From IMG/VR virus record IMGVR_UViG_3300043122_000283, positions 1 through 55,664 of that record: a stretch of 55,664 nucleotides of DNA, one strand, 5' to 3'. Numbering within the stretch: position 1 is the first letter of the stretch; every line of letters starts with the position of its first letter. The notes under the pieces were generated by a model. The model saw only the letters and a program-made list of their open reading frames with translations, had not been told where the DNA came from and searched no databases. Positions 1-55,664 of the stretch are shown here, one piece after another. This DNA is from a virus. Both the position numbers and the translations under genes were made by a program.

Positions 1-419
1 CTGTCATTTTTTACCTCTGCCTCGTTATTGTAGAGGCTTATTTTGTCAACCTGATTTTTTAGTTCAAAAACTTCTTTTTCCAGTTTATTATTTGAGATGG
101 CATTATAATTGAAATTGTTTTTAATATCATTTGTTAAATTTTCAATTTCTCTATAGGAAGAGTCTATATCATTACAGATTTCTCTGATGTTTTTATTATA
201 ATCCTCTACATTTGGTATCCTTTTGGCATACCTTTTTTGAAAAGAAGGTTCTCCTATACCATCTATTGCCTCTTTTATACCAGAGACTATCGAGCTTATA
301 ATTCCTCCGAAGTCCATATCTTTATTTTCTTCTAAGTTGTCATGTATCTTATTAACCCCATCTTTTAACTGCTTTCTTATTGTTTCAACATTGTGCTTGA
401 ATCTATATGGGTTTGGCAT
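1..419 (-). CDS. Partial coiled-coil virion protein, C-terminus beyond window edge
   Basis: The reading frame opens at ATG 419 behind a strong AAGGAGG with a 5-base spacer and stays open to the window edge, giving about 139 residues (starts MPNPYRFKHNVETIRKQ). It lies 13 bases after the stop of the 866-aa baseplate/fibre gene and is read in the same direction. The visible part is charged and helical, with a Gly/Ile-rich patch near residues 37-55 and a probable coiled coil in roughly the last 70 residues (Asn/Glu/Lys heptads). I do not recognise a family. From its place in the tail-fibre run it is probably a fibre, fibre-connector or other tail accessory protein, but that is inference. Confidence 0.7.
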   Translation of the reverse strand, partial: MPNPYRFKHNVETIRKQLKDGVNKIHDNLEENKDMDFGGIISSIVSGIKEAIDGIGEPSFQKRYAKRIPNVEDYNKNIREICNDIDSSYREIENLTNDIKNNFNYNAISNNKLEKEVFELKNQVDKISLYNNEAEVKND

Positions 420-432
420 AAAAGCCTCCTTT

Positions 433-3033
433 CTATTTGAATGGTTTTACTTTGACTGCATAATTTTTTATAACAGGTGTTACTCCGTTCTGGTGTTTTA
501 CATTCCTGTACATTACAGCCTTTACTCTAATACATTCTGTTAAGTATTTGTATTTTACTCTTATCTCTGATTTTTTATCTCCGTCTTCTAAGCTGTGGCT
601 GAATATTATATTTTTTCCATCATGAAAGTAATCTATGATTGGATAGTCAGCTGCTGAATACTCTATTAAAGGTACCTGTATTCCCTGACTGAAAGGTAGT
701 GCTTCTCTGCCTCTGTAATCAGTCTTATTAAAAAAGTATGGCTTGCTTTCTTTTTTGTACTCAAAAGATTCAATAACACCGTCACCGTTAGTGTCTTTAA
801 AATAAGGGAACCTGTATGGAATGCCTGAAAGGTCCTGCTCTACGTTAATCTCTTCTTCTTTTATTTCGCTTCCCTCTAGATACTCAAGCTTACCAAACCC
901 ACTTACCTCTATTGGCCTATAACACTTATGGTAGTTAGGATTATATGAGCCGTAAAATGGGTTTTTATCTGTTGAGCTTTCCTTAACATCTACTTTAGGA
1001 CTTGAATAGAGTTTTTCTTTGTCAGTGAAGGGATAATATTTTAACCTTATTCTATTGTCACTGTAGTCACTGATATTAAAAAGTTCTCCCTCATTCCCGT
1101 CACTGTCTATAAAGTCAACAGGTGGTACCGACTCTTCAAGGTCTAGTATAGTGGGGTCGAAGCCATCTTTGACAGTGTAATTTACAGTATAGATACTGCT
1201 GTTGTAGATTGAGTTTATTTCATTTACAAGTGTGATTATATTGTCTGTTAATAGTGAGTTTGATGAATCAGTTTCGCTATAGGTAATATAATCTGAGTCA
1301 ATCTCTACACCATCTTTAAAAACCTCAATGGTATCAGGATTAGCTGGAAATCTTATTTTTGCCTTAAAATCCTCTCCACCAAGAGCAAAAAGCCTTTCGC
1401 CTTTTATTTTGGGGTTACCGTTTATATCTCTATATTCATAGTTTGTTGGCAGAATAGGATACCAGGTAGCTTTTCTTGGAGACGGGTTCTTTAAATTTGT
1501 TATGTAATACTCTGTTGAGGTTGAAAACTCCTCACTATCCTCATGGTAGAGTTTTTGATTTGTTTCATCAACTTCTATTGCAACCTCTTTTATATTGCTG
1601 ATAAAATTATATGGTTTTGATACATATACAGCCCTATCTAAATATTCCTTGTATGATGGCTCTATATTTTTAAAGCCATACTGATATGAGTATTTGTTTA
1701 AGCTGACAATCTTTTCTGTTTCTTTTCCGGTGTTTTCTGATAGCGGATTGAATTTCTCAGAACTTAATTCAGGTATAATTGAGTTGATTGAGTTTAAGAT
1801 ATTTCCTATTACCTTGTTTTTGTTGTTTACATCAAGCTCTTTAAAAAAGTTTCCAACCATATCCTTAAGGTAATCCCAGAGGATACTGTTATTTGAGTAG
1901 TCAAGCTCAAGCAGAGATTCATTGCTGCTTTCTTCAAGGTTTAAAACTGTGTGCCGGCTTGAATACATTTTCTCTGCTATATTAATATCGTTTTTATCTG
2001 ACTCTTTAATGCTGAATTGTTCGTATTCGTAGTGTTCTTGGTTAACAACAAACTCGACAATCTGGATGTTTCTGGTAGGAAACTCGAGTGTTTCAGCATC
2101 ATCAATATACTTAGGGTCAAAAAAGGACTCATAACTATCAGATAAAATAGGAAAAGCAAATTCCTCACCCTTCATATAATCTTCAGCATTTTCGTATGTG
2201 TTTATCTTTATAATCTTTAAAGGGTATTTGCTGAAAGGGTCTATTGAAATATTATTAATAGGCATCGGCTTTTCAAATATTATCCTAAATTTAAATACCG
2301 CCCCTTCTTTCTCTTCCTCCATTTCTACCTCAAATGGCCTATCTGTGAGTATGCTCTCACTCCATACATCTTCAGGTTTATCATTTTTTATAATGTTTTC
2401 CAAAGGGTAAAGGTTGTTTTCTACTTTAAGATACTTCCCTACCTGACTGTCCATCTCAACAAGGGGAGCTTCAGGTCTGATAGTTCCTATAGGAGATAGG
2501 GTTAGGCTGTCACTGTATTTATTTATATCTGCTATAAAATCAGAGCTATAGATTCTGTCATCCTTTGGGTTTGTAAAAAGCATCTTGGTCTCATCGTTCA
2601 TTTCCTCAAAAGACTCTTTATCGTTAAAGTTTTCAAACTTTACTTCTGAAAACCCTTCATCATTATTTGCTATGTAACTGTAGGCCTCTATTTTGTTTTC
2701 TATTTTTTTAAGGTTATTCTTGAGGCTTGAAATAAAGGAATCATAAAGGTAATTATTTGTACTGATTGAAGCTGATGTTTTGTTTGCTAGTGTAAAAAGT
2801 TTAATCAGGTCAGTCAGTACATCCTCAAACTGTCTGTTAAAAAGCTCTGAACTTGTTTTTTCACCCTGATAAAGCGGCTTAGATACCGCTCTCAGGGCAT
2901 TGTTTTTAAAATCATCTATAATTTCTTCTTCGTTTTTTTCTGTAGTTGTTTTATTTTTTACAGTTTCTACAAAAAGCTTTTTATCTTTGTAATCTAAATT
3001 AAGATTTAAGCTTTCTAAAGTCCTGGTTTCCAT
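433..3033 (-). CDS. Baseplate-peripheral or tail fibre protein with EF-hand-type loop
   Basis: An 866-residue protein in the fibre end of the tail operon. Residues 1-200 are helical and acidic; the rest is rich in Tyr, Asp, Asn and beta-strand patterns typical of fibre and baseplate shell proteins. A canonical calcium loop, DTNGDGVIESFE, sits near residue 745, and looser Asp/Asn loops (DINGNPKIKG, DSDGNEGE) occur elsewhere. I do not recognise a named family. The start at 3033 has a modest GGTGG-type ribosome site. The gap to the upstream 611-aa gene is 17 bases, so the two are probably cotranscribed. Host-range or fibre-attachment function is an inference from position. Confidence 0.7.
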   Translation of the reverse strand: METRTLESLNLNLDYKDKKLFVETVKNKTTTEKNEEEIIDDFKNNALRAVSKPLYQGEKTSSELFNRQFEDVLTDLIKLFTLANKTSASISTNNYLYDSFISSLKNNLKKIENKIEAYSYIANNDEGFSEVKFENFNDKESFEEMNDETKMLFTNPKDDRIYSSDFIADINKYSDSLTLSPIGTIRPEAPLVEMDSQVGKYLKVENNLYPLENIIKNDKPEDVWSESILTDRPFEVEMEEEKEGAVFKFRIIFEKPMPINNISIDPFSKYPLKIIKINTYENAEDYMKGEEFAFPILSDSYESFFDPKYIDDAETLEFPTRNIQIVEFVVNQEHYEYEQFSIKESDKNDINIAEKMYSSRHTVLNLEESSNESLLELDYSNNSILWDYLKDMVGNFFKELDVNNKNKVIGNILNSINSIIPELSSEKFNPLSENTGKETEKIVSLNKYSYQYGFKNIEPSYKEYLDRAVYVSKPYNFISNIKEVAIEVDETNQKLYHEDSEEFSTSTEYYITNLKNPSPRKATWYPILPTNYEYRDINGNPKIKGERLFALGGEDFKAKIRFPANPDTIEVFKDGVEIDSDYITYSETDSSNSLLTDNIITLVNEINSIYNSSIYTVNYTVKDGFDPTILDLEESVPPVDFIDSDGNEGELFNISDYSDNRIRLKYYPFTDKEKLYSSPKVDVKESSTDKNPFYGSYNPNYHKCYRPIEVSGFGKLEYLEGSEIKEEEINVEQDLSGIPYRFPYFKDTNGDGVIESFEYKKESKPYFFNKTDYRGREALPFSQGIQVPLIEYSAADYPIIDYFHDGKNIIFSHSLEDGDKKSEIRVKYKYLTECIRVKAVMYRNVKHQNGVTPVIKNYAVKVKPFK

Positions 3034-3050
3034 TGCTTCACCACCATTCT

Positions 3051-4886
3051 TTAAACGTATTCTATTACAGGAAGAACTCCTAGAGCTACCTGTTTTTCTA
3101 CTCTTGCCACTATTTCATTGTGTGTAAACCTTTCAAGAACTTCTTCTGGAAGCTCTATAACAACAACCCCGTTTGAAGGGTATGACTTTCCGTTCCACTT
3201 TCCTATATCCCAGTAGAATTCTGCGTTTCTATCAATCTTTTTAACTTCTTTAATTAGCTTTTCTTTAATCCCTCCACCACGAGTTCTGGTATCTGTTACT
3301 TCAAGCTTTTCTGGATTAGTTATCGGTACTATAAAAATCCTAGAAATTAGTTTTACATCTTCATAATTGTAGTAATTATTTTCTATATCAGAATTTATCA
3401 TCGGATGGTTCTCGCTTACGTGAATATCGTTATTTATAGTGTGGAATAATGTTTCACCATTCCTTGTTATTATCTCATTTCCGTCGATTACATACTCAGG
3501 TTTTAAATAAATGCTAATCATTTTGCTTGTAAGTTTATATGAGGGAATATTATGAGTTACAGCTCCGCCGTTTTTTATGTCCTTTGTGCTGTAAAAATGT
3601 CCTGACCGAGGGTTTATATCAAGTTGAATAAACTGCCCGTTTTCATCATAATATCCTCTATATTTAAACTTATTCTGCCTTACTACATAGTCAGCAATTA
3701 TTTTTTTGTAGATTATGTTTTCATCAACATAGAGCAGGCCGTTTTCTATATCCCAATTTTTTACTGTATATTCATTACCTGCTGTATCTTTTAGGCTTAT
3801 ATTTGAAGGAACTTTAATGCCTTCCTCGTTAGTTTCTGTCTTTATAAATAAAGGTGCGTTTTTAAGCTCAACGGTATGTTCGTCTACTACGCTAACTTCT
3901 TCCTCGAAATATTTCATGCAGGGATAGCCGTCAATCCAATAAATATCTTGGTATAAAAACTCTGGAATTTCATAGATATATAGCCTGTCAATTTTATTAT
4001 CAACAAAAGAATCTCTGTTAATATCTATATGCCATGAGTCGTTTTTTCTTAGGTTTTTATTTACACTGGCATAAATCTTACTTGTAGAGTCATTGAAAGA
4101 AAGGAAGAATTTTTTGGTATCATAAATGAAGTTATTAGAAGATAGGTACTCTTCTGTCCTTACTGAATCATCATCGTTTACTATCTGCATAATAGCCTTA
4201 ATTGGAACCATGATTGCAAATCCATTTCTTCTGTTTTCTATAGCATAGACTTTATCATTGGTGTTTAACCTATTTTCATAGAAGTCGTTTGCTGAAACTC
4301 GCTGGTATATTTCTACGGGATTAAGTATTTCTTCGTAGTTGTTTAACTTTTTATTTTCCGGATTATATATTATTTTAAACTGCTCATCCGGTTTAAAGTT
4401 TAAATAAATAGTAATTTCATATCTGTTTTTGTTGTTTGTCTGGCCCGGAAGCTCCTTGATGTCTAGCTTGTAAAAATACCTTTCATCTATTGAGTCTCTT
4501 CCTTCATCTATAATATCTATATTCTTTTCTACCTGTTCAAACTCTGTGTCAAGATGAATATATCTCAGCTTATGTCTAAAAAACACAGCCTCACCATCTA
4601 TAGTTATATCTGTTAGAGAAAAGTCTTTTGAATAAAAAGTATCAACAAAATCATCACTATCTCCGTATATGTTGTAAAAGAGCTTATAACCTTCATCAAC
4701 ATAGCATACCATGTCAGAATTATTGTTTATATTATCGTTCATGCTCACAGATTGATTGATTATTTCTATATTATTTTCTACTGTAACTTCTGGTGTTTTG
4801 TAGAATGCAATATTTACATCCTGTTCTGGAACTTCCCTGCCAACTTTTAAAAATACTTCGCTGCTTCCGTTAAATTTATCTGGCAT
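3051..4886 (-). CDS. Baseplate/tail fibre-associated structural protein
   Basis: A 611-residue beta-rich protein between the 1544-aa fibre and the 866-aa protein. It starts at ATG 4886 behind GGAAGGAGGG. It is rich in Tyr, Asn, Asp and Ile, has no signal peptide or membrane segment, and carries a dockerin/EF-hand-like segment, DINRDSFVDNKID, near residues 286-298. The C-terminal 70 residues, with a Gly-Gly-Gly turn followed by EFYWDIGKWNG, look like a small separate domain. I do not recognise a family. Position between baseplate J and the fibre genes suggests a structural role at the baseplate periphery, possibly as a fibre adaptor. Confidence 0.65.
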   Translation of the reverse strand: MPDKFNGSSEVFLKVGREVPEQDVNIAFYKTPEVTVENNIEIINQSVSMNDNINNNSDMVCYVDEGYKLFYNIYGDSDDFVDTFYSKDFSLTDITIDGEAVFFRHKLRYIHLDTEFEQVEKNIDIIDEGRDSIDERYFYKLDIKELPGQTNNKNRYEITIYLNFKPDEQFKIIYNPENKKLNNYEEILNPVEIYQRVSANDFYENRLNTNDKVYAIENRRNGFAIMVPIKAIMQIVNDDDSVRTEEYLSSNNFIYDTKKFFLSFNDSTSKIYASVNKNLRKNDSWHIDINRDSFVDNKIDRLYIYEIPEFLYQDIYWIDGYPCMKYFEEEVSVVDEHTVELKNAPLFIKTETNEEGIKVPSNISLKDTAGNEYTVKNWDIENGLLYVDENIIYKKIIADYVVRQNKFKYRGYYDENGQFIQLDINPRSGHFYSTKDIKNGGAVTHNIPSYKLTSKMISIYLKPEYVIDGNEIITRNGETLFHTINNDIHVSENHPMINSDIENNYYNYEDVKLISRIFIVPITNPEKLEVTDTRTRGGGIKEKLIKEVKKIDRNAEFYWDIGKWNGKSYPSNGVVVIELPEEVLERFTHNEIVARVEKQVALGVLPVIEYV

Positions 4887-4907
4887 AGAACCCTCCTTCC
4901 TTTCTTT

Positions 4908-7900
4908 TTATGCTCTCATAACCGTAATATTTGTTGTATCCTCGATAACTGAACCCTCAACATCTGCACTTGCTTTAATCATGTAAGTATCAAGCACTGT
5001 GTGGCTTAAGGTCTTAACGAACTCAAATGAACATAGTCCATCTTTATCAGTTGTTAAACTTTTAGATTCTGTGCCACCTGTATAAGTGTCTTTTATTTCT
5101 ATATTTATCGCAGTATCAGTAATCGGATTTTCATTCTTGTCGTACATTTTTACATTTACTCTGATTTGTTCTCCCTTTAAAATAACGTACTTATCAGGAG
5201 TGATATTGATTCTGAATTCATCTTTTGTTTCGTTATTTGTGTAGGCACTATTATCAAGGTCATTTTTTATTCTCTTGGGGTTTATTCTTACAGTATTTGA
5301 CGCTGATAGGTCTCCGTAATTTCCATATATTAAATCCTCACTAAGACCTTCTCCACCAGCATAAGTATATAATGCATAAACGTTACCGAATTTATCCGGT
5401 ATTGATAGGTCTTCTCCAGGAATTTCAGACTGTAAATTACCTTCATAATCTATAAACTCTATGGTTCCACCATTACTTCCAAGGCTTACACCTTTTGTCA
5501 TATCAGGGTTAAAGAACGGATTTCCGTAATTATCAAAAAGCGAAACCTTTAAGTATACTTTCTGCAGCCCATCTGAATAAATAGTCTCTGGAAAAACTGA
5601 GATTTCCATAGTTCCTATCTGAGGTTTTTTGTTTGAGATAAATAAAAAGCCTTCGTTATAATCATTAATGTGTGGGTTTAAGTTTATCTCAACCTCTTCA
5701 AAGTATGAAGTAGAAATTGAACTCTCATAAGATATATCTACACCATCTAAATAGTTGTTACTGAATTTGATTGTGGGAACATCACCAAAGGTGTTTACTA
5801 AAAATGAATCGTTTATCATGTATTCTATATTTACTTTTTGGTCAGCATAATCAGCTGTAAGGTCTATTTCTATATAGTTTTTGTTAACATCTTTGACAGT
5901 GATAGGGTTTCCTTCATGGTCTGAGACCACAAGTGTGTCCTCTTTGATGTTTGTATAGTCTGTAAATATACCTGCAACAAAAGCCTCACTGAGCTCTATT
6001 GTAAGCTCTGAAGAAACGGTTAGTGTATCAGTCTTTTTATTTGAACCTGAATAATAATATTCAACATTAACAACGTCTCCTGGACTCACCTTTGAACTGC
6101 TTAGGTAGATTATATTACCTTCTTTTTTAACAACATCTACTTTGATTTCTGATGTGTTTATCACACTTAACTTAACTGGAGTATGCTCAACTTTAACATC
6201 ATGAGACTCTTTACTTGTCAGGCTAGGATTATAGTTTTCATCGAAAAACATAACACCTGTTAGCTCTTTTCCTTCTTTATCTTTTGCTATTACTGGTGAT
6301 AGCTGTTTAGGGAAATCCTGAAGCTCGTACTCGTAGCCGTTTACCACCTCAATTATTTCTTCATCTTTAACCATAGAGTATAGATAGTATTCTTTCGGCA
6401 TCAGGTCATTGTTAGCATCAGTTATGTAGAAATATCCGTTGTGAATATATGGCTTCCAACTCATAACACTTGTCATCTTTACCATAGCTTTAAACTGTTC
6501 ATTTTCCTTCAATATCACCACATCAGGGTTTAACATCTGTTCTCGACATTCAGCAAGCAGAGAGTAACTTCCTATATCTCCTTCCGGAACTGAGAAAACA
6601 GAGGCTAGTGACATATCATCTTCTGGTATTTTCAAAGACCAGATAGGTTCTGAAAGGGAAACTGAACCGAGCTTTGTTATAGTATCACTCCACCCTTTTA
6701 AGTAATACCCATCTTCAAGGATATCCGAACTGATATTTATTGTATCTTCAGTAAATAAGTTGCTGGAGTTTGTCGAGCTGCTTGTAAAAGAACTTACTAT
6801 ATCATCAAGTTGAGCTTCGACAGTCTCTTTAACTATGTATCCATACTTATTTTCTCCAATAACAACTGTTGTGTCCTCAATGCTGTCTCCATTTGCAGTA
6901 ACAGTAATAAAATCATAAACAGCTGATTTTAAGTCTATATTGTATTCTACTGTGCCAAAATCTATATCTCTTGGAAAAAGAATTTTAGCTGAAACATTAT
7001 TACCTCTGTTTGAGTTAACTATTATCTGGCGTGAACTGCCTGTGCCTGTCTGGTTTATGGAAGCACTGTAGTCATATTTTCCTGTTTCATCCTGAACATA
7101 ATAGCCGTTAACATATGCCTTTAAGTTAATTGTAGCATCTTCTATCTCGTCTTCTGTAGCAGGCCATGGTTCGTCAAAAATTGTAGTTGTAATAGCAGCT
7201 GCATTTGGGAAAATTAATATATTGTCATTGCTTAATGCTCCGTTTATTTCGTGATAATTTGTAGTGTCTGTTCTTGTTAGCTCAAACTCTATATTTGTAT
7301 CTTTAGGGTCAGCTAATTTATTTATGAGCTTAATTTCTATCTTTGAATCACCAATAGTTGAAGCTATTCCATCATCATCTATTGTTACCTCTTCTATTCC
7401 AGACCATAAATCAGCACCAGGAAATCTTGGGTCTTCCTCTCTTATCTTGGGAATCTCAACTCTCTGGATTTCATCAAGTGTCCCAGTAAGGTTTTTTACT
7501 ATCTCAAAGTCTGTACTTAAAATTACGCTGTCGGTAATTGCTGTTGAACTTAAAGTTCCAGAACTCGACCACGAGAAATTAAGTGGCTTTTCATAGTTTT
7601 CGTACTCTTCAAGTACACTAACTGGTGTTATGTCCTGTATCTCGACTCTGCATAATGTGTAATCCTCAAGTGTCGGATAACCAGACAAGCTTATTGTTGG
7701 CAACACGTTTGTGTAGTTTTTGCCAGAATAATTAAGTGAGTTGTTACCATCAATATAATTTGAGTTGCTAATTTCTGTAAAACCATAAATTCTTTTTTGG
7801 GTATAGCTTGGAGACTGCCAGAATCTATCCTGTCTATCAACCCATCTTCTTATCTTTAGATAACTGCCATTGTTTCTGTTATAAGTTTTGCCCCCATAAC

Positions 7901-9542
7901 TTACAGTAAAGTTATGGTAGACAACTCTTATTCGTCTTCTTTTTGTGCCGGATAAGTTGATAGTTATATTTCTGTTTTTGCTAGAATAATTACTGGTATC
8001 TTCAGTGCTTTTTTTTCTGGTGTAGTAGTTCCAGGTTGACTCACCTTCGTTTTGATAGTAAATAGAGTAATCTACTTTAAATCTCCATCTGTCCTGGTCC
8101 GAATGGTATTCTCTGTCCTTTTCATAATGGTCACCATATTCAGTAAAAGAAATTTCAAGTCTATCAACCTTATCCCTTGACCAGGCAGAAATCCACTCGT
8201 TGCCGGCACTGATATTATTGTTTATATAGTATCCTTTTCTGTGTTTATAACTTGAGTCTGGCTTAAACCAATTATTAGAAAGATAAGAATCTTTTCGCTG
8301 TGGCTTAAGTATTTTATTTGCCTGATACCAGATATACCATGAATTATTAACATTAGAGATAGATAACCTGTTATCCATATCAGCCTTAAAGATTTCATTA
8401 AAAGTCTGTGTAGATAAAACTTTACTAGCCTCTCCATATTTTAAGAAGTCATCTTGGGCTGTATTCTCTAAAACTATATACCTATCAAAAGATATGTTTT
8501 CAAATCTTGCGTTTGTAACCCTGTATGTTGCCAGACCAAAACCATTAGCGGTGAGCGGGTTGGCATCATTATATGAAATAACCTTTCTGCCGTTTGCAAA
8601 AACCTGTATTTGACCTTCTATTTTCCTTACTTCAAGGGTTAGGATATTAAAATCAGGACCAAACCACCACCAACCAGCATCCTTAATTCGCCTAGCGTAT
8701 GGTGATTTTGCTAATACCTCTTTTGCCCCTCCAGAGACTTTAAAAAGTGTAATTTTATTATCGACTCCATTATGTCCGGCAAAATAAAAGTTATTAGCAT
8801 CCTGAACATTAAAAGCAAAACCAACAAGTCCATACCCTAATTCTTCAAAGGTTAACTCTGCTTTAATTCTAAAATTACTGTAGTTAAATTCGCTGTGGTT
8901 GGCTTTTAAGATAGCAAACCTTGAATTCGCTCCGTTTACAGATGCTCTTCCTTCTCTCTGGTAATAGTTATATCTAGGATAACCAAGAGAAGGTATTGAG
9001 CTTTCTCCTGAATTAATAGAGCTGTTGTATAATTTCTGCCAGGTGCTAAAGCCTGTAAATCTGTGGACATAAAAAGCTGAAGTTTCTACAGTAACCATCT
9101 TCTCCTGATGAGAGAAGGTCATAGCCCTCCTGTTTAAGGTTGAGTTTGTGCCGTCGAGAGTTAACACGTTTTTGTTGCCTTCTGATTTTTTAATTGAAGT
9201 TCTTTTATCTACATTGTCAATTTCTGTATCAAAAATAGGGTCAAAAGATTTTAATCTATAATAAGCCTTAAAGTTGGGCTCGTATAAAACATCAAAATTG
9301 TAATCAGCTGGGTCTGTTGTTCTTTCAACTTTTCTTGTACCGGAAGCTTTTACCTCGTAGTCAACATCAAGCTTTGGGTAAAAGGTGTCATTTTCTAATG
9401 TTTTGCCTGATAAGGTTAAGTCTACCTCGAAGTCCTCTTCATGTTTTCTGCTGTAGTCATCTAAAACTTTTAGGTCTTCTAAATCCCCGATACCGGATTT
9501 GAAATATTTTTCGTTGTCTTCTATCTTAATTTCTCTGTCCAA
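4908..9542 (-). CDS. Large multidomain tail fibre with lectin-like and Ig-like domains
   Basis: A 1544-residue fibre-type protein. Residues about 145-355 look like a concanavalin/LamG-type jelly roll (GFAFNVQDANNFYFAG, then a FANGRKVISY strand), a fold common in glycan binding. Around residue 942 there is an InlB-repeat-like GYYLKGWSD element. The C-terminal 200 residues hold invasin/Big_1-like Ig modules (DNYGNPF, then ITPDKYVILKGE to DKDGLCSFEFV). Several strand-turn-strand units end in VNVEYYYSG-type sequences, like those in the sheath. The start is TTG 9542 with AAGGAGGG six bases upstream. It follows the J-like baseplate gene by 31 bases. It is probably a receptor-binding or side fibre; the receptor is unknown. 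Confidence 0.75.
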   Translation of the reverse strand: MDREIKIEDNEKYFKSGIGDLEDLKVLDDYSRKHEEDFEVDLTLSGKTLENDTFYPKLDVDYEVKASGTRKVERTTDPADYNFDVLYEPNFKAYYRLKSFDPIFDTEIDNVDKRTSIKKSEGNKNVLTLDGTNSTLNRRAMTFSHQEKMVTVETSAFYVHRFTGFSTWQKLYNSSINSGESSIPSLGYPRYNYYQREGRASVNGANSRFAILKANHSEFNYSNFRIKAELTFEELGYGLVGFAFNVQDANNFYFAGHNGVDNKITLFKVSGGAKEVLAKSPYARRIKDAGWWWFGPDFNILTLEVRKIEGQIQVFANGRKVISYNDANPLTANGFGLATYRVTNARFENISFDRYIVLENTAQDDFLKYGEASKVLSTQTFNEIFKADMDNRLSISNVNNSWYIWYQANKILKPQRKDSYLSNNWFKPDSSYKHRKGYYINNNISAGNEWISAWSRDKVDRLEISFTEYGDHYEKDREYHSDQDRWRFKVDYSIYYQNEGESTWNYYTRKKSTEDTSNYSSKNRNITINLSGTKRRRIRVVYHNFTVSYGGKTYNRNNGSYLKIRRWVDRQDRFWQSPSYTQKRIYGFTEISNSNYIDGNNSLNYSGKNYTNVLPTISLSGYPTLEDYTLCRVEIQDITPVSVLEEYENYEKPLNFSWSSSGTLSSTAITDSVILSTDFEIVKNLTGTLDEIQRVEIPKIREEDPRFPGADLWSGIEEVTIDDDGIASTIGDSKIEIKLINKLADPKDTNIEFELTRTDTTNYHEINGALSNDNILIFPNAAAITTTIFDEPWPATEDEIEDATINLKAYVNGYYVQDETGKYDYSASINQTGTGSSRQIIVNSNRGNNVSAKILFPRDIDFGTVEYNIDLKSAVYDFITVTANGDSIEDTTVVIGENKYGYIVKETVEAQLDDIVSSFTSSSTNSSNLFTEDTINISSDILEDGYYLKGWSDTITKLGSVSLSEPIWSLKIPEDDMSLASVFSVPEGDIGSYSLLAECREQMLNPDVVILKENEQFKAMVKMTSVMSWKPYIHNGYFYITDANNDLMPKEYYLYSMVKDEEIIEVVNGYEYELQDFPKQLSPVIAKDKEGKELTGVMFFDENYNPSLTSKESHDVKVEHTPVKLSVINTSEIKVDVVKKEGNIIYLSSSKVSPGDVVNVEYYYSGSNKKTDTLTVSSELTIELSEAFVAGIFTDYTNIKEDTLVVSDHEGNPITVKDVNKNYIEIDLTADYADQKVNIEYMINDSFLVNTFGDVPTIKFSNNYLDGVDISYESSISTSYFEEVEINLNPHINDYNEGFLFISNKKPQIGTMEISVFPETIYSDGLQKVYLKVSLFDNYGNPFFNPDMTKGVSLGSNGGTIEFIDYEGNLQSEIPGEDLSIPDKFGNVYALYTYAGGEGLSEDLIYGNYGDLSASNTVRINPKRIKNDLDNSAYTNNETKDEFRINITPDKYVILKGEQIRVNVKMYDKNENPITDTAINIEIKDTYTGGTESKSLTTDKDGLCSFEFVKTLSHTVLDTYMIKASADVEGSVIEDTTNITVMRA

Positions 9543-9573
9543 TTAGAACCCTCCTTTAGGTAATCAAGGGATT

Positions 9574-10395
9574 TTAGTTTATTTTTATATCTCCTGGAAC
9601 TATTCTTTCGTCCCAATATGTATTTTTATTGCCTATTATTGTCTCTCTACCATCTACAAACATTTTTAATATTTCAACATTTTTAATTTTGTTACGGTCA
9701 ACACTCATTAAAATATCTATAAGTCTATTCAGTACAAGCTCAGAACCAAGCTCTAAATTTGCTAGATATTCTCTTATCTCCTCTTCTGCACTGTAAACTA
9801 TTCTTGTTTTATCCTCAGCGTTAACATTAGAAAAGAATGTATACTGAAGAGTGAAATCTATGTACTTAAGTTTTGGGCTAAGTGCAAGGCCTTTAACCCC
9901 TGCTGATTGAACGCTATCTATCTTTTCCTGAACCTCTGATATTACTTCGCTTGGTGTTTCAGGGTCTTCTGTAATAACATAAGCATCGAAAGTTCCTGTG
10001 CCTCTTACATACTTTTTTATTTTGATATCTATCACTGAGTCTACTGATAGGCAGGCTAAGCGGACTGCTATCTCATTTGCTGCTGCTCTTGTTTCTGTCC
10101 AGCTTTTAATCCTGTATCTAAAATTCCCGTCATCTTCTCCCTGCTCTCTTTCGATACCAAAAAGTAATGCCAGCTCATCTAAGTAAATCCCCTCAGTATC
10201 TGAGATGAAATACTTTTTAGCAACCTGAGATAAATCCCTGTAAAGGTCATCTAAGTCATCGTAAAAAACCTCTATTAGAGACCGTGCCAGAGAGCCTGCA
10301 GAAAAGTCAGTAAGCTCAGTTTTATCTTTAAGTCTATCTATGGCATCTTCCACCATCGTATTATAATCTTTTAAAATCGCCTCATCATAAAGCAT
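9574..10395 (-). CDS. Baseplate J-like wedge protein
   Basis: A 273-residue protein with the features of the phage baseplate J / T4 gp6-like family. The helical N-terminus contains FSAGSLARSLIEVFYDDLDDLY and then EGIYLDELALLFGIERE. A Glu/Asp-rich FRYRI segment follows, and the alpha/beta core has a YVITEDPETPSEVISEVQEKID stretch ending in SAGVKG, the usual J-family turn. These proteins form the wedge ring that holds the contractile sheath to the hub. It lies directly after the gp25-like gene, the standard wedge gene order. ATG start at 10395 with a GGCGGTG ribosome site. It is somewhat shorter than typical J proteins. Confidence 0.88.
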   Translation of the reverse strand: MLYDEAILKDYNTMVEDAIDRLKDKTELTDFSAGSLARSLIEVFYDDLDDLYRDLSQVAKKYFISDTEGIYLDELALLFGIEREQGEDDGNFRYRIKSWTETRAAANEIAVRLACLSVDSVIDIKIKKYVRGTGTFDAYVITEDPETPSEVISEVQEKIDSVQSAGVKGLALSPKLKYIDFTLQYTFFSNVNAEDKTRIVYSAEEEIREYLANLELGSELVLNRLIDILMSVDRNKIKNVEILKMFVDGRETIIGNKNTYWDERIVPGDIKIN

Positions 10396-10407
10396 TTTAT
10401 CACCGCC

Positions 10408-10788
10408 TTAAGCTATATCTATTGGAAACTCCATTGTTATCTGTTCGTTGTAACCGAGTCTTACTGCAATATAATATGTAATTTCGGTTCCTCCTGTAGG
10501 TACTGCCCTAACATTTAAGTCTTTTTCTTCAATAAAACCGTCATGTGTCAGCGCCCTTACTATATTGGCCCGACCGGACTCTCCAGTTTGTCTAGTGTTA
10601 TCCATACCCCTTAAGTCCTCAAGGTCACTTCCTATATTAAAATGCCTGTACCAGTCTGGATTATCTGTCTTGAGTCTTTTTTCTATGCCCTGCTTTACCG
10701 TTTGTTTAAAATCTGCTAAAAGCAGTTTGCCTTCATCTATTATAATATCGCCCGAACTTGCCCCTTTGAAATCTCTAATAGAATCCAT
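10408..10788 (-). CDS. Baseplate wedge protein, gp25/lysozyme-like family
   Basis: A 126-residue protein resembling the gp25 / W-type baseplate wedge family. It has a short N-terminus, a helix with ADFKQTVKQGIEKRL, a central DNTRQTGESGRANIVRAL segment and terminal strands (EITYYIAVRLGY, then ITMEFPID). In this family the protein initiates sheath polymerisation next to the wedge. The ATG at 10788 directly follows the TAG stop of the upstream 193-aa gene, so translation is likely coupled. It lies 12 bases before the J-like gene. The assignment rests on size, pattern and neighbours. Confidence 0.8.
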   Translation of the reverse strand: MDSIRDFKGASSGDIIIDEGKLLLADFKQTVKQGIEKRLKTDNPDWYRHFNIGSDLEDLRGMDNTRQTGESGRANIVRALTHDGFIEEKDLNVRAVPTGGTEITYYIAVRLGYNEQITMEFPIDIA

Positions 10789-11370
10789 CTATACCAAATC
10801 CTTTATATTTTCCATGTCTAAATCCTGAGCTATCCCGCTCATAGCGTTTTTTATAGTTCTAAGCATATTCAGCTTTTCCTCTCCGTTGTAAGCCCTTATT
10901 CCCTTAAACTCAAAGTTATTTAGGGACTTAACTGTTCCGGGGCTTACCGGGCCATCCTTGGCAACGTAAGCACCTGATGATGTTAGGCTGTCAATTAAAG
11001 CTTCTGTACCCATAGGTGTTGTTGTCACAATCTCTCTTAAGGGGTCGCTTAAAGCCCTGTTAAAGGGTGTAAAGTTCCACTTTAGTCCATTATCATCTGT
11101 TAAAAAATGAATGCTTGAGCTGAACATATTTGTTTTATCAGCAAAGATATTGATTGAGTTATATTTTGGGTCAAGCCTGATTCCAGTCTTGCCGTTTGCA
11201 AACATCTGAATTATACCATTATCTTTAATTCTGATATTGCTTTCATTGTCGGGGTGTTTAATAACTATATCATTATCGCTTGGAAGAGCTCTTTTTTTAA
11301 GCTCTTCTTCAGGATTGAAAGGGTCTCTTAATCTTTCTTTTCTTATTCTCCAGCTTCTTTTTTCTGCCAT
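10789..11370 (-). CDS. Spike-like baseplate protein
   Basis: A 193-residue protein between the OB-fold hub/spike gene and the gp25-like gene. After a basic N-terminus, residues about 34-95 are a run of short beta strands (IVIKHPD, IRIKDNGIIQMFANGKTGIRLDP, INIFADKT). This resembles the repetitive beta-helix or beta-prism of membrane-puncturing spikes. The C-terminal third is helical. No clear Shine-Dalgarno is visible before ATG 11370, which starts 16 bases after the preceding stop, so coupling is likely. Function as the central spike or a spike-capping component is inferred from composition and position. Confidence 0.6.
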   Translation of the reverse strand: MAEKRSWRIRKERLRDPFNPEEELKKRALPSDNDIVIKHPDNESNIRIKDNGIIQMFANGKTGIRLDPKYNSINIFADKTNMFSSSIHFLTDDNGLKWNFTPFNRALSDPLREIVTTTPMGTEALIDSLTSSGAYVAKDGPVSPGTVKSLNNFEFKGIRAYNGEEKLNMLRTIKNAMSGIAQDLDMENIKDLV

Positions 11371-11385
11371 GACTTGTTGCAGGGA

Positions 11386-11787
11386 TTAAATTCTAGATGT
11401 GTATTCGGGGGTGTAGTTTCCTGCATCTGATTTTAGGCTTTCATTTATCTCTTTGGGGTTTTCATAAACCCTACCTTTAATTCTTGGATTTTTAGCATCT
11501 CCACCCTCAAATGACATCGAAACTTTATCTCCTTTTTTAATCCTTGCGCCTTTCACACCTCCCATAGTCCCACTTATTATGATAGGAACTCTATGAAATA
11601 TATGTTTAAAACCAGTGGAAGGCAGCACCACCTCAACATCTGCAGCGTTGTAATTTCTGGCCTCTACATCTGATGTCTCCTCGTCGTAATATGTTCTTAC
11701 GACAGTACCACTAATAGTGTACATTTTCTCATCAAGCAGTGGCTTAACTATATTATCATTTATCGCTTTTTTTATTCTCTCATTCAT
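11386..11787 (-). CDS. OB-fold baseplate hub/spike protein (gp5/gpV-like)
   Basis: A 133-residue protein. The start chosen is ATG 11787 (MNERIKKAIND), preceded by GGAGGGG with a 6-base spacer. The frame extends to a TTG at 11811, but that has no ribosome site and would place the GGAGGGG inside the coding region. The core has an OB-fold pattern: TISGTVVRTYYDEE, ADVEVVLPSTG, HRVPIIISGT, ARIKKGDKVSMSFEGG, then PRIKGRVYEN. This is the usual layout of the gp5/gpV N-terminal domain that sits on the hub and carries the spike. It follows the 2388-aa hub gene and is the first gene downstream of a consensus sigma-A promoter. Confidence 0.8.
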   Translation of the reverse strand: MNERIKKAINDNIVKPLLDEKMYTISGTVVRTYYDEETSDVEARNYNAADVEVVLPSTGFKHIFHRVPIIISGTMGGVKGARIKKGDKVSMSFEGGDAKNPRIKGRVYENPKEINESLKSDAGNYTPEYTSRI

Positions 11788-11838
11788 TTGCTGCCCCTCC
11801 ACTTTTTTCAATTAATTTCTTTTTCTACCTCTAATGTT

Positions 11839-11867
11839 ATTATATCACATATTGGTCCATTTTTCAA
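11839..11867 (-). promoter_or_regulatory. Consensus sigma-A promoter for the baseplate/fibre genes
   Basis: On the minus strand, TTGAAA (11867-11862) and TATAAT (11844-11839) are separated by exactly 17 bases, with an extended -10 dinucleotide (TGA before TATAAT). The -35 overlaps the TGA stop of the 2388-aa gene. Predicted transcription start is near 11832, giving a leader of about 45 bases to the OB-fold gene. It is the best promoter match seen in any intergenic gap of the window. Confidence 0.75.
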
Positions 11868-14800
11868 CTTCCGTAACAGTCGTCAATAGTATTGTTGACA
11901 GTGTTTTTGGCACTTCCAAATGCTTTGTTATAAGTGTTGCTTTTTAGCTTTTTACTATCAAATAAAGGAAATAAATCAACCTGAACAGAGTTGTCTTTAA
12001 ATACCTTGACTGTTCCAAATCCGTTAACTGCTGCTTCCTTAATTATCTTTACTGTATCATTGATATCCATCTCTCCGGTTCTTGGCTCAAATCTGATTGC
12101 AAGCCCATTATCATAGAGAATTTTATCCTCATTATAGGAGCCGAAAGATTTTCCATCTACTAGAGCTCTTACATTAGTAGAGCCTAAAGACCTTTTTACA
12201 GATTCAAAAAGTGTTATTATTTTAGGGTGAACTTTGTGACCTTTGTAATCTGCTAGGATATCAGGATTATCTTTTACAAAAAGAGAAGCTTTCATGGACC
12301 AGCCAATTCTGTTATCTTCTTTGATGTCGTATATTGACTTGAGCTCCTGAGTCTTTTTCTTTCCCTCGTCTTTATTATTCTTATCTACCTGAACGGCATC
12401 TTCTACTTCCTTTTTCTTAGATTCTTCTTTGGCCTCTTCTTCAATTTCTTTAGTGAAATTTAAGTTGTATGAGTCTTTATAGATTCCTTTAACATCATCT
12501 ATATTTGTTACACCCATTACCTTCCTTGTCATTTCACTATTTTGTTTGGCACCATAAAGGCTTGCCGAGTTTGTTATCCTCTCACTATTGTCAATCATGT
12601 ACTGCCTCATCTCGTCTTTACTGATTGACTCTTCTGACTTTCCGATGAAGAAGTTTATTATACTGCTGTCCCAGAACTTATCCATCTTGCTTGGGTCGTC
12701 ACCTATGATACAGCCCTTGTGTCCTTCAAGTCCTGCCGTAAATTCTTTGCCATCTCTTTTGAGTGGCATTATTGTAAGAACTTCTCTATTAGCCCTCATA
12801 TTTTTTAGAAACTTCATGATGTGGCTTACTATTACAAATTCCACAACCTCAGTCACGAGAAAGAACATTGGGCCTGACAGTATCTTAGCTACATCTTTGG
12901 CATTTGAAAGTCCGTAAGTTGTTAGCCTTCTAAAAACCCTGACATCGTCAAGTATATCTCCGACCTTCATTCCGGATTTTCTGAGCTTGCTGTACTTTCT
13001 CATATCATTCATAAATCCGGGAAAATCGTCAGCATTTCTAGATGCAGTTTTTAGGTATTCTCCCATTCTTACATAACCGTTTCTGAAATCATTTAATCCG
13101 TCACTTATCTTTTGTGCCCTGCTGGAAAACTTACCTGAAATCATCATCTTCCTCAAAGAGTCTACGTTCTTAAGCCCTTTTCCACCAAGCTTGGATATGT
13201 CGCTCATTTTATTTGCATTATCTAAAAATCTTGAAACCCAAATAACAAACTTATCTGTTTTTGTTCCGAGGTCCTTTATTCTTTCTAAAACATTTTTTCC
13301 TAAAAGAAATGGAAGGTAACCAAGATTTGAATGCTTTAAAGCGTCTGTTGTTACGTCAAGGTATTTAGTAGCTGCCATACCGGCATTTGTTGCCGGGAGA
13401 AGTGAGCCAGCTGCACTTGTTATCTTTAGTGATTCTAGAACGCTTTTCAGGCTTGCTAAAGCTGTGTATGTCGAAAGCCTTGCTACAACACTGTTAGCAT
13501 AAAGACTTGAGAACTTGGAGTTTGTCCACTTCCAAAAATCCTTGTCGTATTGAAGGCCCTCATTTACAGAAACTACCGGTGATGGATTGATTGATGTTAC
13601 AAAACCAGTTGTATCATTTAAGCTGTGGACAACTGATGAGACTTCAAAGGTTCCTGAAATTCTATCTCTTACATCTGCTAGGTATCCATAATCATATGGT
13701 TTAACAGAAGGGTCTCCTGTAACTACTATCTCTCCGTCGTACATATTCTCTACTGCCTGTTTTAAGGCTCCAGCCCCATACCTTCTTGCATTTATCTCAG
13801 CGTTTTCTGGTGTAACCTGAAAGGTGTTTGTAAATTTCTTGACAAAATCAGGGGTTGGTATTGAAGTATCTATCTTTTTTAACCTCTGTCTATCAGGAAA
13901 AATATCTGTGTCTACAAACATCTCATCAAGCTCTTTATAGCTTCCGTCTTTTGAAAGGACAGGCTTAACTGCTGTGTACATATTCTTTTCTGTAGCTCTA
14001 ATATTATTTGCTATTATGTCATAATAGCTTGAATAGAAATGGTTCTGCCTGTAAGATTTTAACTTTTCTCTAACATTTAACGGCTCTATCTTTCCTCGAA
14101 CCAAGGTTTTGAAGGTAAAAATTACATTTTTTACATCGTCTTTTGGAGGGGTACTGAAAATAACACGACCTAATCTATGGTCAATCTTGTCGATATTATC
14201 TGTTATTTTTTTGTCTCCATCCCTAACTTCAAGACTTCCTTCAATTATATTCATTCTTAGTTCAAAGGTTTTTCTAGTTCCGTTACCTGTAAACGAAAGC
14301 TCAACTTCTTCCTCTTTAGATTCTTCCCTGATATAGTTGCCCTTTTCATCCATTTCAGCTTCATAGTCATAAGCCAAATCAAAGTTTGGGTGGCCAAAAA
14401 AGATTGTATTTCTAAAAGCAAATGGGTGGACTGCTGCTATATAGTTAGGTGCTACAAGAGCACATGTTTCCAAAACATCCCATACTGTCTTACCATAGAG
14501 ATACATAGAGAAGTCTTTGTTTTCATAAAGAGATGAGTTTATGTTCTGTGTAACCTCATAAGTTCTTTCTTCATCCCTGACTGCTCTTTCCATCTTGTCG
14601 CTAGACCTTGAGTTTTGATTTATATATATATCAGTTATTGGATGTCTTTTTGTTAAATACTGACTCTCATCCCACCACTCAGGCCTTTTGGGCTCTCCAA
14701 AATGCTGTATTCCGTAAGCACTCTCATTATAGAGTAAGTTACCTGAAATGTTATTCATAAACCTAGACCATAAGTTGCCTCTATCTCCTACTATCTTGCT

Positions 14801-17800
14801 GATTATAGTTCTTGGTTCATCTAGCTGTCCAAGTATGTCAAAATCAGTCTTTTCGTTGGGAGATGCTGGTATTGGTTTGTTTAACTCTATGCCGTCATTT
14901 TGAGCTACAAAGGTTATAGTATCACCAAGCTGAAGCTCTGTTATAGTTCCGTTGAATACAGTTGGAAGCTTATCTGGTGTTGAACCATAGCCCATTCTTA
15001 AATGAAGCCTGGCACCTGTTGCAAGCTGTACGCTTTCAAACTCTGAGTTTCTCTTAGCTTTTTCCCACTCAAATTCAGCAAAAGGTGTTAAAGACCATAA
15101 AGTCTCCATTACTCCTTTTTCCTGATAGTATTTATTTCTGTAACCACCAGAAGCATCTGATAATCTGCCCTTTGAGTTTGACATTGTAATCATACATGTA
15201 TCTGATATGTTCTTCTTATCTCTGACAACATCTATACTCTGTACACCATTGTAGTGGTAGAATAAATCCTGCATTTTCCAGAACATAAACTCTCTACCCT
15301 CATCAATCAGGAGCATGTAATAGGATGGAAAAGCTCTGATTAACCTTCCTTTTCTGTCATACTCAAGCATGTCGTTGAACGAACTTGCAAACCTAACATC
15401 TTCTCTTCTTGACTGCATGTATGTTCCTTCAGATGTTAAAACAAAATTATCTCCGTTAATAGATTCTAGAGATTTTTTAATTAACATCGCAAAGTTAGGT
15501 AGCATATCAATCATTTCTGTAGGGTTTATATAAATACCCTTAGAGCCTATAATATTTTTAGCTGATTTTTCAAATCCTAAATATGCTTCCTTGACATTAT
15601 TTGCAGACTCAGGATAACCTCCTTCGTAATTAGATATATCATTTAGTGAGATGCCTTTAACTAAAAAGTATGAAAGCATCTTGAACATATAGTCAACACT
15701 TTCTCTTTTAGAATAGTTCTCATAAAGATTGCTTACACCTGTGCCTTCGATTCTGTCAAAGTTTATTTGTGGAGATTTTTCTTTTAATATGTCATATATT
15801 TTTCCAGATTCAAGCTCATACTTTAGTATACTGGCCCTGTAATTAGAAGCTATTTTTTTCTTAACATCTTGGTTTAAATTATCTCCATTTAAATTTAAAA
15901 CACCATAATAGCTAGCTTCAGATAGTTCATCTACCAATTCTCCACTGCTGTTTCTGTAAAGGCTTTTCTTTGGAAACTCCAGGTAGTCATCATCTATGTA
16001 GTCCTTATCCCAGTTTCCTACAATAAAACCTGCTGCAATTATTCTTTCTATTTCACTAATATCTTTCTGAACAGTGCTATCAAGCCATTTAATAACATAT
16101 GACTCCCAGAAGTCACTAATCTTTATTTTTTTATGTTTAACATTACTTACCATTTTATCTTCAGAGGCAAGGTAGCTTTTAAGCTCTTTGTCTGATACAA
16201 AAGACATGTTGCTTCTATCCAAACTTCTATTATCCATAAACTCGCTTAACTCATTGTAGCCTACATCTCCTTTTTCGTATGCTATATCTGCAAGTGTTGG
16301 CTTGGAATCTCTTTTGTATTCGCTTTGAATATTAGAGTCAATTAAATTTATATTACCTTTATCATCAACTAAAGCTCTAACAGCATTACCCTCTGTGTCT
16401 CTACCGATAATTACTGCATCATCTTCATCATATAAAGCCCTGATTACATCTTCTGAAAATACTTTTGGCACATCAAGAGCATAAAAATCAGGGTCTACAA
16501 AGCTGTCATCATTAGCATCAAATAGTTCGTGCCTTAATGGAAGCTCTGAATATCTAGGAAGCTCAAGGTCCGGATAAAGGTTGATGTATTTAAGTCTCTC
16601 TTTCATATTGAAATAGTCTGTTAAATTATCGTGACCCATTTTTCCGTCGACACCAAGCTCCGAACGGTACTGAAGTGATAGAGAGTCTTTGTCTCCTGGC
16701 GCACCAATATAGCCGAAAAATGAAATCTCAATTTGGAATAATCCCGGCATAGAAGGTACAGTATTTGTCTCTATATTTTTAATATAAGCACCATCTAATC
16801 CAAACATATCAACTATATTGTTTTGGACTTTCATTACCGGATTATCTAAAACTTTTTTGTATCTAAGCTCCATAGCACTAGTATGAGATGCAAGAAAGTT
16901 AATGCTCTCTAATGTATGTTCGTTATCTGTGACAAAGCTAGTTGAAATAACTATATCTTTTGAGCCTAAATACTGATGAGTTGGTTTTGTGTGCATATTT
17001 AACTTTACGGTATTTACGCCGTTTGACATCGATACATTTATTTGGTTTAAATGAAGGTCGCTGTAATAATGTTTGTTCCACTCGTAATCATCCATCTGAT
17101 TGTCGGTCATAGATACAGCTTCTTCTCTTTCTTTTAAGAGGTCTTTACCACCGGCTATTACTCTGTCTTTGATATATAAAAAGCTGTCTCTTGAGATTTT
17201 AATATTAAAAGAATTAGCCTCTTTTATCCTCTCGATTTCTTTTTCAGTTGACTTAACTAAATCGAGTTCTGTTGGTATTAAATTATCTTCTTCTTTTTGC
17301 TTTAAGTAGTTGATTAAAAATTCTTTATTTTTCTCGCTTCTTAAAGCTATATCGAAATAGTCACCATCATAGCCTTCAATTTTAACAAGGTCTTCAATTA
17401 GATTATCGTAGCGGCTAAGTCTTCCATTTTCCAAGAAATCAAGCTCGTTGTGGATATTAGGCTCATAATAGAGCCCATCGTTGAAGCTGTCATTTCTTCT
17501 TTCCTGTTTGTCAGCAATTTTTCTTATGTATTCTAGGTAAAGCTCTTTTTTTGAATCCTCATTATTAAGGTTATAACTTCCCTTTAGCTCATTAAAAAGT
17601 TCATACTGTTCCAGAGCTTCTGTAAACACCTCATATTCAAAGACTAGCTTTTCGTATTCTGTACTGCCTTCTTCAAGGTCTATCTGGTATTCTCTTAAGA
17701 CATCTTCCAGTGAAGCTTCAAGGTTTTCTCTTTTCTGTAAGGACCAGCTATCTACTGTAAAGAAGGAAAAATCCTCTCCGTCTCTCTGGTAAAAGGGTAG

Positions 17801-19030
17801 TTTTGTACCCCTATGCTTTATTCCGGTACCATCTATAAGTCTCTGGTAGTAAAATCTAAATAAACCCCAGTCGAAGACATCTTTAAAAGGTCCAACCATA
17901 TTTATGTAAGCTTCATGATTAAACTCCAGTGCTATTAATGTAGCCTTAACAAGTCCCGGAAATCCCTCAACATTACTGATTGATAGGTTTTGAAGTGTTA
18001 AAGCTGAGATATCATGAGTTTTGTTTAGGTATTCATTTTCTATAGGTAAAAAAGGTGTCAATTTAAATTGGGCCATTAAAGGCCTCAATCCGTTTATGTA
18101 ATATACTGGTCTAAATTCCTCTCCATCCTGCATGATAACTGCGCTTTTACCGGCAGCTAATTTAGGAAAGCCGTTAATCTGGTCACCTTCATAGGTTCTT
18201 CCCTTTATAAGTTCTTTTGTTCTTTTGTTGCTGTCGAAATAAAACTCCATCTGTACCTGTTTTTGCCTGTGGCCTGTTGAGGACATTAAAGTGCTTCCAC
18301 CACGAATGACTGATGTTGGATTGACTTCATTTATGTCGTTTACCACAATAGCTTCAGGAGGTATCGGAAGAATGCTGTCACCTATTTTGATGTTTGTTTC
18401 AGGGTCAAAAGAACCTACAAACTCATCTAAGTCCTCTTCAATCTTTTCTGTTTCTTCTTCCATCTTCAGCATATCTGCTATAATAGATAGGTTAGACCAC
18501 TCTTTTTTCTCGCTGTCACTTAAGTTCATAGCTTCAACATAATAAGGTGTCCCGAGAGAGTTTGTTAAAAGAGAAACGTTGGCATTTACATATTCTTCTC
18601 CCATTTTAGCAAAGATAATTGCTATCGGCCGTGAAAACCTTCCTGTTATCAAGCTCCCGTTTTCTTTAGTCCTTAAATCAAGTATTACTTCCTTACCTAA
18701 AAGTAAGTCTTTCATAAAAAGGAAGGACTCTTCGGAAAACTCATCTTTTTCTTCATAACCTGTGTACCTATAATCATCATAATCTCTTAAGCCAGACTTA
18801 TCATCTTCCATATCCCAGAAAGATGTGCCCTCGGGAGCCTGAACACCCGAGAGTCTTATTGAATAAGTGCCATCAAATTCTTTTTCAGTACCCTTAAATA
18901 TAGGGTCTGAACTGGTAACATATATAGTGTCACCATCCTGAACTCTTACGACTTTTGCTTTAACAGGCTTTGACTGAAGATTTTCTTTCATTATTATATT
19001 TTTAGTTGTTGCGTAATTGTACTTTGCCAT
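11864..19030 (-). CDS. Giant baseplate hub/tail protein with N-terminal staphylococcal-nuclease-like domain
   Basis: A 2388-residue protein. The start chosen is ATG 19030, because the in-frame GTG at 19039 lies inside the AGGGGTG ribosome site. Residues 22-170 match the thermonuclease (SNase) fold: VVRVQDGDTIYV (DGDT 32-35), IRLSGVQAPE (R59, E67), LLLGKEVILDLR, and GRFSRPIAIIF with EYVNANVSLL. Residue 64 is Gln where SNase has a metal-binding Asp, so activity is uncertain. Residues about 1270-1555 have hub/late-control-type patterns (CMITMSNSKGRLSD, ARLHLRMGYGS, NGTITELQLGDTITFVAQNDG, VWDVLETCALVAP). A hydrophobic stretch lies near 2060-2085, and residues 2263-2354 resemble a degenerate M15-like fold. 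The gap to the RNA polymerase-like gene is 11 bases. Confidence 0.78.
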   Translation of the reverse strand: MAKYNYATTKNIIMKENLQSKPVKAKVVRVQDGDTIYVTSSDPIFKGTEKEFDGTYSIRLSGVQAPEGTSFWDMEDDKSGLRDYDDYRYTGYEEKDEFSEESFLFMKDLLLGKEVILDLRTKENGSLITGRFSRPIAIIFAKMGEEYVNANVSLLTNSLGTPYYVEAMNLSDSEKKEWSNLSIIADMLKMEEETEKIEEDLDEFVGSFDPETNIKIGDSILPIPPEAIVVNDINEVNPTSVIRGGSTLMSSTGHRQKQVQMEFYFDSNKRTKELIKGRTYEGDQINGFPKLAAGKSAVIMQDGEEFRPVYYINGLRPLMAQFKLTPFLPIENEYLNKTHDISALTLQNLSISNVEGFPGLVKATLIALEFNHEAYINMVGPFKDVFDWGLFRFYYQRLIDGTGIKHRGTKLPFYQRDGEDFSFFTVDSWSLQKRENLEASLEDVLREYQIDLEEGSTEYEKLVFEYEVFTEALEQYELFNELKGSYNLNNEDSKKELYLEYIRKIADKQERRNDSFNDGLYYEPNIHNELDFLENGRLSRYDNLIEDLVKIEGYDGDYFDIALRSEKNKEFLINYLKQKEEDNLIPTELDLVKSTEKEIERIKEANSFNIKISRDSFLYIKDRVIAGGKDLLKEREEAVSMTDNQMDDYEWNKHYYSDLHLNQINVSMSNGVNTVKLNMHTKPTHQYLGSKDIVISTSFVTDNEHTLESINFLASHTSAMELRYKKVLDNPVMKVQNNIVDMFGLDGAYIKNIETNTVPSMPGLFQIEISFFGYIGAPGDKDSLSLQYRSELGVDGKMGHDNLTDYFNMKERLKYINLYPDLELPRYSELPLRHELFDANDDSFVDPDFYALDVPKVFSEDVIRALYDEDDAVIIGRDTEGNAVRALVDDKGNINLIDSNIQSEYKRDSKPTLADIAYEKGDVGYNELSEFMDNRSLDRSNMSFVSDKELKSYLASEDKMVSNVKHKKIKISDFWESYVIKWLDSTVQKDISEIERIIAAGFIVGNWDKDYIDDDYLEFPKKSLYRNSSGELVDELSEASYYGVLNLNGDNLNQDVKKKIASNYRASILKYELESGKIYDILKEKSPQINFDRIEGTGVSNLYENYSKRESVDYMFKMLSYFLVKGISLNDISNYEGGYPESANNVKEAYLGFEKSAKNIIGSKGIYINPTEMIDMLPNFAMLIKKSLESINGDNFVLTSEGTYMQSRREDVRFASSFNDMLEYDRKGRLIRAFPSYYMLLIDEGREFMFWKMQDLFYHYNGVQSIDVVRDKKNISDTCMITMSNSKGRLSDASGGYRNKYYQEKGVMETLWSLTPFAEFEWEKAKRNSEFESVQLATGARLHLRMGYGSTPDKLPTVFNGTITELQLGDTITFVAQNDGIELNKPIPASPNEKTDFDILGQLDEPRTIISKIVGDRGNLWSRFMNNISGNLLYNESAYGIQHFGEPKRPEWWDESQYLTKRHPITDIYINQNSRSSDKMERAVRDEERTYEVTQNINSSLYENKDFSMYLYGKTVWDVLETCALVAPNYIAAVHPFAFRNTIFFGHPNFDLAYDYEAEMDEKGNYIREESKEEEVELSFTGNGTRKTFELRMNIIEGSLEVRDGDKKITDNIDKIDHRLGRVIFSTPPKDDVKNVIFTFKTLVRGKIEPLNVREKLKSYRQNHFYSSYYDIIANNIRATEKNMYTAVKPVLSKDGSYKELDEMFVDTDIFPDRQRLKKIDTSIPTPDFVKKFTNTFQVTPENAEINARRYGAGALKQAVENMYDGEIVVTGDPSVKPYDYGYLADVRDRISGTFEVSSVVHSLNDTTGFVTSINPSPVVSVNEGLQYDKDFWKWTNSKFSSLYANSVVARLSTYTALASLKSVLESLKITSAAGSLLPATNAGMAATKYLDVTTDALKHSNLGYLPFLLGKNVLERIKDLGTKTDKFVIWVSRFLDNANKMSDISKLGGKGLKNVDSLRKMMISGKFSSRAQKISDGLNDFRNGYVRMGEYLKTASRNADDFPGFMNDMRKYSKLRKSGMKVGDILDDVRVFRRLTTYGLSNAKDVAKILSGPMFFLVTEVVEFVIVSHIMKFLKNMRANREVLTIMPLKRDGKEFTAGLEGHKGCIIGDDPSKMDKFWDSSIINFFIGKSEESISKDEMRQYMIDNSERITNSASLYGAKQNSEMTRKVMGVTNIDDVKGIYKDSYNLNFTKEIEEEAKEESKKKEVEDAVQVDKNNKDEGKKKTQELKSIYDIKEDNRIGWSMKASLFVKDNPDILADYKGHKVHPKIITLFESVKRSLGSTNVRALVDGKSFGSYNEDKILYDNGLAIRFEPRTGEMDINDTVKIIKEAAVNGFGTVKVFKDNSVQVDLFPLFDSKKLKSNTYNKAFGSAKNTVNNTIDDCYGS

Positions 19031-19041
19031 AAAAAACACCC

Positions 19042-22000
19042 CTATTCAAGTGCAGCAAGAATTCTATCTTCTATCCAGCTTTGGTTTATTGAACCTCGAT
19101 TATCACTGGCGTTGACATTTATGTTAACCGGTATATTCATTGCAGAACCTACGCTTTGTGATACAACTCCTGCCAATTCGTTTACATCTTTATCTATTGT
19201 TGTGTTTCCATTAATTATGATATCCATACCCTGATTATTTACTATATTCTGGATGCTGTTCATATCCATCATGGGCTGTCTTGAGCCTGCACCAGAAACG
19301 GCATTCATTGCCGGATTATTCATGTAGTCCATAGGTAGAGGCTGTGTGCTCATTGCAGCTCCAGCACCCATTATAGCTCCACCTATAGCTAATCCTGCGG
19401 CCGCCATAGGACCGAAAGCCTTATGCTGTGCTACTTCTGATGACATAATTGCTGCAGTTTTGGTATTTGCTACCTTTAAAAATTCCGAAGCTGCATTGCC
19501 TGTATAGTTGATTCCGTTTTCAGCTATATGACCAGCATTTTTTGATAAGTTTTGATTGCCCTTGTAGATATTTCTGCCCGGGCCAGTTGTATAAACACTT
19601 GCCATTTCTTTTTCTAAACTATCTACCATTGTATCTTTTATCATGGAATAATCTGCAACGTTAACTTCTCTTGCAACTTTCTCACTTAAAAATATCTTGT
19701 TTGCCACATTTTCAAGCGGATTATTTGCATCTTTTCTCATTCTAAAGTGGACATCGTTCATCGCCTGTATCTCTTCTGGTGATAGGTCCATCATGCCTTC
19801 AAAGTTGCTGAACTTACCTTCTCTAACCCATTTTATAATCTGGTCTGTTGATACTGATGAGCCGGACTTTTTAGTCATTGAGTGTTTACCCGATACAGCT
19901 TCCTGAGTGATTAATCCAAGCCCAGAAGCAAAATTAACAAGCTCTTTGTCGGATGTTGCATAACCCTTACCAAGTCTTTTGATTTCATCTGTCAGGTTAT
20001 TAATCATACCTGTATAAGTTGCATTTGTAAGTTTAGCTTTAGAAAGCCTTGTTGCATAATTTTCAAGCTCTGATTTTGTCATTTGCCTTGTATCCCAGAC
20101 ATCAAGTTTGCCCTTAAAGTCTGAATTTGATTCTATTGTTTCAAATACTGAATCTACATAATTCTTCTTACCTAAAGTTACATCTTTTTCTAGGGCTACC
20201 ATATTCCTTTTAACCCATGGCCCTTTTGAGTTGTATGAAGTGTTTCTCATTTCATCAGCAACTCTGGCTACTTCTTCTTCCATTTTTTTGGCATTTGTTC
20301 TGACGCCTTGTTTATTATAGGCCATTACAAAAGATACCCTGTCACCATCAGAATCACCAAATTGAGCAGCTGCCATTGTTGATGATATTCTAACAGTATC
20401 ATAATCAAGCTCATCATCTATTCTGTATTCAACAGGCATTGCTGACTCTGTATGGATTACAGGTGAGCGGAACATCATTCCAGGCATTCCTTTACCTTCT
20501 TCAAGTCCTGACATTATATTGTCAAACTGTTTTTTGTCTGTTTTTTCCAAACCTTTAAGCATGTCTTTTGCTCTATCTCGACTGATATAAATAGCATTAG
20601 ATTTGTCAAGGCCTTTGTAGCCAGCACCCTTTACCCCTGCATATGCTTTTTTTATTACTTTTTCATCTATATCAAATTTTCTTGCTACCTTTGATATTTT
20701 CTCTTCTGTAGTGCCGCTTGCTCTATTAACCTCATCTGCAATTTCTAGAGCTGGAGACATAATCTGCAGGTTAAGCCTTCCCGAGCCTTTAAACCTTGCC
20801 GATAATGCCCTGTTATATTTTTGCCCGTGAGAGCTTGTAGACTGATGGAAGATTGCGTTATAGTAATTTTTGATACCTGTTTTCATACTTCTTAAAGCTT
20901 TTTCTTTAGCCTCCCTTGCTGAAAGGTCTCCAGCAAGTTGCGAGGAGTTTTGGACTGCTGTATTATATTCCCTCATCGCATTAAAGATGTCTGATTCTGC
21001 CCTACCTATTTCTCCTAAAGAGTAAAGGGCTTCTCCATTTTTTTTCTTGGACATCTCAATTGCCGTATCTGAAAGGAATATTTCGTTTAATTTAACCCTT
21101 GTTCTTCCTGTTTTTTCGTTTCCAAACTCTATCTCAAGTTCTTCTGGCAGTGAAATATAAAGGCCGTTTTTCCCTCTTCTTCTGTATTCGGGGTCAAAAA
21201 CTGTCTTTGTTAAATCCGATTTAGAGAAAAGGCCTTTTTCCTGCCCCTGAGTTCCACCTTCTCTTAACTCGCTTAACTCTTCTAGAACTTCTGTGTATTC
21301 ATTTATTCTGGAACCATCTGGTACTGCACCTTCACCTCGAGCTGCTCTTGCAAGCAGTTCCATAGCTCTTGATTGGCCTTCAAGTGCTCCATTTAAGCCT
21401 CTTGTTCCAGGTAGTGATGAAATCCTGTTTGCCTGTTTTGCTTCTTCTAAAACTGAGTCTTTTAGCCATCTGGCGTATTCTGTGTAACCCTTGTCCATCA
21501 TGACTCCGATATGTCTTGGACCTACTTTTACGCCTTTTTTGCCGTAGCCTCCGACTGACATGAAGTTTATGTCTTCACTGTTTTGAGCTAAGACTGCCTC
21601 TAGGTTTAAGATATTATCTTTTAATCCTAGGTTGAAGGATTTTATGTTGTTTAAGTTAGTTCTTAAATCTTTGATACTTAAGGCACCTTTGTTTCTAACT
21701 ACGTTGGCAACTCTTGGGTCAATATTTTTAAGACCTAGATTTGCCTGGTCTATTCCTCCTTCGGCTACCATCAGGTGCTTGAATCCGGCTTTGTTGTTGT
21801 TGATTACAAGTCTAAACTTACCGCTACCTGTTTTGCCCTCTTCTTTGATTGTTGTTGCCAGACCAAAGGTTCTATCTACAATATCCTGAACTTCCTGTAT
21901 AGCTTCCTGTTTGATTTGTCTATCTATATTTGAATGGTTTATTTTATTTATCGACTCTTTGATTAAGCCCTCTGCTACTTCTCCATAACCCTGATGTCCT

Positions 22001-25000
22001 GCGTGGTTTATATTACCTGCAACATGAACGCCTTCGCCGAATGCTGCCTTCATAATTTCATCAGGCACAATATTTCTGACAGTAACCTTCTCTGAAGCCA
22101 AAAATAGTTTGGTTACCCCAGCCCTTGTGCTGAAGTTCTCTTCGAACTTGAAGCTTATCTTGCCGTCATTGATGTTGAATCCTGTAATGAAGTGTTCAAC
22201 CCCATCTTTTCTGGATACCCTTTTAAATATCTCGTCAGGACCCATCTGCTCCATGTAACCCATTCTGTAACCTGAGCCGCCATCTTTAAGTGAACGTTTA
22301 ACTTTATTAATAAAGCCTTCATCTAAATCAGACAGCTTGTAGTCTTTTGTATATGAGTTTACTGAATGTAGCGAGTCTGCAAAACTTTGAGATACAATAG
22401 CCTGGTTTTCCCAGAAAGAAGGGAAGTTAGCTGGAGATTTACCAAAAACACCTTCCATAGTATATTTGTCGCTTTTATCAAAGGCATTTTTTAGCTTCTC
22501 TATTCCCTCAAGCTCATCAACATTTGCTATGCTGACATTAACGCCTGGATATTTAGCAAAAGCATTATCAGTATCTCTTAAAAACTGTTCGGACTGTGTG
22601 ATAAGTAAGGGGTCAATAGAGAGTCCTGAATAACCCTTAGCTTTATTTATATTGTCCTGTATTGACTCTATAGCCTTTTTAGAAAGTGTTCTTTTATTTC
22701 TCATCTGTATCATGTTGTCACGACCGGGAGAGTTGTACATCCCGAAGTTAACAAAATTTCTGTTTTCGATTGAGCTTAAAAAGAACTGATTTACTGCGTG
22801 TGCACCTCTTGTCGATTCTAAGGATGCATCAATTCCTAATTTATTTTTAATCATTTTTTGAACTGAGCCATCAGCAAACATGTTAAACTTTTTAGATGGG
22901 TACAATGTTTCACCATCAAGCCCTACCTGTTCGCCTTGATTTTCAAAGACACCTCTAAATAGTACATATCCTTTTTTAAGAAAGTCGGCTTCTGCTGTTG
23001 AAGAATACATCTTCTCTGCGTCTCTTACATACTTGTTTGAGCCCGAGAGATAGCCTAAAGATTTTTGTATCTTACCGTTTGCTATCATTTCTATTCTTCT
23101 AAAGTCGCCTTCCTGAGCTGCCTTAATCATACTGTTGGCCTCTCCGTTAAGCTCATGCATCATGTAGCTGAAAGAGGTTCCTGTTTTTATATCGGCTCCT
23201 GCACTGAATTTATCCCTATAAAGGAGTGCAAGTGGTGATATTTTTTTCTGGTTTCCGTAATGAATATACTGGTCTGCATTAACCAGAGGTATATCTATTA
23301 TAGCAGCATTTTTATTTGCTTTTAATGCATCAAGTGTTAGCACATCATCTGAGCCCTGCTTGAAAATAGCCATTGATACCTGCGGCTTTTCTACCGTACC
23401 TGTGTTGAAGAGCTCAAAGCCTAAGTCGATATCTCCTTTGCTTGAGAACGCTGTCCCAAATTTGCGTATGGTGCTATTTAGCGAGCTTTCCATTGTAGGT
23501 ATATTTGAAACGAATTCTTTTTTAACTCCCAGTGCCATATAGTTTTTCTGCAAAGCTTCATCTAAAGCCCTTACAGTAGTTAAAACACTGTTGTTAGCTC
23601 CACCTGAAAGACCCTTAGCAAAGCCGTGATTGATGGTTATTCCACTAGCATAGTCTAAACCTTTTCTTAAATATGTATCCACATTATCCATCATCTTTTG
23701 GGTTGTGAAAGCATTTCTTGCTCCAAGTCCCTCAACTTCCATCACGCTTTTTTTAAGTCCCGGTATTTTATCTCTATAATCAACCAGTAGGTCTGAAAGT
23801 GCATTTATCTGGGTGAAGGCATTGTCCTGACTTTTAGCCATAGGTCTTATAATTTCGTCAAGCCTGTACATAAAGCCCTCATAATCTTTGTTGGCCATAT
23901 TCTTCTGGTACTGACTTGCATGGTCTTTTACGCTGTCTAAAACTTCAATAAAAAATCCGTCAGCTGTTTTGAAGTTTCTTCCTGCTGTTGACTCTGTATA
24001 GTTGAATAGTCTTCTTAAGTCACGTCTTGCATTTGATTTTCTCGCAAGTGAGATTCTTGTGTTTCTACCATCTGGCCCCAGAAGGTCTATTCCGTAAGCC
24101 TTGTTGCTTTTAAGGTTTATAATATCTTTATTTTTTCCAAAATCTTTTTGCATTTCCTGATAGGCATTTACAACTGCTGCGTGTCTTTTTTGCACCGGCC
24201 AGTAGTTTGGGTTTTCTTTATCTCCACCATGCAGTGCTTCTACTTCCTTAACAAGCTTGTCTAGTATAGGAGCATCACTTGTAAGTCTGCCCCTCATTCT
24301 TCTGTAGTTTTCTTTCCAGTTGCCCCTTATAATTTTAGAGCCGCTTTTATCTGTATATGAGAATATTTCATCAAGTTCGTTATTTAAAAGACTTCTTCCC
24401 TGTGCTTTTTCTAAGTTATAGGCCTTTAATGTTGCCTGTAAGTTTTTGTAGTTTTTAAAGCTGATATTGTTTGTCATCTGTCTGAACTTAGAACGAGCGA
24501 TATCGTTTCTGGTATTCATATACATTCTCTGCATATCGGTATTTGAATACTTTGCAGCATTGTCAAATTTGGAATAGATAAACTGTCTTAATTCCTTCTC
24601 GTTTGACTTATTGACATAGACATTTTCCCCTGTCATAGCATTCTGCAGCTTAACTCCGACCGAGTCTTTATTCCTAAAACTTCCTACAAATCTGTATTTT
24701 GTGTGTGAACTTATGTAAAATTTGCTTCCATCTACTACTTCTTTGCCGTCATTGAATGCCGTAACAAAACTCAATGGACCTTTACCTGTATCCATTGCCC
24801 CTGCTGTAGAAAACAGCTCGTCTCCGGGTTTTAGGGAGCTTATATTAAAGTTCTTTGAAAAATCTCCACCACTAGATAAGATGTTTTTATTTATGTGGTC
24901 GAGGCCCTCTTGGCTGAAAAATAAGTTTGAGACTACGTTAAAAGCTTTTCTTGTATCATCAGCTGCTGAGTGAGTATAGTTTCCAAAACCCATAACTTTG

Positions 25001-26106
25001 GTCAGGTTCTCCATTTTTAAATGACCTGAGTTAAGTCTTGTTAACTGCCCTGTATCTACACTGCTTAATTTCTGCAGGTCAAGCGGTGTGGAATAAAAGG
25101 CGTTTGCTAAATCCAGTGTATCTATATACTGTTTTGGTTTAAATCCGTTATCAAAGCCGTTAGCCTGCATGAATTTTGTCAGGCCTATATTATCAAAATT
25201 TTCTATATTGTGACCCATAAAGAAGGCATTTGAATTTGCATTCTGTTCGGCAAGATAGTAGCTTAAGTTTTGAGCTACACTACTTGCATCTTTACCATAT
25301 TTTTGTAAGTTGCCCAAACCCTCTCTTGCTAGGGCCAGCATCTTTTTACCTGAACTTGCAGAGCTTAATCTTTTAAGCTGACCTCCATCAGTAACAAACT
25401 GTTTGTACATATTAGAAGCTTTTCCTAGTTCTGTCATAGAATTTTTCTGTACAAACTCTGCACCGTTTGAGTATTTGATTAAATCTCCGAGAGTCCTTCT
25501 TTCGGAGTCGCTGAGCATTGGAGTTCTGCCGTTTTCGTAAAAAGCCTGTACTTTATCAAATAGCTCGTTGATATTATCAACAGAAGCTCTATTTGGTGCT
25601 ACAATAAATGAACGCTCTAAGGCTCTTTTAGAAAGCTCATCACCGTTCATTGTGGCAGAGTAGAAGGAGATTTCTGTCGGTGTAAAAATATTACCTTCAT
25701 TCATATCTCCTAAACTCTCTATATCGAAACCAATTATTTTTGAATTTGTGTTGATGGCCTTCTGCCAGTTTCTAATAGCTTTATGTGGATTCCTGCCGTA
25801 AGTTACTGCATTTACATCCTTGAAAATATCAAGTGTTCCTCTTTTAACACCATTTTCTGTCATTGCATTTTTTATTTTACCAAGGTCATTATATATTGCA
25901 TTTATCTCTTCAAAGTTGTGCGAATACTGAACGGCTTTATTGGCAGCTTTATCAAGCTTTGCCTTAGCCTTTCTTTGACTGCTTACTTGAAAGAGAAAGG
26001 AAGGCTGAGGGTCAGAGACCCTATTTGTAACCTTTAAACCGTATTTATTATACATTTCTTCTTTGTAATCCGACGAGACTGCCGGCATGTTATCAAAATC
26101 GTACAT
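19042..26106 (-). CDS. Giant virion protein: DEDDh exonuclease fused to single-chain two-barrel RNA polymerase-like module
   Basis: A 2354-residue protein. N-terminal DnaQ-like exonuclease: Exo I GFDIE (D128, E130), Exo II MGHNIENFD (D305), Exo III HSAADD (H379, D384). RNA polymerase-like motifs follow in beta-then-beta' order: WENQAIVS at 1232-1239 (compare NxEDAIVIS); K1333 and K1340 (compare the GDK...NKG lysines); VHVAGN at 1360-1365 (compare VDIVLN); NRALSARFKGSGR ending at 1777 with P1785 (compare RQNLLGKRVDYSGR...GP); FRSPVIH at 1879-1885 (compare NRAPTLH); and FGDSDGD at 1916-1922 (compare NADFDGD), with all three metal-binding Asp. The region around 2064-2074 (GLITQEAVSGKH) may match the post-catalytic helix. 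A Gly/Ala/Met-rich hydrophobic segment lies at 2229-2252. Single-chain polymerases of this kind are known from crAss-like phages (virion gp66) and YonO. The location between tape measure and hub suggests it is packaged in the tail and injected. Confidence 0.75.
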   Translation of the reverse strand: MYDFDNMPAVSSDYKEEMYNKYGLKVTNRVSDPQPSFLFQVSSQRKAKAKLDKAANKAVQYSHNFEEINAIYNDLGKIKNAMTENGVKRGTLDIFKDVNAVTYGRNPHKAIRNWQKAINTNSKIIGFDIESLGDMNEGNIFTPTEISFYSATMNGDELSKRALERSFIVAPNRASVDNINELFDKVQAFYENGRTPMLSDSERRTLGDLIKYSNGAEFVQKNSMTELGKASNMYKQFVTDGGQLKRLSSASSGKKMLALAREGLGNLQKYGKDASSVAQNLSYYLAEQNANSNAFFMGHNIENFDNIGLTKFMQANGFDNGFKPKQYIDTLDLANAFYSTPLDLQKLSSVDTGQLTRLNSGHLKMENLTKVMGFGNYTHSAADDTRKAFNVVSNLFFSQEGLDHINKNILSSGGDFSKNFNISSLKPGDELFSTAGAMDTGKGPLSFVTAFNDGKEVVDGSKFYISSHTKYRFVGSFRNKDSVGVKLQNAMTGENVYVNKSNEKELRQFIYSKFDNAAKYSNTDMQRMYMNTRNDIARSKFRQMTNNISFKNYKNLQATLKAYNLEKAQGRSLLNNELDEIFSYTDKSGSKIIRGNWKENYRRMRGRLTSDAPILDKLVKEVEALHGGDKENPNYWPVQKRHAAVVNAYQEMQKDFGKNKDIINLKSNKAYGIDLLGPDGRNTRISLARKSNARRDLRRLFNYTESTAGRNFKTADGFFIEVLDSVKDHASQYQKNMANKDYEGFMYRLDEIIRPMAKSQDNAFTQINALSDLLVDYRDKIPGLKKSVMEVEGLGARNAFTTQKMMDNVDTYLRKGLDYASGITINHGFAKGLSGGANNSVLTTVRALDEALQKNYMALGVKKEFVSNIPTMESSLNSTIRKFGTAFSSKGDIDLGFELFNTGTVEKPQVSMAIFKQGSDDVLTLDALKANKNAAIIDIPLVNADQYIHYGNQKKISPLALLYRDKFSAGADIKTGTSFSYMMHELNGEANSMIKAAQEGDFRRIEMIANGKIQKSLGYLSGSNKYVRDAEKMYSSTAEADFLKKGYVLFRGVFENQGEQVGLDGETLYPSKKFNMFADGSVQKMIKNKLGIDASLESTRGAHAVNQFFLSSIENRNFVNFGMYNSPGRDNMIQMRNKRTLSKKAIESIQDNINKAKGYSGLSIDPLLITQSEQFLRDTDNAFAKYPGVNVSIANVDELEGIEKLKNAFDKSDKYTMEGVFGKSPANFPSFWENQAIVSQSFADSLHSVNSYTKDYKLSDLDEGFINKVKRSLKDGGSGYRMGYMEQMGPDEIFKRVSRKDGVEHFITGFNINDGKISFKFEENFSTRAGVTKLFLASEKVTVRNIVPDEIMKAAFGEGVHVAGNINHAGHQGYGEVAEGLIKESINKINHSNIDRQIKQEAIQEVQDIVDRTFGLATTIKEEGKTGSGKFRLVINNNKAGFKHLMVAEGGIDQANLGLKNIDPRVANVVRNKGALSIKDLRTNLNNIKSFNLGLKDNILNLEAVLAQNSEDINFMSVGGYGKKGVKVGPRHIGVMMDKGYTEYARWLKDSVLEEAKQANRISSLPGTRGLNGALEGQSRAMELLARAARGEGAVPDGSRINEYTEVLEELSELREGGTQGQEKGLFSKSDLTKTVFDPEYRRRGKNGLYISLPEELEIEFGNEKTGRTRVKLNEIFLSDTAIEMSKKKNGEALYSLGEIGRAESDIFNAMREYNTAVQNSSQLAGDLSAREAKEKALRSMKTGIKNYYNAIFHQSTSSHGQKYNRALSARFKGSGRLNLQIMSPALEIADEVNRASGTTEEKISKVARKFDIDEKVIKKAYAGVKGAGYKGLDKSNAIYISRDRAKDMLKGLEKTDKKQFDNIMSGLEEGKGMPGMMFRSPVIHTESAMPVEYRIDDELDYDTVRISSTMAAAQFGDSDGDRVSFVMAYNKQGVRTNAKKMEEEVARVADEMRNTSYNSKGPWVKRNMVALEKDVTLGKKNYVDSVFETIESNSDFKGKLDVWDTRQMTKSELENYATRLSKAKLTNATYTGMINNLTDEIKRLGKGYATSDKELVNFASGLGLITQEAVSGKHSMTKKSGSSVSTDQIIKWVREGKFSNFEGMMDLSPEEIQAMNDVHFRMRKDANNPLENVANKIFLSEKVAREVNVADYSMIKDTMVDSLEKEMASVYTTGPGRNIYKGNQNLSKNAGHIAENGINYTGNAASEFLKVANTKTAAIMSSEVAQHKAFGPMAAAGLAIGGAIMGAGAAMSTQPLPMDYMNNPAMNAVSGAGSRQPMMDMNSIQNIVNNQGMDIIINGNTTIDKDVNELAGVVSQSVGSAMNIPVNINVNASDNRGSINQSWIEDRILAALE

Positions 26107-26109
26107 TTA

Positions 26110-29100
26110 CTAGCCCCCCAGTGCTCTCTGTATTTCAAGCTGTATTTTTCCTGTTACATCCTGTACCATATCGAAATTTATATTTATACTGTTATCTTCT
26201 CTTGGAGTTATTTTAATATCCACATCTCTGATATCATAATCTGTTAATACTTCTTCTAATCTTGTTCTGATAAATCCGGATGACTTTCTGTCGAAACGCC
26301 TACCATACTCAACTGGAGCTGGTGTTAGCTCTTCCTCTACAGTGTAATCCTTCCAGAGTCCGAAATCTTTAGGGTCATAACCATTATTTTCAATGAGTTT
26401 TATCATTGAATCTTCAAGGTCTGCCCCTTCCCTCCAGCCAAACCAATTTTCATCTGGCAGTGCATACTCTCCGAACATATCTATTAGAGATTCTTTTTCT
26501 GTTTCCATACCCCATAGAATTTTGTAAGCTCTCTTCTGGTTGTCAGGAACAATTTTTAGTATTTCTTCTCTTTCCTTTTCGTCTGTAACCTTAGAGAAAT
26601 GCTGTAAATATTCCCTATCCTTACTTGGAAAAGCAGAAAACATCTGCTGGAAAGTTGAACTTCCATCAAGTCCAAATAGTGTAGAGCGGTATTCCTGTCT
26701 GTATTTAACCGCCATTCTTGCATAAGGGCCCAAGCCAACAAGCACCTCTTCTGCTTTGGTATCCCTTAATTCCTGAAGTATTTCTTTTCTTTTTGATTCT
26801 ATAAACTCTTTTTCTGTGACTAAATTGTATTCAACCCTGCCCTCTGAGTTTATTCGTTTCTGGACAGTGTCTTCTTTGCTAATGCCGTACCGTAGTAAGT
26901 GTTTGGAAAAACCTTCAAGCATTTTTTCTTTCTTTTTTAGCCTCTCGTCAATCTCTTCCATCTCACTTATTATCTTTTCAACATCAACGTTTTCTTCTTT
27001 TTTAGCTACGTCTACATATTTATTATAGAGCCTCTTATTTTTAACAAACTTTAAGAGGTCGTAGTATTCCCATATCTTTCTTTCTTCTTCTCTTCTTTCC
27101 GGTATCCACGCCTTACCCGTCTCCAACTCGTACTGTGAGCGAGCAATAGAACCGACACCTGCAGCTACCGCACCGAAGCCACTCATTGCCTTTCTAACTC
27201 CGGGACCTCCAAGCAGAAGTCCTGTTATAGCTCCTGCTGTAGCACCAGATAATGTAGCCCAGAAAGGATTTCTGGCCCAGGCACTCTGGAATGACGGTAC
27301 TAAAAGGTCGTCAACTGGCTCGTTCCATGACTGCCATTCTTTGCCGTAAACTTGATAGTCTTTGTAGTGTTCCATAGGTGAGCGTACATTGAAGAATTTA
27401 TTATGGACTATAGGGATTGGGGCGTGTGCTACTCCTTCCCATATCCTTCCTAAAGCCCTTCCTCCTACGCCTAAGTTTACATAAGTATCAATAGCCCCAT
27501 CTTCTTCTTTGGCCTGAACTCCGCTGTCTAAAAGCCTTCTATTTACATTTGAGTCCTGACTGTAGACAACGGCTGGAGTTGAGGCGTTGGGGTTGCTGTC
27601 TTTTGATGCTAGAAGTGTTATTTCGCTTCCAGGCATCATTGTCTGTTCTAATATGTTTAGGGTGTTTTTGCCCTCTTCGGTCTCTGCATTGAAGTTGGTA
27701 TTAACACCTGCAAGGCGGTATATTCTGTCTGAACCTTTAACCGTAAAGCGGCTGGAATCTAAAAACTTTTCTACAACAGCTGATTCTCTCTCTATATCCT
27801 GACCCAAAAACTTATATGGTGTTATATGATATTTCTTATTTGCCTCTTCTTTTTGTTCCTTAGCCTGAGCTAAGAACTCTTTGGCCTCCTGTGAGAGATT
27901 CTGTTCTGAAGCTATTTTAGACCATAGCTTATATTCCTGTGAATATGGAGCTATATCAGCTAAGATGGCTGCTCTATCAACTGCTCCATACCTTCCGTAC
28001 TCATCAGGGTGGAGCTTATTCATTGACTCGTAAGCTTCTCCTGGAAGCCTTATTTCGCCGCGTTTTACCTCAACGAAGGGGTCTCCGGTGCGGAACCTAT
28101 CAGGCATCCAGCCGGGCATTGTATTTGGTATGTCGTTTATTACCTTATATAATCCAGGTCTTTTGTTGATAAATCTTCTGAAAATCTCTGAAAGCTCTCC
28201 ACCACGGCCACCAAGCCCTGTATCCCAGAACCTTGATGATGCAGCGTAAGCATCAGATGCTGTCGCTAAAACAGCCTGACCTTCACCATAATCGTCTCCT
28301 CCAGTTACCATAGAAGCTAAGAATCCTCTTGCACCTGTGATATCCTTGAAGATGTCTAATGTTCTTTCCATACTGTAGCCGATATCAGTTGGGCTTTGCA
28401 CATCTAAAGCAAGTTCGCCTTCTTCTCTCGGCTCGTAATATGACATTGTAAATCCTGTATTTAAAATGCTCTTTTTGTTTATCCTGCTTATCTTACCTGA
28501 TTTATCTATAATTGATTGGTTTATATTCTTTAAATCTTTTAGTGAGTAGTTCTGGCCGTTTACTACAAGGCCACTGCTTTCAGGGTTTTCAGTAAGCCTA
28601 ATAGCAGCTCCTGAACCTCCCGGACCACCACCTTGAACACCAACTGCATTTGCATTTTCCTTATTGCCTGCAACACCATTTATTATGACATTACCAGAAC
28701 CTATTCTTCCTCCACCTGTGGCAACGCCAACATTTGTTGACATTGTATATTTAGGTATATATGTTGAAAGCTGCAAATCTCCACCTGAAAATCTGGCTAT
28801 TACATCTTTGGCATAAGCATTATTTTTCTCTATTCTTTCTAAGTCTTCATCTGTTGCACCTGCAGACAGTTTAATTTGTGGTTTTAATATCCTGCCTATT
28901 GTTGGATTTAAGAGTGTGCCCCACAGTGTATTAGGGTCAAACATTTCTCCTGTTAGAGGGTATGGTCTGTCTTTTAAGTGCATCTTTTCAAACCAGTACC
29001 TGTCCGTCACAAAACGTTTAACTGGTGCCAGAGGTTCTGTTGGAGTAGGCATCCAGCTGTGAGCCCAGTAATTTTCTCTTGAGCCGTAAACTGTATCTGT

Positions 29101-31935
29101 ATATTCCCACTGACTCATAGCCTGTCTATAGCTATTTGGCTCGTAGTGGTCTATACTTTCACCCATCCATGGAGTTGAACCTAATATCCAGTACCTACCC
29201 TTTCTGACAGGGTCCTCTCCTGTATTGAAGTAATCTACCCACTCTTTTTCAGTTCTGCCGCTGAATGTTCCGACAGAATTTAGGGCTTCCATACCTATTG
29301 TTAAAGGAGCTAAAGGTCCCATGAAAGGAAGCTTATTAACACTTGCCTTTATACCTTCATTTCCCGGAGTTACCCTATCAAAAAATTTGAAAGCACTTGT
29401 AAGGCCTGTTGCATCTTTAAACTTTGAAAGTCTTAAGGTTGCATTTGCCTTTGCTCTTTCTTTGTGCTGTTCTAGTGTGTATCCACTACCTGATATTTCA
29501 GACCAGTAATCGCTTGTATATTTTAAGGCTGTAACACCAGCGTAAATCGGCATAACTCTTTTAGCCATAATGTTGCCAAATGTTGATAAAGGTGAGCCCA
29601 TACTGTCATCTGACATAGCAAGAGGCATAAAATCAAAATGCCTTACCATATCATTTAGTCTGTGCATCATACCGTAAGTTAAAAGGGTTCCCTTATTAAC
29701 TTTGGACATGTCATTGCGACCGCCGGTTATAACTGACTTCCAGTCGTTTAAAATCTTAGGGTTGAACTTCTTTACCGGAAGTACATCTCCGTGGAAGTTT
29801 TCTTGGAATTCCTTAACCCTTCCGAAGCCAAAAGCAGGGTGTGTTTCTTTTATTGAATCTTCAATAGCAAGCCGTACATAAGGGTCTTTTTTACCTGCTA
29901 GAATCTTAGTAATTTCAGCCCCATCAAATGATGAGCCGTCCATAGAGCCGCTTATTTTAAAGCTTGCAACTGATTTATTTATTTCAACAAATTGGGCTCC
30001 TGATATCTCCTTATTTTTATACATTGATTCTGCAATCTCTAGGGTTCTGTCACTACCCCTTAGATTAGTTACCTTCTCTGAGATATCTCTTAAGAGCCTG
30101 TCTTTACCTTCGTTCAGTTTGTTTCCGGCAAATATTCTTTTATTTTTTCTCTGAGTTGATGTATTAAGAATATTATAAGCCCTTGCCCTAAGAGATGTAT
30201 CATCTGGCATCTTAGCGCCTTGTTTACCAAGATGCTCTTTTGTAACTTTAATATATGATTCAACAAGGTCGTCTTCTGTATCAAATTTTAATCCCTTTAG
30301 TTTTGAGCTGATTTCTGTACCATCTAAATCACGAAGGACCTTTTCTAACATCTCATGACCAAAGCCTGATGATTGATGTCTCATATACTGTTCTAGGTCT
30401 TTCATCATTCTGTAATCTATTTCCGGTAGAACAGATGATGCTGTGCCGGACTGTATTTTTTGAGCCATATCTTCTGTTACTGTAAAGAGCCTGTTCATTT
30501 CATTTTTGAAATATAGTGGGTCTTTAGATTTTGTAAAAATAGATTTAAACTTTGTTAAAAGCCCCGGCTGTCTCTTGCCCCCTACATCTAAAAGCCAATT
30601 GTATGTCCTTTCATTACTCCAGTCAGGAGCGTTAACTCCAGACATACTTGACACTAATCTCTTAGTAGAACCGTACCTTCCTGAAGCTAGGTGGAAGCCT
30701 TCAGCCAGAGGTTTTGACATATCATTTAGTCTGTATATGTTATCTCCAACAGAAATTAATGACTCTTTTAAAACTCCGTCTTTTCCTAAAACTCCATATC
30801 CTTCAAGTGTTGGTACATTGTAGCCTGAACGAATCAGTGTTCCAGCTCTCTTAGAGAAATCATTCATGGCCATTAAGTCTCTCTGGTAAGTTAAGTGACC
30901 TAAAATACCACCAGAAAATCCTGAGCGAATATTTCTGCCAAGCTTTTTGAAGTTTCTGGAATCAACAACCTTACCTTTGTACATGTATAGGCTGTCATCT
31001 ACTACAAACTTTTTAAAGTCAGCACCGTGGTTTATCTTTAAAGTGTTTAAAAACTTTCTGCTCTCATCATCTAAAAAGTCGTCACCATAATTTAAAAGGT
31101 CATCCACCGTTGCGTTTTTGTATCCAAAAATATTATTAAACTTTTTCTTTATAAATGAACTCTGGGACTGCTGGTTTTCTACAATCTCATCCATCATTTT
31201 CTTTAAGGCATCTGCCTGAATATTATCTACATTCTTTGGTCTGGCCTCTGAAGCCCCTGATATACTGTCAAATATCATTTTTTGTGCACTATCTCTAATT
31301 TCTTTATTAGCTTCATTAAATGAGTCTAATTTTGCAAGTGCATAGTTAACTTCTTTTTTATCGCCAGAACTTAGCTTTGAAAGTCTGTACTGGTTTTTTT
31401 TCTGAAAATCAGAGGCTATTTTGGCTAAGTCGCCTTCATTATCTTCGATAAATTTATTTAAATTCTTATTTGCCTGAGTGCTGATAGCATCTCTTTTTAA
31501 TGCCTTTTTAATTCCGTCAATAACATTTGTTTTCTGTTTTCTTAAAATATCTATATGTAAGTCGTCTGTTCTTTTTGCAATACTTTTATATGTACTTCTA
31601 AAATGGTCTACTGCACCCTTTGGATTATTAAATACATCAACAGCGTTTATAGCTGTATCAACACCCTTTAAAACTCCGTGCCCGGAACCTGACACATATC
31701 TATCCATTGTGCTTTTGAAGGCTCCAAAGGCAGCATTTGTGGGCTTTGCTACACTCTCTAAAGCTCCTATTATACCTTTGGGGTGAAGTGTGTGGGCTGC
31801 AAATGCACCTGCTGTAATTGCGGCTGCACCTGTTAGAAATTTATTTGTTTTAGACCAGGCCATTTTAGACTGTCTTTTTTCTTCTCTTTGCTGGAGGCCT
31901 TTTTTATACCTCTCTATGTATCTGTTTGCAGCCAT
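26110..31935 (-). CDS. Probable tape measure / tail-lumen protein with degenerate SNase-like domain
   Basis: A 1941-residue protein immediately downstream of the tail assembly chaperone pair, the standard place of a tape measure. Start ATG 31935 with GAGGTGA. It has a basic N-terminus, a hydrophobic segment at 33-50 (LTGAAAITAGAFAAHTL), a long helical region, further hydrophobic patches near 800-830, and a Gly/Ala-rich stretch near 1550-1600 (GATAGAITGLLLGGPG). A charged coiled coil lies near 1640-1675. Around 1385-1475 there is a thermonuclease-like pattern (RIYRLAGVNT, a helix, EITLLASKDS, VVYSQDSNVNRRLLDSGVQ), but the acidic catalytic positions are replaced by Asn/Phe. The gene ends 3 bases before the RNA polymerase-like gene. 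Tail-length control is inferred from position and length. Confidence 0.72.
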   Translation of the reverse strand: MAANRYIERYKKGLQQREEKRQSKMAWSKTNKFLTGAAAITAGAFAAHTLHPKGIIGALESVAKPTNAAFGAFKSTMDRYVSGSGHGVLKGVDTAINAVDVFNNPKGAVDHFRSTYKSIAKRTDDLHIDILRKQKTNVIDGIKKALKRDAISTQANKNLNKFIEDNEGDLAKIASDFQKKNQYRLSKLSSGDKKEVNYALAKLDSFNEANKEIRDSAQKMIFDSISGASEARPKNVDNIQADALKKMMDEIVENQQSQSSFIKKKFNNIFGYKNATVDDLLNYGDDFLDDESRKFLNTLKINHGADFKKFVVDDSLYMYKGKVVDSRNFKKLGRNIRSGFSGGILGHLTYQRDLMAMNDFSKRAGTLIRSGYNVPTLEGYGVLGKDGVLKESLISVGDNIYRLNDMSKPLAEGFHLASGRYGSTKRLVSSMSGVNAPDWSNERTYNWLLDVGGKRQPGLLTKFKSIFTKSKDPLYFKNEMNRLFTVTEDMAQKIQSGTASSVLPEIDYRMMKDLEQYMRHQSSGFGHEMLEKVLRDLDGTEISSKLKGLKFDTEDDLVESYIKVTKEHLGKQGAKMPDDTSLRARAYNILNTSTQRKNKRIFAGNKLNEGKDRLLRDISEKVTNLRGSDRTLEIAESMYKNKEISGAQFVEINKSVASFKISGSMDGSSFDGAEITKILAGKKDPYVRLAIEDSIKETHPAFGFGRVKEFQENFHGDVLPVKKFNPKILNDWKSVITGGRNDMSKVNKGTLLTYGMMHRLNDMVRHFDFMPLAMSDDSMGSPLSTFGNIMAKRVMPIYAGVTALKYTSDYWSEISGSGYTLEQHKERAKANATLRLSKFKDATGLTSAFKFFDRVTPGNEGIKASVNKLPFMGPLAPLTIGMEALNSVGTFSGRTEKEWVDYFNTGEDPVRKGRYWILGSTPWMGESIDHYEPNSYRQAMSQWEYTDTVYGSRENYWAHSWMPTPTEPLAPVKRFVTDRYWFEKMHLKDRPYPLTGEMFDPNTLWGTLLNPTIGRILKPQIKLSAGATDEDLERIEKNNAYAKDVIARFSGGDLQLSTYIPKYTMSTNVGVATGGGRIGSGNVIINGVAGNKENANAVGVQGGGPGGSGAAIRLTENPESSGLVVNGQNYSLKDLKNINQSIIDKSGKISRINKKSILNTGFTMSYYEPREEGELALDVQSPTDIGYSMERTLDIFKDITGARGFLASMVTGGDDYGEGQAVLATASDAYAASSRFWDTGLGGRGGELSEIFRRFINKRPGLYKVINDIPNTMPGWMPDRFRTGDPFVEVKRGEIRLPGEAYESMNKLHPDEYGRYGAVDRAAILADIAPYSQEYKLWSKIASEQNLSQEAKEFLAQAKEQKEEANKKYHITPYKFLGQDIERESAVVEKFLDSSRFTVKGSDRIYRLAGVNTNFNAETEEGKNTLNILEQTMMPGSEITLLASKDSNPNASTPAVVYSQDSNVNRRLLDSGVQAKEEDGAIDTYVNLGVGGRALGRIWEGVAHAPIPIVHNKFFNVRSPMEHYKDYQVYGKEWQSWNEPVDDLLVPSFQSAWARNPFWATLSGATAGAITGLLLGGPGVRKAMSGFGAVAAGVGSIARSQYELETGKAWIPERREEERKIWEYYDLLKFVKNKRLYNKYVDVAKKEENVDVEKIISEMEEIDERLKKKEKMLEGFSKHLLRYGISKEDTVQKRINSEGRVEYNLVTEKEFIESKRKEILQELRDTKAEEVLVGLGPYARMAVKYRQEYRSTLFGLDGSSTFQQMFSAFPSKDREYLQHFSKVTDEKEREEILKIVPDNQKRAYKILWGMETEKESLIDMFGEYALPDENWFGWREGADLEDSMIKLIENNGYDPKDFGLWKDYTVEEELTPAPVEYGRRFDRKSSGFIRTRLEEVLTDYDIRDVDIKITPREDNSININFDMVQDVTGKIQLEIQRALGG

Positions 31936-31946
31936 CTATTTCACCT

Positions 31947-32579
31947 CTATCTTTGTCCGAAAAATGAGGAGCCTCTGTTTTGCGGCTCTTGAACCTCATC
32001 GCTTTGCTGATGTGGAAGCTGGTGCATAGGCATTAAATTCTGGATAATCCATTCAGCCCTAGTAAAATAATCTAAAAGTTTATACATGTCCCAGCCCCTA
32101 ATCTCTTCTAAAGTTACATGAGGAAAGGCTGTTATTATAATGTTTTCCATTTGTTTGTCAAAATCATTTGCTATCACGGAACGATACTCATTTGCTTTTG
32201 CTTTTAAAAGGTCGTTATTTGTAAAACCAGATACCTCTTTTATTTCCTTAAATAGCACATCAGGAATCCCTGCATAGTCCGGATTTTTGAAATCGTAATC
32301 CCTTGGATATAATACACAGATTTCCGATATTTTCTCTGCAAGACAAACTTCTTTAACACCTGGATTATTTAAAATATACTCAAAATATTCAAATTTTGTA
32401 AGGGGCCTGAAAACAAATTCAAGCCCTTTGATGTTTATTACAAAAATATCTTTATGCTCTCTTTTAAGCTCTACTATTTTCGTCTTACTTTCAAGAAGAG
32501 AACTACTTTCAGTTTTTTGAGGTTTTATGCCGTCATCTTTTATTAAAGATTTTAAAAATCTCTTAATTTTTTTTAGCAT
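31947..32579 (-). CDS. Tail assembly chaperone-like protein, longer paralogue
   Basis: A 210-residue protein between the 123-aa paralogue and the tape measure. Its core aligns with the upstream protein: EFVFRPLTKFEY, KISEICVLYPRDY, YAGIPDVLFKEI and SGF. It extends this core by a helical C-terminal part (KANEYRSVIANDF, then WIIQNLMPM) and a Gln/Pro-rich tail. An N-terminal basic helix (MLKKIKRFLKSLIK) precedes it. In other phages the chaperone pair is a short form and a frameshift-extended long form; here the two are separate genes. The assignment rests on paralogy, gene order and size. Start ATG 32579 with GAGGGG. Confidence 0.7.
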   Translation of the reverse strand: MLKKIKRFLKSLIKDDGIKPQKTESSSLLESKTKIVELKREHKDIFVINIKGLEFVFRPLTKFEYFEYILNNPGVKEVCLAEKISEICVLYPRDYDFKNPDYAGIPDVLFKEIKEVSGFTNNDLLKAKANEYRSVIANDFDKQMENIIITAFPHVTLEEIRGWDMYKLLDYFTRAEWIIQNLMPMHQLPHQQSDEVQEPQNRGSSFFGQR

Positions 32580-32593
32580 ATTAAATCCCCTCT

Positions 32594-32965
32594 TTACAGC
32601 TTTTTAGCTCCTGTTGTTGGTAAGAAGCCTGATTTATTCATAATCTGGTCTGCTAAAACAGCAGGAACACCAGCTTTGCCGTCAATAATATCATCATGGC
32701 TGTAATTTTCTGGCCATAATACACACAGCTCTGTTACCCTTTCTTCTCTATAGAAATCGTCCTGATTGCCTTCTGCATTAACAATCTTTTTAAATTCTAG
32801 TCTTGAGATTGGTCTCCAGATAAAAGTCTCTGTGTCGAATTCTGTCATATAAATATCTCCACCGAATTGGTTTTTCCAGTTTTCTACAGCGTCTTTTGTT
32901 GGGCCACCCTCAAATACCTTTTCTGTTCCTTTTTCCATCTGATTGTTGAATTGTTCTTTTGCCAT
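32594..32965 (-). CDS. Tail assembly chaperone-like protein, shorter paralogue
   Basis: A 123-residue acidic protein. Its conserved core (TFIWRPISRLEF, RVTELCVLWPENY, KAGVPAVLADQI and SGF) is shared with the next gene, so the two are paralogues. It lies directly before the long paralogue (14-base gap) and the tape measure, the expected place of a tail assembly chaperone that coats the tape measure during tube assembly. Start ATG 32965 with AAGGGGG. The ribosome site lies partly in a small inverted repeat, which may limit translation. Confidence 0.7.
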   Translation of the reverse strand: MAKEQFNNQMEKGTEKVFEGGPTKDAVENWKNQFGGDIYMTEFDTETFIWRPISRLEFKKIVNAEGNQDDFYREERVTELCVLWPENYSHDDIIDGKAGVPAVLADQIMNKSGFLPTTGAKKL

Positions 32966-32969
32966 TAAT

Positions 32970-32988
32970 ATAACCCCCTTAAGGTTAT
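32970..32988 (-). promoter_or_regulatory. Small hairpin overlapping the ribosome site of the short chaperone gene
   Basis: On the minus strand, ATAACC and GGTTAT can pair around a 7-base loop. The second arm takes up the last two G residues of the AAGGGGG Shine-Dalgarno that serves ATG 32965. This could lower initiation on the chaperone gene. Only 6 base pairs, so the call is weak. Confidence 0.35.
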
Positions 32989-32997
32989 GTAATATTT

Positions 32998-33738
32998 TTA
33001 TGCTCTATCTAAATCTTGTGCTAGAAAATTATAAACTTCTTTGATTGGTTTACCACTGCCATCAATGACCTGTGATAAGCCTGTTATCTGTATATTATTT
33101 ATTGAACGGACTGTGCCGTTATTAACATTTTGGTAATAGTTTAATTCTTTCTCATTGCCAAAACCCTCTTTAGCATAGAGTCTATCTTTGCTGTAAGGAC
33201 CGTAAGTAATTAGAATATCAAAGGTTTCATCTGAATTATCTTTTGACTGAAAAAAAGCTTTATTATCTCTGCTGTAGTTTATATTCTTATTGACTCCGCC
33301 CCAGATTTTATCTTCATATTCTGTGGCCATCCTGTCGAATTTGGTGCTCCAGCCTCTTTCAAGATATTCATAAAGCTTATCTCTTTCTTCAAGCTCATTT
33401 TCTAAATAACCCTCATTTACATCCTGCTCTTTTGCTATATAGTTTTGAGAGATATCAAACTCACTTTTATCTTCTATAACTTCTCTGATAGCCTTTCTTA
33501 AATAGTCAGCTTCTTTGAAGTTTATTGCAAATGTGCCTTGCACTATTCTTGAACCTCTTGCTACAGCATCGTAGGTAAAAGAATTATAGCCGTGTATCGG
33601 CAAAACCCTTTCCTCCATCACGAACTGTAAGTCTGTGATTTCATCGATTAGTACATCTTCAAAATATACCCTGATATCACTGCCAGAAAAGTATTCACTT
33701 GGAAATCTTTCGTAATTAACACTTGGTTGTGGTTGCAA
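32998..33738 (-). CDS. Tail tube-fold protein, third paralogue
   Basis: A 246-residue protein aligned end to end with the two genes upstream of it: YFSGSDIRVYFEDVLIDEI, GSRIVQGTFAINF and the C-terminal YNFLAQDL match the FSGSDI, AGSLVF and YTFVCRDI positions of the 226-aa protein. An insertion of about 60 charged residues (near 95-150) separates the halves. Start TTG 33738, with GGGAG about 9 bases upstream. The stop of the 369-aa gene is only 5 bases away. It is probably a minor tube-like protein, such as a tube initiator or tail-tip ring, next to the chaperone genes. Confidence 0.68.
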   Translation of the reverse strand: MQPQPSVNYERFPSEYFSGSDIRVYFEDVLIDEITDLQFVMEERVLPIHGYNSFTYDAVARGSRIVQGTFAINFKEADYLRKAIREVIEDKSEFDISQNYIAKEQDVNEGYLENELEERDKLYEYLERGWSTKFDRMATEYEDKIWGGVNKNINYSRDNKAFFQSKDNSDETFDILITYGPYSKDRLYAKEGFGNEKELNYYQNVNNGTVRSINNIQITGLSQVIDGSGKPIKEVYNFLAQDLDRA

Positions 33739-33743
33739 TATTA

Positions 33744-34853
33744 TCAGCTCCCATAAATATATTTAATAACGTTTGGATACCAGTTCTCATTAAGATGGTG
33801 AGCATCTCCAGGAGCGTAATTGCTTCCAAGATAATAAAGAAAATCTTTCTGTTCTGACTCGCTCAAATCATTAAAGTTGGTACTCAAGCTTCTGTTGTTG
33901 TTCTCAAGCCAACCTTCCCACCAGTCAGTTACAGTAGTTGCAGAGCTTGCGGCAAACCAGGCATTTGTATTATCTTTTAAGTCTAGGTTGTCGACCACAT
34001 TATTAAAAAAGTCATTGTTTGACTGATGGACAAATTTATATCCGTTAGATTTAAAGCCTGTTGTTCCGTAAGGAACTGAGGCCCTTTTTTCAGGGTTTTG
34101 ATGGTTTATGTCACCCTCTGCATAGTTAATAGCAGCAAGTACTGTTGCCAAACCTTCATTTCCTATAAACTCTTCTATTCTCTTTTCATTGCTTGCTCTA
34201 ATTTCATCATACGGAGTGTTCTCATTAACTTTTGATGCTACTTTTGTTTCTTCAATTTTTTGATTTTCTGGTACCTGATATGTGTAGTGGAACTCTTTTT
34301 CCAACTCTCTTAGTGTCATATCCTTATCGATATTGACCTCTCTGCTTTCTGTTACCGGGTTATAATAGGATAAAACTCCAGGCTTTTTTTCGGAGTCTAC
34401 CAAAACAATATCTTGAGCAACGAAAGAATACTGCTCATTTGTCTGCAGATTATCAACTGTCATGACCTGATTTCCCTCTACAATCTCAACACCAAATAAT
34501 GCTATATGGGTTTTGTTGCCGTACTCATTAGCCATTGTTATATCTATTGAAAATGCAGGCAGTTCATCAGGTATAATATTAAACTTTTTTGAATATATTT
34601 CTTCTACAATTTGATTTATTATTGACTTTTCAAACATCGTAAAGATTAAAGACCCGGCTACTGTTCTGCCAGCTTTTGTATAGCCCTTTGCATTAACATG
34701 GCCCAGTGCTCTTACAGGAAATTTATCCCTGTAGGTACTAAAGCTTATTGTTGCAAGTTCTCCAAAAACTAAGGGTTCTTTTTTTACAAAGTCAGGAAAT
34801 TTAAAAACACAGACTATATCAGTACCTGCATATCCACTTTGATAAGTAGGCAT
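33744..34853 (-). CDS. Tail tube-fold protein with C-terminal extension, second paralogue
   Basis: A 369-residue protein. Residues 1-175 are a tube-type domain paralogous to the 226-aa protein (YAGTDIVCVF, VFGELATISF, AGRTVAGSLIFTMFE, then EQYSFVAQDIVLVD). Residues about 210-369 form a separate extension, with EGLATVLAAINYAEGDIN, then SVPYGTTGFKSNGYKF and a Trp-rich WWEGWLENNN. The Glu-Gly/Asn/Tyr-Gly spacing is loosely like GH108-type muramidases, but I cannot confirm this. Start ATG 34853 with AGAGGTG, immediately after a strong intrinsic terminator, which suggests lower expression than the 226-aa protein. Likely a specialised tube or tip component. Confidence 0.7.
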   Translation of the reverse strand: MPTYQSGYAGTDIVCVFKFPDFVKKEPLVFGELATISFSTYRDKFPVRALGHVNAKGYTKAGRTVAGSLIFTMFEKSIINQIVEEIYSKKFNIIPDELPAFSIDITMANEYGNKTHIALFGVEIVEGNQVMTVDNLQTNEQYSFVAQDIVLVDSEKKPGVLSYYNPVTESREVNIDKDMTLRELEKEFHYTYQVPENQKIEETKVASKVNENTPYDEIRASNEKRIEEFIGNEGLATVLAAINYAEGDINHQNPEKRASVPYGTTGFKSNGYKFVHQSNNDFFNNVVDNLDLKDNTNAWFAASSATTVTDWWEGWLENNNRSLSTNFNDLSESEQKDFLYYLGSNYAPGDAHHLNENWYPNVIKYIYGS

Positions 34854-34871
34854 TCAAACACCTCTTTTCTT

Positions 34872-34906
34872 AAAAAAAGGGCATGAAACTCTCGCCTCAC
34901 ACCCTT
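34872..34906 (-). terminator. Intrinsic terminator between first and second tube genes
   Basis: On the minus strand, 21 bases after the 226-aa gene stop, AAGGGTGTGA pairs with TCATGCCCTT (10 pairs, two of them G-T) around a 10-base loop. The stem runs directly into a T7 tract. This is the clearest intrinsic terminator in the window. It would make the abundant tube transcript end here, with read-through giving less of the downstream tail genes. Confidence 0.75.
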
Positions 34907-34926
34907 AAGTTTTGTCAATTATTTTT

Positions 34927-35607
34927 CTATCCTACTGTTGTAAATGGGTCTGGATTGTATGTGCTTGGTCTGTCCTGACGATTTCCAATTCTATCAACAG
35001 GAGTTAGTTCCTGAATGTCACGGCAGACGAATGTATAGTTTTGACTTGTTGCTAAATCATCAACACTAATACCCATACCCTGATTTAAAATTTCTACATC
35101 TGTAAGAGTAAGTTTAGCTCTTGCTCCCGTCTCATTAACGAAGTTTACTGTTATGTCGAAGGGCATCAGCTGGTCTGCATACTCTACATCATTTGTAAAT
35201 TCAGTAGCTTCTAGTAAGCCCTGATTGTTTGCTGTTCTGCTCATCATATCGTTAAATGATTCTGGCTGATAAAGGTCTCTTCCACCAGGAAGTTCTACGA
35301 ATCTTTCTCCTGTTTCAGAAGATGCTTTATAGGAGTAGTATCTTGCAGCTTCTCCATCTATAAGTGAACTACGTCCACCCTTTCTCATTTCAGCAAGCAG
35401 TGCGTTTCTATCAAAAACACCAAACACCAAAGAACCTGCAATACCTCTGCGTCCACGAGCAAATCCTCTTGGGTTTTTAAAGCCCATTGTATAGTTTGGA
35501 GCTTTTTCTCTAGTGACACTCCAATTGATACTTAAAAGTTCACCAATTACACGACCGCCAAAGGTCGCTGTTATATCTGAACCTGAAAAACTCTGATAGC
35601 TAGGCAT
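34927..35607 (-). CDS. Major tail tube protein
   Basis: A 226-residue protein directly after the sheath gene, the usual place of the contractile-phage tube. It has the tube-type pattern: YQSFSGSDITATFGGRVIG, NWSVTREKAPNYTMGF, GRRGIAGSLVFGVF, DITVNFVNETGARAKLTLTDVEI and NYTFVCRDI. It is the shortest, most compact of the three paralogues. It has the strongest ribosome site (AGAAGGAGG before ATG 35607) and is followed by a strong terminator, which points to it as the main tube subunit. Tube rings form the channel through which DNA and any tail-borne proteins pass. Confidence 0.83.
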   Translation of the reverse strand: MPSYQSFSGSDITATFGGRVIGELLSINWSVTREKAPNYTMGFKNPRGFARGRRGIAGSLVFGVFDRNALLAEMRKGGRSSLIDGEAARYYSYKASSETGERFVELPGGRDLYQPESFNDMMSRTANNQGLLEATEFTNDVEYADQLMPFDITVNFVNETGARAKLTLTDVEILNQGMGISVDDLATSQNYTFVCRDIQELTPVDRIGNRQDRPSTYNPDPFTTVG

Positions 35608-35629
35608 AATTTTCCTCCTTCTACTTTTT

Positions 35630-35652
35630 AGAGAGGGGGGCTGCCCCTCCCT
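35630..35652 (-). other. GC-rich hairpin after the sheath gene
   Basis: AGGGAGGGG pairs with CCCCTCTCT (9 pairs, one G-T) around a 5-base loop, about 21 bases after the sheath stop on the minus strand. It is followed by AAAAAG rather than T residues, so it is not a classic terminator. It could protect the 3' end of the sheath transcript or mark a processing site upstream of the tube ribosome site. Confidence 0.5.
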
Positions 35653-35673
35653 TATTTGTGTTTAAAATATTAC

Positions 35674-38322
35674 TTAGTCAAGCTGAGCATTGATGGAAAC
35701 AACTGTATGAATCTTCTGTAATTCTCCAATAGGTACTATATCCAGCTCGACAACCATTCTTCCCATTACTTTATCTGAAGGACTCTGAATTAAAGTATAA
35801 TCAAAGTCTGCAATAGTATTTTTCTTTTTCAGGGCATTATAAATATCGGAATCAAGAGAGTTTCTCTTCTCGATTGTGTTACCCTGTCCGATATATGGGT
35901 CATAGATATCTCTTAATAAGTTGATTGCATTAAAGACAATGTCAACTGTCAAGTATCTTGTCCATCCTGAATTTGGCTGTGCACATGTCAAAGCAGAAGC
36001 TACTTTTGGTACTCCGCCTTTAACCATAAATACTACAAGTTTGTTGCCTGCTAAGAGGTTAGCCTGTGTATTTGACAGTTTGTATGCTGAGCGTGCTCCA
36101 GGAACCTTCTCGTTTGTAGGAGAGTTTGTCTCTGCAAGTTGTGAAGCTAATCCAGCATATAATGCTGCTCCGTTTTCTGGTGATGCTACAGCTAAGTTGC
36201 TGTCAGCAACCAAGAAGTCATGAGCTACAACTGAGATAAATTTACCTACATCAACTTTATTTCCTTCTCTGTCTCTGATTTCGTTCCCGTTATCATCTGT
36301 CAGGAAGTAGTTTGTATCAAGCAACTGCAGTTCTTTAACTCTGTTGATTACATTAATTCTGCTTGGCTTGCTTAAAGGCTTAGTTCCGATAATACCTCGG
36401 ATTTCATTGTTTCTAAAGAACGCCTTGGCACAGAAGTTTGCAAGCTGCTGGTCGAATTTCTTAAACTCGCTGGCAAGCATATCATCTGCATAAACGCCCA
36501 ATGGAACAACAATGTCAGCTTCTTCATCTTCTAAGAGGATATCGTAAGCTCCAGGTCTCTCTTCAGAGCCTCCTAAAAGCTCGTAGATTTCTTCTTTTGT
36601 GATGTTGATGCCGTCTTTACCTTTGCTTAAGTAAGTTGCTGTTCTAGCTGTATTACCTTCTGCATTGATTTTGACATCAGGTGTTTTTAGGTTCATTGCT
36701 GAAATAGCTACATACTCTTCAGGAATGCTTAATCTTACAACATTGTTTGAAGGATGAGCGTTTACAGCTGCAACCAGTTCACCTAGAGTGTTAATTACAT
36801 CTCCAACAGGGAATTCAATAACTAAATCCTCTGTTTCGATTCTCTTTTCTTCAGGCTTATAAAGCTTTAATACCTTTGAACTTACATTGTAATATTCGTA
36901 AGCATCAGCTGTTGCTGAAATATCATCAGGTCTAAAAGCTAAGGCATTGTCTAAAATTGTGATAATACCATTTGCCCAGTTAACACTGATATCGCCGTTG
37001 GCTACTGTTAAGGTGCTTTCTGAAGCATCAGTTCTTGTGATAGTTATTCCAAAAGCGTCATTTGGAACAATGTATTCATTGTTAAGTCTTGCTTTTGTAG
37101 AAGAGATAACATTCAACTCTTCACCAGCCTCAACTGACTCAGTTTTGTTTCCTAATTCATCCTCATATAAAACATCCTGCATCTCGAATTTAACCTTGTT
37201 GTATAGGTTACCTCCGTAAACACTTTCTGCTTCTATTTCTGGCTGAATTAACTCTTCTTTAGAGTAGTAGTACTTAACATAAACATCTTCATTAAGCTCT
37301 CCTACACCAGCATCAATAAAGACTCTGGATGTGTCATAGCTTGTGTAGTTTACGTTGTAATGTACTGGGTCTACCTCAATTCCTCCGACTGTAACAACCA
37401 TAGCTTTAGAAGCGTCAGCTGTATGTTCTAGGTCAACAAAGAAGTCGCTTCCTTCTGCATCAAATGAAGCCTGAGCTTCTTCTTCTGTTAAATCCTTCCA
37501 GTCATACTCGAATTCGATAGTTTCTGTTTCTTCGATAGCTCTTTCAAATGTTACAATACCAGCCTGATAGTCAATGCTGTAAGCTGGCTCTTCTAAGACA
37601 CCAGTGTCGCTCCAGGTTAAAATATCGCTTCCTTCGATTAAGTTTTCATTGTCAAGCTTAAACTGAACACCCTCTCCAGTCATATCTTCTGGAGTGGCAG
37701 CTGTTACATTATAGATATTTACATCTACTTCTTTGTAATAAATATCAATAACTGCACCAGAGTTTGCTGCATCTTCATGAAGTGTTACTGTACCAGCATT
37801 GCTGTTTACAGTGTACTTGTATGAATTAAGCATTGCTCCATCTGCATATACTGAAACATCGTTAGCATAAACATCATCAAAGCCCTCTTTTACAACAAGC
37901 TCTAAATCAAATGTCTGCTCAACATTCCCTGCATACTTACCCGCATATTCTCTAGCCTGATAAGTTTTTGTCTTAAGCTCCTCGTTCATTTTGATAGAAG
38001 CTGATGCATGACTTCCAGATACTCTTAAGAGAGTTACGTTTGTAGCACCCGCTCTTAAAGCTCTTTCATAACCTTTCATCAAACTAGCACCATTATAAGT
38101 TTTTGTTGCCTTGTCATAATAGCGACCGAATGTTTTTTCACCATCGTTAAAGGATTCTGGACTGATTGGCTCTAAAACAGGTCCATCGATTGCTGTACCA
38201 ATTAAGTACACGTTCTTGCCACTAAGACTGTTGTTTTGCATGTTTTTAATCCCGTCTCTTAATTCCATAACACTACCAGGTAGGTTATTGTAAAAATCGG
38301 GATAAATTCCGGTTCCAGGCAT
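35674..38322 (-). CDS. Major tail sheath protein with inserted Ig-like domains
   Basis: An 882-residue contractile sheath protein. The N-terminal domain has NVYLIGTAIDGPVLEPISP followed by LMKGYERALRAGATNVTLLRV, the standard sheath start. The C-terminal domain (about 650-882) includes LLRDIYDPYIGQGNTIEKRN, DYTLIQSPSDKVMGRMVVEL and IPIGELQKIHTVVSI-type strands used in subunit interlocking. Residues about 130-560 are an insertion made of repeated strand-turn-strand units (VNSNAGTVTLHEDAA, VDYQAGIVTFE-like, VTVGGIEVDPVHYNV), which explains the large size. Start ATG 38322 with AAGGAGG. It follows the tail-terminator-like gene and precedes the tube genes. Confidence 0.88.
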   Translation of the reverse strand: MPGTGIYPDFYNNLPGSVMELRDGIKNMQNNSLSGKNVYLIGTAIDGPVLEPISPESFNDGEKTFGRYYDKATKTYNGASLMKGYERALRAGATNVTLLRVSGSHASASIKMNEELKTKTYQAREYAGKYAGNVEQTFDLELVVKEGFDDVYANDVSVYADGAMLNSYKYTVNSNAGTVTLHEDAANSGAVIDIYYKEVDVNIYNVTAATPEDMTGEGVQFKLDNENLIEGSDILTWSDTGVLEEPAYSIDYQAGIVTFERAIEETETIEFEYDWKDLTEEEAQASFDAEGSDFFVDLEHTADASKAMVVTVGGIEVDPVHYNVNYTSYDTSRVFIDAGVGELNEDVYVKYYYSKEELIQPEIEAESVYGGNLYNKVKFEMQDVLYEDELGNKTESVEAGEELNVISSTKARLNNEYIVPNDAFGITITRTDASESTLTVANGDISVNWANGIITILDNALAFRPDDISATADAYEYYNVSSKVLKLYKPEEKRIETEDLVIEFPVGDVINTLGELVAAVNAHPSNNVVRLSIPEEYVAISAMNLKTPDVKINAEGNTARTATYLSKGKDGINITKEEIYELLGGSEERPGAYDILLEDEEADIVVPLGVYADDMLASEFKKFDQQLANFCAKAFFRNNEIRGIIGTKPLSKPSRINVINRVKELQLLDTNYFLTDDNGNEIRDREGNKVDVGKFISVVAHDFLVADSNLAVASPENGAALYAGLASQLAETNSPTNEKVPGARSAYKLSNTQANLLAGNKLVVFMVKGGVPKVASALTCAQPNSGWTRYLTVDIVFNAINLLRDIYDPYIGQGNTIEKRNSLDSDIYNALKKKNTIADFDYTLIQSPSDKVMGRMVVELDIVPIGELQKIHTVVSINAQLD

Positions 38323-38347
38323 TTTATTCCTCCTTACTGAATTTTAA

Positions 38348-38920
38348 TTACTTTATTCTGTCTTTTATATATTGATAATTATCAACACTATCGTTTACTG
38401 CTGTATCAATAGAGCTGATATTTTCAACTGGTAATTCTAAAACCCTCTCATTTCTAAAATAGTAATGAAGTGGTTGTTTTATAAAATTATTGTCTTTAAC
38501 CTCTACTATCTTATCCTCAAGCTGTTCTTGAAATATAACTTCAAGCATCCCCTCTTCCCTAAACTTATCTGTATATCTGAGCATAAACTTCTCAAACCAC
38601 TCTCTTTTATCATCGACAGTCTTATAGTCTTTGCCCCAAATAGCAAATTCTATTGTTCCTGCAAACATCTGAGAGTATTTAAGCACTGTGTTATCCTTAT
38701 CATTTTTATCAGGGTAGCTATCTTTTCTTCTAGGCTTATGGCCCTGATATGGCTTTCTCTCTTTTATCCTGTAGGTTATACAGGGAAAGCTTATATCTTC
38801 TATTAGGTAGATTGATGTCTCGGGATAAAAAGTAAAATCCTGATTTATTTTCTTTCCTATACTGTTTATTTGACTTAAAAAATGCTTAACTGTTGTTCCT
38901 TCTTTAATCTCTGTAGTCAC
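38348..38920 (-). CDS. Tail terminator / tail completion-like protein
   Basis: A 190-residue protein between the two sheath-family genes. Its layout fits tail terminators: an N-terminal helix (VKHFLSQINSIGKKI), a strand region (SIYLIEDISFPCITYRI), a central strand with EFAIWGKDYKTVDDKREWFEKF, and a C-terminal strand-rich part. Proteins of this type cap the tube and stop its growth at the neck. Start GTG 38920, with AAAGGTGGTGA upstream; the 504-aa gene stops 13 bases before. The call rests on pattern and gene order. Confidence 0.62.
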   Translation of the reverse strand: MTTEIKEGTTVKHFLSQINSIGKKINQDFTFYPETSIYLIEDISFPCITYRIKERKPYQGHKPRRKDSYPDKNDKDNTVLKYSQMFAGTIEFAIWGKDYKTVDDKREWFEKFMLRYTDKFREEGMLEVIFQEQLEDKIVEVKDNNFIKQPLHYYFRNERVLELPVENISSIDTAVNDSVDNYQYIKDRIK

Positions 38921-38933
38921 TTACTCACCACCT

Positions 38934-40448
38934 TTAACTCCCGGATACTATTCCTGCTTTGAGAGTTTTTACTTCATTGATAAGCTTTAACTCAACTTCT
39001 GTTTTGATATAGCTTGTTGTTGCATTTACTATCTTGAAGCTGTAATCATCAATCTTTCCCTCTATCACAAGGTTATCCAGAAGCTCTACTGATTTTGAGT
39101 AAAGCTTTGACTGTATATTAATGTTGCCCCTGCCGATGAAGACATCGGTTATTTCCTTCAGTCTTTTCTGCACTTCTTTAACAACTCTCACATTTTTTAG
39201 CGACTTAAATTCTGTAGTCTCCGATAATGTGACAGCTTTATATGGGACAATTCCATTCCTGATTGAGTTGTAAGCAAAAGTATAACCATCTTCTGTCAGC
39301 TTTTTAATTTCTAAGTTGCTAAACTCATCCTTTACCTCAACAACAATCTCTGAGTTTTTGTTTGTAGGACTTATGCTGCTTGGGAAGCTACCAAGGATAC
39401 CCGTAAAAGCTTTTTCGTAGCCTGTTTTATAGCTGCTTGAGTTGATACGGCATAAACAATCAGATGCTATTGCAACTACATTTTTGCCGTAGTTTCTTCT
39501 CTCGTTTAACATAGCCTTAATGTCAAGTATATTTTCTGACATAGTCAGGTAATCTTTGCTTGATTTTTTAATAACCCCAACCGAATTTGTAAGCTCTGCA
39601 ATTTGTGCCAGTTTCTCTACAAAATATTTATACTCTGTGTTATCTGAGATATATTTTTGGTAGTCAAATTCAGCATAAACAAGACCTTCTCCATCTTTTT
39701 GAGTGTAGACATTAAAGGCTTCATTCTTACATCTTGCTATATAAACAGCCTCCTCATCACCGTAGAAGAACTCTTTGGCCTTCTTTTCTGTTAGGACACT
39801 GTTTTTAATATCAACATTGATGTTTTTATTAAGGGTTATGCTGTTTTCTATTCTTCCGTTTAAAAACTTTAAAATCTCAAACTCAATCTCTAGATTCTTT
39901 ATACAGTTGTAATCTATAGTTATGGTGTCTCCTCTATCTAAATCAAAGTCCTCTCTGCTTAAAATAACAGCATCAAAGTTACCATTTACTCCGCTATCTC
40001 TTAAAGAGTAAAACTTTGTTTTTTCTCCTTTTACTTTGACGTAGTTGATTGACTCCATTATTCTCTCTGTTTCAAACATCAGGTCACCGTTGTAGGAAAA
40101 TTCCTCTTTGTAATTAAAGATGTTTGGATATTCAACTATCTTATCAGTAAGCGATATTCCAAGAGGCAGGATGACATCTACATCTCCCATGCTCTCTAAA
40201 ACAAAGTATGCATTTATTAAATCGTAGTATCTTTCGTATTCGTTTTCGGGGTCTATTCTGATTAGGTATATATACTCAGTGCCGGCATTCATAATCTCTC
40301 TGGCGGATTCTACAAGCTCTCCACCACCGAAAATATCGTATGCGTCTTCTATTGATTCTATAAATACAGGCTCAAGGACCTCTCCTTTTTGAGATTCTCC
40401 AATCAAAACAACCGAGCGACTGTAGTAATTTCTGTAATTTTTAGCCAT
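38934..40448 (-). CDS. Second, shorter tail sheath-family protein
   Basis: A 504-residue protein with sheath signatures at both ends. The N-terminus has SVVLIGESQKGEVLEPVFI and ESAREIMNAGTEYIYLIRI; the C-terminus has VRVVKEVQKRLKEITDVFIGRGN, then SVELLDNLVIEGKIDDYSF and KTEVELKLINEVKTL. It lacks the Ig-like insertions of the 882-aa sheath. It lies on the neck side of the tail terminator gene, before the main sheath. This placement suggests a sheath-terminator or neck-collar ring, or a minor sheath subunit. Start ATG 40448 with GGGAGGG. Confidence 0.75.
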   Translation of the reverse strand: MAKNYRNYYSRSVVLIGESQKGEVLEPVFIESIEDAYDIFGGGELVESAREIMNAGTEYIYLIRIDPENEYERYYDLINAYFVLESMGDVDVILPLGISLTDKIVEYPNIFNYKEEFSYNGDLMFETERIMESINYVKVKGEKTKFYSLRDSGVNGNFDAVILSREDFDLDRGDTITIDYNCIKNLEIEFEILKFLNGRIENSITLNKNINVDIKNSVLTEKKAKEFFYGDEEAVYIARCKNEAFNVYTQKDGEGLVYAEFDYQKYISDNTEYKYFVEKLAQIAELTNSVGVIKKSSKDYLTMSENILDIKAMLNERRNYGKNVVAIASDCLCRINSSSYKTGYEKAFTGILGSFPSSISPTNKNSEIVVEVKDEFSNLEIKKLTEDGYTFAYNSIRNGIVPYKAVTLSETTEFKSLKNVRVVKEVQKRLKEITDVFIGRGNINIQSKLYSKSVELLDNLVIEGKIDDYSFKIVNATTSYIKTEVELKLINEVKTLKAGIVSGS

Positions 40449-40451
40449 TTA

Positions 40452-40952
40452 TTAAACCCTCCCTAAGTCTTTTGAAGTTATATTTCTTAGGGCTTTTTGC
40501 ATTACATCCTGTTCTACGAGGACTTTATTGGCTATAAATGACTTGAATGCAGCTGTTCCTCCATCACCCTCATTAAGTTTGTCATTTTTGATAAAATATA
40601 ATGGGTACTTATCTCTGCCTTCGCTGTTCATAAACTCTATAATGAAGTCATAAGAACTTACGTCACATTCTGTTTTAAAATAATATTTAAAATTTAAAGT
40701 GCTTATATCAAACGGAAGCCTAAAATCTATCTTGTCATTTGATGCTGATATACCTGTTGAGCCCTGGCTTCTTCTTGCTTTTGTTAAAAACCAGTCATAC
40801 TTCCAGCCGGTACCAAAACATTTATGACATTTAGGGTCTGCATTTTCTCCATCAAAGCAGGTGCAGTGGTTTTTTCTTTTAGTATGCCCTACAAGTCTTA
40901 GAGTTCCGTGCTTTTCTGAAAATCTGTCAAATTCATTTTTTGTAAAGCTCAA
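40452..40952 (-). CDS. Zinc-binding neck/connector-like protein
   Basis: About 166 residues from TTG 40952, which has AGGTGG eight bases upstream. The frame also opens at GTG 40964, but there the AGGTGG overlaps the start codon itself. Near residues 28-48 there is a four-cysteine knuckle, HCTCFDGENADPKCHKCFG, of the DnaJ-like CxxCxG type, followed by GTGWKYDW. The rest is beta-rich with no clear match. Small proteins with such a knuckle occur in head-tail connector regions of several myoviruses. It lies between the Ig-like 571-aa protein and the short sheath protein. A neck or head-closure role is inferred from position only. Confidence 0.55.
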   Translation of the reverse strand: MSFTKNEFDRFSEKHGTLRLVGHTKRKNHCTCFDGENADPKCHKCFGTGWKYDWFLTKARRSQGSTGISASNDKIDFRLPFDISTLNFKYYFKTECDVSSYDFIIEFMNSEGRDKYPLYFIKNDKLNEGDGGTAAFKSFIANKVLVEQDVMQKALRNITSKDLGRV

Positions 40953-40964
40953 ATTAACCACCAC

Positions 40965-42680
40965 CTAGAAAGTTCTATCGCTTAGAGAATATGTGCCTTC
41001 TGATTTTGTTACACTTAGAGGACTGGCAAAACTGCTTTCATTTCCTCTTAAGACACCTTCCCAGTAGTCTATCTGCTCTCTTAGTTCATCAAGTATTGGG
41101 CTTATCTCCTCAAACTTAAAGGCATCAACTGAAAAGTCTCCAAGTGTTGTTGACTTTGTACTTGTTTTTTGGAGATACAAAGCATACAAGAGGTCAAGCT
41201 CGGACTTTAATGTCGTATATTTAACTGCCTCAAAAGAGGGTTTATCAATATCTATTTCGTTCCCACTTGATTCTGCTATATCAATAGCAAGCACTGAGTT
41301 ATCATAAATGCTGTAGAGTACAATTTCATCATTTATATCTTTTAAAAAGGACCCGACATTACTGTTTTTTATAATCTTTATGGTTGTAAGTGCAGGGCTT
41401 ATTTTAGATATCAATTTAAATGTTTGTTCATTACCTAAAGCATTTACTTTTAGTGTGTATTCATTATTCTCAAAAAGTTCTGGCACTGAATAACTCAAAC
41501 TTAGATAATTATCTTCTCTGCTTAAGAGGCTTAAAGTGCCTGAAACTTCTCCGTGTCCTTCTATATATGGAATGTCATTTATAGCAAGACCATCAAGCTC
41601 AACTGAAATATCTTCAATACTTTCTGCACCATAAACCTTAAATTTTATTTCACTTATGTCGGTCTTTACATTTACAAGGCTTTTAGGTGATACTATCTCT
41701 ACGTCTCCAACTGACATACCTTCGAGAGAGCTTAGTATGGAATTTTTAAAATCTTCCTCTATCTTTTTCTCGTAGTAGAATGAAACTGTCTCAGACCAGC
41801 TGCTGTTGTCTTTTTTAATTCCATAATCCATATCAACCAGAACTGACTCTAGCTTTATATTGCCTGCATCTATCAGGATGCTTTCCATCTGTGGGCCTAT
41901 TTCGAAATTTTCAGGCTTTAGATTATAAGCATTGTTTAGCTCATCAAATGCTGTGACCGAATTGATTGTTTCTACAGGTGTGTACTTATCATCTATTACA
42001 ACTTTTCTTTTTGTATCCTCGTAATAGTAGATATCACCTTTTTCTATTTCAGTCTCTATATTTGCCGTATCATAGATTACATCAAGCGCTCTAACTCTTA
42101 GGAAATACTCTTTATCGAATTCAAGATTCTTAGGAGTTATGCCAACTCTTTCTTTGTCTGAATCAATAATTATTTGGTAATCATTAATAAAATTATTTGA
42201 ATAAACAAGTCTTTTGAAGTTAGGGTCTTCGGCAATCTCTACTCCATAAGCTTCAGCAAGGTCTGTTTTTTTCCAGACTACATCTGGATTATTTACTATG
42301 GATTGATTTAAGGGCTTTATAATTTCTGGAGATTTTAAAATATCCAGGTCGTTTGTTTTAAATTCAAAGAACTTATCTTTTTCTAAACTCTCACCTGAAA
42401 TATTTTGTATCTCAGAATCAAGCTTTAAAGTATACTCTTCGCCAGAAATTAATCTATTATCCGGACTTACTGTAAGCATTCTCTTTTCGCTATCATAATC
42501 AAGATTTACCTTCAGGTAATCTAAAGAGCTTGAGAATATTACAGTCCTTTGGTTTAAAGTTGCCCTATCGACATCGTCAGAGAAAATTATCTTTATATCA
42601 GTGCCTACATCAACATTTTGAGCTTTGTTTTCTGGTTCAATACTCTCTACAAATAGTGTCGAATAGGCTAGATTTGGCAT
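40965..42680 (-). CDS. Virion structural protein with SbsA/Big_5-type Ig-like domain
   Basis: A 571-residue protein between the small zinc-tail protein and the zinc-knuckle connector. Residues about 10-110 match the SbsA/Big_5 Ig-like layout: VESIEPENKAQNVDVGTDIKI, FSDDVDRATL, RMLTVSPDNRLISGEEYTLKL, FFEFKT. A fibronectin-like region (YGVEIAEDPNF, then EYFLRVRALDVIYDT) follows, then two more beta domains, and a helical end near 500-560. Start ATG 42680 with AGGTGG. The place in the neck region suggests a collar, whisker or head-surface protein. No enzyme motif is seen. Confidence 0.65.
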   Translation of the reverse strand: MPNLAYSTLFVESIEPENKAQNVDVGTDIKIIFSDDVDRATLNQRTVIFSSSLDYLKVNLDYDSEKRMLTVSPDNRLISGEEYTLKLDSEIQNISGESLEKDKFFEFKTNDLDILKSPEIIKPLNQSIVNNPDVVWKKTDLAEAYGVEIAEDPNFKRLVYSNNFINDYQIIIDSDKERVGITPKNLEFDKEYFLRVRALDVIYDTANIETEIEKGDIYYYEDTKRKVVIDDKYTPVETINSVTAFDELNNAYNLKPENFEIGPQMESILIDAGNIKLESVLVDMDYGIKKDNSSWSETVSFYYEKKIEEDFKNSILSSLEGMSVGDVEIVSPKSLVNVKTDISEIKFKVYGAESIEDISVELDGLAINDIPYIEGHGEVSGTLSLLSREDNYLSLSYSVPELFENNEYTLKVNALGNEQTFKLISKISPALTTIKIIKNSNVGSFLKDINDEIVLYSIYDNSVLAIDIAESSGNEIDIDKPSFEAVKYTTLKSELDLLYALYLQKTSTKSTTLGDFSVDAFKFEEISPILDELREQIDYWEGVLRGNESSFASPLSVTKSEGTYSLSDRTF

Positions 42681-42688
42681 TTAACCAC

Positions 42689-43102
42689 CTACTCTTCGTC
42701 TTTTTTATGTGTTCCGCAGTATTTTGGGTCCTCTTCAGGGTATTTAGCAGCGTTTTTGCACTGGCTTCCAGAGCCTGTAATCTCCTGACATCTAGGGTCA
42801 CCATCGTCAGTAAACTCTTCTAAAGCCAACTCTTCTTCCTGCAAAACTTCTTCTGTTTCTTCCTTCACAGGTTCTTCAGTTACTTCCTGTTTAACTTCAT
42901 TTGTTTCTTCCTGCACTACTTCTTCTGCATCTACTTCAGTTTTTTTAAGTACATTTACATTTATAGCAAACTCAATATTTTCCATATCAAGTCTTTCAAG
43001 CTCTTCATCGCTAAAAGTTCTTGTCTTTTTGCTGAGCTTTAAGCTTGTATTTGTCTTTGGGTCAAAATAAGATGTTCCTTTATTTAAAGTTACTTTATAC
43101 AT
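42689..43102 (-). CDS. Small acidic protein with C-terminal zinc-binding motif
   Basis: A 137-residue three-part protein. Residues 1-53 form a compact beta/alpha domain (MYKVTLNKGTSYF, FSDEELERLDMENIEFAI). Residues about 54-100 are a disordered, very acidic Glu/Val/Thr linker. Residues 104-133 carry CQEITGSGSQCKNAA and KYCGTHK, a Cys/Cys...Cys/His pattern like the small DUF5763 zinc module found in many phage and bacterial proteins. It is the first gene after the capsid gene and its hairpin. It may be a capsid accessory or connector protein. Start ATG 43102 with GGGGGG. Confidence 0.6.
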   Translation of the reverse strand: MYKVTLNKGTSYFDPKTNTSLKLSKKTRTFSDEELERLDMENIEFAINVNVLKKTEVDAEEVVQEETNEVKQEVTEEPVKEETEEVLQEEELALEEFTDDGDPRCQEITGSGSQCKNAAKYPEEDPKYCGTHKKDEE

Positions 43103-43130
43103 TTTTTACCCCCCGTAAATTTGATAAAAT

Positions 43131-43159
43131 AATAGGGGCTTAAGTTAAAAGCCCCTATT
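43131..43159 (-). terminator. Hairpin terminator after the major capsid gene
   Basis: A perfect 11-base-pair stem (AATAGGGGCTT / AAGCCCCTATT, 7-base loop) begins 17 bases after the major capsid stop on the minus strand. It is followed by ATTTTATC, a short and imperfect T-rich tract. It probably acts as a partial terminator or 3' end stabiliser, giving an abundant capsid transcript. Confidence 0.65.
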
Positions 43160-43175
43160 TAGTTGTTATTTATTT

Positions 43176-44300
43176 CTAGTTCTGAGTTACATCTAAAGTA
43201 CGAACAAGCTGTGGCTTTTCGTAAGTTGTATCAAGAGCAATATTCTTAGCTACACTGATAGCTTTACCTTCATCAAGTATGCCCAGTCCATAACGCTCTT
43301 TGAACTTTAAGTTATAGATATCTTTATATGGGTCAGTAAACTGGTCAGTTGTCATATCTTCACGCTGTACGATTACACCAACATTGTTTCTGTCGATTGC
43401 GTACATATCGAAAGTTTTGTCCACCTGGTTGAAAGGAATAAATGGTGAAGCAGTAATATTTAAACTGAAAGGTAATCTACCCTTAGTTGCATCTCTATCG
43501 ATAGTACCAATACTAGCGTCTCCACCTAAAGCAGGCTTACTGAATAAATCGATAAGACCATTCTTAGCAAAAACACCCCATGTCAGCGGATGTACTAAAA
43601 TATCAGTTGGCATATACTCGTTGTTCATTAGAGCAAGAACGATATCGAACATATCCTCTGTGCTTAATGTATTGTTTAGATTACCATACTCATCTAAACC
43701 AGTAGTTCCAGCTTCAGGATACTTTTCTCTTCTATCGTTGTCGAAAGTTGTCCATCCGTGCTTGGTCATAGCCTTAAAGATTAACTCTTCTTTAAGTCTG
43801 GCTAGTGCACGTCCAGCTGCCTCAACGTGAAGTCCGATAACTTCCCACTGAGAATCGTCAATCATTTCTTCGGTGATTCCTACCATTACACCTTTCTTTG
43901 TAACAGTAACCTCAGTAGCACGCTCTTTGAGCATGATGTCTAAAGATTCCTGTCTGTAGGATTCACCTTCACCCATTTCGTGAGCTCTTAAAGCTCCGAT
44001 TGCAGGAAATACGATTCTGTTTCCACTATCAAGGTTAATCTTTTTGAAGAACTTAGAACCGATATAGAGTGGCTCTGCAGCCTTTTCCATTGTTCCTTCC
44101 ATTACTTTTGTCATTAAAACAGCAGCATCAGAAGTAGATAGTGCTTCTTTAACACCCTTTGGGCTTTCGCCTAAGTCAAAATTACTCATGTCACCTTCAC
44201 TCATTAAAGGTGTATATTTTTTTACAAATTCAATGGCTTTTTTCGCTTTTTTGGAATCTGCCTTAGCGCAGAATTCACGGAAATTATTTGTTTTTCCCAT
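43176..44300 (-). CDS. Major capsid protein (HK97 fold)
   Basis: A 374-residue protein downstream of the protease-scaffold and decoration genes. Residues 1-75 are helical, as expected for a scaffold-like N-arm. A beta E-loop-like region follows (IGALRAHEMGEGESYRQE, TEVTVTKKGVMVGITEEMIDDSQW), then the spine helix (VEAAGRALARLKEELIF), P-domain helices with EDMFDIVLALMNNEYMPTDILVHP, and C-terminal strands with AIDRNNVGVIVQREDM and KFKERYGLGILDEGK. The VIGLHVEAAGRALARL and DILVHPLTW stretches are typical of myovirus capsids. Start ATG 44300 with AAGGAGG. Hairpins lie on both sides of the gene, fitting high expression. Confidence 0.9.
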   Translation of the reverse strand: MGKTNNFREFCAKADSKKAKKAIEFVKKYTPLMSEGDMSNFDLGESPKGVKEALSTSDAAVLMTKVMEGTMEKAAEPLYIGSKFFKKINLDSGNRIVFPAIGALRAHEMGEGESYRQESLDIMLKERATEVTVTKKGVMVGITEEMIDDSQWEVIGLHVEAAGRALARLKEELIFKAMTKHGWTTFDNDRREKYPEAGTTGLDEYGNLNNTLSTEDMFDIVLALMNNEYMPTDILVHPLTWGVFAKNGLIDLFSKPALGGDASIGTIDRDATKGRLPFSLNITASPFIPFNQVDKTFDMYAIDRNNVGVIVQREDMTTDQFTDPYKDIYNLKFKERYGLGILDEGKAISVAKNIALDTTYEKPQLVRTLDVTQN

Positions 44301-44330
44301 TATTTTTGTTCCTCCTTAAAATTTTTGTAA

Positions 44331-44354
44331 GAGCCTCCGTTTTTCAGAAGGCTC
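44331..44354 (-). other. Hairpin between decoration and capsid genes
   Basis: GAGCCTTC and GGAGGCTC pair (8 pairs including one T-G) in the 69-base gap upstream of the capsid ribosome site. No T tract follows on the minus strand. It may be a processing site or a stabiliser of the capsid mRNA 5' end. On the plus strand the hairpin is followed by a T-rich stretch, but no plus-strand gene needs it. Confidence 0.5.
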
Positions 44355-44369
44355 AATATTTTTTATTTA

Positions 44370-45722
44370 TTAAAGCTGTAGTAAAATGTCTGCGTCTCCA
44401 TATACTCCAGAGAAATCATACTGACTTGGTAGACCTGCAAGCTGCTGTTTAGCAGAGAAGTCAACTGTTACTTCAACAGTTTCTCCAGCTGCTGTAGCGT
44501 TAGCTGCATCAAGTTTAATCATAATTAAACCAGCATCAGCATCAATGTGCTCAACTACATCTGCAGTAACATCTACACCGTCGAATTTAACTACTACTGT
44601 TTCTCTTAAAATAGGAGTTTCAGTAGGTAGCACACGGAAGTTAAAGCTTTCGCCCTCTGCCATGTTTTCAGGGATTGTTCCTAGAGGCTTGTCAGCATAA
44701 GGAACTGTGATGTTATAACCATCTGTTAGACCAGGGATTCCTGTAGGAGCCATAGTCTTGTCGTCGAAACCTTCAAAGTACTGAGGGTCATAAGGATGGC
44801 CGTCAGCAGATAAATCTTCTGGACGATATCCGGAAGCATCTACATATTTACCTTCTGGCATAACCCACTTTAACCAGCCAGCATAGTTAACCATACCGTC
44901 ATTTACATGAGCGTTTAGGTTCTGTACCTGTCCAACAATCTGCTCAGCGTTGGATAATACGGAGCGGTAAGTTACTTCAACTTCAGTATCAGTAGCGTCA
45001 ACAGTAACTTGACCAGCTTTGTGGTCTACTGCTGTAACTGTAACTGCTGTACCGTCAGCTGTTGTAACAACTGCAAAATCTTCTGCAGCTTCTCCAGGGA
45101 AAATTGCAACATCTAAGTCAACAATACCTGAAGCGTCAGAAGTTTTTACTTCAGTTTTTAATTTACCTTCTTTCCATTTAACAAAACGGCCATTCTCATC
45201 AGCCATAACTTTATCTCCTGGCTTCAATGGACCGTAAACACTACCCCACTCTGTCTTTTCAGCATCTGCTTTAAGAGCAAAGTATGGTAAGTTAATATTG
45301 CTTCTTGTGTAGTAAACTGGAACATTACCTCTAAAGCTGTCATCTATATCCTCATATACGTTAACTGTGGATACACCAGCAGGTTTGTTGGCTGCTCTCA
45401 CATAATCTTCTCCATCAGGATTAGCTTCTGTTACTTTTTTACCACCGTTAGCTAATGTAGCTACGTTATAGTACATTTCATCGTCAAATGACTTTCTTTC
45501 AAAGTCAGGGTCAATCGCTACGATACGACCTTTAGGAATAACTACCCATCCGTTCTGTCCACCGAAGTGGAACTTGAATTTCTTTTCTAGTCTTGGGTCA
45601 ACTGCCTTTCTTCCAGAAGGAGCATCCCCCTCATCCTTGATTAAATTAGTCTGAGTTCTGTTATACTCGTCTGCGTTACTTTCAATAATGGAAGGTTCAG
45701 GATTCATGTTATATAATGCCAT
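44370..45722 (-). CDS. Probable head decoration/capsid accessory protein
   Basis: A 450-residue protein between the scaffold and the major capsid gene, a common position for a decoration protein. The N-terminal 120 residues are extended and polar (GGQNGWVVIPKGRIVAID). Residues about 190-260 and 365-435 are similar strand-turn-strand units (TAVTVTAVDHKAGQVTVDAT and KFDGVDVTADVVEHIDAD), the same Ig-like style as the sheath insertions. No enzyme motif is seen. Start ATG 45722 with AAGGAGG. The family is not recognised; the role is inferred from place and composition. Confidence 0.6.
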   Translation of the reverse strand: MALYNMNPEPSIIESNADEYNRTQTNLIKDEGDAPSGRKAVDPRLEKKFKFHFGGQNGWVVIPKGRIVAIDPDFERKSFDDEMYYNVATLANGGKKVTEANPDGEDYVRAANKPAGVSTVNVYEDIDDSFRGNVPVYYTRSNINLPYFALKADAEKTEWGSVYGPLKPGDKVMADENGRFVKWKEGKLKTEVKTSDASGIVDLDVAIFPGEAAEDFAVVTTADGTAVTVTAVDHKAGQVTVDATDTEVEVTYRSVLSNAEQIVGQVQNLNAHVNDGMVNYAGWLKWVMPEGKYVDASGYRPEDLSADGHPYDPQYFEGFDDKTMAPTGIPGLTDGYNITVPYADKPLGTIPENMAEGESFNFRVLPTETPILRETVVVKFDGVDVTADVVEHIDADAGLIMIKLDAANATAAGETVEVTVDFSAKQQLAGLPSQYDFSGVYGDADILLQL

Positions 45723-45766
45723 TATTAAATTTCCTCCTTGCTTTCTTTTAGTATTTTTTTAAATTA

Positions 45767-46324
45767 TTATAAGTTTTTTAGCTCTTCGTTAATGTCGAAC
45801 TTATCGTCTAAATCTTCGTTTTCTTCAACAGTCTCTACGTTCTCTTCACCCTCAGCATTGTGTAGGCCTTCTTTGTCAGTTGGCTCGCCGGGTTCTGTAA
45901 TTTCTGTTTCTCCTTCAGACTCTTCAGCAAGCATTTCAGCTTCTTTTTCCAAATCTTTTAGAGTATCCTTTAAAGACTCTTCTTTTCTACCTACATGCTC
46001 CTCAATAGCATCTTCAAGCTCTTCTTCTTTCAGCTTATTCATCTCGATTTTTTTCTGAACAACTTTCTCAGCTAAAATCTTATGCTGTTTGTCTTTCAAC
46101 TCAGCATTTTCAGCAGTAAGGTCGTCAAGTTCCTTTTCTAAATTTGTAAGCTTAATCTCAAGATTACTATTTTTCTCCGATAAAGTTTTGCTTTCTTCTA
46201 AGGCTGCATCTCTTTCATTTTCGATGTTTTCAACTTGTTTTTCTAAAAGAGTTACTCTTTCTTCTTTAGTTTTATATGACTCATTTAGTTTGTCATATTT
46301 AGACTGTAATTCTTTTAAATCCAT
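45767..46324 (-). CDS. Nested scaffold protein from an internal start
   Basis: Inside the protease-scaffold gene, AAGGAGGT lies 6-7 bases before the in-frame ATG at 46324 (residue 229 of the long form, MDLKELQSKYDKLNES). This would give a free 185-residue scaffold: a long coiled coil (residues about 5-130, LLEKQVENIENERDAAL and similar heptads) and a very acidic C-terminus ending in DINEELKNL. The layout copies the nested protease/scaffold genes of lambda (C/Nu3) and related phages. The protein would assemble inside the prohead and then be removed by the protease. Confidence 0.7.
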   Translation of the reverse strand: MDLKELQSKYDKLNESYKTKEERVTLLEKQVENIENERDAALEESKTLSEKNSNLEIKLTNLEKELDDLTAENAELKDKQHKILAEKVVQKKIEMNKLKEEELEDAIEEHVGRKEESLKDTLKDLEKEAEMLAEESEGETEITEPGEPTDKEGLHNAEGEENVETVEENEDLDDKFDINEELKNL

Positions 46325-47008
46325 TTCTTTACCTCCTTGCATATTTTCTTCAACAGCTTTCCCATTTGTTGTTATATAAAATTCTTCTGTTGTTTTTGCA
46401 CCCTGTGATTCTTCGACATCTATTATCTTTGCATAGCTGTCTGCCGGCACGTTAACAAATGAAACTTCAACAAAAGTTAAATCAGCCATCTCAAGTGTTG
46501 CTGTCTTCCCATCATATTCATAGCCTGGCCAGTGCTCACATCTTCCTTCTTCCAACCAGTCATTACCACATATACTGCAGTATGCATGTTCTGCACTACC
46601 ACCAATGGATACAGTAACATATCTTCCATCTTTGACCTTTTCTATAGCGTCTTTATCTGTTATCTCAACAGTTAAGACTATAACAGGTGGTCCAGCCTGT
46701 GAACTTTCTTGATATTTAGCTTCTATTACTCTACCAATTGGCTCTCCATTGTATGAGTTGTGATGTGTTAATACTGGCTTATTGTAAGGGTGTGTCCAGG
46801 AAAATGCACCAGTTCTCTTGGTTACATCTCCTCTAAGCTCCTTTGCAGGATAAGTATTGTAATTTCCTGTAGTTATTGCATGTATTGCTTCGATTTTTAC
46901 TGTAAGCTTATCCTCTTTGTCGTTTAAAAAAGACTCTTTGACTTTTGGATTTTTTAAATCTTTTGACTCGTTTATCTTGAAGTTTTCCTTAAATTCAAGC
47001 CTCTTCAC
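45767..47008 (-). CDS. Prohead protease-scaffold fusion (XkdF/U35-like N-terminus)
   Basis: A 413-residue protein. Residues about 35-200 form a protease-like domain: VKIEAIHAITTGNYNTYPAKEL, PVLTHHNSYNGEPIGRVI with H81/H82, GRYVTVSIGGSAEH with candidate nucleophile S134, and FVEVSFVNVPAD. The style matches XkdF/U35-type prohead proteases. A possible zinc site, CSICGNDWLEEGRCEHW (144-160), is inserted after the serine. Residues 229-413 are the coiled-coil scaffold, also made alone from an internal start. Start GTG 47008 with GGGGGGAAG; the gene overlaps the portal gene by 14 bases, so translation is coupled. The exact catalytic residues are inferred from pattern. Confidence 0.82.
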   Translation of the reverse strand: MKRLEFKENFKINESKDLKNPKVKESFLNDKEDKLTVKIEAIHAITTGNYNTYPAKELRGDVTKRTGAFSWTHPYNKPVLTHHNSYNGEPIGRVIEAKYQESSQAGPPVIVLTVEITDKDAIEKVKDGRYVTVSIGGSAEHAYCSICGNDWLEEGRCEHWPGYEYDGKTATLEMADLTFVEVSFVNVPADSYAKIIDVEESQGAKTTEEFYITTNGKAVEENMQGGKEMDLKELQSKYDKLNESYKTKEERVTLLEKQVENIENERDAALEESKTLSEKNSNLEIKLTNLEKELDDLTAENAELKDKQHKILAEKVVQKKIEMNKLKEEELEDAIEEHVGRKEESLKDTLKDLEKEAEMLAEESEGETEITEPGEPTDKEGLHNAEGEENVETVEENEDLDDKFDINEELKNL

Positions 47009-48941
47009 TAGCTTCCCCCCTTTCTTTGAGGGGTTTTATATTTTCAATTCTATATTGTGGTACCGTATTTGGCATATTTTCATCTACATCTAATTCTATG
47101 TTTTCGCCTTTTTTGAAGCTTATATCTAATTTTTCATTACTTCCTTTAAAGGCTTCTATAGCTCCTGTGTTGTAGGCTTCATTGTTTTGGATATTAAAGC
47201 CTTTGCTGAATTCACTTTCGAAAGATTTAAGGAATATTTTCTTATCTCCCTCATCTAAATTTCTTAGCTTCTCTATGAACTCATTCTTTAAGGAGTTTAG
47301 TTTAACTTCGACAGCTTCTACAAGTTCTTGCAGGTTTTTACTTTCTTCAAAGTCAAAGTCTGAATACTCTTCAAAACCAGAGCTGAAAGATTTTCTGACA
47401 CTGTTTCTTACATAAAATAGCGACTTCTGGAAAAACTGTTCTGTTATTGATTTAAGGGCCTCAAGCTCCTCGGCTTCAATAAACTTTTCTTTAAAGTCGA
47501 TATATAATCTCTTTATTCTGCTCTCGTATGGATAATAAATGTCCACCTTATTTTCAGACTCAGCATTTGAGTGCTGATTTTGTGGTTGATTTTTATTATC
47601 TGTATCTGCCTGATTTTCTAAGTTATTAAACATATTAGACTGCAGTCTTGATTCATCAGCAACAGGTTCTTTGCCAAGTGCTTTTCTCATTTCTTCATGA
47701 GTCCAGGCGTTGTGTTCAAACATGTATACTGCATGGTTTTGAGTTTTGATTTTTAAGTCTGCATCTATTTCTTCAAATTCAAAATCTACATCATGGTCAG
47801 GATTTAAAAGGGGGTCATATCCACCCTCTAAAAGAAGCTCCCTGATAATAAAGTGATTTACATAATCTTCTATTACTGTCTGGAAAGCACGAACTCTATC
47901 TCTCATCTCTGAAGACTGATTTTCGGCTGTTGAGCGATTTGAAGTGTCTGCCCTTCCCATTAGGGTCTGGCTTACTCCAAGCCCTGTAAATACCCGTTTC
48001 TCGTAGTATTCAAGGTACTTTTCTGCCGGAATGCTTCCGTTTGTGTTTAGAAGTTCAACATTATGCCTTTCTGGTAGAACAAGCCCACCATCAATCGGCA
48101 TATTTCGTATTTCCTGCTGCATCTTTTGTATCTCTTCATCTGTTGATTCATAGCCTGCCTTATCAAGACCTACTTTGTAAATAAATAAAGGATACAAAAA
48201 TCGGTATAAAAGTCGAGCAACATTATCCTCTACCTGCCTTAAAAGTTTTACATCATCTATAACGGGTACTAAAAACGGTACCCCGAAAAATTTTCCGGCC
48301 GGCTTCTTATAAGGAATGTGAATTACATCCATAGGATTAAACTCAACCTGCTCTTCTCCATTATCCTGCTGGTATTTTTTTATTGTTCCATTTATATCTA
48401 CTTTTATCTTCATTGTTTCTGCAGGAAGTATAAAGTATGCTCCTACAGGTTTTTTCTTGCCGAGCCCTTTGTATGTTAACCCATTAACCTTCGGCATTTT
48501 CGAAGGGTCCATCCTCTTTTTAACAATAAAAACATTGTGATGTTTTACTAATGAATCAGCTATATCCTTCCAGAACTGGTTCATAGGAAGTCCCATCATG
48601 TCAGATAAAATTGAAAATCTTTTATTGATATAATCTTTAACATTTTCATCCTTACCGACAAAGTGAAAACCTGCTTTAAACATCAATTCTATGTGCTTAT
48701 CAATAGCCTGTCTTACATAAGAATCTGTGTTGTAAGCCCTGTTTATTTCTTCTAAGTCAAAGTCAGGGCCACTAAACTCATCAGCTCTTGCATCTCCGTC
48801 AAACATCGCATAGCCTATCTTTTTTATAGCTCGGGCAAATGGGTTTTCATCATCAGCTGCTTGATTGAAATATTTTATTGGATGCCTGACAAATTCTTTA
48901 ACTTTATCAAAAAATGATTTTTTTATTTTTTTTCTTCTCAC
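46995..48941 (-). CDS. Portal protein
   Basis: A 648-residue protein in the standard place between terminase and prohead protease. It has portal features: NTDSYVRQAIDKHIELMFKAGF near residue 75, FWKDIADSLVKHHNVFIVKKR, AYFILPAETMKIKVDING, VEFNPMDVIHIPYKKPAGKFFGVPFLVPVIDDV, and the stem/clip segments EYYEKRVFTGLGVSQTLMGRAD and ENQSSEMRDRVRAFQTVIEDYVNHFI. The C-terminal 200 residues are helical and probably face the capsid interior. Twelve copies would form the DNA channel bound by the terminase. Start GTG 48941 with GGTGGTGA; 14 bases overlap the protease gene. Confidence 0.93.
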   Translation of the reverse strand: MRRKKIKKSFFDKVKEFVRHPIKYFNQAADDENPFARAIKKIGYAMFDGDARADEFSGPDFDLEEINRAYNTDSYVRQAIDKHIELMFKAGFHFVGKDENVKDYINKRFSILSDMMGLPMNQFWKDIADSLVKHHNVFIVKKRMDPSKMPKVNGLTYKGLGKKKPVGAYFILPAETMKIKVDINGTIKKYQQDNGEEQVEFNPMDVIHIPYKKPAGKFFGVPFLVPVIDDVKLLRQVEDNVARLLYRFLYPLFIYKVGLDKAGYESTDEEIQKMQQEIRNMPIDGGLVLPERHNVELLNTNGSIPAEKYLEYYEKRVFTGLGVSQTLMGRADTSNRSTAENQSSEMRDRVRAFQTVIEDYVNHFIIRELLLEGGYDPLLNPDHDVDFEFEEIDADLKIKTQNHAVYMFEHNAWTHEEMRKALGKEPVADESRLQSNMFNNLENQADTDNKNQPQNQHSNAESENKVDIYYPYESRIKRLYIDFKEKFIEAEELEALKSITEQFFQKSLFYVRNSVRKSFSSGFEEYSDFDFEESKNLQELVEAVEVKLNSLKNEFIEKLRNLDEGDKKIFLKSFESEFSKGFNIQNNEAYNTGAIEAFKGSNEKLDISFKKGENIELDVDENMPNTVPQYRIENIKPLKERGEASEEA

Positions 48942-48973
48942 ATTTATTTCACCACCTGCCTCGTAAAAGATAT

Positions 48974-50479
48974 TTATTGTATGTTGTCAAAAAATACATT
49001 ATGTTCATCTGTCAGCCCTTCTCCGTCTTCTACCACGAAAATCTGCTGGCCCGGTCTTGCTCCAGTCTGCATCATGTTAGCAGAAAGCCTATCTCCTCCA
49101 ACGAGGCTTGGTAAAAGAATTCTTCTGTAAGAAGGCCCTTCAGCTGCTCTGTGATGTAAGTGTCCCTGGCATAAGTAACTTCTCTTTTTAGGAAGCCCTT
49201 CAAGCTCTAATATGCTTAAGGCTTGTTTTTGTGCTGTAGGACTGTCCACTTTTGTTGTCAGGAAGTTGCCGTGGAACTGTACAAGATAATAGTCGTAAAT
49301 CTCATGTACTTTGTATTCTATGTTTTCAGAATCTACTTTGATATCTTCATAATCTTTAAGTAATTCCTTAATGAACATATTAGCTAAAACATCCCAGTTG
49401 ATATTGCCTTTTGAGTGGTTTCCTGGCACTCCAGCATACTCTACATGCTGATGGTGCTGGTGGATTGTTAGGATAAAATCAACAACATCCTGAACATAAC
49501 CCATTACCTGCTCTTCGTACAATACGTCCTGATGTTCTCTCTGGCCCGGGTAAACATCTGCATTAGGAGAGTCTGGGCCATCACCGTAGTTTAAAATTAA
49601 TACCTTTTCCGGTTTATGTCTCTCTAGCATCATTAAAACTTTTTCTATGAATTTATCTATTCTCTGCTGGTATATAACTTTGTTTAACTCATTGTTTCCT
49701 AAAATCTTGGCACTTAAAACAGTTTTACCTTTGTGCCAGTCAGAGATATTAACTACTAAAGTGTTTTTGTTCAGCTTCTTTTCTTCATTTAAGTGAACAA
49801 TTTCTGGAGGCCTGTACTCTACTTGTTCTAAGTTTTCTAAAATTCTATCGGCCTGTTTTTTTAGAAGATAATCTTTTTCTTTGTATTTCTTGTTTTCTCT
49901 GATAGCTTTTTTGTACTGTTTTTGCTCTATCTCTCTGTAGTATAACGCTTCCTTTTGCTCAAGACTTAAGTCTGCCATCTCCTGTGGAGTTAGCTCTCTT
50001 TGAACTTCTTTTCTAAAAGGAATGCTGTCGTGGATTACTCCGTAGCCTTTTAAGATTACGTGAACTTCTTTAATTGAAAGCCCGACATCTCTTGCAGTCT
50101 CTTTTTTAGTAAGTCCTATATTACAGTAGTCTTCCAAGACTCTATCCAAAATGTCCTTGCTTACATCAAACTCTCCGAAAGGAGCTCTAAAAATGTAAAT
50201 GTCATCTATCTTCTCATAAGGATATTTGTTTTCATCATTTAGGTAGTAGTCGCCATCTAGTTCTTCTTCAGTAAAATCTACATATTTCTCTTTACCAGAA
50301 AACTCCAACTCATCTTCATATTGTTCATAATCCTCAACTGTAATACCATACTTATCCATCCAGTACTTAATTGCTTTATGGTCGCAGTCAAGCTCTCTTG
50401 CGAGAGGTCTCTGGCCACCATACTCTCTAAGTAAGGACAGTAAAGTTTCCCTGTCTTTTTTAGCCTCGTTATAATCCAA
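48974..50479 (-). CDS. HTH-metallophosphoesterase fusion protein
   Basis: A 501-residue protein between terminase and portal. Two HTH-like regions come first: residues 21-47 (GGQRPLARELDCDHKAIKYW) and 121-148 (IGLTKKETARDVGLSIKEVH). A basic helical linker follows. Residues about 238-445 have a complete calcineurin-like phosphoesterase motif set: ISDWHKG (D247, H249), NYGDGPDS (D300), PGNHS (N354, H355), QFHGN (H403) and QGHLHH (H440, H442). Such domains are dimetal phosphodiesterases or nucleases. Start TTG 50479 with GGGGGAATAGG. It may process DNA during packaging or replace the small terminase; both are inferences. Confidence 0.82.
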   Translation of the reverse strand: MDYNEAKKDRETLLSLLREYGGQRPLARELDCDHKAIKYWMDKYGITVEDYEQYEDELEFSGKEKYVDFTEEELDGDYYLNDENKYPYEKIDDIYIFRAPFGEFDVSKDILDRVLEDYCNIGLTKKETARDVGLSIKEVHVILKGYGVIHDSIPFRKEVQRELTPQEMADLSLEQKEALYYREIEQKQYKKAIRENKKYKEKDYLLKKQADRILENLEQVEYRPPEIVHLNEEKKLNKNTLVVNISDWHKGKTVLSAKILGNNELNKVIYQQRIDKFIEKVLMMLERHKPEKVLILNYGDGPDSPNADVYPGQREHQDVLYEEQVMGYVQDVVDFILTIHQHHQHVEYAGVPGNHSKGNINWDVLANMFIKELLKDYEDIKVDSENIEYKVHEIYDYYLVQFHGNFLTTKVDSPTAQKQALSILELEGLPKKRSYLCQGHLHHRAAEGPSYRRILLPSLVGGDRLSANMMQTGARPGQQIFVVEDGEGLTDEHNVFFDNIQ

Positions 50480-50491
50480 ACCTATTCCCCC

Positions 50492-52234
50492 TTAATAGTT
50501 TAGGTCCTTATTTTCTATATAATTTGCTGCCAATATCGGTACATCTTTATCGGCAATATCTATATCTTTTTTGAGTTTCTCTAATAGATTTTTGTTCTCT
50601 TCATTTTTTGCATCTGTATTCAACTCACATGAGAAGCTAAGAGCTTTACCTTCTTTAATCCATTTTTTATACTCTTGGTTGTTCGCAAATTCTATTCTTG
50701 GTATATCTGAAGGGTACTCTGGTATAAAATTGTTGTAAGAGCCATCATAATCAAAAGGACTTATACAACCTCCAACATTTACATTTTTATAAGTACCTGA
50801 TTCATTGTCGTAGTAGGTTCCAAAACCACTATCAACCAGGAATCCTTCTATCCACTGTTCTATCCCCTGGCTTAGCGAGAATTTATCTAATGTATTCAAT
50901 ACCTTAGAGAACTTGGTTAAAAGGTCGTAAACAGCCTGTGTTTTTGCCTTCTCAAAAAGCTTTACAGAATCCTCATCGTAAATATCTATCTGTTGATGGA
51001 TGGCTCTGTAGATATCTAAAAGGCATTCTTCTATTTCCTCAAATACCTCATCCATTTTGTCAAAAGTAAAATCCATCAGCTCTTCTAAATATATACAGTC
51101 TAATATATTATCTGGATTATCAAAATCACCGCTTACACTGTCGAAAAGTTTATATACATTTCTAAATGCTGATATTTCTAAATCCCTCAGCATACTTATT
51201 GACTTTCCAAGCAGAGCTTTTAGCGGAGCTGTGAGTATGTCTATCAGCTCATTTTCTATTTGTGCCAGAATTTTAGACGCATCATTATAAGATAGGGCAA
51301 GAAGCGCCCTTATCGTATCAACCGCATCCTTTAACTCTTTGATGTTTAATCTCTCCAGCCTATCATCGATATCCTCTATATCGTCATCTAAGCCTGCCTG
51401 CTTTAAAAGTGCCTTTAACATACAGCAGACAGTACCATCAAAGTTGTCATAAGGTGAAGCTACAACCATATATCCTATTTTTTGAACAAAACTATCTGTT
51501 TTTTCTAATTTTTTGTAGATGCTGTAAGAATGGCTTGCTGTATAACCTAAGCTGTTTTTAGTTCTTGAAATTTCTTTTCTAACTCTATCCATTTCAAACT
51601 GAATTGAGCGGGCTTTATCAGCATTACCTCTTCTACTTTCTTTTTTAAATTCTTCTTTCAAATTCTCTCTTTTTCTTTCCAACTCTAAAAATATATCATT
51701 TAAAATCTCAATCTTTTTCTTTGAGTCATCTATTACATCCTGTCTGTAGATTATGTCTAAATAATCTTCCTCTAGGTCAAACTCATAAGCTAAATCTTTT
51801 ATATAATTTTTAAGACCCTTAGCCTCAAATTTCATCAAGTCTAAAATAGCATCAAGGTCATTTTCGTTCTCTCTTTTTAAGCTTAAGAGTCTTTTGTAAT
51901 AATCAATAGCCATATTGCCAGTTATGTCAGACTGTCTTCCTTCAAACTCTGTGACATAGCTATTGTCCTCATCGCTTAAGATTTGCTGGCAATAATATTT
52001 TTTTACAGCTTTTGGCTTGTAATCTTCAAAACCATCTTCTTTTGCAAGTTCTTTTTCTGTTTTGTCAATTAGAAAGTCGATTTTTACATTAAGCTCTTCA
52101 ACTTTTTCTTCATTATCTTTTGAGCTTACATAATTTTCGGATTTGATTATCCTTTTTTTATACTGGTTTGGCGGAGCCTCATCCAGCTTGTAAAAAATAT
52201 TCGGACTGTATTCAATTCCGTAGTTTTTAGCCAA
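50492..52234 (-). CDS. Large helical virion/packaging protein of unknown function
   Basis: A 580-residue, almost entirely helical protein between terminase and the phosphoesterase. Residues 170-235 form a clear coiled coil (KKKIEILNDIFLELERKREN, FEMDRVRKEISRTKNSL). Residues 285-450 are a helical bundle rich in Leu, Ile and Asp (DDIEDIDDRLERLNIKELKD). No membrane segment, zinc motif or nucleotide-binding motif is seen. Near residues 475-515 there is a GTYYDNESGTYKNVNVGGC turn-rich segment. Start TTG 52234 with AAAAGGGTGAT. I do not recognise it. It might be an internal head protein or a packaging factor. Confidence 0.55.
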   Translation of the reverse strand: MAKNYGIEYSPNIFYKLDEAPPNQYKKRIIKSENYVSSKDNEEKVEELNVKIDFLIDKTEKELAKEDGFEDYKPKAVKKYYCQQILSDEDNSYVTEFEGRQSDITGNMAIDYYKRLLSLKRENENDLDAILDLMKFEAKGLKNYIKDLAYEFDLEEDYLDIIYRQDVIDDSKKKIEILNDIFLELERKRENLKEEFKKESRRGNADKARSIQFEMDRVRKEISRTKNSLGYTASHSYSIYKKLEKTDSFVQKIGYMVVASPYDNFDGTVCCMLKALLKQAGLDDDIEDIDDRLERLNIKELKDAVDTIRALLALSYNDASKILAQIENELIDILTAPLKALLGKSISMLRDLEISAFRNVYKLFDSVSGDFDNPDNILDCIYLEELMDFTFDKMDEVFEEIEECLLDIYRAIHQQIDIYDEDSVKLFEKAKTQAVYDLLTKFSKVLNTLDKFSLSQGIEQWIEGFLVDSGFGTYYDNESGTYKNVNVGGCISPFDYDGSYNNFIPEYPSDIPRIEFANNQEYKKWIKEGKALSFSCELNTDAKNEENKNLLEKLKKDIDIADKDVPILAANYIENKDLNY

Positions 52235-52269
52235 AATAAATCACCCTTTTCATTTTTAAATCTATATAA

Positions 52270-52302
52270 ACACGGGAGGAAGGGGGAGGAAACCTCCCAT
52301 GT
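52270..52302 (-). terminator. Hairpin after the terminase gene
   Basis: ACATGGGAGG and CCTCCCGTGT pair (10 pairs, one T-G), starting 8 bases after the terL stop on the minus strand. An alternative inner hairpin is GGGAGG-TTT-CCTCCC. The following TTTATATAG is only partly T-rich, so this may be a weak terminator or an mRNA 3' stabiliser rather than a full stop. Confidence 0.5.
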
Positions 52303-52310
52303 CTATAACA

Positions 52311-54059
52311 TTAAATGTTCTTTCTTCCCGGGGGTCGTCTTTGCGTGCCACGAGAGCCCCAGGTATTATTACTCTTTCTAAAATTTCCATACTCTATTGA
52401 TTTCATGTGTTTAACATATTCCGGCTCTCCCTCAAGCTCTTTTTCAAGCTGCCTTTGCTTCTTTGTTTTATTCCGGTCATTGTTAAACTGTAATTTCTCT
52501 TTTACACTTTCAAGGCGTTTGTTAACCTTAGCCATGATTGTTGCTTTTCTTCTCTTTTCTAAAAGTTTTGTGATATCAGGAAACTCCTGGTTGAAGGCAA
52601 GCACTGTCAATACAAAAGCATCATGAGCGTGCTCGTTTTCAGAAGTATATATCGGCTTACCGACAGAACTTCTTTTGACAACCTGATAGTTTTCCATCTG
52701 CTTTACTAGAAGGTCATCATGTGCTGAAAACATAAGCTGGTCTCTTTCTAGAAGTATCTGAGCCTGTGTAATCATGAAGTGTTTTGTTTCTTTTTTGTCT
52801 ATTGTGTTATCTGCCGGGTCTAAAACTTCTATCTTAGAGTTAAAGGCTATACCTTTTACGATATCTTTACCTATACTCTTTTTTAAGACCTCAACCTGAT
52901 ACTCACCATAACCTCTATCGAGGTAGATTTTGTCAGGTTTCCAGAAATTATTTAACTCCTGTATCTTTTTAACCGCATTATCAAATGTATATTCAGTTGA
53001 GGGTATCTCTGCTCTTTCGATAACCCTTATCTTTTTATTTTCTTCATCATATTCGGAAACAACAATTTCTGTTGCGGCTCCGTATTTATCCCAGTCAGAA
53101 GCGATAATTCTAACTCTCTGTGGCATCGGAGAACGCTGTCTCATTTCTTCATATGTGTAATCATATTTTGAGTCATCTAATTTTGATTTATTGTAAACGC
53201 CTGTTGTGGCATCACCAAAATCAGCATCAACCTCGTGCACATAACCCTGAGCACTAAACATGGCCTTAAGTTCTTTATCCATATCATCAGACCATTTAGG
53301 GTTAACCCATGATGGATAATGATACTGAACCCAGCCGTTTGCAAGGTTGTCATCTCTTTCAATATAATTTTCGCATCGGTCAATATCTTTAGTTTGAAGC
53401 CATAATTCTTTATCATCCACGGTATAGGTCTTACTTGCGTAAGTACACCACTCCCAGAACATCTTTCTCTGTCCTGTTGGAGTTGAAGAACACCAGATAC
53501 CAATCGACTCCATATCTTCAAGCTGCATACCCATGATGGAGTTGATATCGCCTTCTGTTAAATAATCTGTCTCGTCAAGGAAGATGTATGTTGCTCCCTG
53601 TCCACGAATAGAGCTTGCACCCTTACCTGAACCAGAGCCTGCTGATAGACCCATTATCATCGAGCCGTTTCCAAACTCAATCCTTTGTGGACTTTGGACA
53701 CTTCTTGTGACCGAAGCCTGCAGTATAGGAGAGTTCTGGATAAGCTTTCTCAGCTCATCAAAGATTGTGTCTACCTGAATTCCGTATGGACCGATAACTA
53801 AAAGTCTTTCATCCTTGCCATCTGGCTGAACAAAAGCCCTCCATATCATATATAAAACCATGCCCAAAGTTTTTCCTGAACGGCGGCCCCAACGGGCAAC
53901 CTTCTTTAAATTCTTATCCCTCAGTATCTTCTTCTGATACCAGCGAGGGTTAATTCCTAAAACAGCCTTTGAGAATACAACAGGGTCATCAAAAATACCG
54001 CTTAACTCAGGGTCGTTCATTAATTCCTCTATTAAGCTATGCATTTCATTTTTTGCCAT
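52311..54059 (-). CDS. terL: Terminase large subunit
   Basis: A 582-residue DNA-packaging motor. ATPase domain: Walker A GRRSGKT at 58-64, Walker B YIFLDE at 158-163 with E163 as catalytic Glu, and coupling motif SSTPTG at 191-196. Nuclease domain: IIASDWDKYG (D322, D324), IYLDRGYG (D381) and HAHDAFV (D480), the RNase H-like metal-binding acids. All expected acidic residues are present, so both the motor and headful or site cutting should work. It docks on the portal. Start ATG 54059 with GGGG six to seven bases upstream. No intact small terminase subunit is recognised beside it. Confidence 0.96.
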   Translation of the reverse strand: MAKNEMHSLIEELMNDPELSGIFDDPVVFSKAVLGINPRWYQKKILRDKNLKKVARWGRRSGKTLGMVLYMIWRAFVQPDGKDERLLVIGPYGIQVDTIFDELRKLIQNSPILQASVTRSVQSPQRIEFGNGSMIMGLSAGSGSGKGASSIRGQGATYIFLDETDYLTEGDINSIMGMQLEDMESIGIWCSSTPTGQRKMFWEWCTYASKTYTVDDKELWLQTKDIDRCENYIERDDNLANGWVQYHYPSWVNPKWSDDMDKELKAMFSAQGYVHEVDADFGDATTGVYNKSKLDDSKYDYTYEEMRQRSPMPQRVRIIASDWDKYGAATEIVVSEYDEENKKIRVIERAEIPSTEYTFDNAVKKIQELNNFWKPDKIYLDRGYGEYQVEVLKKSIGKDIVKGIAFNSKIEVLDPADNTIDKKETKHFMITQAQILLERDQLMFSAHDDLLVKQMENYQVVKRSSVGKPIYTSENEHAHDAFVLTVLAFNQEFPDITKLLEKRRKATIMAKVNKRLESVKEKLQFNNDRNKTKKQRQLEKELEGEPEYVKHMKSIEYGNFRKSNNTWGSRGTQRRPPGRKNI

Positions 54060-54087
54060 AATAATCCCCTGCTGTTTTAATATTTAT

Positions 54088-54118
54088 GTTTAGTTAAGAT
54101 GTCTTTACTATACTAAAC
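54088..54118. repeat. Inverted repeat upstream of terL
   Basis: GTTTAGT (54088-54094) and ACTAAAC (54112-54118) form a 7-base inverted repeat with a 17-base spacer in the 111-base gap between the broken HTH gene and terL. It could be an operator or part of a promoter region. No good -35/-10 pair is seen, so no promoter is called here. Confidence 0.35.
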
Positions 54119-54170
54119 AACCTAGTTAAATTTTTAAGTAAGCTCTTCAGTTAGTATGTCTTCTATATTT

Positions 54171-54278
54171 TCAAAGTCCCAATATTGTAGTGCTTGATTT
54201 GTTGTATTTCTCAGATATTTCTTTGTGAGTCATATTTTTATTCCAGTATAAATCATATAAAACATCTCTTTTTTCCAT
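54171..54278 (-). pseudogene. Tiny helix-turn-helix protein, probably a frameshifted remnant
   Basis: Starts at ATG 54278 behind a good GGAGG with an 8-base spacer and gives 35 residues containing one HTH: LYDLYWNKNMTHKEISEKYNKSSTTI. The TGA stop comes just after the recognition helix. In the next frame the same DNA reads YWDFENIEDILTEELT down to TAA at 54134, which looks like a normal protein tail. A single-base frameshift near 54185 would join them into a protein of about 50 residues. A longer frame reaching ATG 54356 begins inside the TnpB right end and is rejected. It may be the remains of a small terminase, regulator or homing-endonuclease N-terminus. Confidence 0.5.
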
Positions 54279-54348
54279 ATTAAATACCTCCGATAGTATT
54301 TTCCGAATTTTATTAGAGGGCAAGAAATCAGTTCGGAAGCTGACTTTC

Positions 54349-54571
54349 GTTGACATCCTCCCCGCCCGTTCCTATCGTCACGAACGAAGATTCCTTAAAG
54401 GAACTTACGAGGTTGTCTGCTGATTAAATGCCAGTCCATTTCTGGTAGTCAAGTATGACGCAAACTTTAGGCTGTGCCATCAGCCCTCCTGAGATAGCCG
54501 ACTATACATTTCAATAGTATAATCCTAGCATTATGCTAATATAGGCACTCAGGCACTTAGACTATTACCAT
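54349..54571 (-). ncRNA. Candidate omega-RNA / right end of the TnpB element
   Basis: The 223 bases between the tnpB stop and position 54349 carry features of a TnpB guide RNA scaffold. There are several stem-loops: TAGCATAATGCTA; GGCTG/CAGCC; CCAG/CTGG; TTCCTT-T-AAGGAA at 54391-54403; and TTCGTTC/GAACGGG at 54365-54388. The 3' end is GGGGAGGATGTCAAC, the usual terminal block of IS200/IS605-type right ends. The guide would be the sequence just beyond, starting GAAAGTCAGCTTCCGAACTG at 54348 and running towards lower coordinates. The scaffold probably also uses the end of the tnpB ORF. Exact RNA ends are not known. Confidence 0.6.
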
Positions 54572-55660
54572 CTAAGCAGATTGTTGCTCTAAATATTTAT
54601 TAGCTATATTACGACTTGCATTTAAATCAGCGTGGATATGATTACCACACTCGCAAGAGTATAGATTAGCTTTGCGGTTAGATTTTTTAACCTTAGCACA
54701 TCTAGAACAACTCTGGGAAGTGTACTTTGGATTTATGTATTCCACCTTAATCCCAGCTAATTCAGCTTTGTATTCAATAAACTGTTGAAGTTGATAAAAA
54801 GTCCAGCTATGGAGGTTTCTATCTGCTCTATTAAGACTCTTAGCAGTATTTCGTATATTTTCTAGATTCTCCATAATTATAGTGCCAACTTGCTCCTGCA
54901 CAGCAAGATTAATAAGCTGGCGGCTAATTTTATGGTTTAAATCAGTCATCCATCTCTGCTCTTTGTCATTAATATTTTTAATAGCTTTAACTTTTTTAGA
55001 CTGACCCAGTTTTCGCCTTAACATACGATACTTTTTGCGGATAAAACCTGCCTGTTTACCATTGTGGAATTGGCGATTAATTTCTTTGCCTTGAGGATTT
55101 TTAACACTGGCAACTGCTAATTGGCGAAGTCCAATATCAATTCCCATTAGATTAGAATTATTGGGTTTTTTAGCTGCAATTTTAATTGTTACAGCAAAAT
55201 ACCACTTGCCTCTTTTGTAGAAGAGACTGGCTTTACCCAATTTGCAGCCACTCTCGATATGCTGCTGCAGCTTTTCAAACCTTTCAGTCTGCTTAACAGG
55301 GAAGGCAAATCTCTGACATTTAGTAGTATAAAGAGGGATTGAGATTATATGGTAATCAATCTTATAATTTTGATTATTATAGCAAATAGGTTGATTCTCT
55401 TTAAACTCTATATTTTCTTTTTTAGAGTTAGACTTTAAAAACCGTTTATAGAGTGCTTTAACTTCTCTAATATTCTGGTTTTTCACAGCGGAGGGAAGGT
55501 TAAGCTCTTTAAAATCAGAAGAACTCAAGTTAATTTCTCCTGCTTTAAGTTTGGCAGCGACAGCCTGACGATTCTTAACTACTTCAGCAATATTATTTAA
55601 AAATATATTTTCTTTTCTTTTAGTTGGTTTTAACAACTCTAAAATATAGGTTAGTTGCAT
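54572..55660 (-). CDS. tnpB: TnpB RNA-guided endonuclease (IS200/IS605 OrfB type)
   Basis: A 362-residue TnpB. The RuvC triad is complete: D175 in LMGIDIGLRQ, E264 in IIMENLENIR and D345 in HADLNAS. The zinc ribbon has C318/C321 (SCSRC) and C336/C338 (SCECG). The N-terminal half has the usual beta-barrel/REC pattern, with IISIPLYTTKCQRFAFPV and ASLFYKRGKWYFAVTIK. The ATG at 55660 is 4 bases from the window edge, so its ribosome site, the left end and any tnpA lie outside the window. TnpB cuts DNA matching its omega-RNA guide and helps retain the element after excision. It is inserted just upstream of the packaging operon. Confidence 0.93.
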   Translation of the reverse strand: MQLTYILELLKPTKRKENIFLNNIAEVVKNRQAVAAKLKAGEINLSSSDFKELNLPSAVKNQNIREVKALYKRFLKSNSKKENIEFKENQPICYNNQNYKIDYHIISIPLYTTKCQRFAFPVKQTERFEKLQQHIESGCKLGKASLFYKRGKWYFAVTIKIAAKKPNNSNLMGIDIGLRQLAVASVKNPQGKEINRQFHNGKQAGFIRKKYRMLRRKLGQSKKVKAIKNINDKEQRWMTDLNHKISRQLINLAVQEQVGTIIMENLENIRNTAKSLNRADRNLHSWTFYQLQQFIEYKAELAGIKVEYINPKYTSQSCSRCAKVKKSNRKANLYSCECGNHIHADLNASRNIANKYLEQQSA

Positions 55661-55664
55661 ATTA

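Follow-up and report, generated by a model that had tools for sequence, protein, structure and literature searches.

The window, that is, the whole stretch of DNA analysed here, is a virus contig of 55.7 kb that encodes on its minus strand a baseplate-hub-type tail protein of 2388 residues (Table 1). The residue numbers and coordinates of the initial annotation proved exact, with translation starting at the ATG at position 19030. The protein is homologous to the hubs of Moorella phage MTATph1, Bacillus phage KLEB27-3 and Acinetobacter phage vB_AbaM_ME3 (ME3), and hubs approximately 99% identical to it are encoded on two further contigs of 203,584 and 33,488 bases. Its core is homologous to more than 30 related hubs and to the ME3 hub, the latter annotated as homologous to the hub of 0305phi8-36; the assignment to the 0305phi8-36 hub type thus runs through the ME3 annotation. 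For 0305phi8-36, a T4 gp27-like hub fold and a virion location have been stated (PMC2147016). Because the window protein belongs to the baseplate-hub family, it is likely located at the tail tip. In an alignment of eight sequences the hub cores share around 26% identity with many invariant columns, and the acidic linker in front of the core is helical, at low confidence, in the AlphaFold2 model. The genes for a sheath initiator and a baseplate-J protein follow downstream, and two further giant proteins, of 2354 and 1941 residues, are encoded upstream. Elsewhere in the window, three consecutive open reading frames (246, 369 and 226 residues; 32998-35607, minus strand) follow the tail sheath gene and all match the N-terminal region of one PHROG, 9206 ('major head protein'); possibly they are tail-tube-like paralogues, or the PHROG is misnamed.

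Table 1. Coordinates of the hub gene, its domains and active-site positions, and neighbouring features, numbered along the window.
Feature	Position	Strand	Basis or remark
Baseplate-J protein	9574-10395		Downstream of the hub gene, after the sheath initiator
Sheath initiator	10408-10788		Downstream of the hub gene
Open reading frame of the hub	11864-19039	minus	Start ATG at 19030, giving 2388 aa
Baseplate-hub-type tail protein, 2388 aa	11864-19030	minus	Open reading frame and homology to other hubs
Hub core, starting at the conserved RIGD..PP motif	11864-18400	minus	8-sequence core alignment
Acidic linker from SNase domain to hub core, residues 171-210	18401-18520	minus	Sequence
SNase domain (near certain), residues 22-170	18521-18967	minus	Leave-one-out profile; PDB profile and fold matches
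DGDT, residues 32-35; D34 = Asp21 of SNase (metal ligand)	18926-18937	minus
R59 = Arg35 of SNase (catalytic)	18854-18856	minus	Invariant in 20 intact hubs
Q64, replacing Asp40 of SNase (calcium ligand)	18839-18841	minus
E67 = Glu43 of SNase (general base)	18830-18832	minus	Invariant in 20 intact hubs
R134 = Arg87 of SNase (catalytic)	18629-18631	minus	Invariant in 20 intact hubs
Second SNase-fold domain, without catalytic residues	27364-27834	minus	In the 1941-aa protein (26110-31935)

The initial annotation had placed a staphylococcal-nuclease-like (SNase) domain at the N-terminus of the hub, and profile comparisons together with a structural model make this assignment nearly certain for residues 22-170. 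Taken as a single sequence, the domain scored 16.7 bits (E=0.01) against the Pfam SNase family PF00565, whose cut-off is 21, and it matched PHROG 452 ('endonuclease') at 0.011; the suggested Pfam comparison therefore fell short for the sequence by itself, and strong matches came from the profiles described below. Among related hubs, those of MTATph1 (34.9), L037 (31.4) and L022 (21.7 with its frame neighbours) do pass PF00565. Neither a phmmer search of the domain against the PDB nor a search of phage records with the 187-residue domain alone returned a match, and because of the former result profiles were needed. With the window left out, the SNase domains of 10 other hubs gave a profile that recovered the window domain at E=3.8e-14; another profile, made from cellular SNases of Bacilli, did so at E=1e-6, and no second protein was matched by either one among the 44 window reading frames longer than 100 residues. 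When a profile of seven hub domains was compared with the PDB, all 60 matches listed were staphylococcal nucleases (best 1.6e-5). The AlphaFold2 model built from seven sequences has a mean pLDDT of 66 and a pTM of 0.66, with most blocks of the barrel at around 80-90, and the 50 best matches listed in a PDB fold search with it were all SNase or Tudor-SN (best E=3e-6), in agreement with the fold initially predicted. That an unrelated OB barrel resembles an SNase by chance would fit the single-sequence Pfam score under the cut-off; considering both profile recoveries and PDB matches that were only of SNase type among those listed, we regard it as hardly credible and discarded it.

SNases hold calcium through Asp21 and Asp40, which work with Glu43, Arg35 and Arg87. 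The residues named in the initial annotation (DGDT 32-35, R59, Q64, E67, R131 and R134) are all present, and our alignments map D34, R59, Q64, E67 and R134 to Asp21, Arg35, Asp40, Glu43 and Arg87, respectively; R131, which had also been put forward for the active site, is not conserved, the Arg87 equivalent being R134. The window domain resembles staphylococcal thermonuclease (PF00565; PDB 1stn and others) in its OB-type barrel and in the equivalents of Asp21, Arg35, Glu43 and Arg87, but has Gln for Asp40, Ala for Thr41 and longer loops, and is fused to a hub core, whereas thermonuclease is a secreted free enzyme. As regards the calcium ligands, the Asp21 equivalent (D34) is present and Gln64 stands at the Asp40 position, as had been recognized, so that the metal site is altered.

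Asp21, Thr22, Arg35, Glu43 and Arg87 are kept in all 20 distinct intact hubs with an N-terminal SNase, with DGDT appearing as DSDT or DADT in two of them. The rest of the domain is only about 25% identical, and in some hubs the catalytic set is kept even across large insertions. Position 40 is Asp in 9 of these hubs, Asn in 8, Gln in 2 and Glu in 1, compared with 68 Asp, 3 Asn, 1 Gln and 1 Glu in the 73 SNase domains taken from genomes of Bacilli. This difference (11/20 against 5/73 without Asp) gave p=7e-6 in a Fisher test that treats related sequences and not independent draws, also with near-copies collapsed, and seven changes at this position are needed on the hub tree. Given these frequencies, Gln64 reflects a tendency of the family and not decay of the window copy. 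The earlier view of an 'inactive or altered' domain thus survives in its second half; inactivity is less likely, since 20 diverged hubs all keep Asp21, Arg35, Glu43 and Arg87, and residues other than Asp are frequent at position 40 in hubs.

The SNase fold is also found in these tails without its catalytic residues. Two hubs (L028 and L055) keep the SNase layout and have lost the catalytic set, and the 1941-residue protein contains a second SNase-fold domain that lacks the equivalents of Asp21, Glu43 and Arg87 in the alignment. This second domain, detected by its family profile at E=2e-44, occurs in most family members, including ones without a hub SNase, and its AlphaFold2 model (pLDDT 72) matched an SNase in all 50 PDB matches listed (E=1e-4). 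A profile-profile comparison between the hub SNase domain and the domain of the 1941-residue protein was not significant, so homology of the two was not supported at this level, and it is fold and layout that suggest their common ancestry. The fold evidently does not depend on the catalytic residues, and their invariance in the hubs is therefore informative.

Scans with the hub core yielded 44 viral and 6 genome loci, and the hubs are mainly of two kinds, having either an N-terminal extension of approximately 200-480 residues, mostly an SNase, or a direct start at RIGD..PP. In the hub-core tree, which is unrooted and contains some long-branched rows, the clade without the extension comprises 14 rows, 13 of which carry a C-terminal glucosaminidase or lysozyme, neither of which occurs in any SNase hub. 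The MTATph1 hub combines the SNase with a VanY domain, and Pfam detected one M23 and one VgrG3-type domain, each in one of the 35 hubs scanned. A degenerate VanY peptidase at the C-terminus of the window hub was considered from a suggestive gapped alignment with MTATph1 and dropped, as the pairwise comparison did not support it (E=2). Genes of peptidoglycan-hydrolase type lie shortly downstream of the hub in KLEB27-3, Bacillus velezensis pAD3 and Cytobacillus pN497. The SNase is present in the window branch, in MTATph1 and in two large clades and is missing mainly from one derived clade; its presence and absence require three changes on the tree, and its loss in the clade without the extension is the simplest reading. 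The hub SNase would then be an old, vertically inherited part of the hub family, and a dispensable one, because one large clade does without it.

The association between SNase and hub is already published: Hardies et al. (2007) described the hub of BtI1, a related element, as bearing an SNase-related domain at its N-terminus (PMC2147016), and the BtI1/BwK1 hub RBTH_07687 is a homologue of 0305phi8-36 gp147, of the T4 gp27 family (PMC2147016). Going by that description, RBTH_07687 shares with the window protein an SNase-related N-terminal domain on a giant hub, BwK1 having a further N-terminal segment. The hubs of pAD3 and pN497, annotated as 'nuclease', likewise combine an N-terminal SNase with a homologous core, but they keep Asp40, have a longer N-terminal extension and are accompanied by the separate hydrolase genes mentioned above. 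SNase is not mentioned in a survey of jumbo phages (PMC7824862). What is new here is that the catalytic set is constant in 20 hubs although copies of the SNase fold without it exist, and that Asp40 is replaced far more often in the hubs than in cellular SNases.

Stand-alone SNases are also encoded by the 203-kb sister contig and three relatives; the gene on the sister contig (L073, 180095-180340) has Asp40 intact. Hardies et al. suspected an intragenomic transfer of the BtI1-type SNase from such a gene (PMC2147016). In contrast, a tree of 34 rows separates the hub domains from stand-alone and cellular SNases, with 10 of 11 together, and on this ground we rejected the idea that the stand-alone gene of the phage gave rise to the hub SNase. 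The MTATph1 domain sits on a long branch without firm grouping with other hub SNases, and placing all 11 hub domains in one clade was not rejected (p=0.35). The ME3 hub (ME3_37; L005/L063) also contains an SNase, with the catalytic set and a score of 59 bits, above the cut-off, at around residue 1097. Unlike that of the window it is inserted, near residue 1100 of the hub, and it groups with cellular SNases in the 133-column tree, so it is probably a separate, second acquisition; this apparently independent insertion suggests repeated use of SNase at the tail hub.

The 2354-residue protein encoded directly upstream of the hub (19042-26106, minus strand) shows an RNA-polymerase beta'-like signature (R-x-P, about 38 residues, D-x-DGD), with its DSDGD motif at 20341-20355. 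Of 36 family members around 30 have this signature, in most cases at residues ~1830-2000, and a profile of this region matched largest subunits of RNA polymerases in nearly all of 57 PDB matches, the best being PhiKZ055 (E=2.1e-5); comparison of the protein with a crAss-like virion RNA polymerase gave no significant profile match. Its N-terminus (24907-25809, minus strand) has all the residues of a DEDDh exonuclease (FDIETLGD, N-x3-FD, H-x4-D), which are invariant in 11 relatives. In the PDB, a profile of this region matched chiefly DEDD exonucleases and those parts of DNA polymerases that act as proofreading exonucleases (best 5e-4). It is possible that this protein is a virion RNA polymerase; the gene preceding the hub in 0305phi8-36 was assigned as the tape measure by Hardies et al. 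(PMC2147016).

From the computed fold, the homology and the observed residue conservation we infer a virion location, nuclease activity, calcium dependence and a substrate for the hub SNase. Calcium is high outside cells and very low in the cytoplasm. Our main reading, to which we assign a probability of around 0.5, is that the virion carries in this domain a calcium-dependent nuclease that works outside the cytoplasm, with cell-surface nucleic acid as its target. Fused to the hub N-terminus, it would be carried at the tail tip; given the distribution of calcium, it would stay silent while the producing cell assembles virions and become active once a particle meets the surface of its next host. 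There, as the phage adsorbs and penetrates the wall, it could cut extracellular DNA or RNA of the matrix or envelope. Gln or Asn in place of Asp40 should weaken metal binding without necessarily abolishing it, as the amide still provides an oxygen ligand. Nuclease activity is likely for the family and about an even chance for the Gln64 copy of the window, while the role at the cell surface, on envelope nucleic acid, is our best guess. The same fold without catalytic residues in L028, L055 and the 1941-residue protein serves as a natural control in support of this reading, which also draws on the distribution of the SNase in the hub-core tree, the separate insertion in ME3, the grouping of hub SNases apart from stand-alone ones and the known nucleases of contractile particles (Tme and Pne1; PMC11126660); against it we count the Gln at a calcium ligand, the modest confidence of the model, the absence of the SNase from one large clade, and an unrooted tree with long branches in which MTATph1 is not firmly grouped.

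The same Gln64 and the same catalytic-residue-free folds in two hubs and the neighbouring protein would also suit an OB-fold module without catalytic activity that serves the hub as an adaptor, either structural or binding nucleic acid, and might, for example, guide the leading DNA end. We consider this unlikely, as all 20 intact hubs retain the equivalents of Asp21, Arg35, Glu43 and Arg87 in a domain that is otherwise ~25% identical; binding of incoming DNA as the sole role, one of the initial suggestions, is disfavoured by the conserved catalytic arginines and glutamate. Teichoic acids are phosphodiester polymers, and the relatives infect or reside in Gram-positive bacteria, so a phosphodiesterase whose substrate is wall teichoic acid and not nucleic acid could be envisaged. 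Gram-negative cells, however, have no teichoic acid, yet the hub of the Acinetobacter phage ME3 has an SNase, and we know of no SNase that cuts this polymer, making such a substrate very improbable.

Somewhat better placed, though still improbable, is a nuclease that is delivered into the cell together with the DNA, its targets there being the nucleic acid of the host or of competitors. Nucleases on contractile particles are known, namely the effectors Pne1 and Tme, the latter from the contractile injection system of Streptomyces davawensis (PMC11126660); Tme resembles the window protein in attaching a nuclease to a contractile tail-like particle, but it is of EndA type and fused to a tape-measure-like protein, being neither SNase nor hub (PMC11126660). 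Delivery would also agree with the polymerase- and exonuclease-like domains of the adjacent protein. It is opposed by the expected silence of an SNase at low cytoplasmic calcium, by the few copies that a hub supplies and the fusion that binds the enzyme to the baseplate, and by the stand-alone SNase of the sister phage, which could serve inside the cell.

With some reservation, we propose that the hub SNases may be virion nucleases of an ancient family of their own, whose metal site was modified as an amide repeatedly replaced Asp40, and that they may belong to the core of large Firmicutes-type myophage tails that also contain a dead SNase-fold domain and, beside the hub, a giant protein with RNA-polymerase- and exonuclease-like regions. 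If active, the domain would be a virion enzyme directed against cell-surface nucleic acid, and extracellular DNA and biofilm are a barrier for which tail enzymes are little known.
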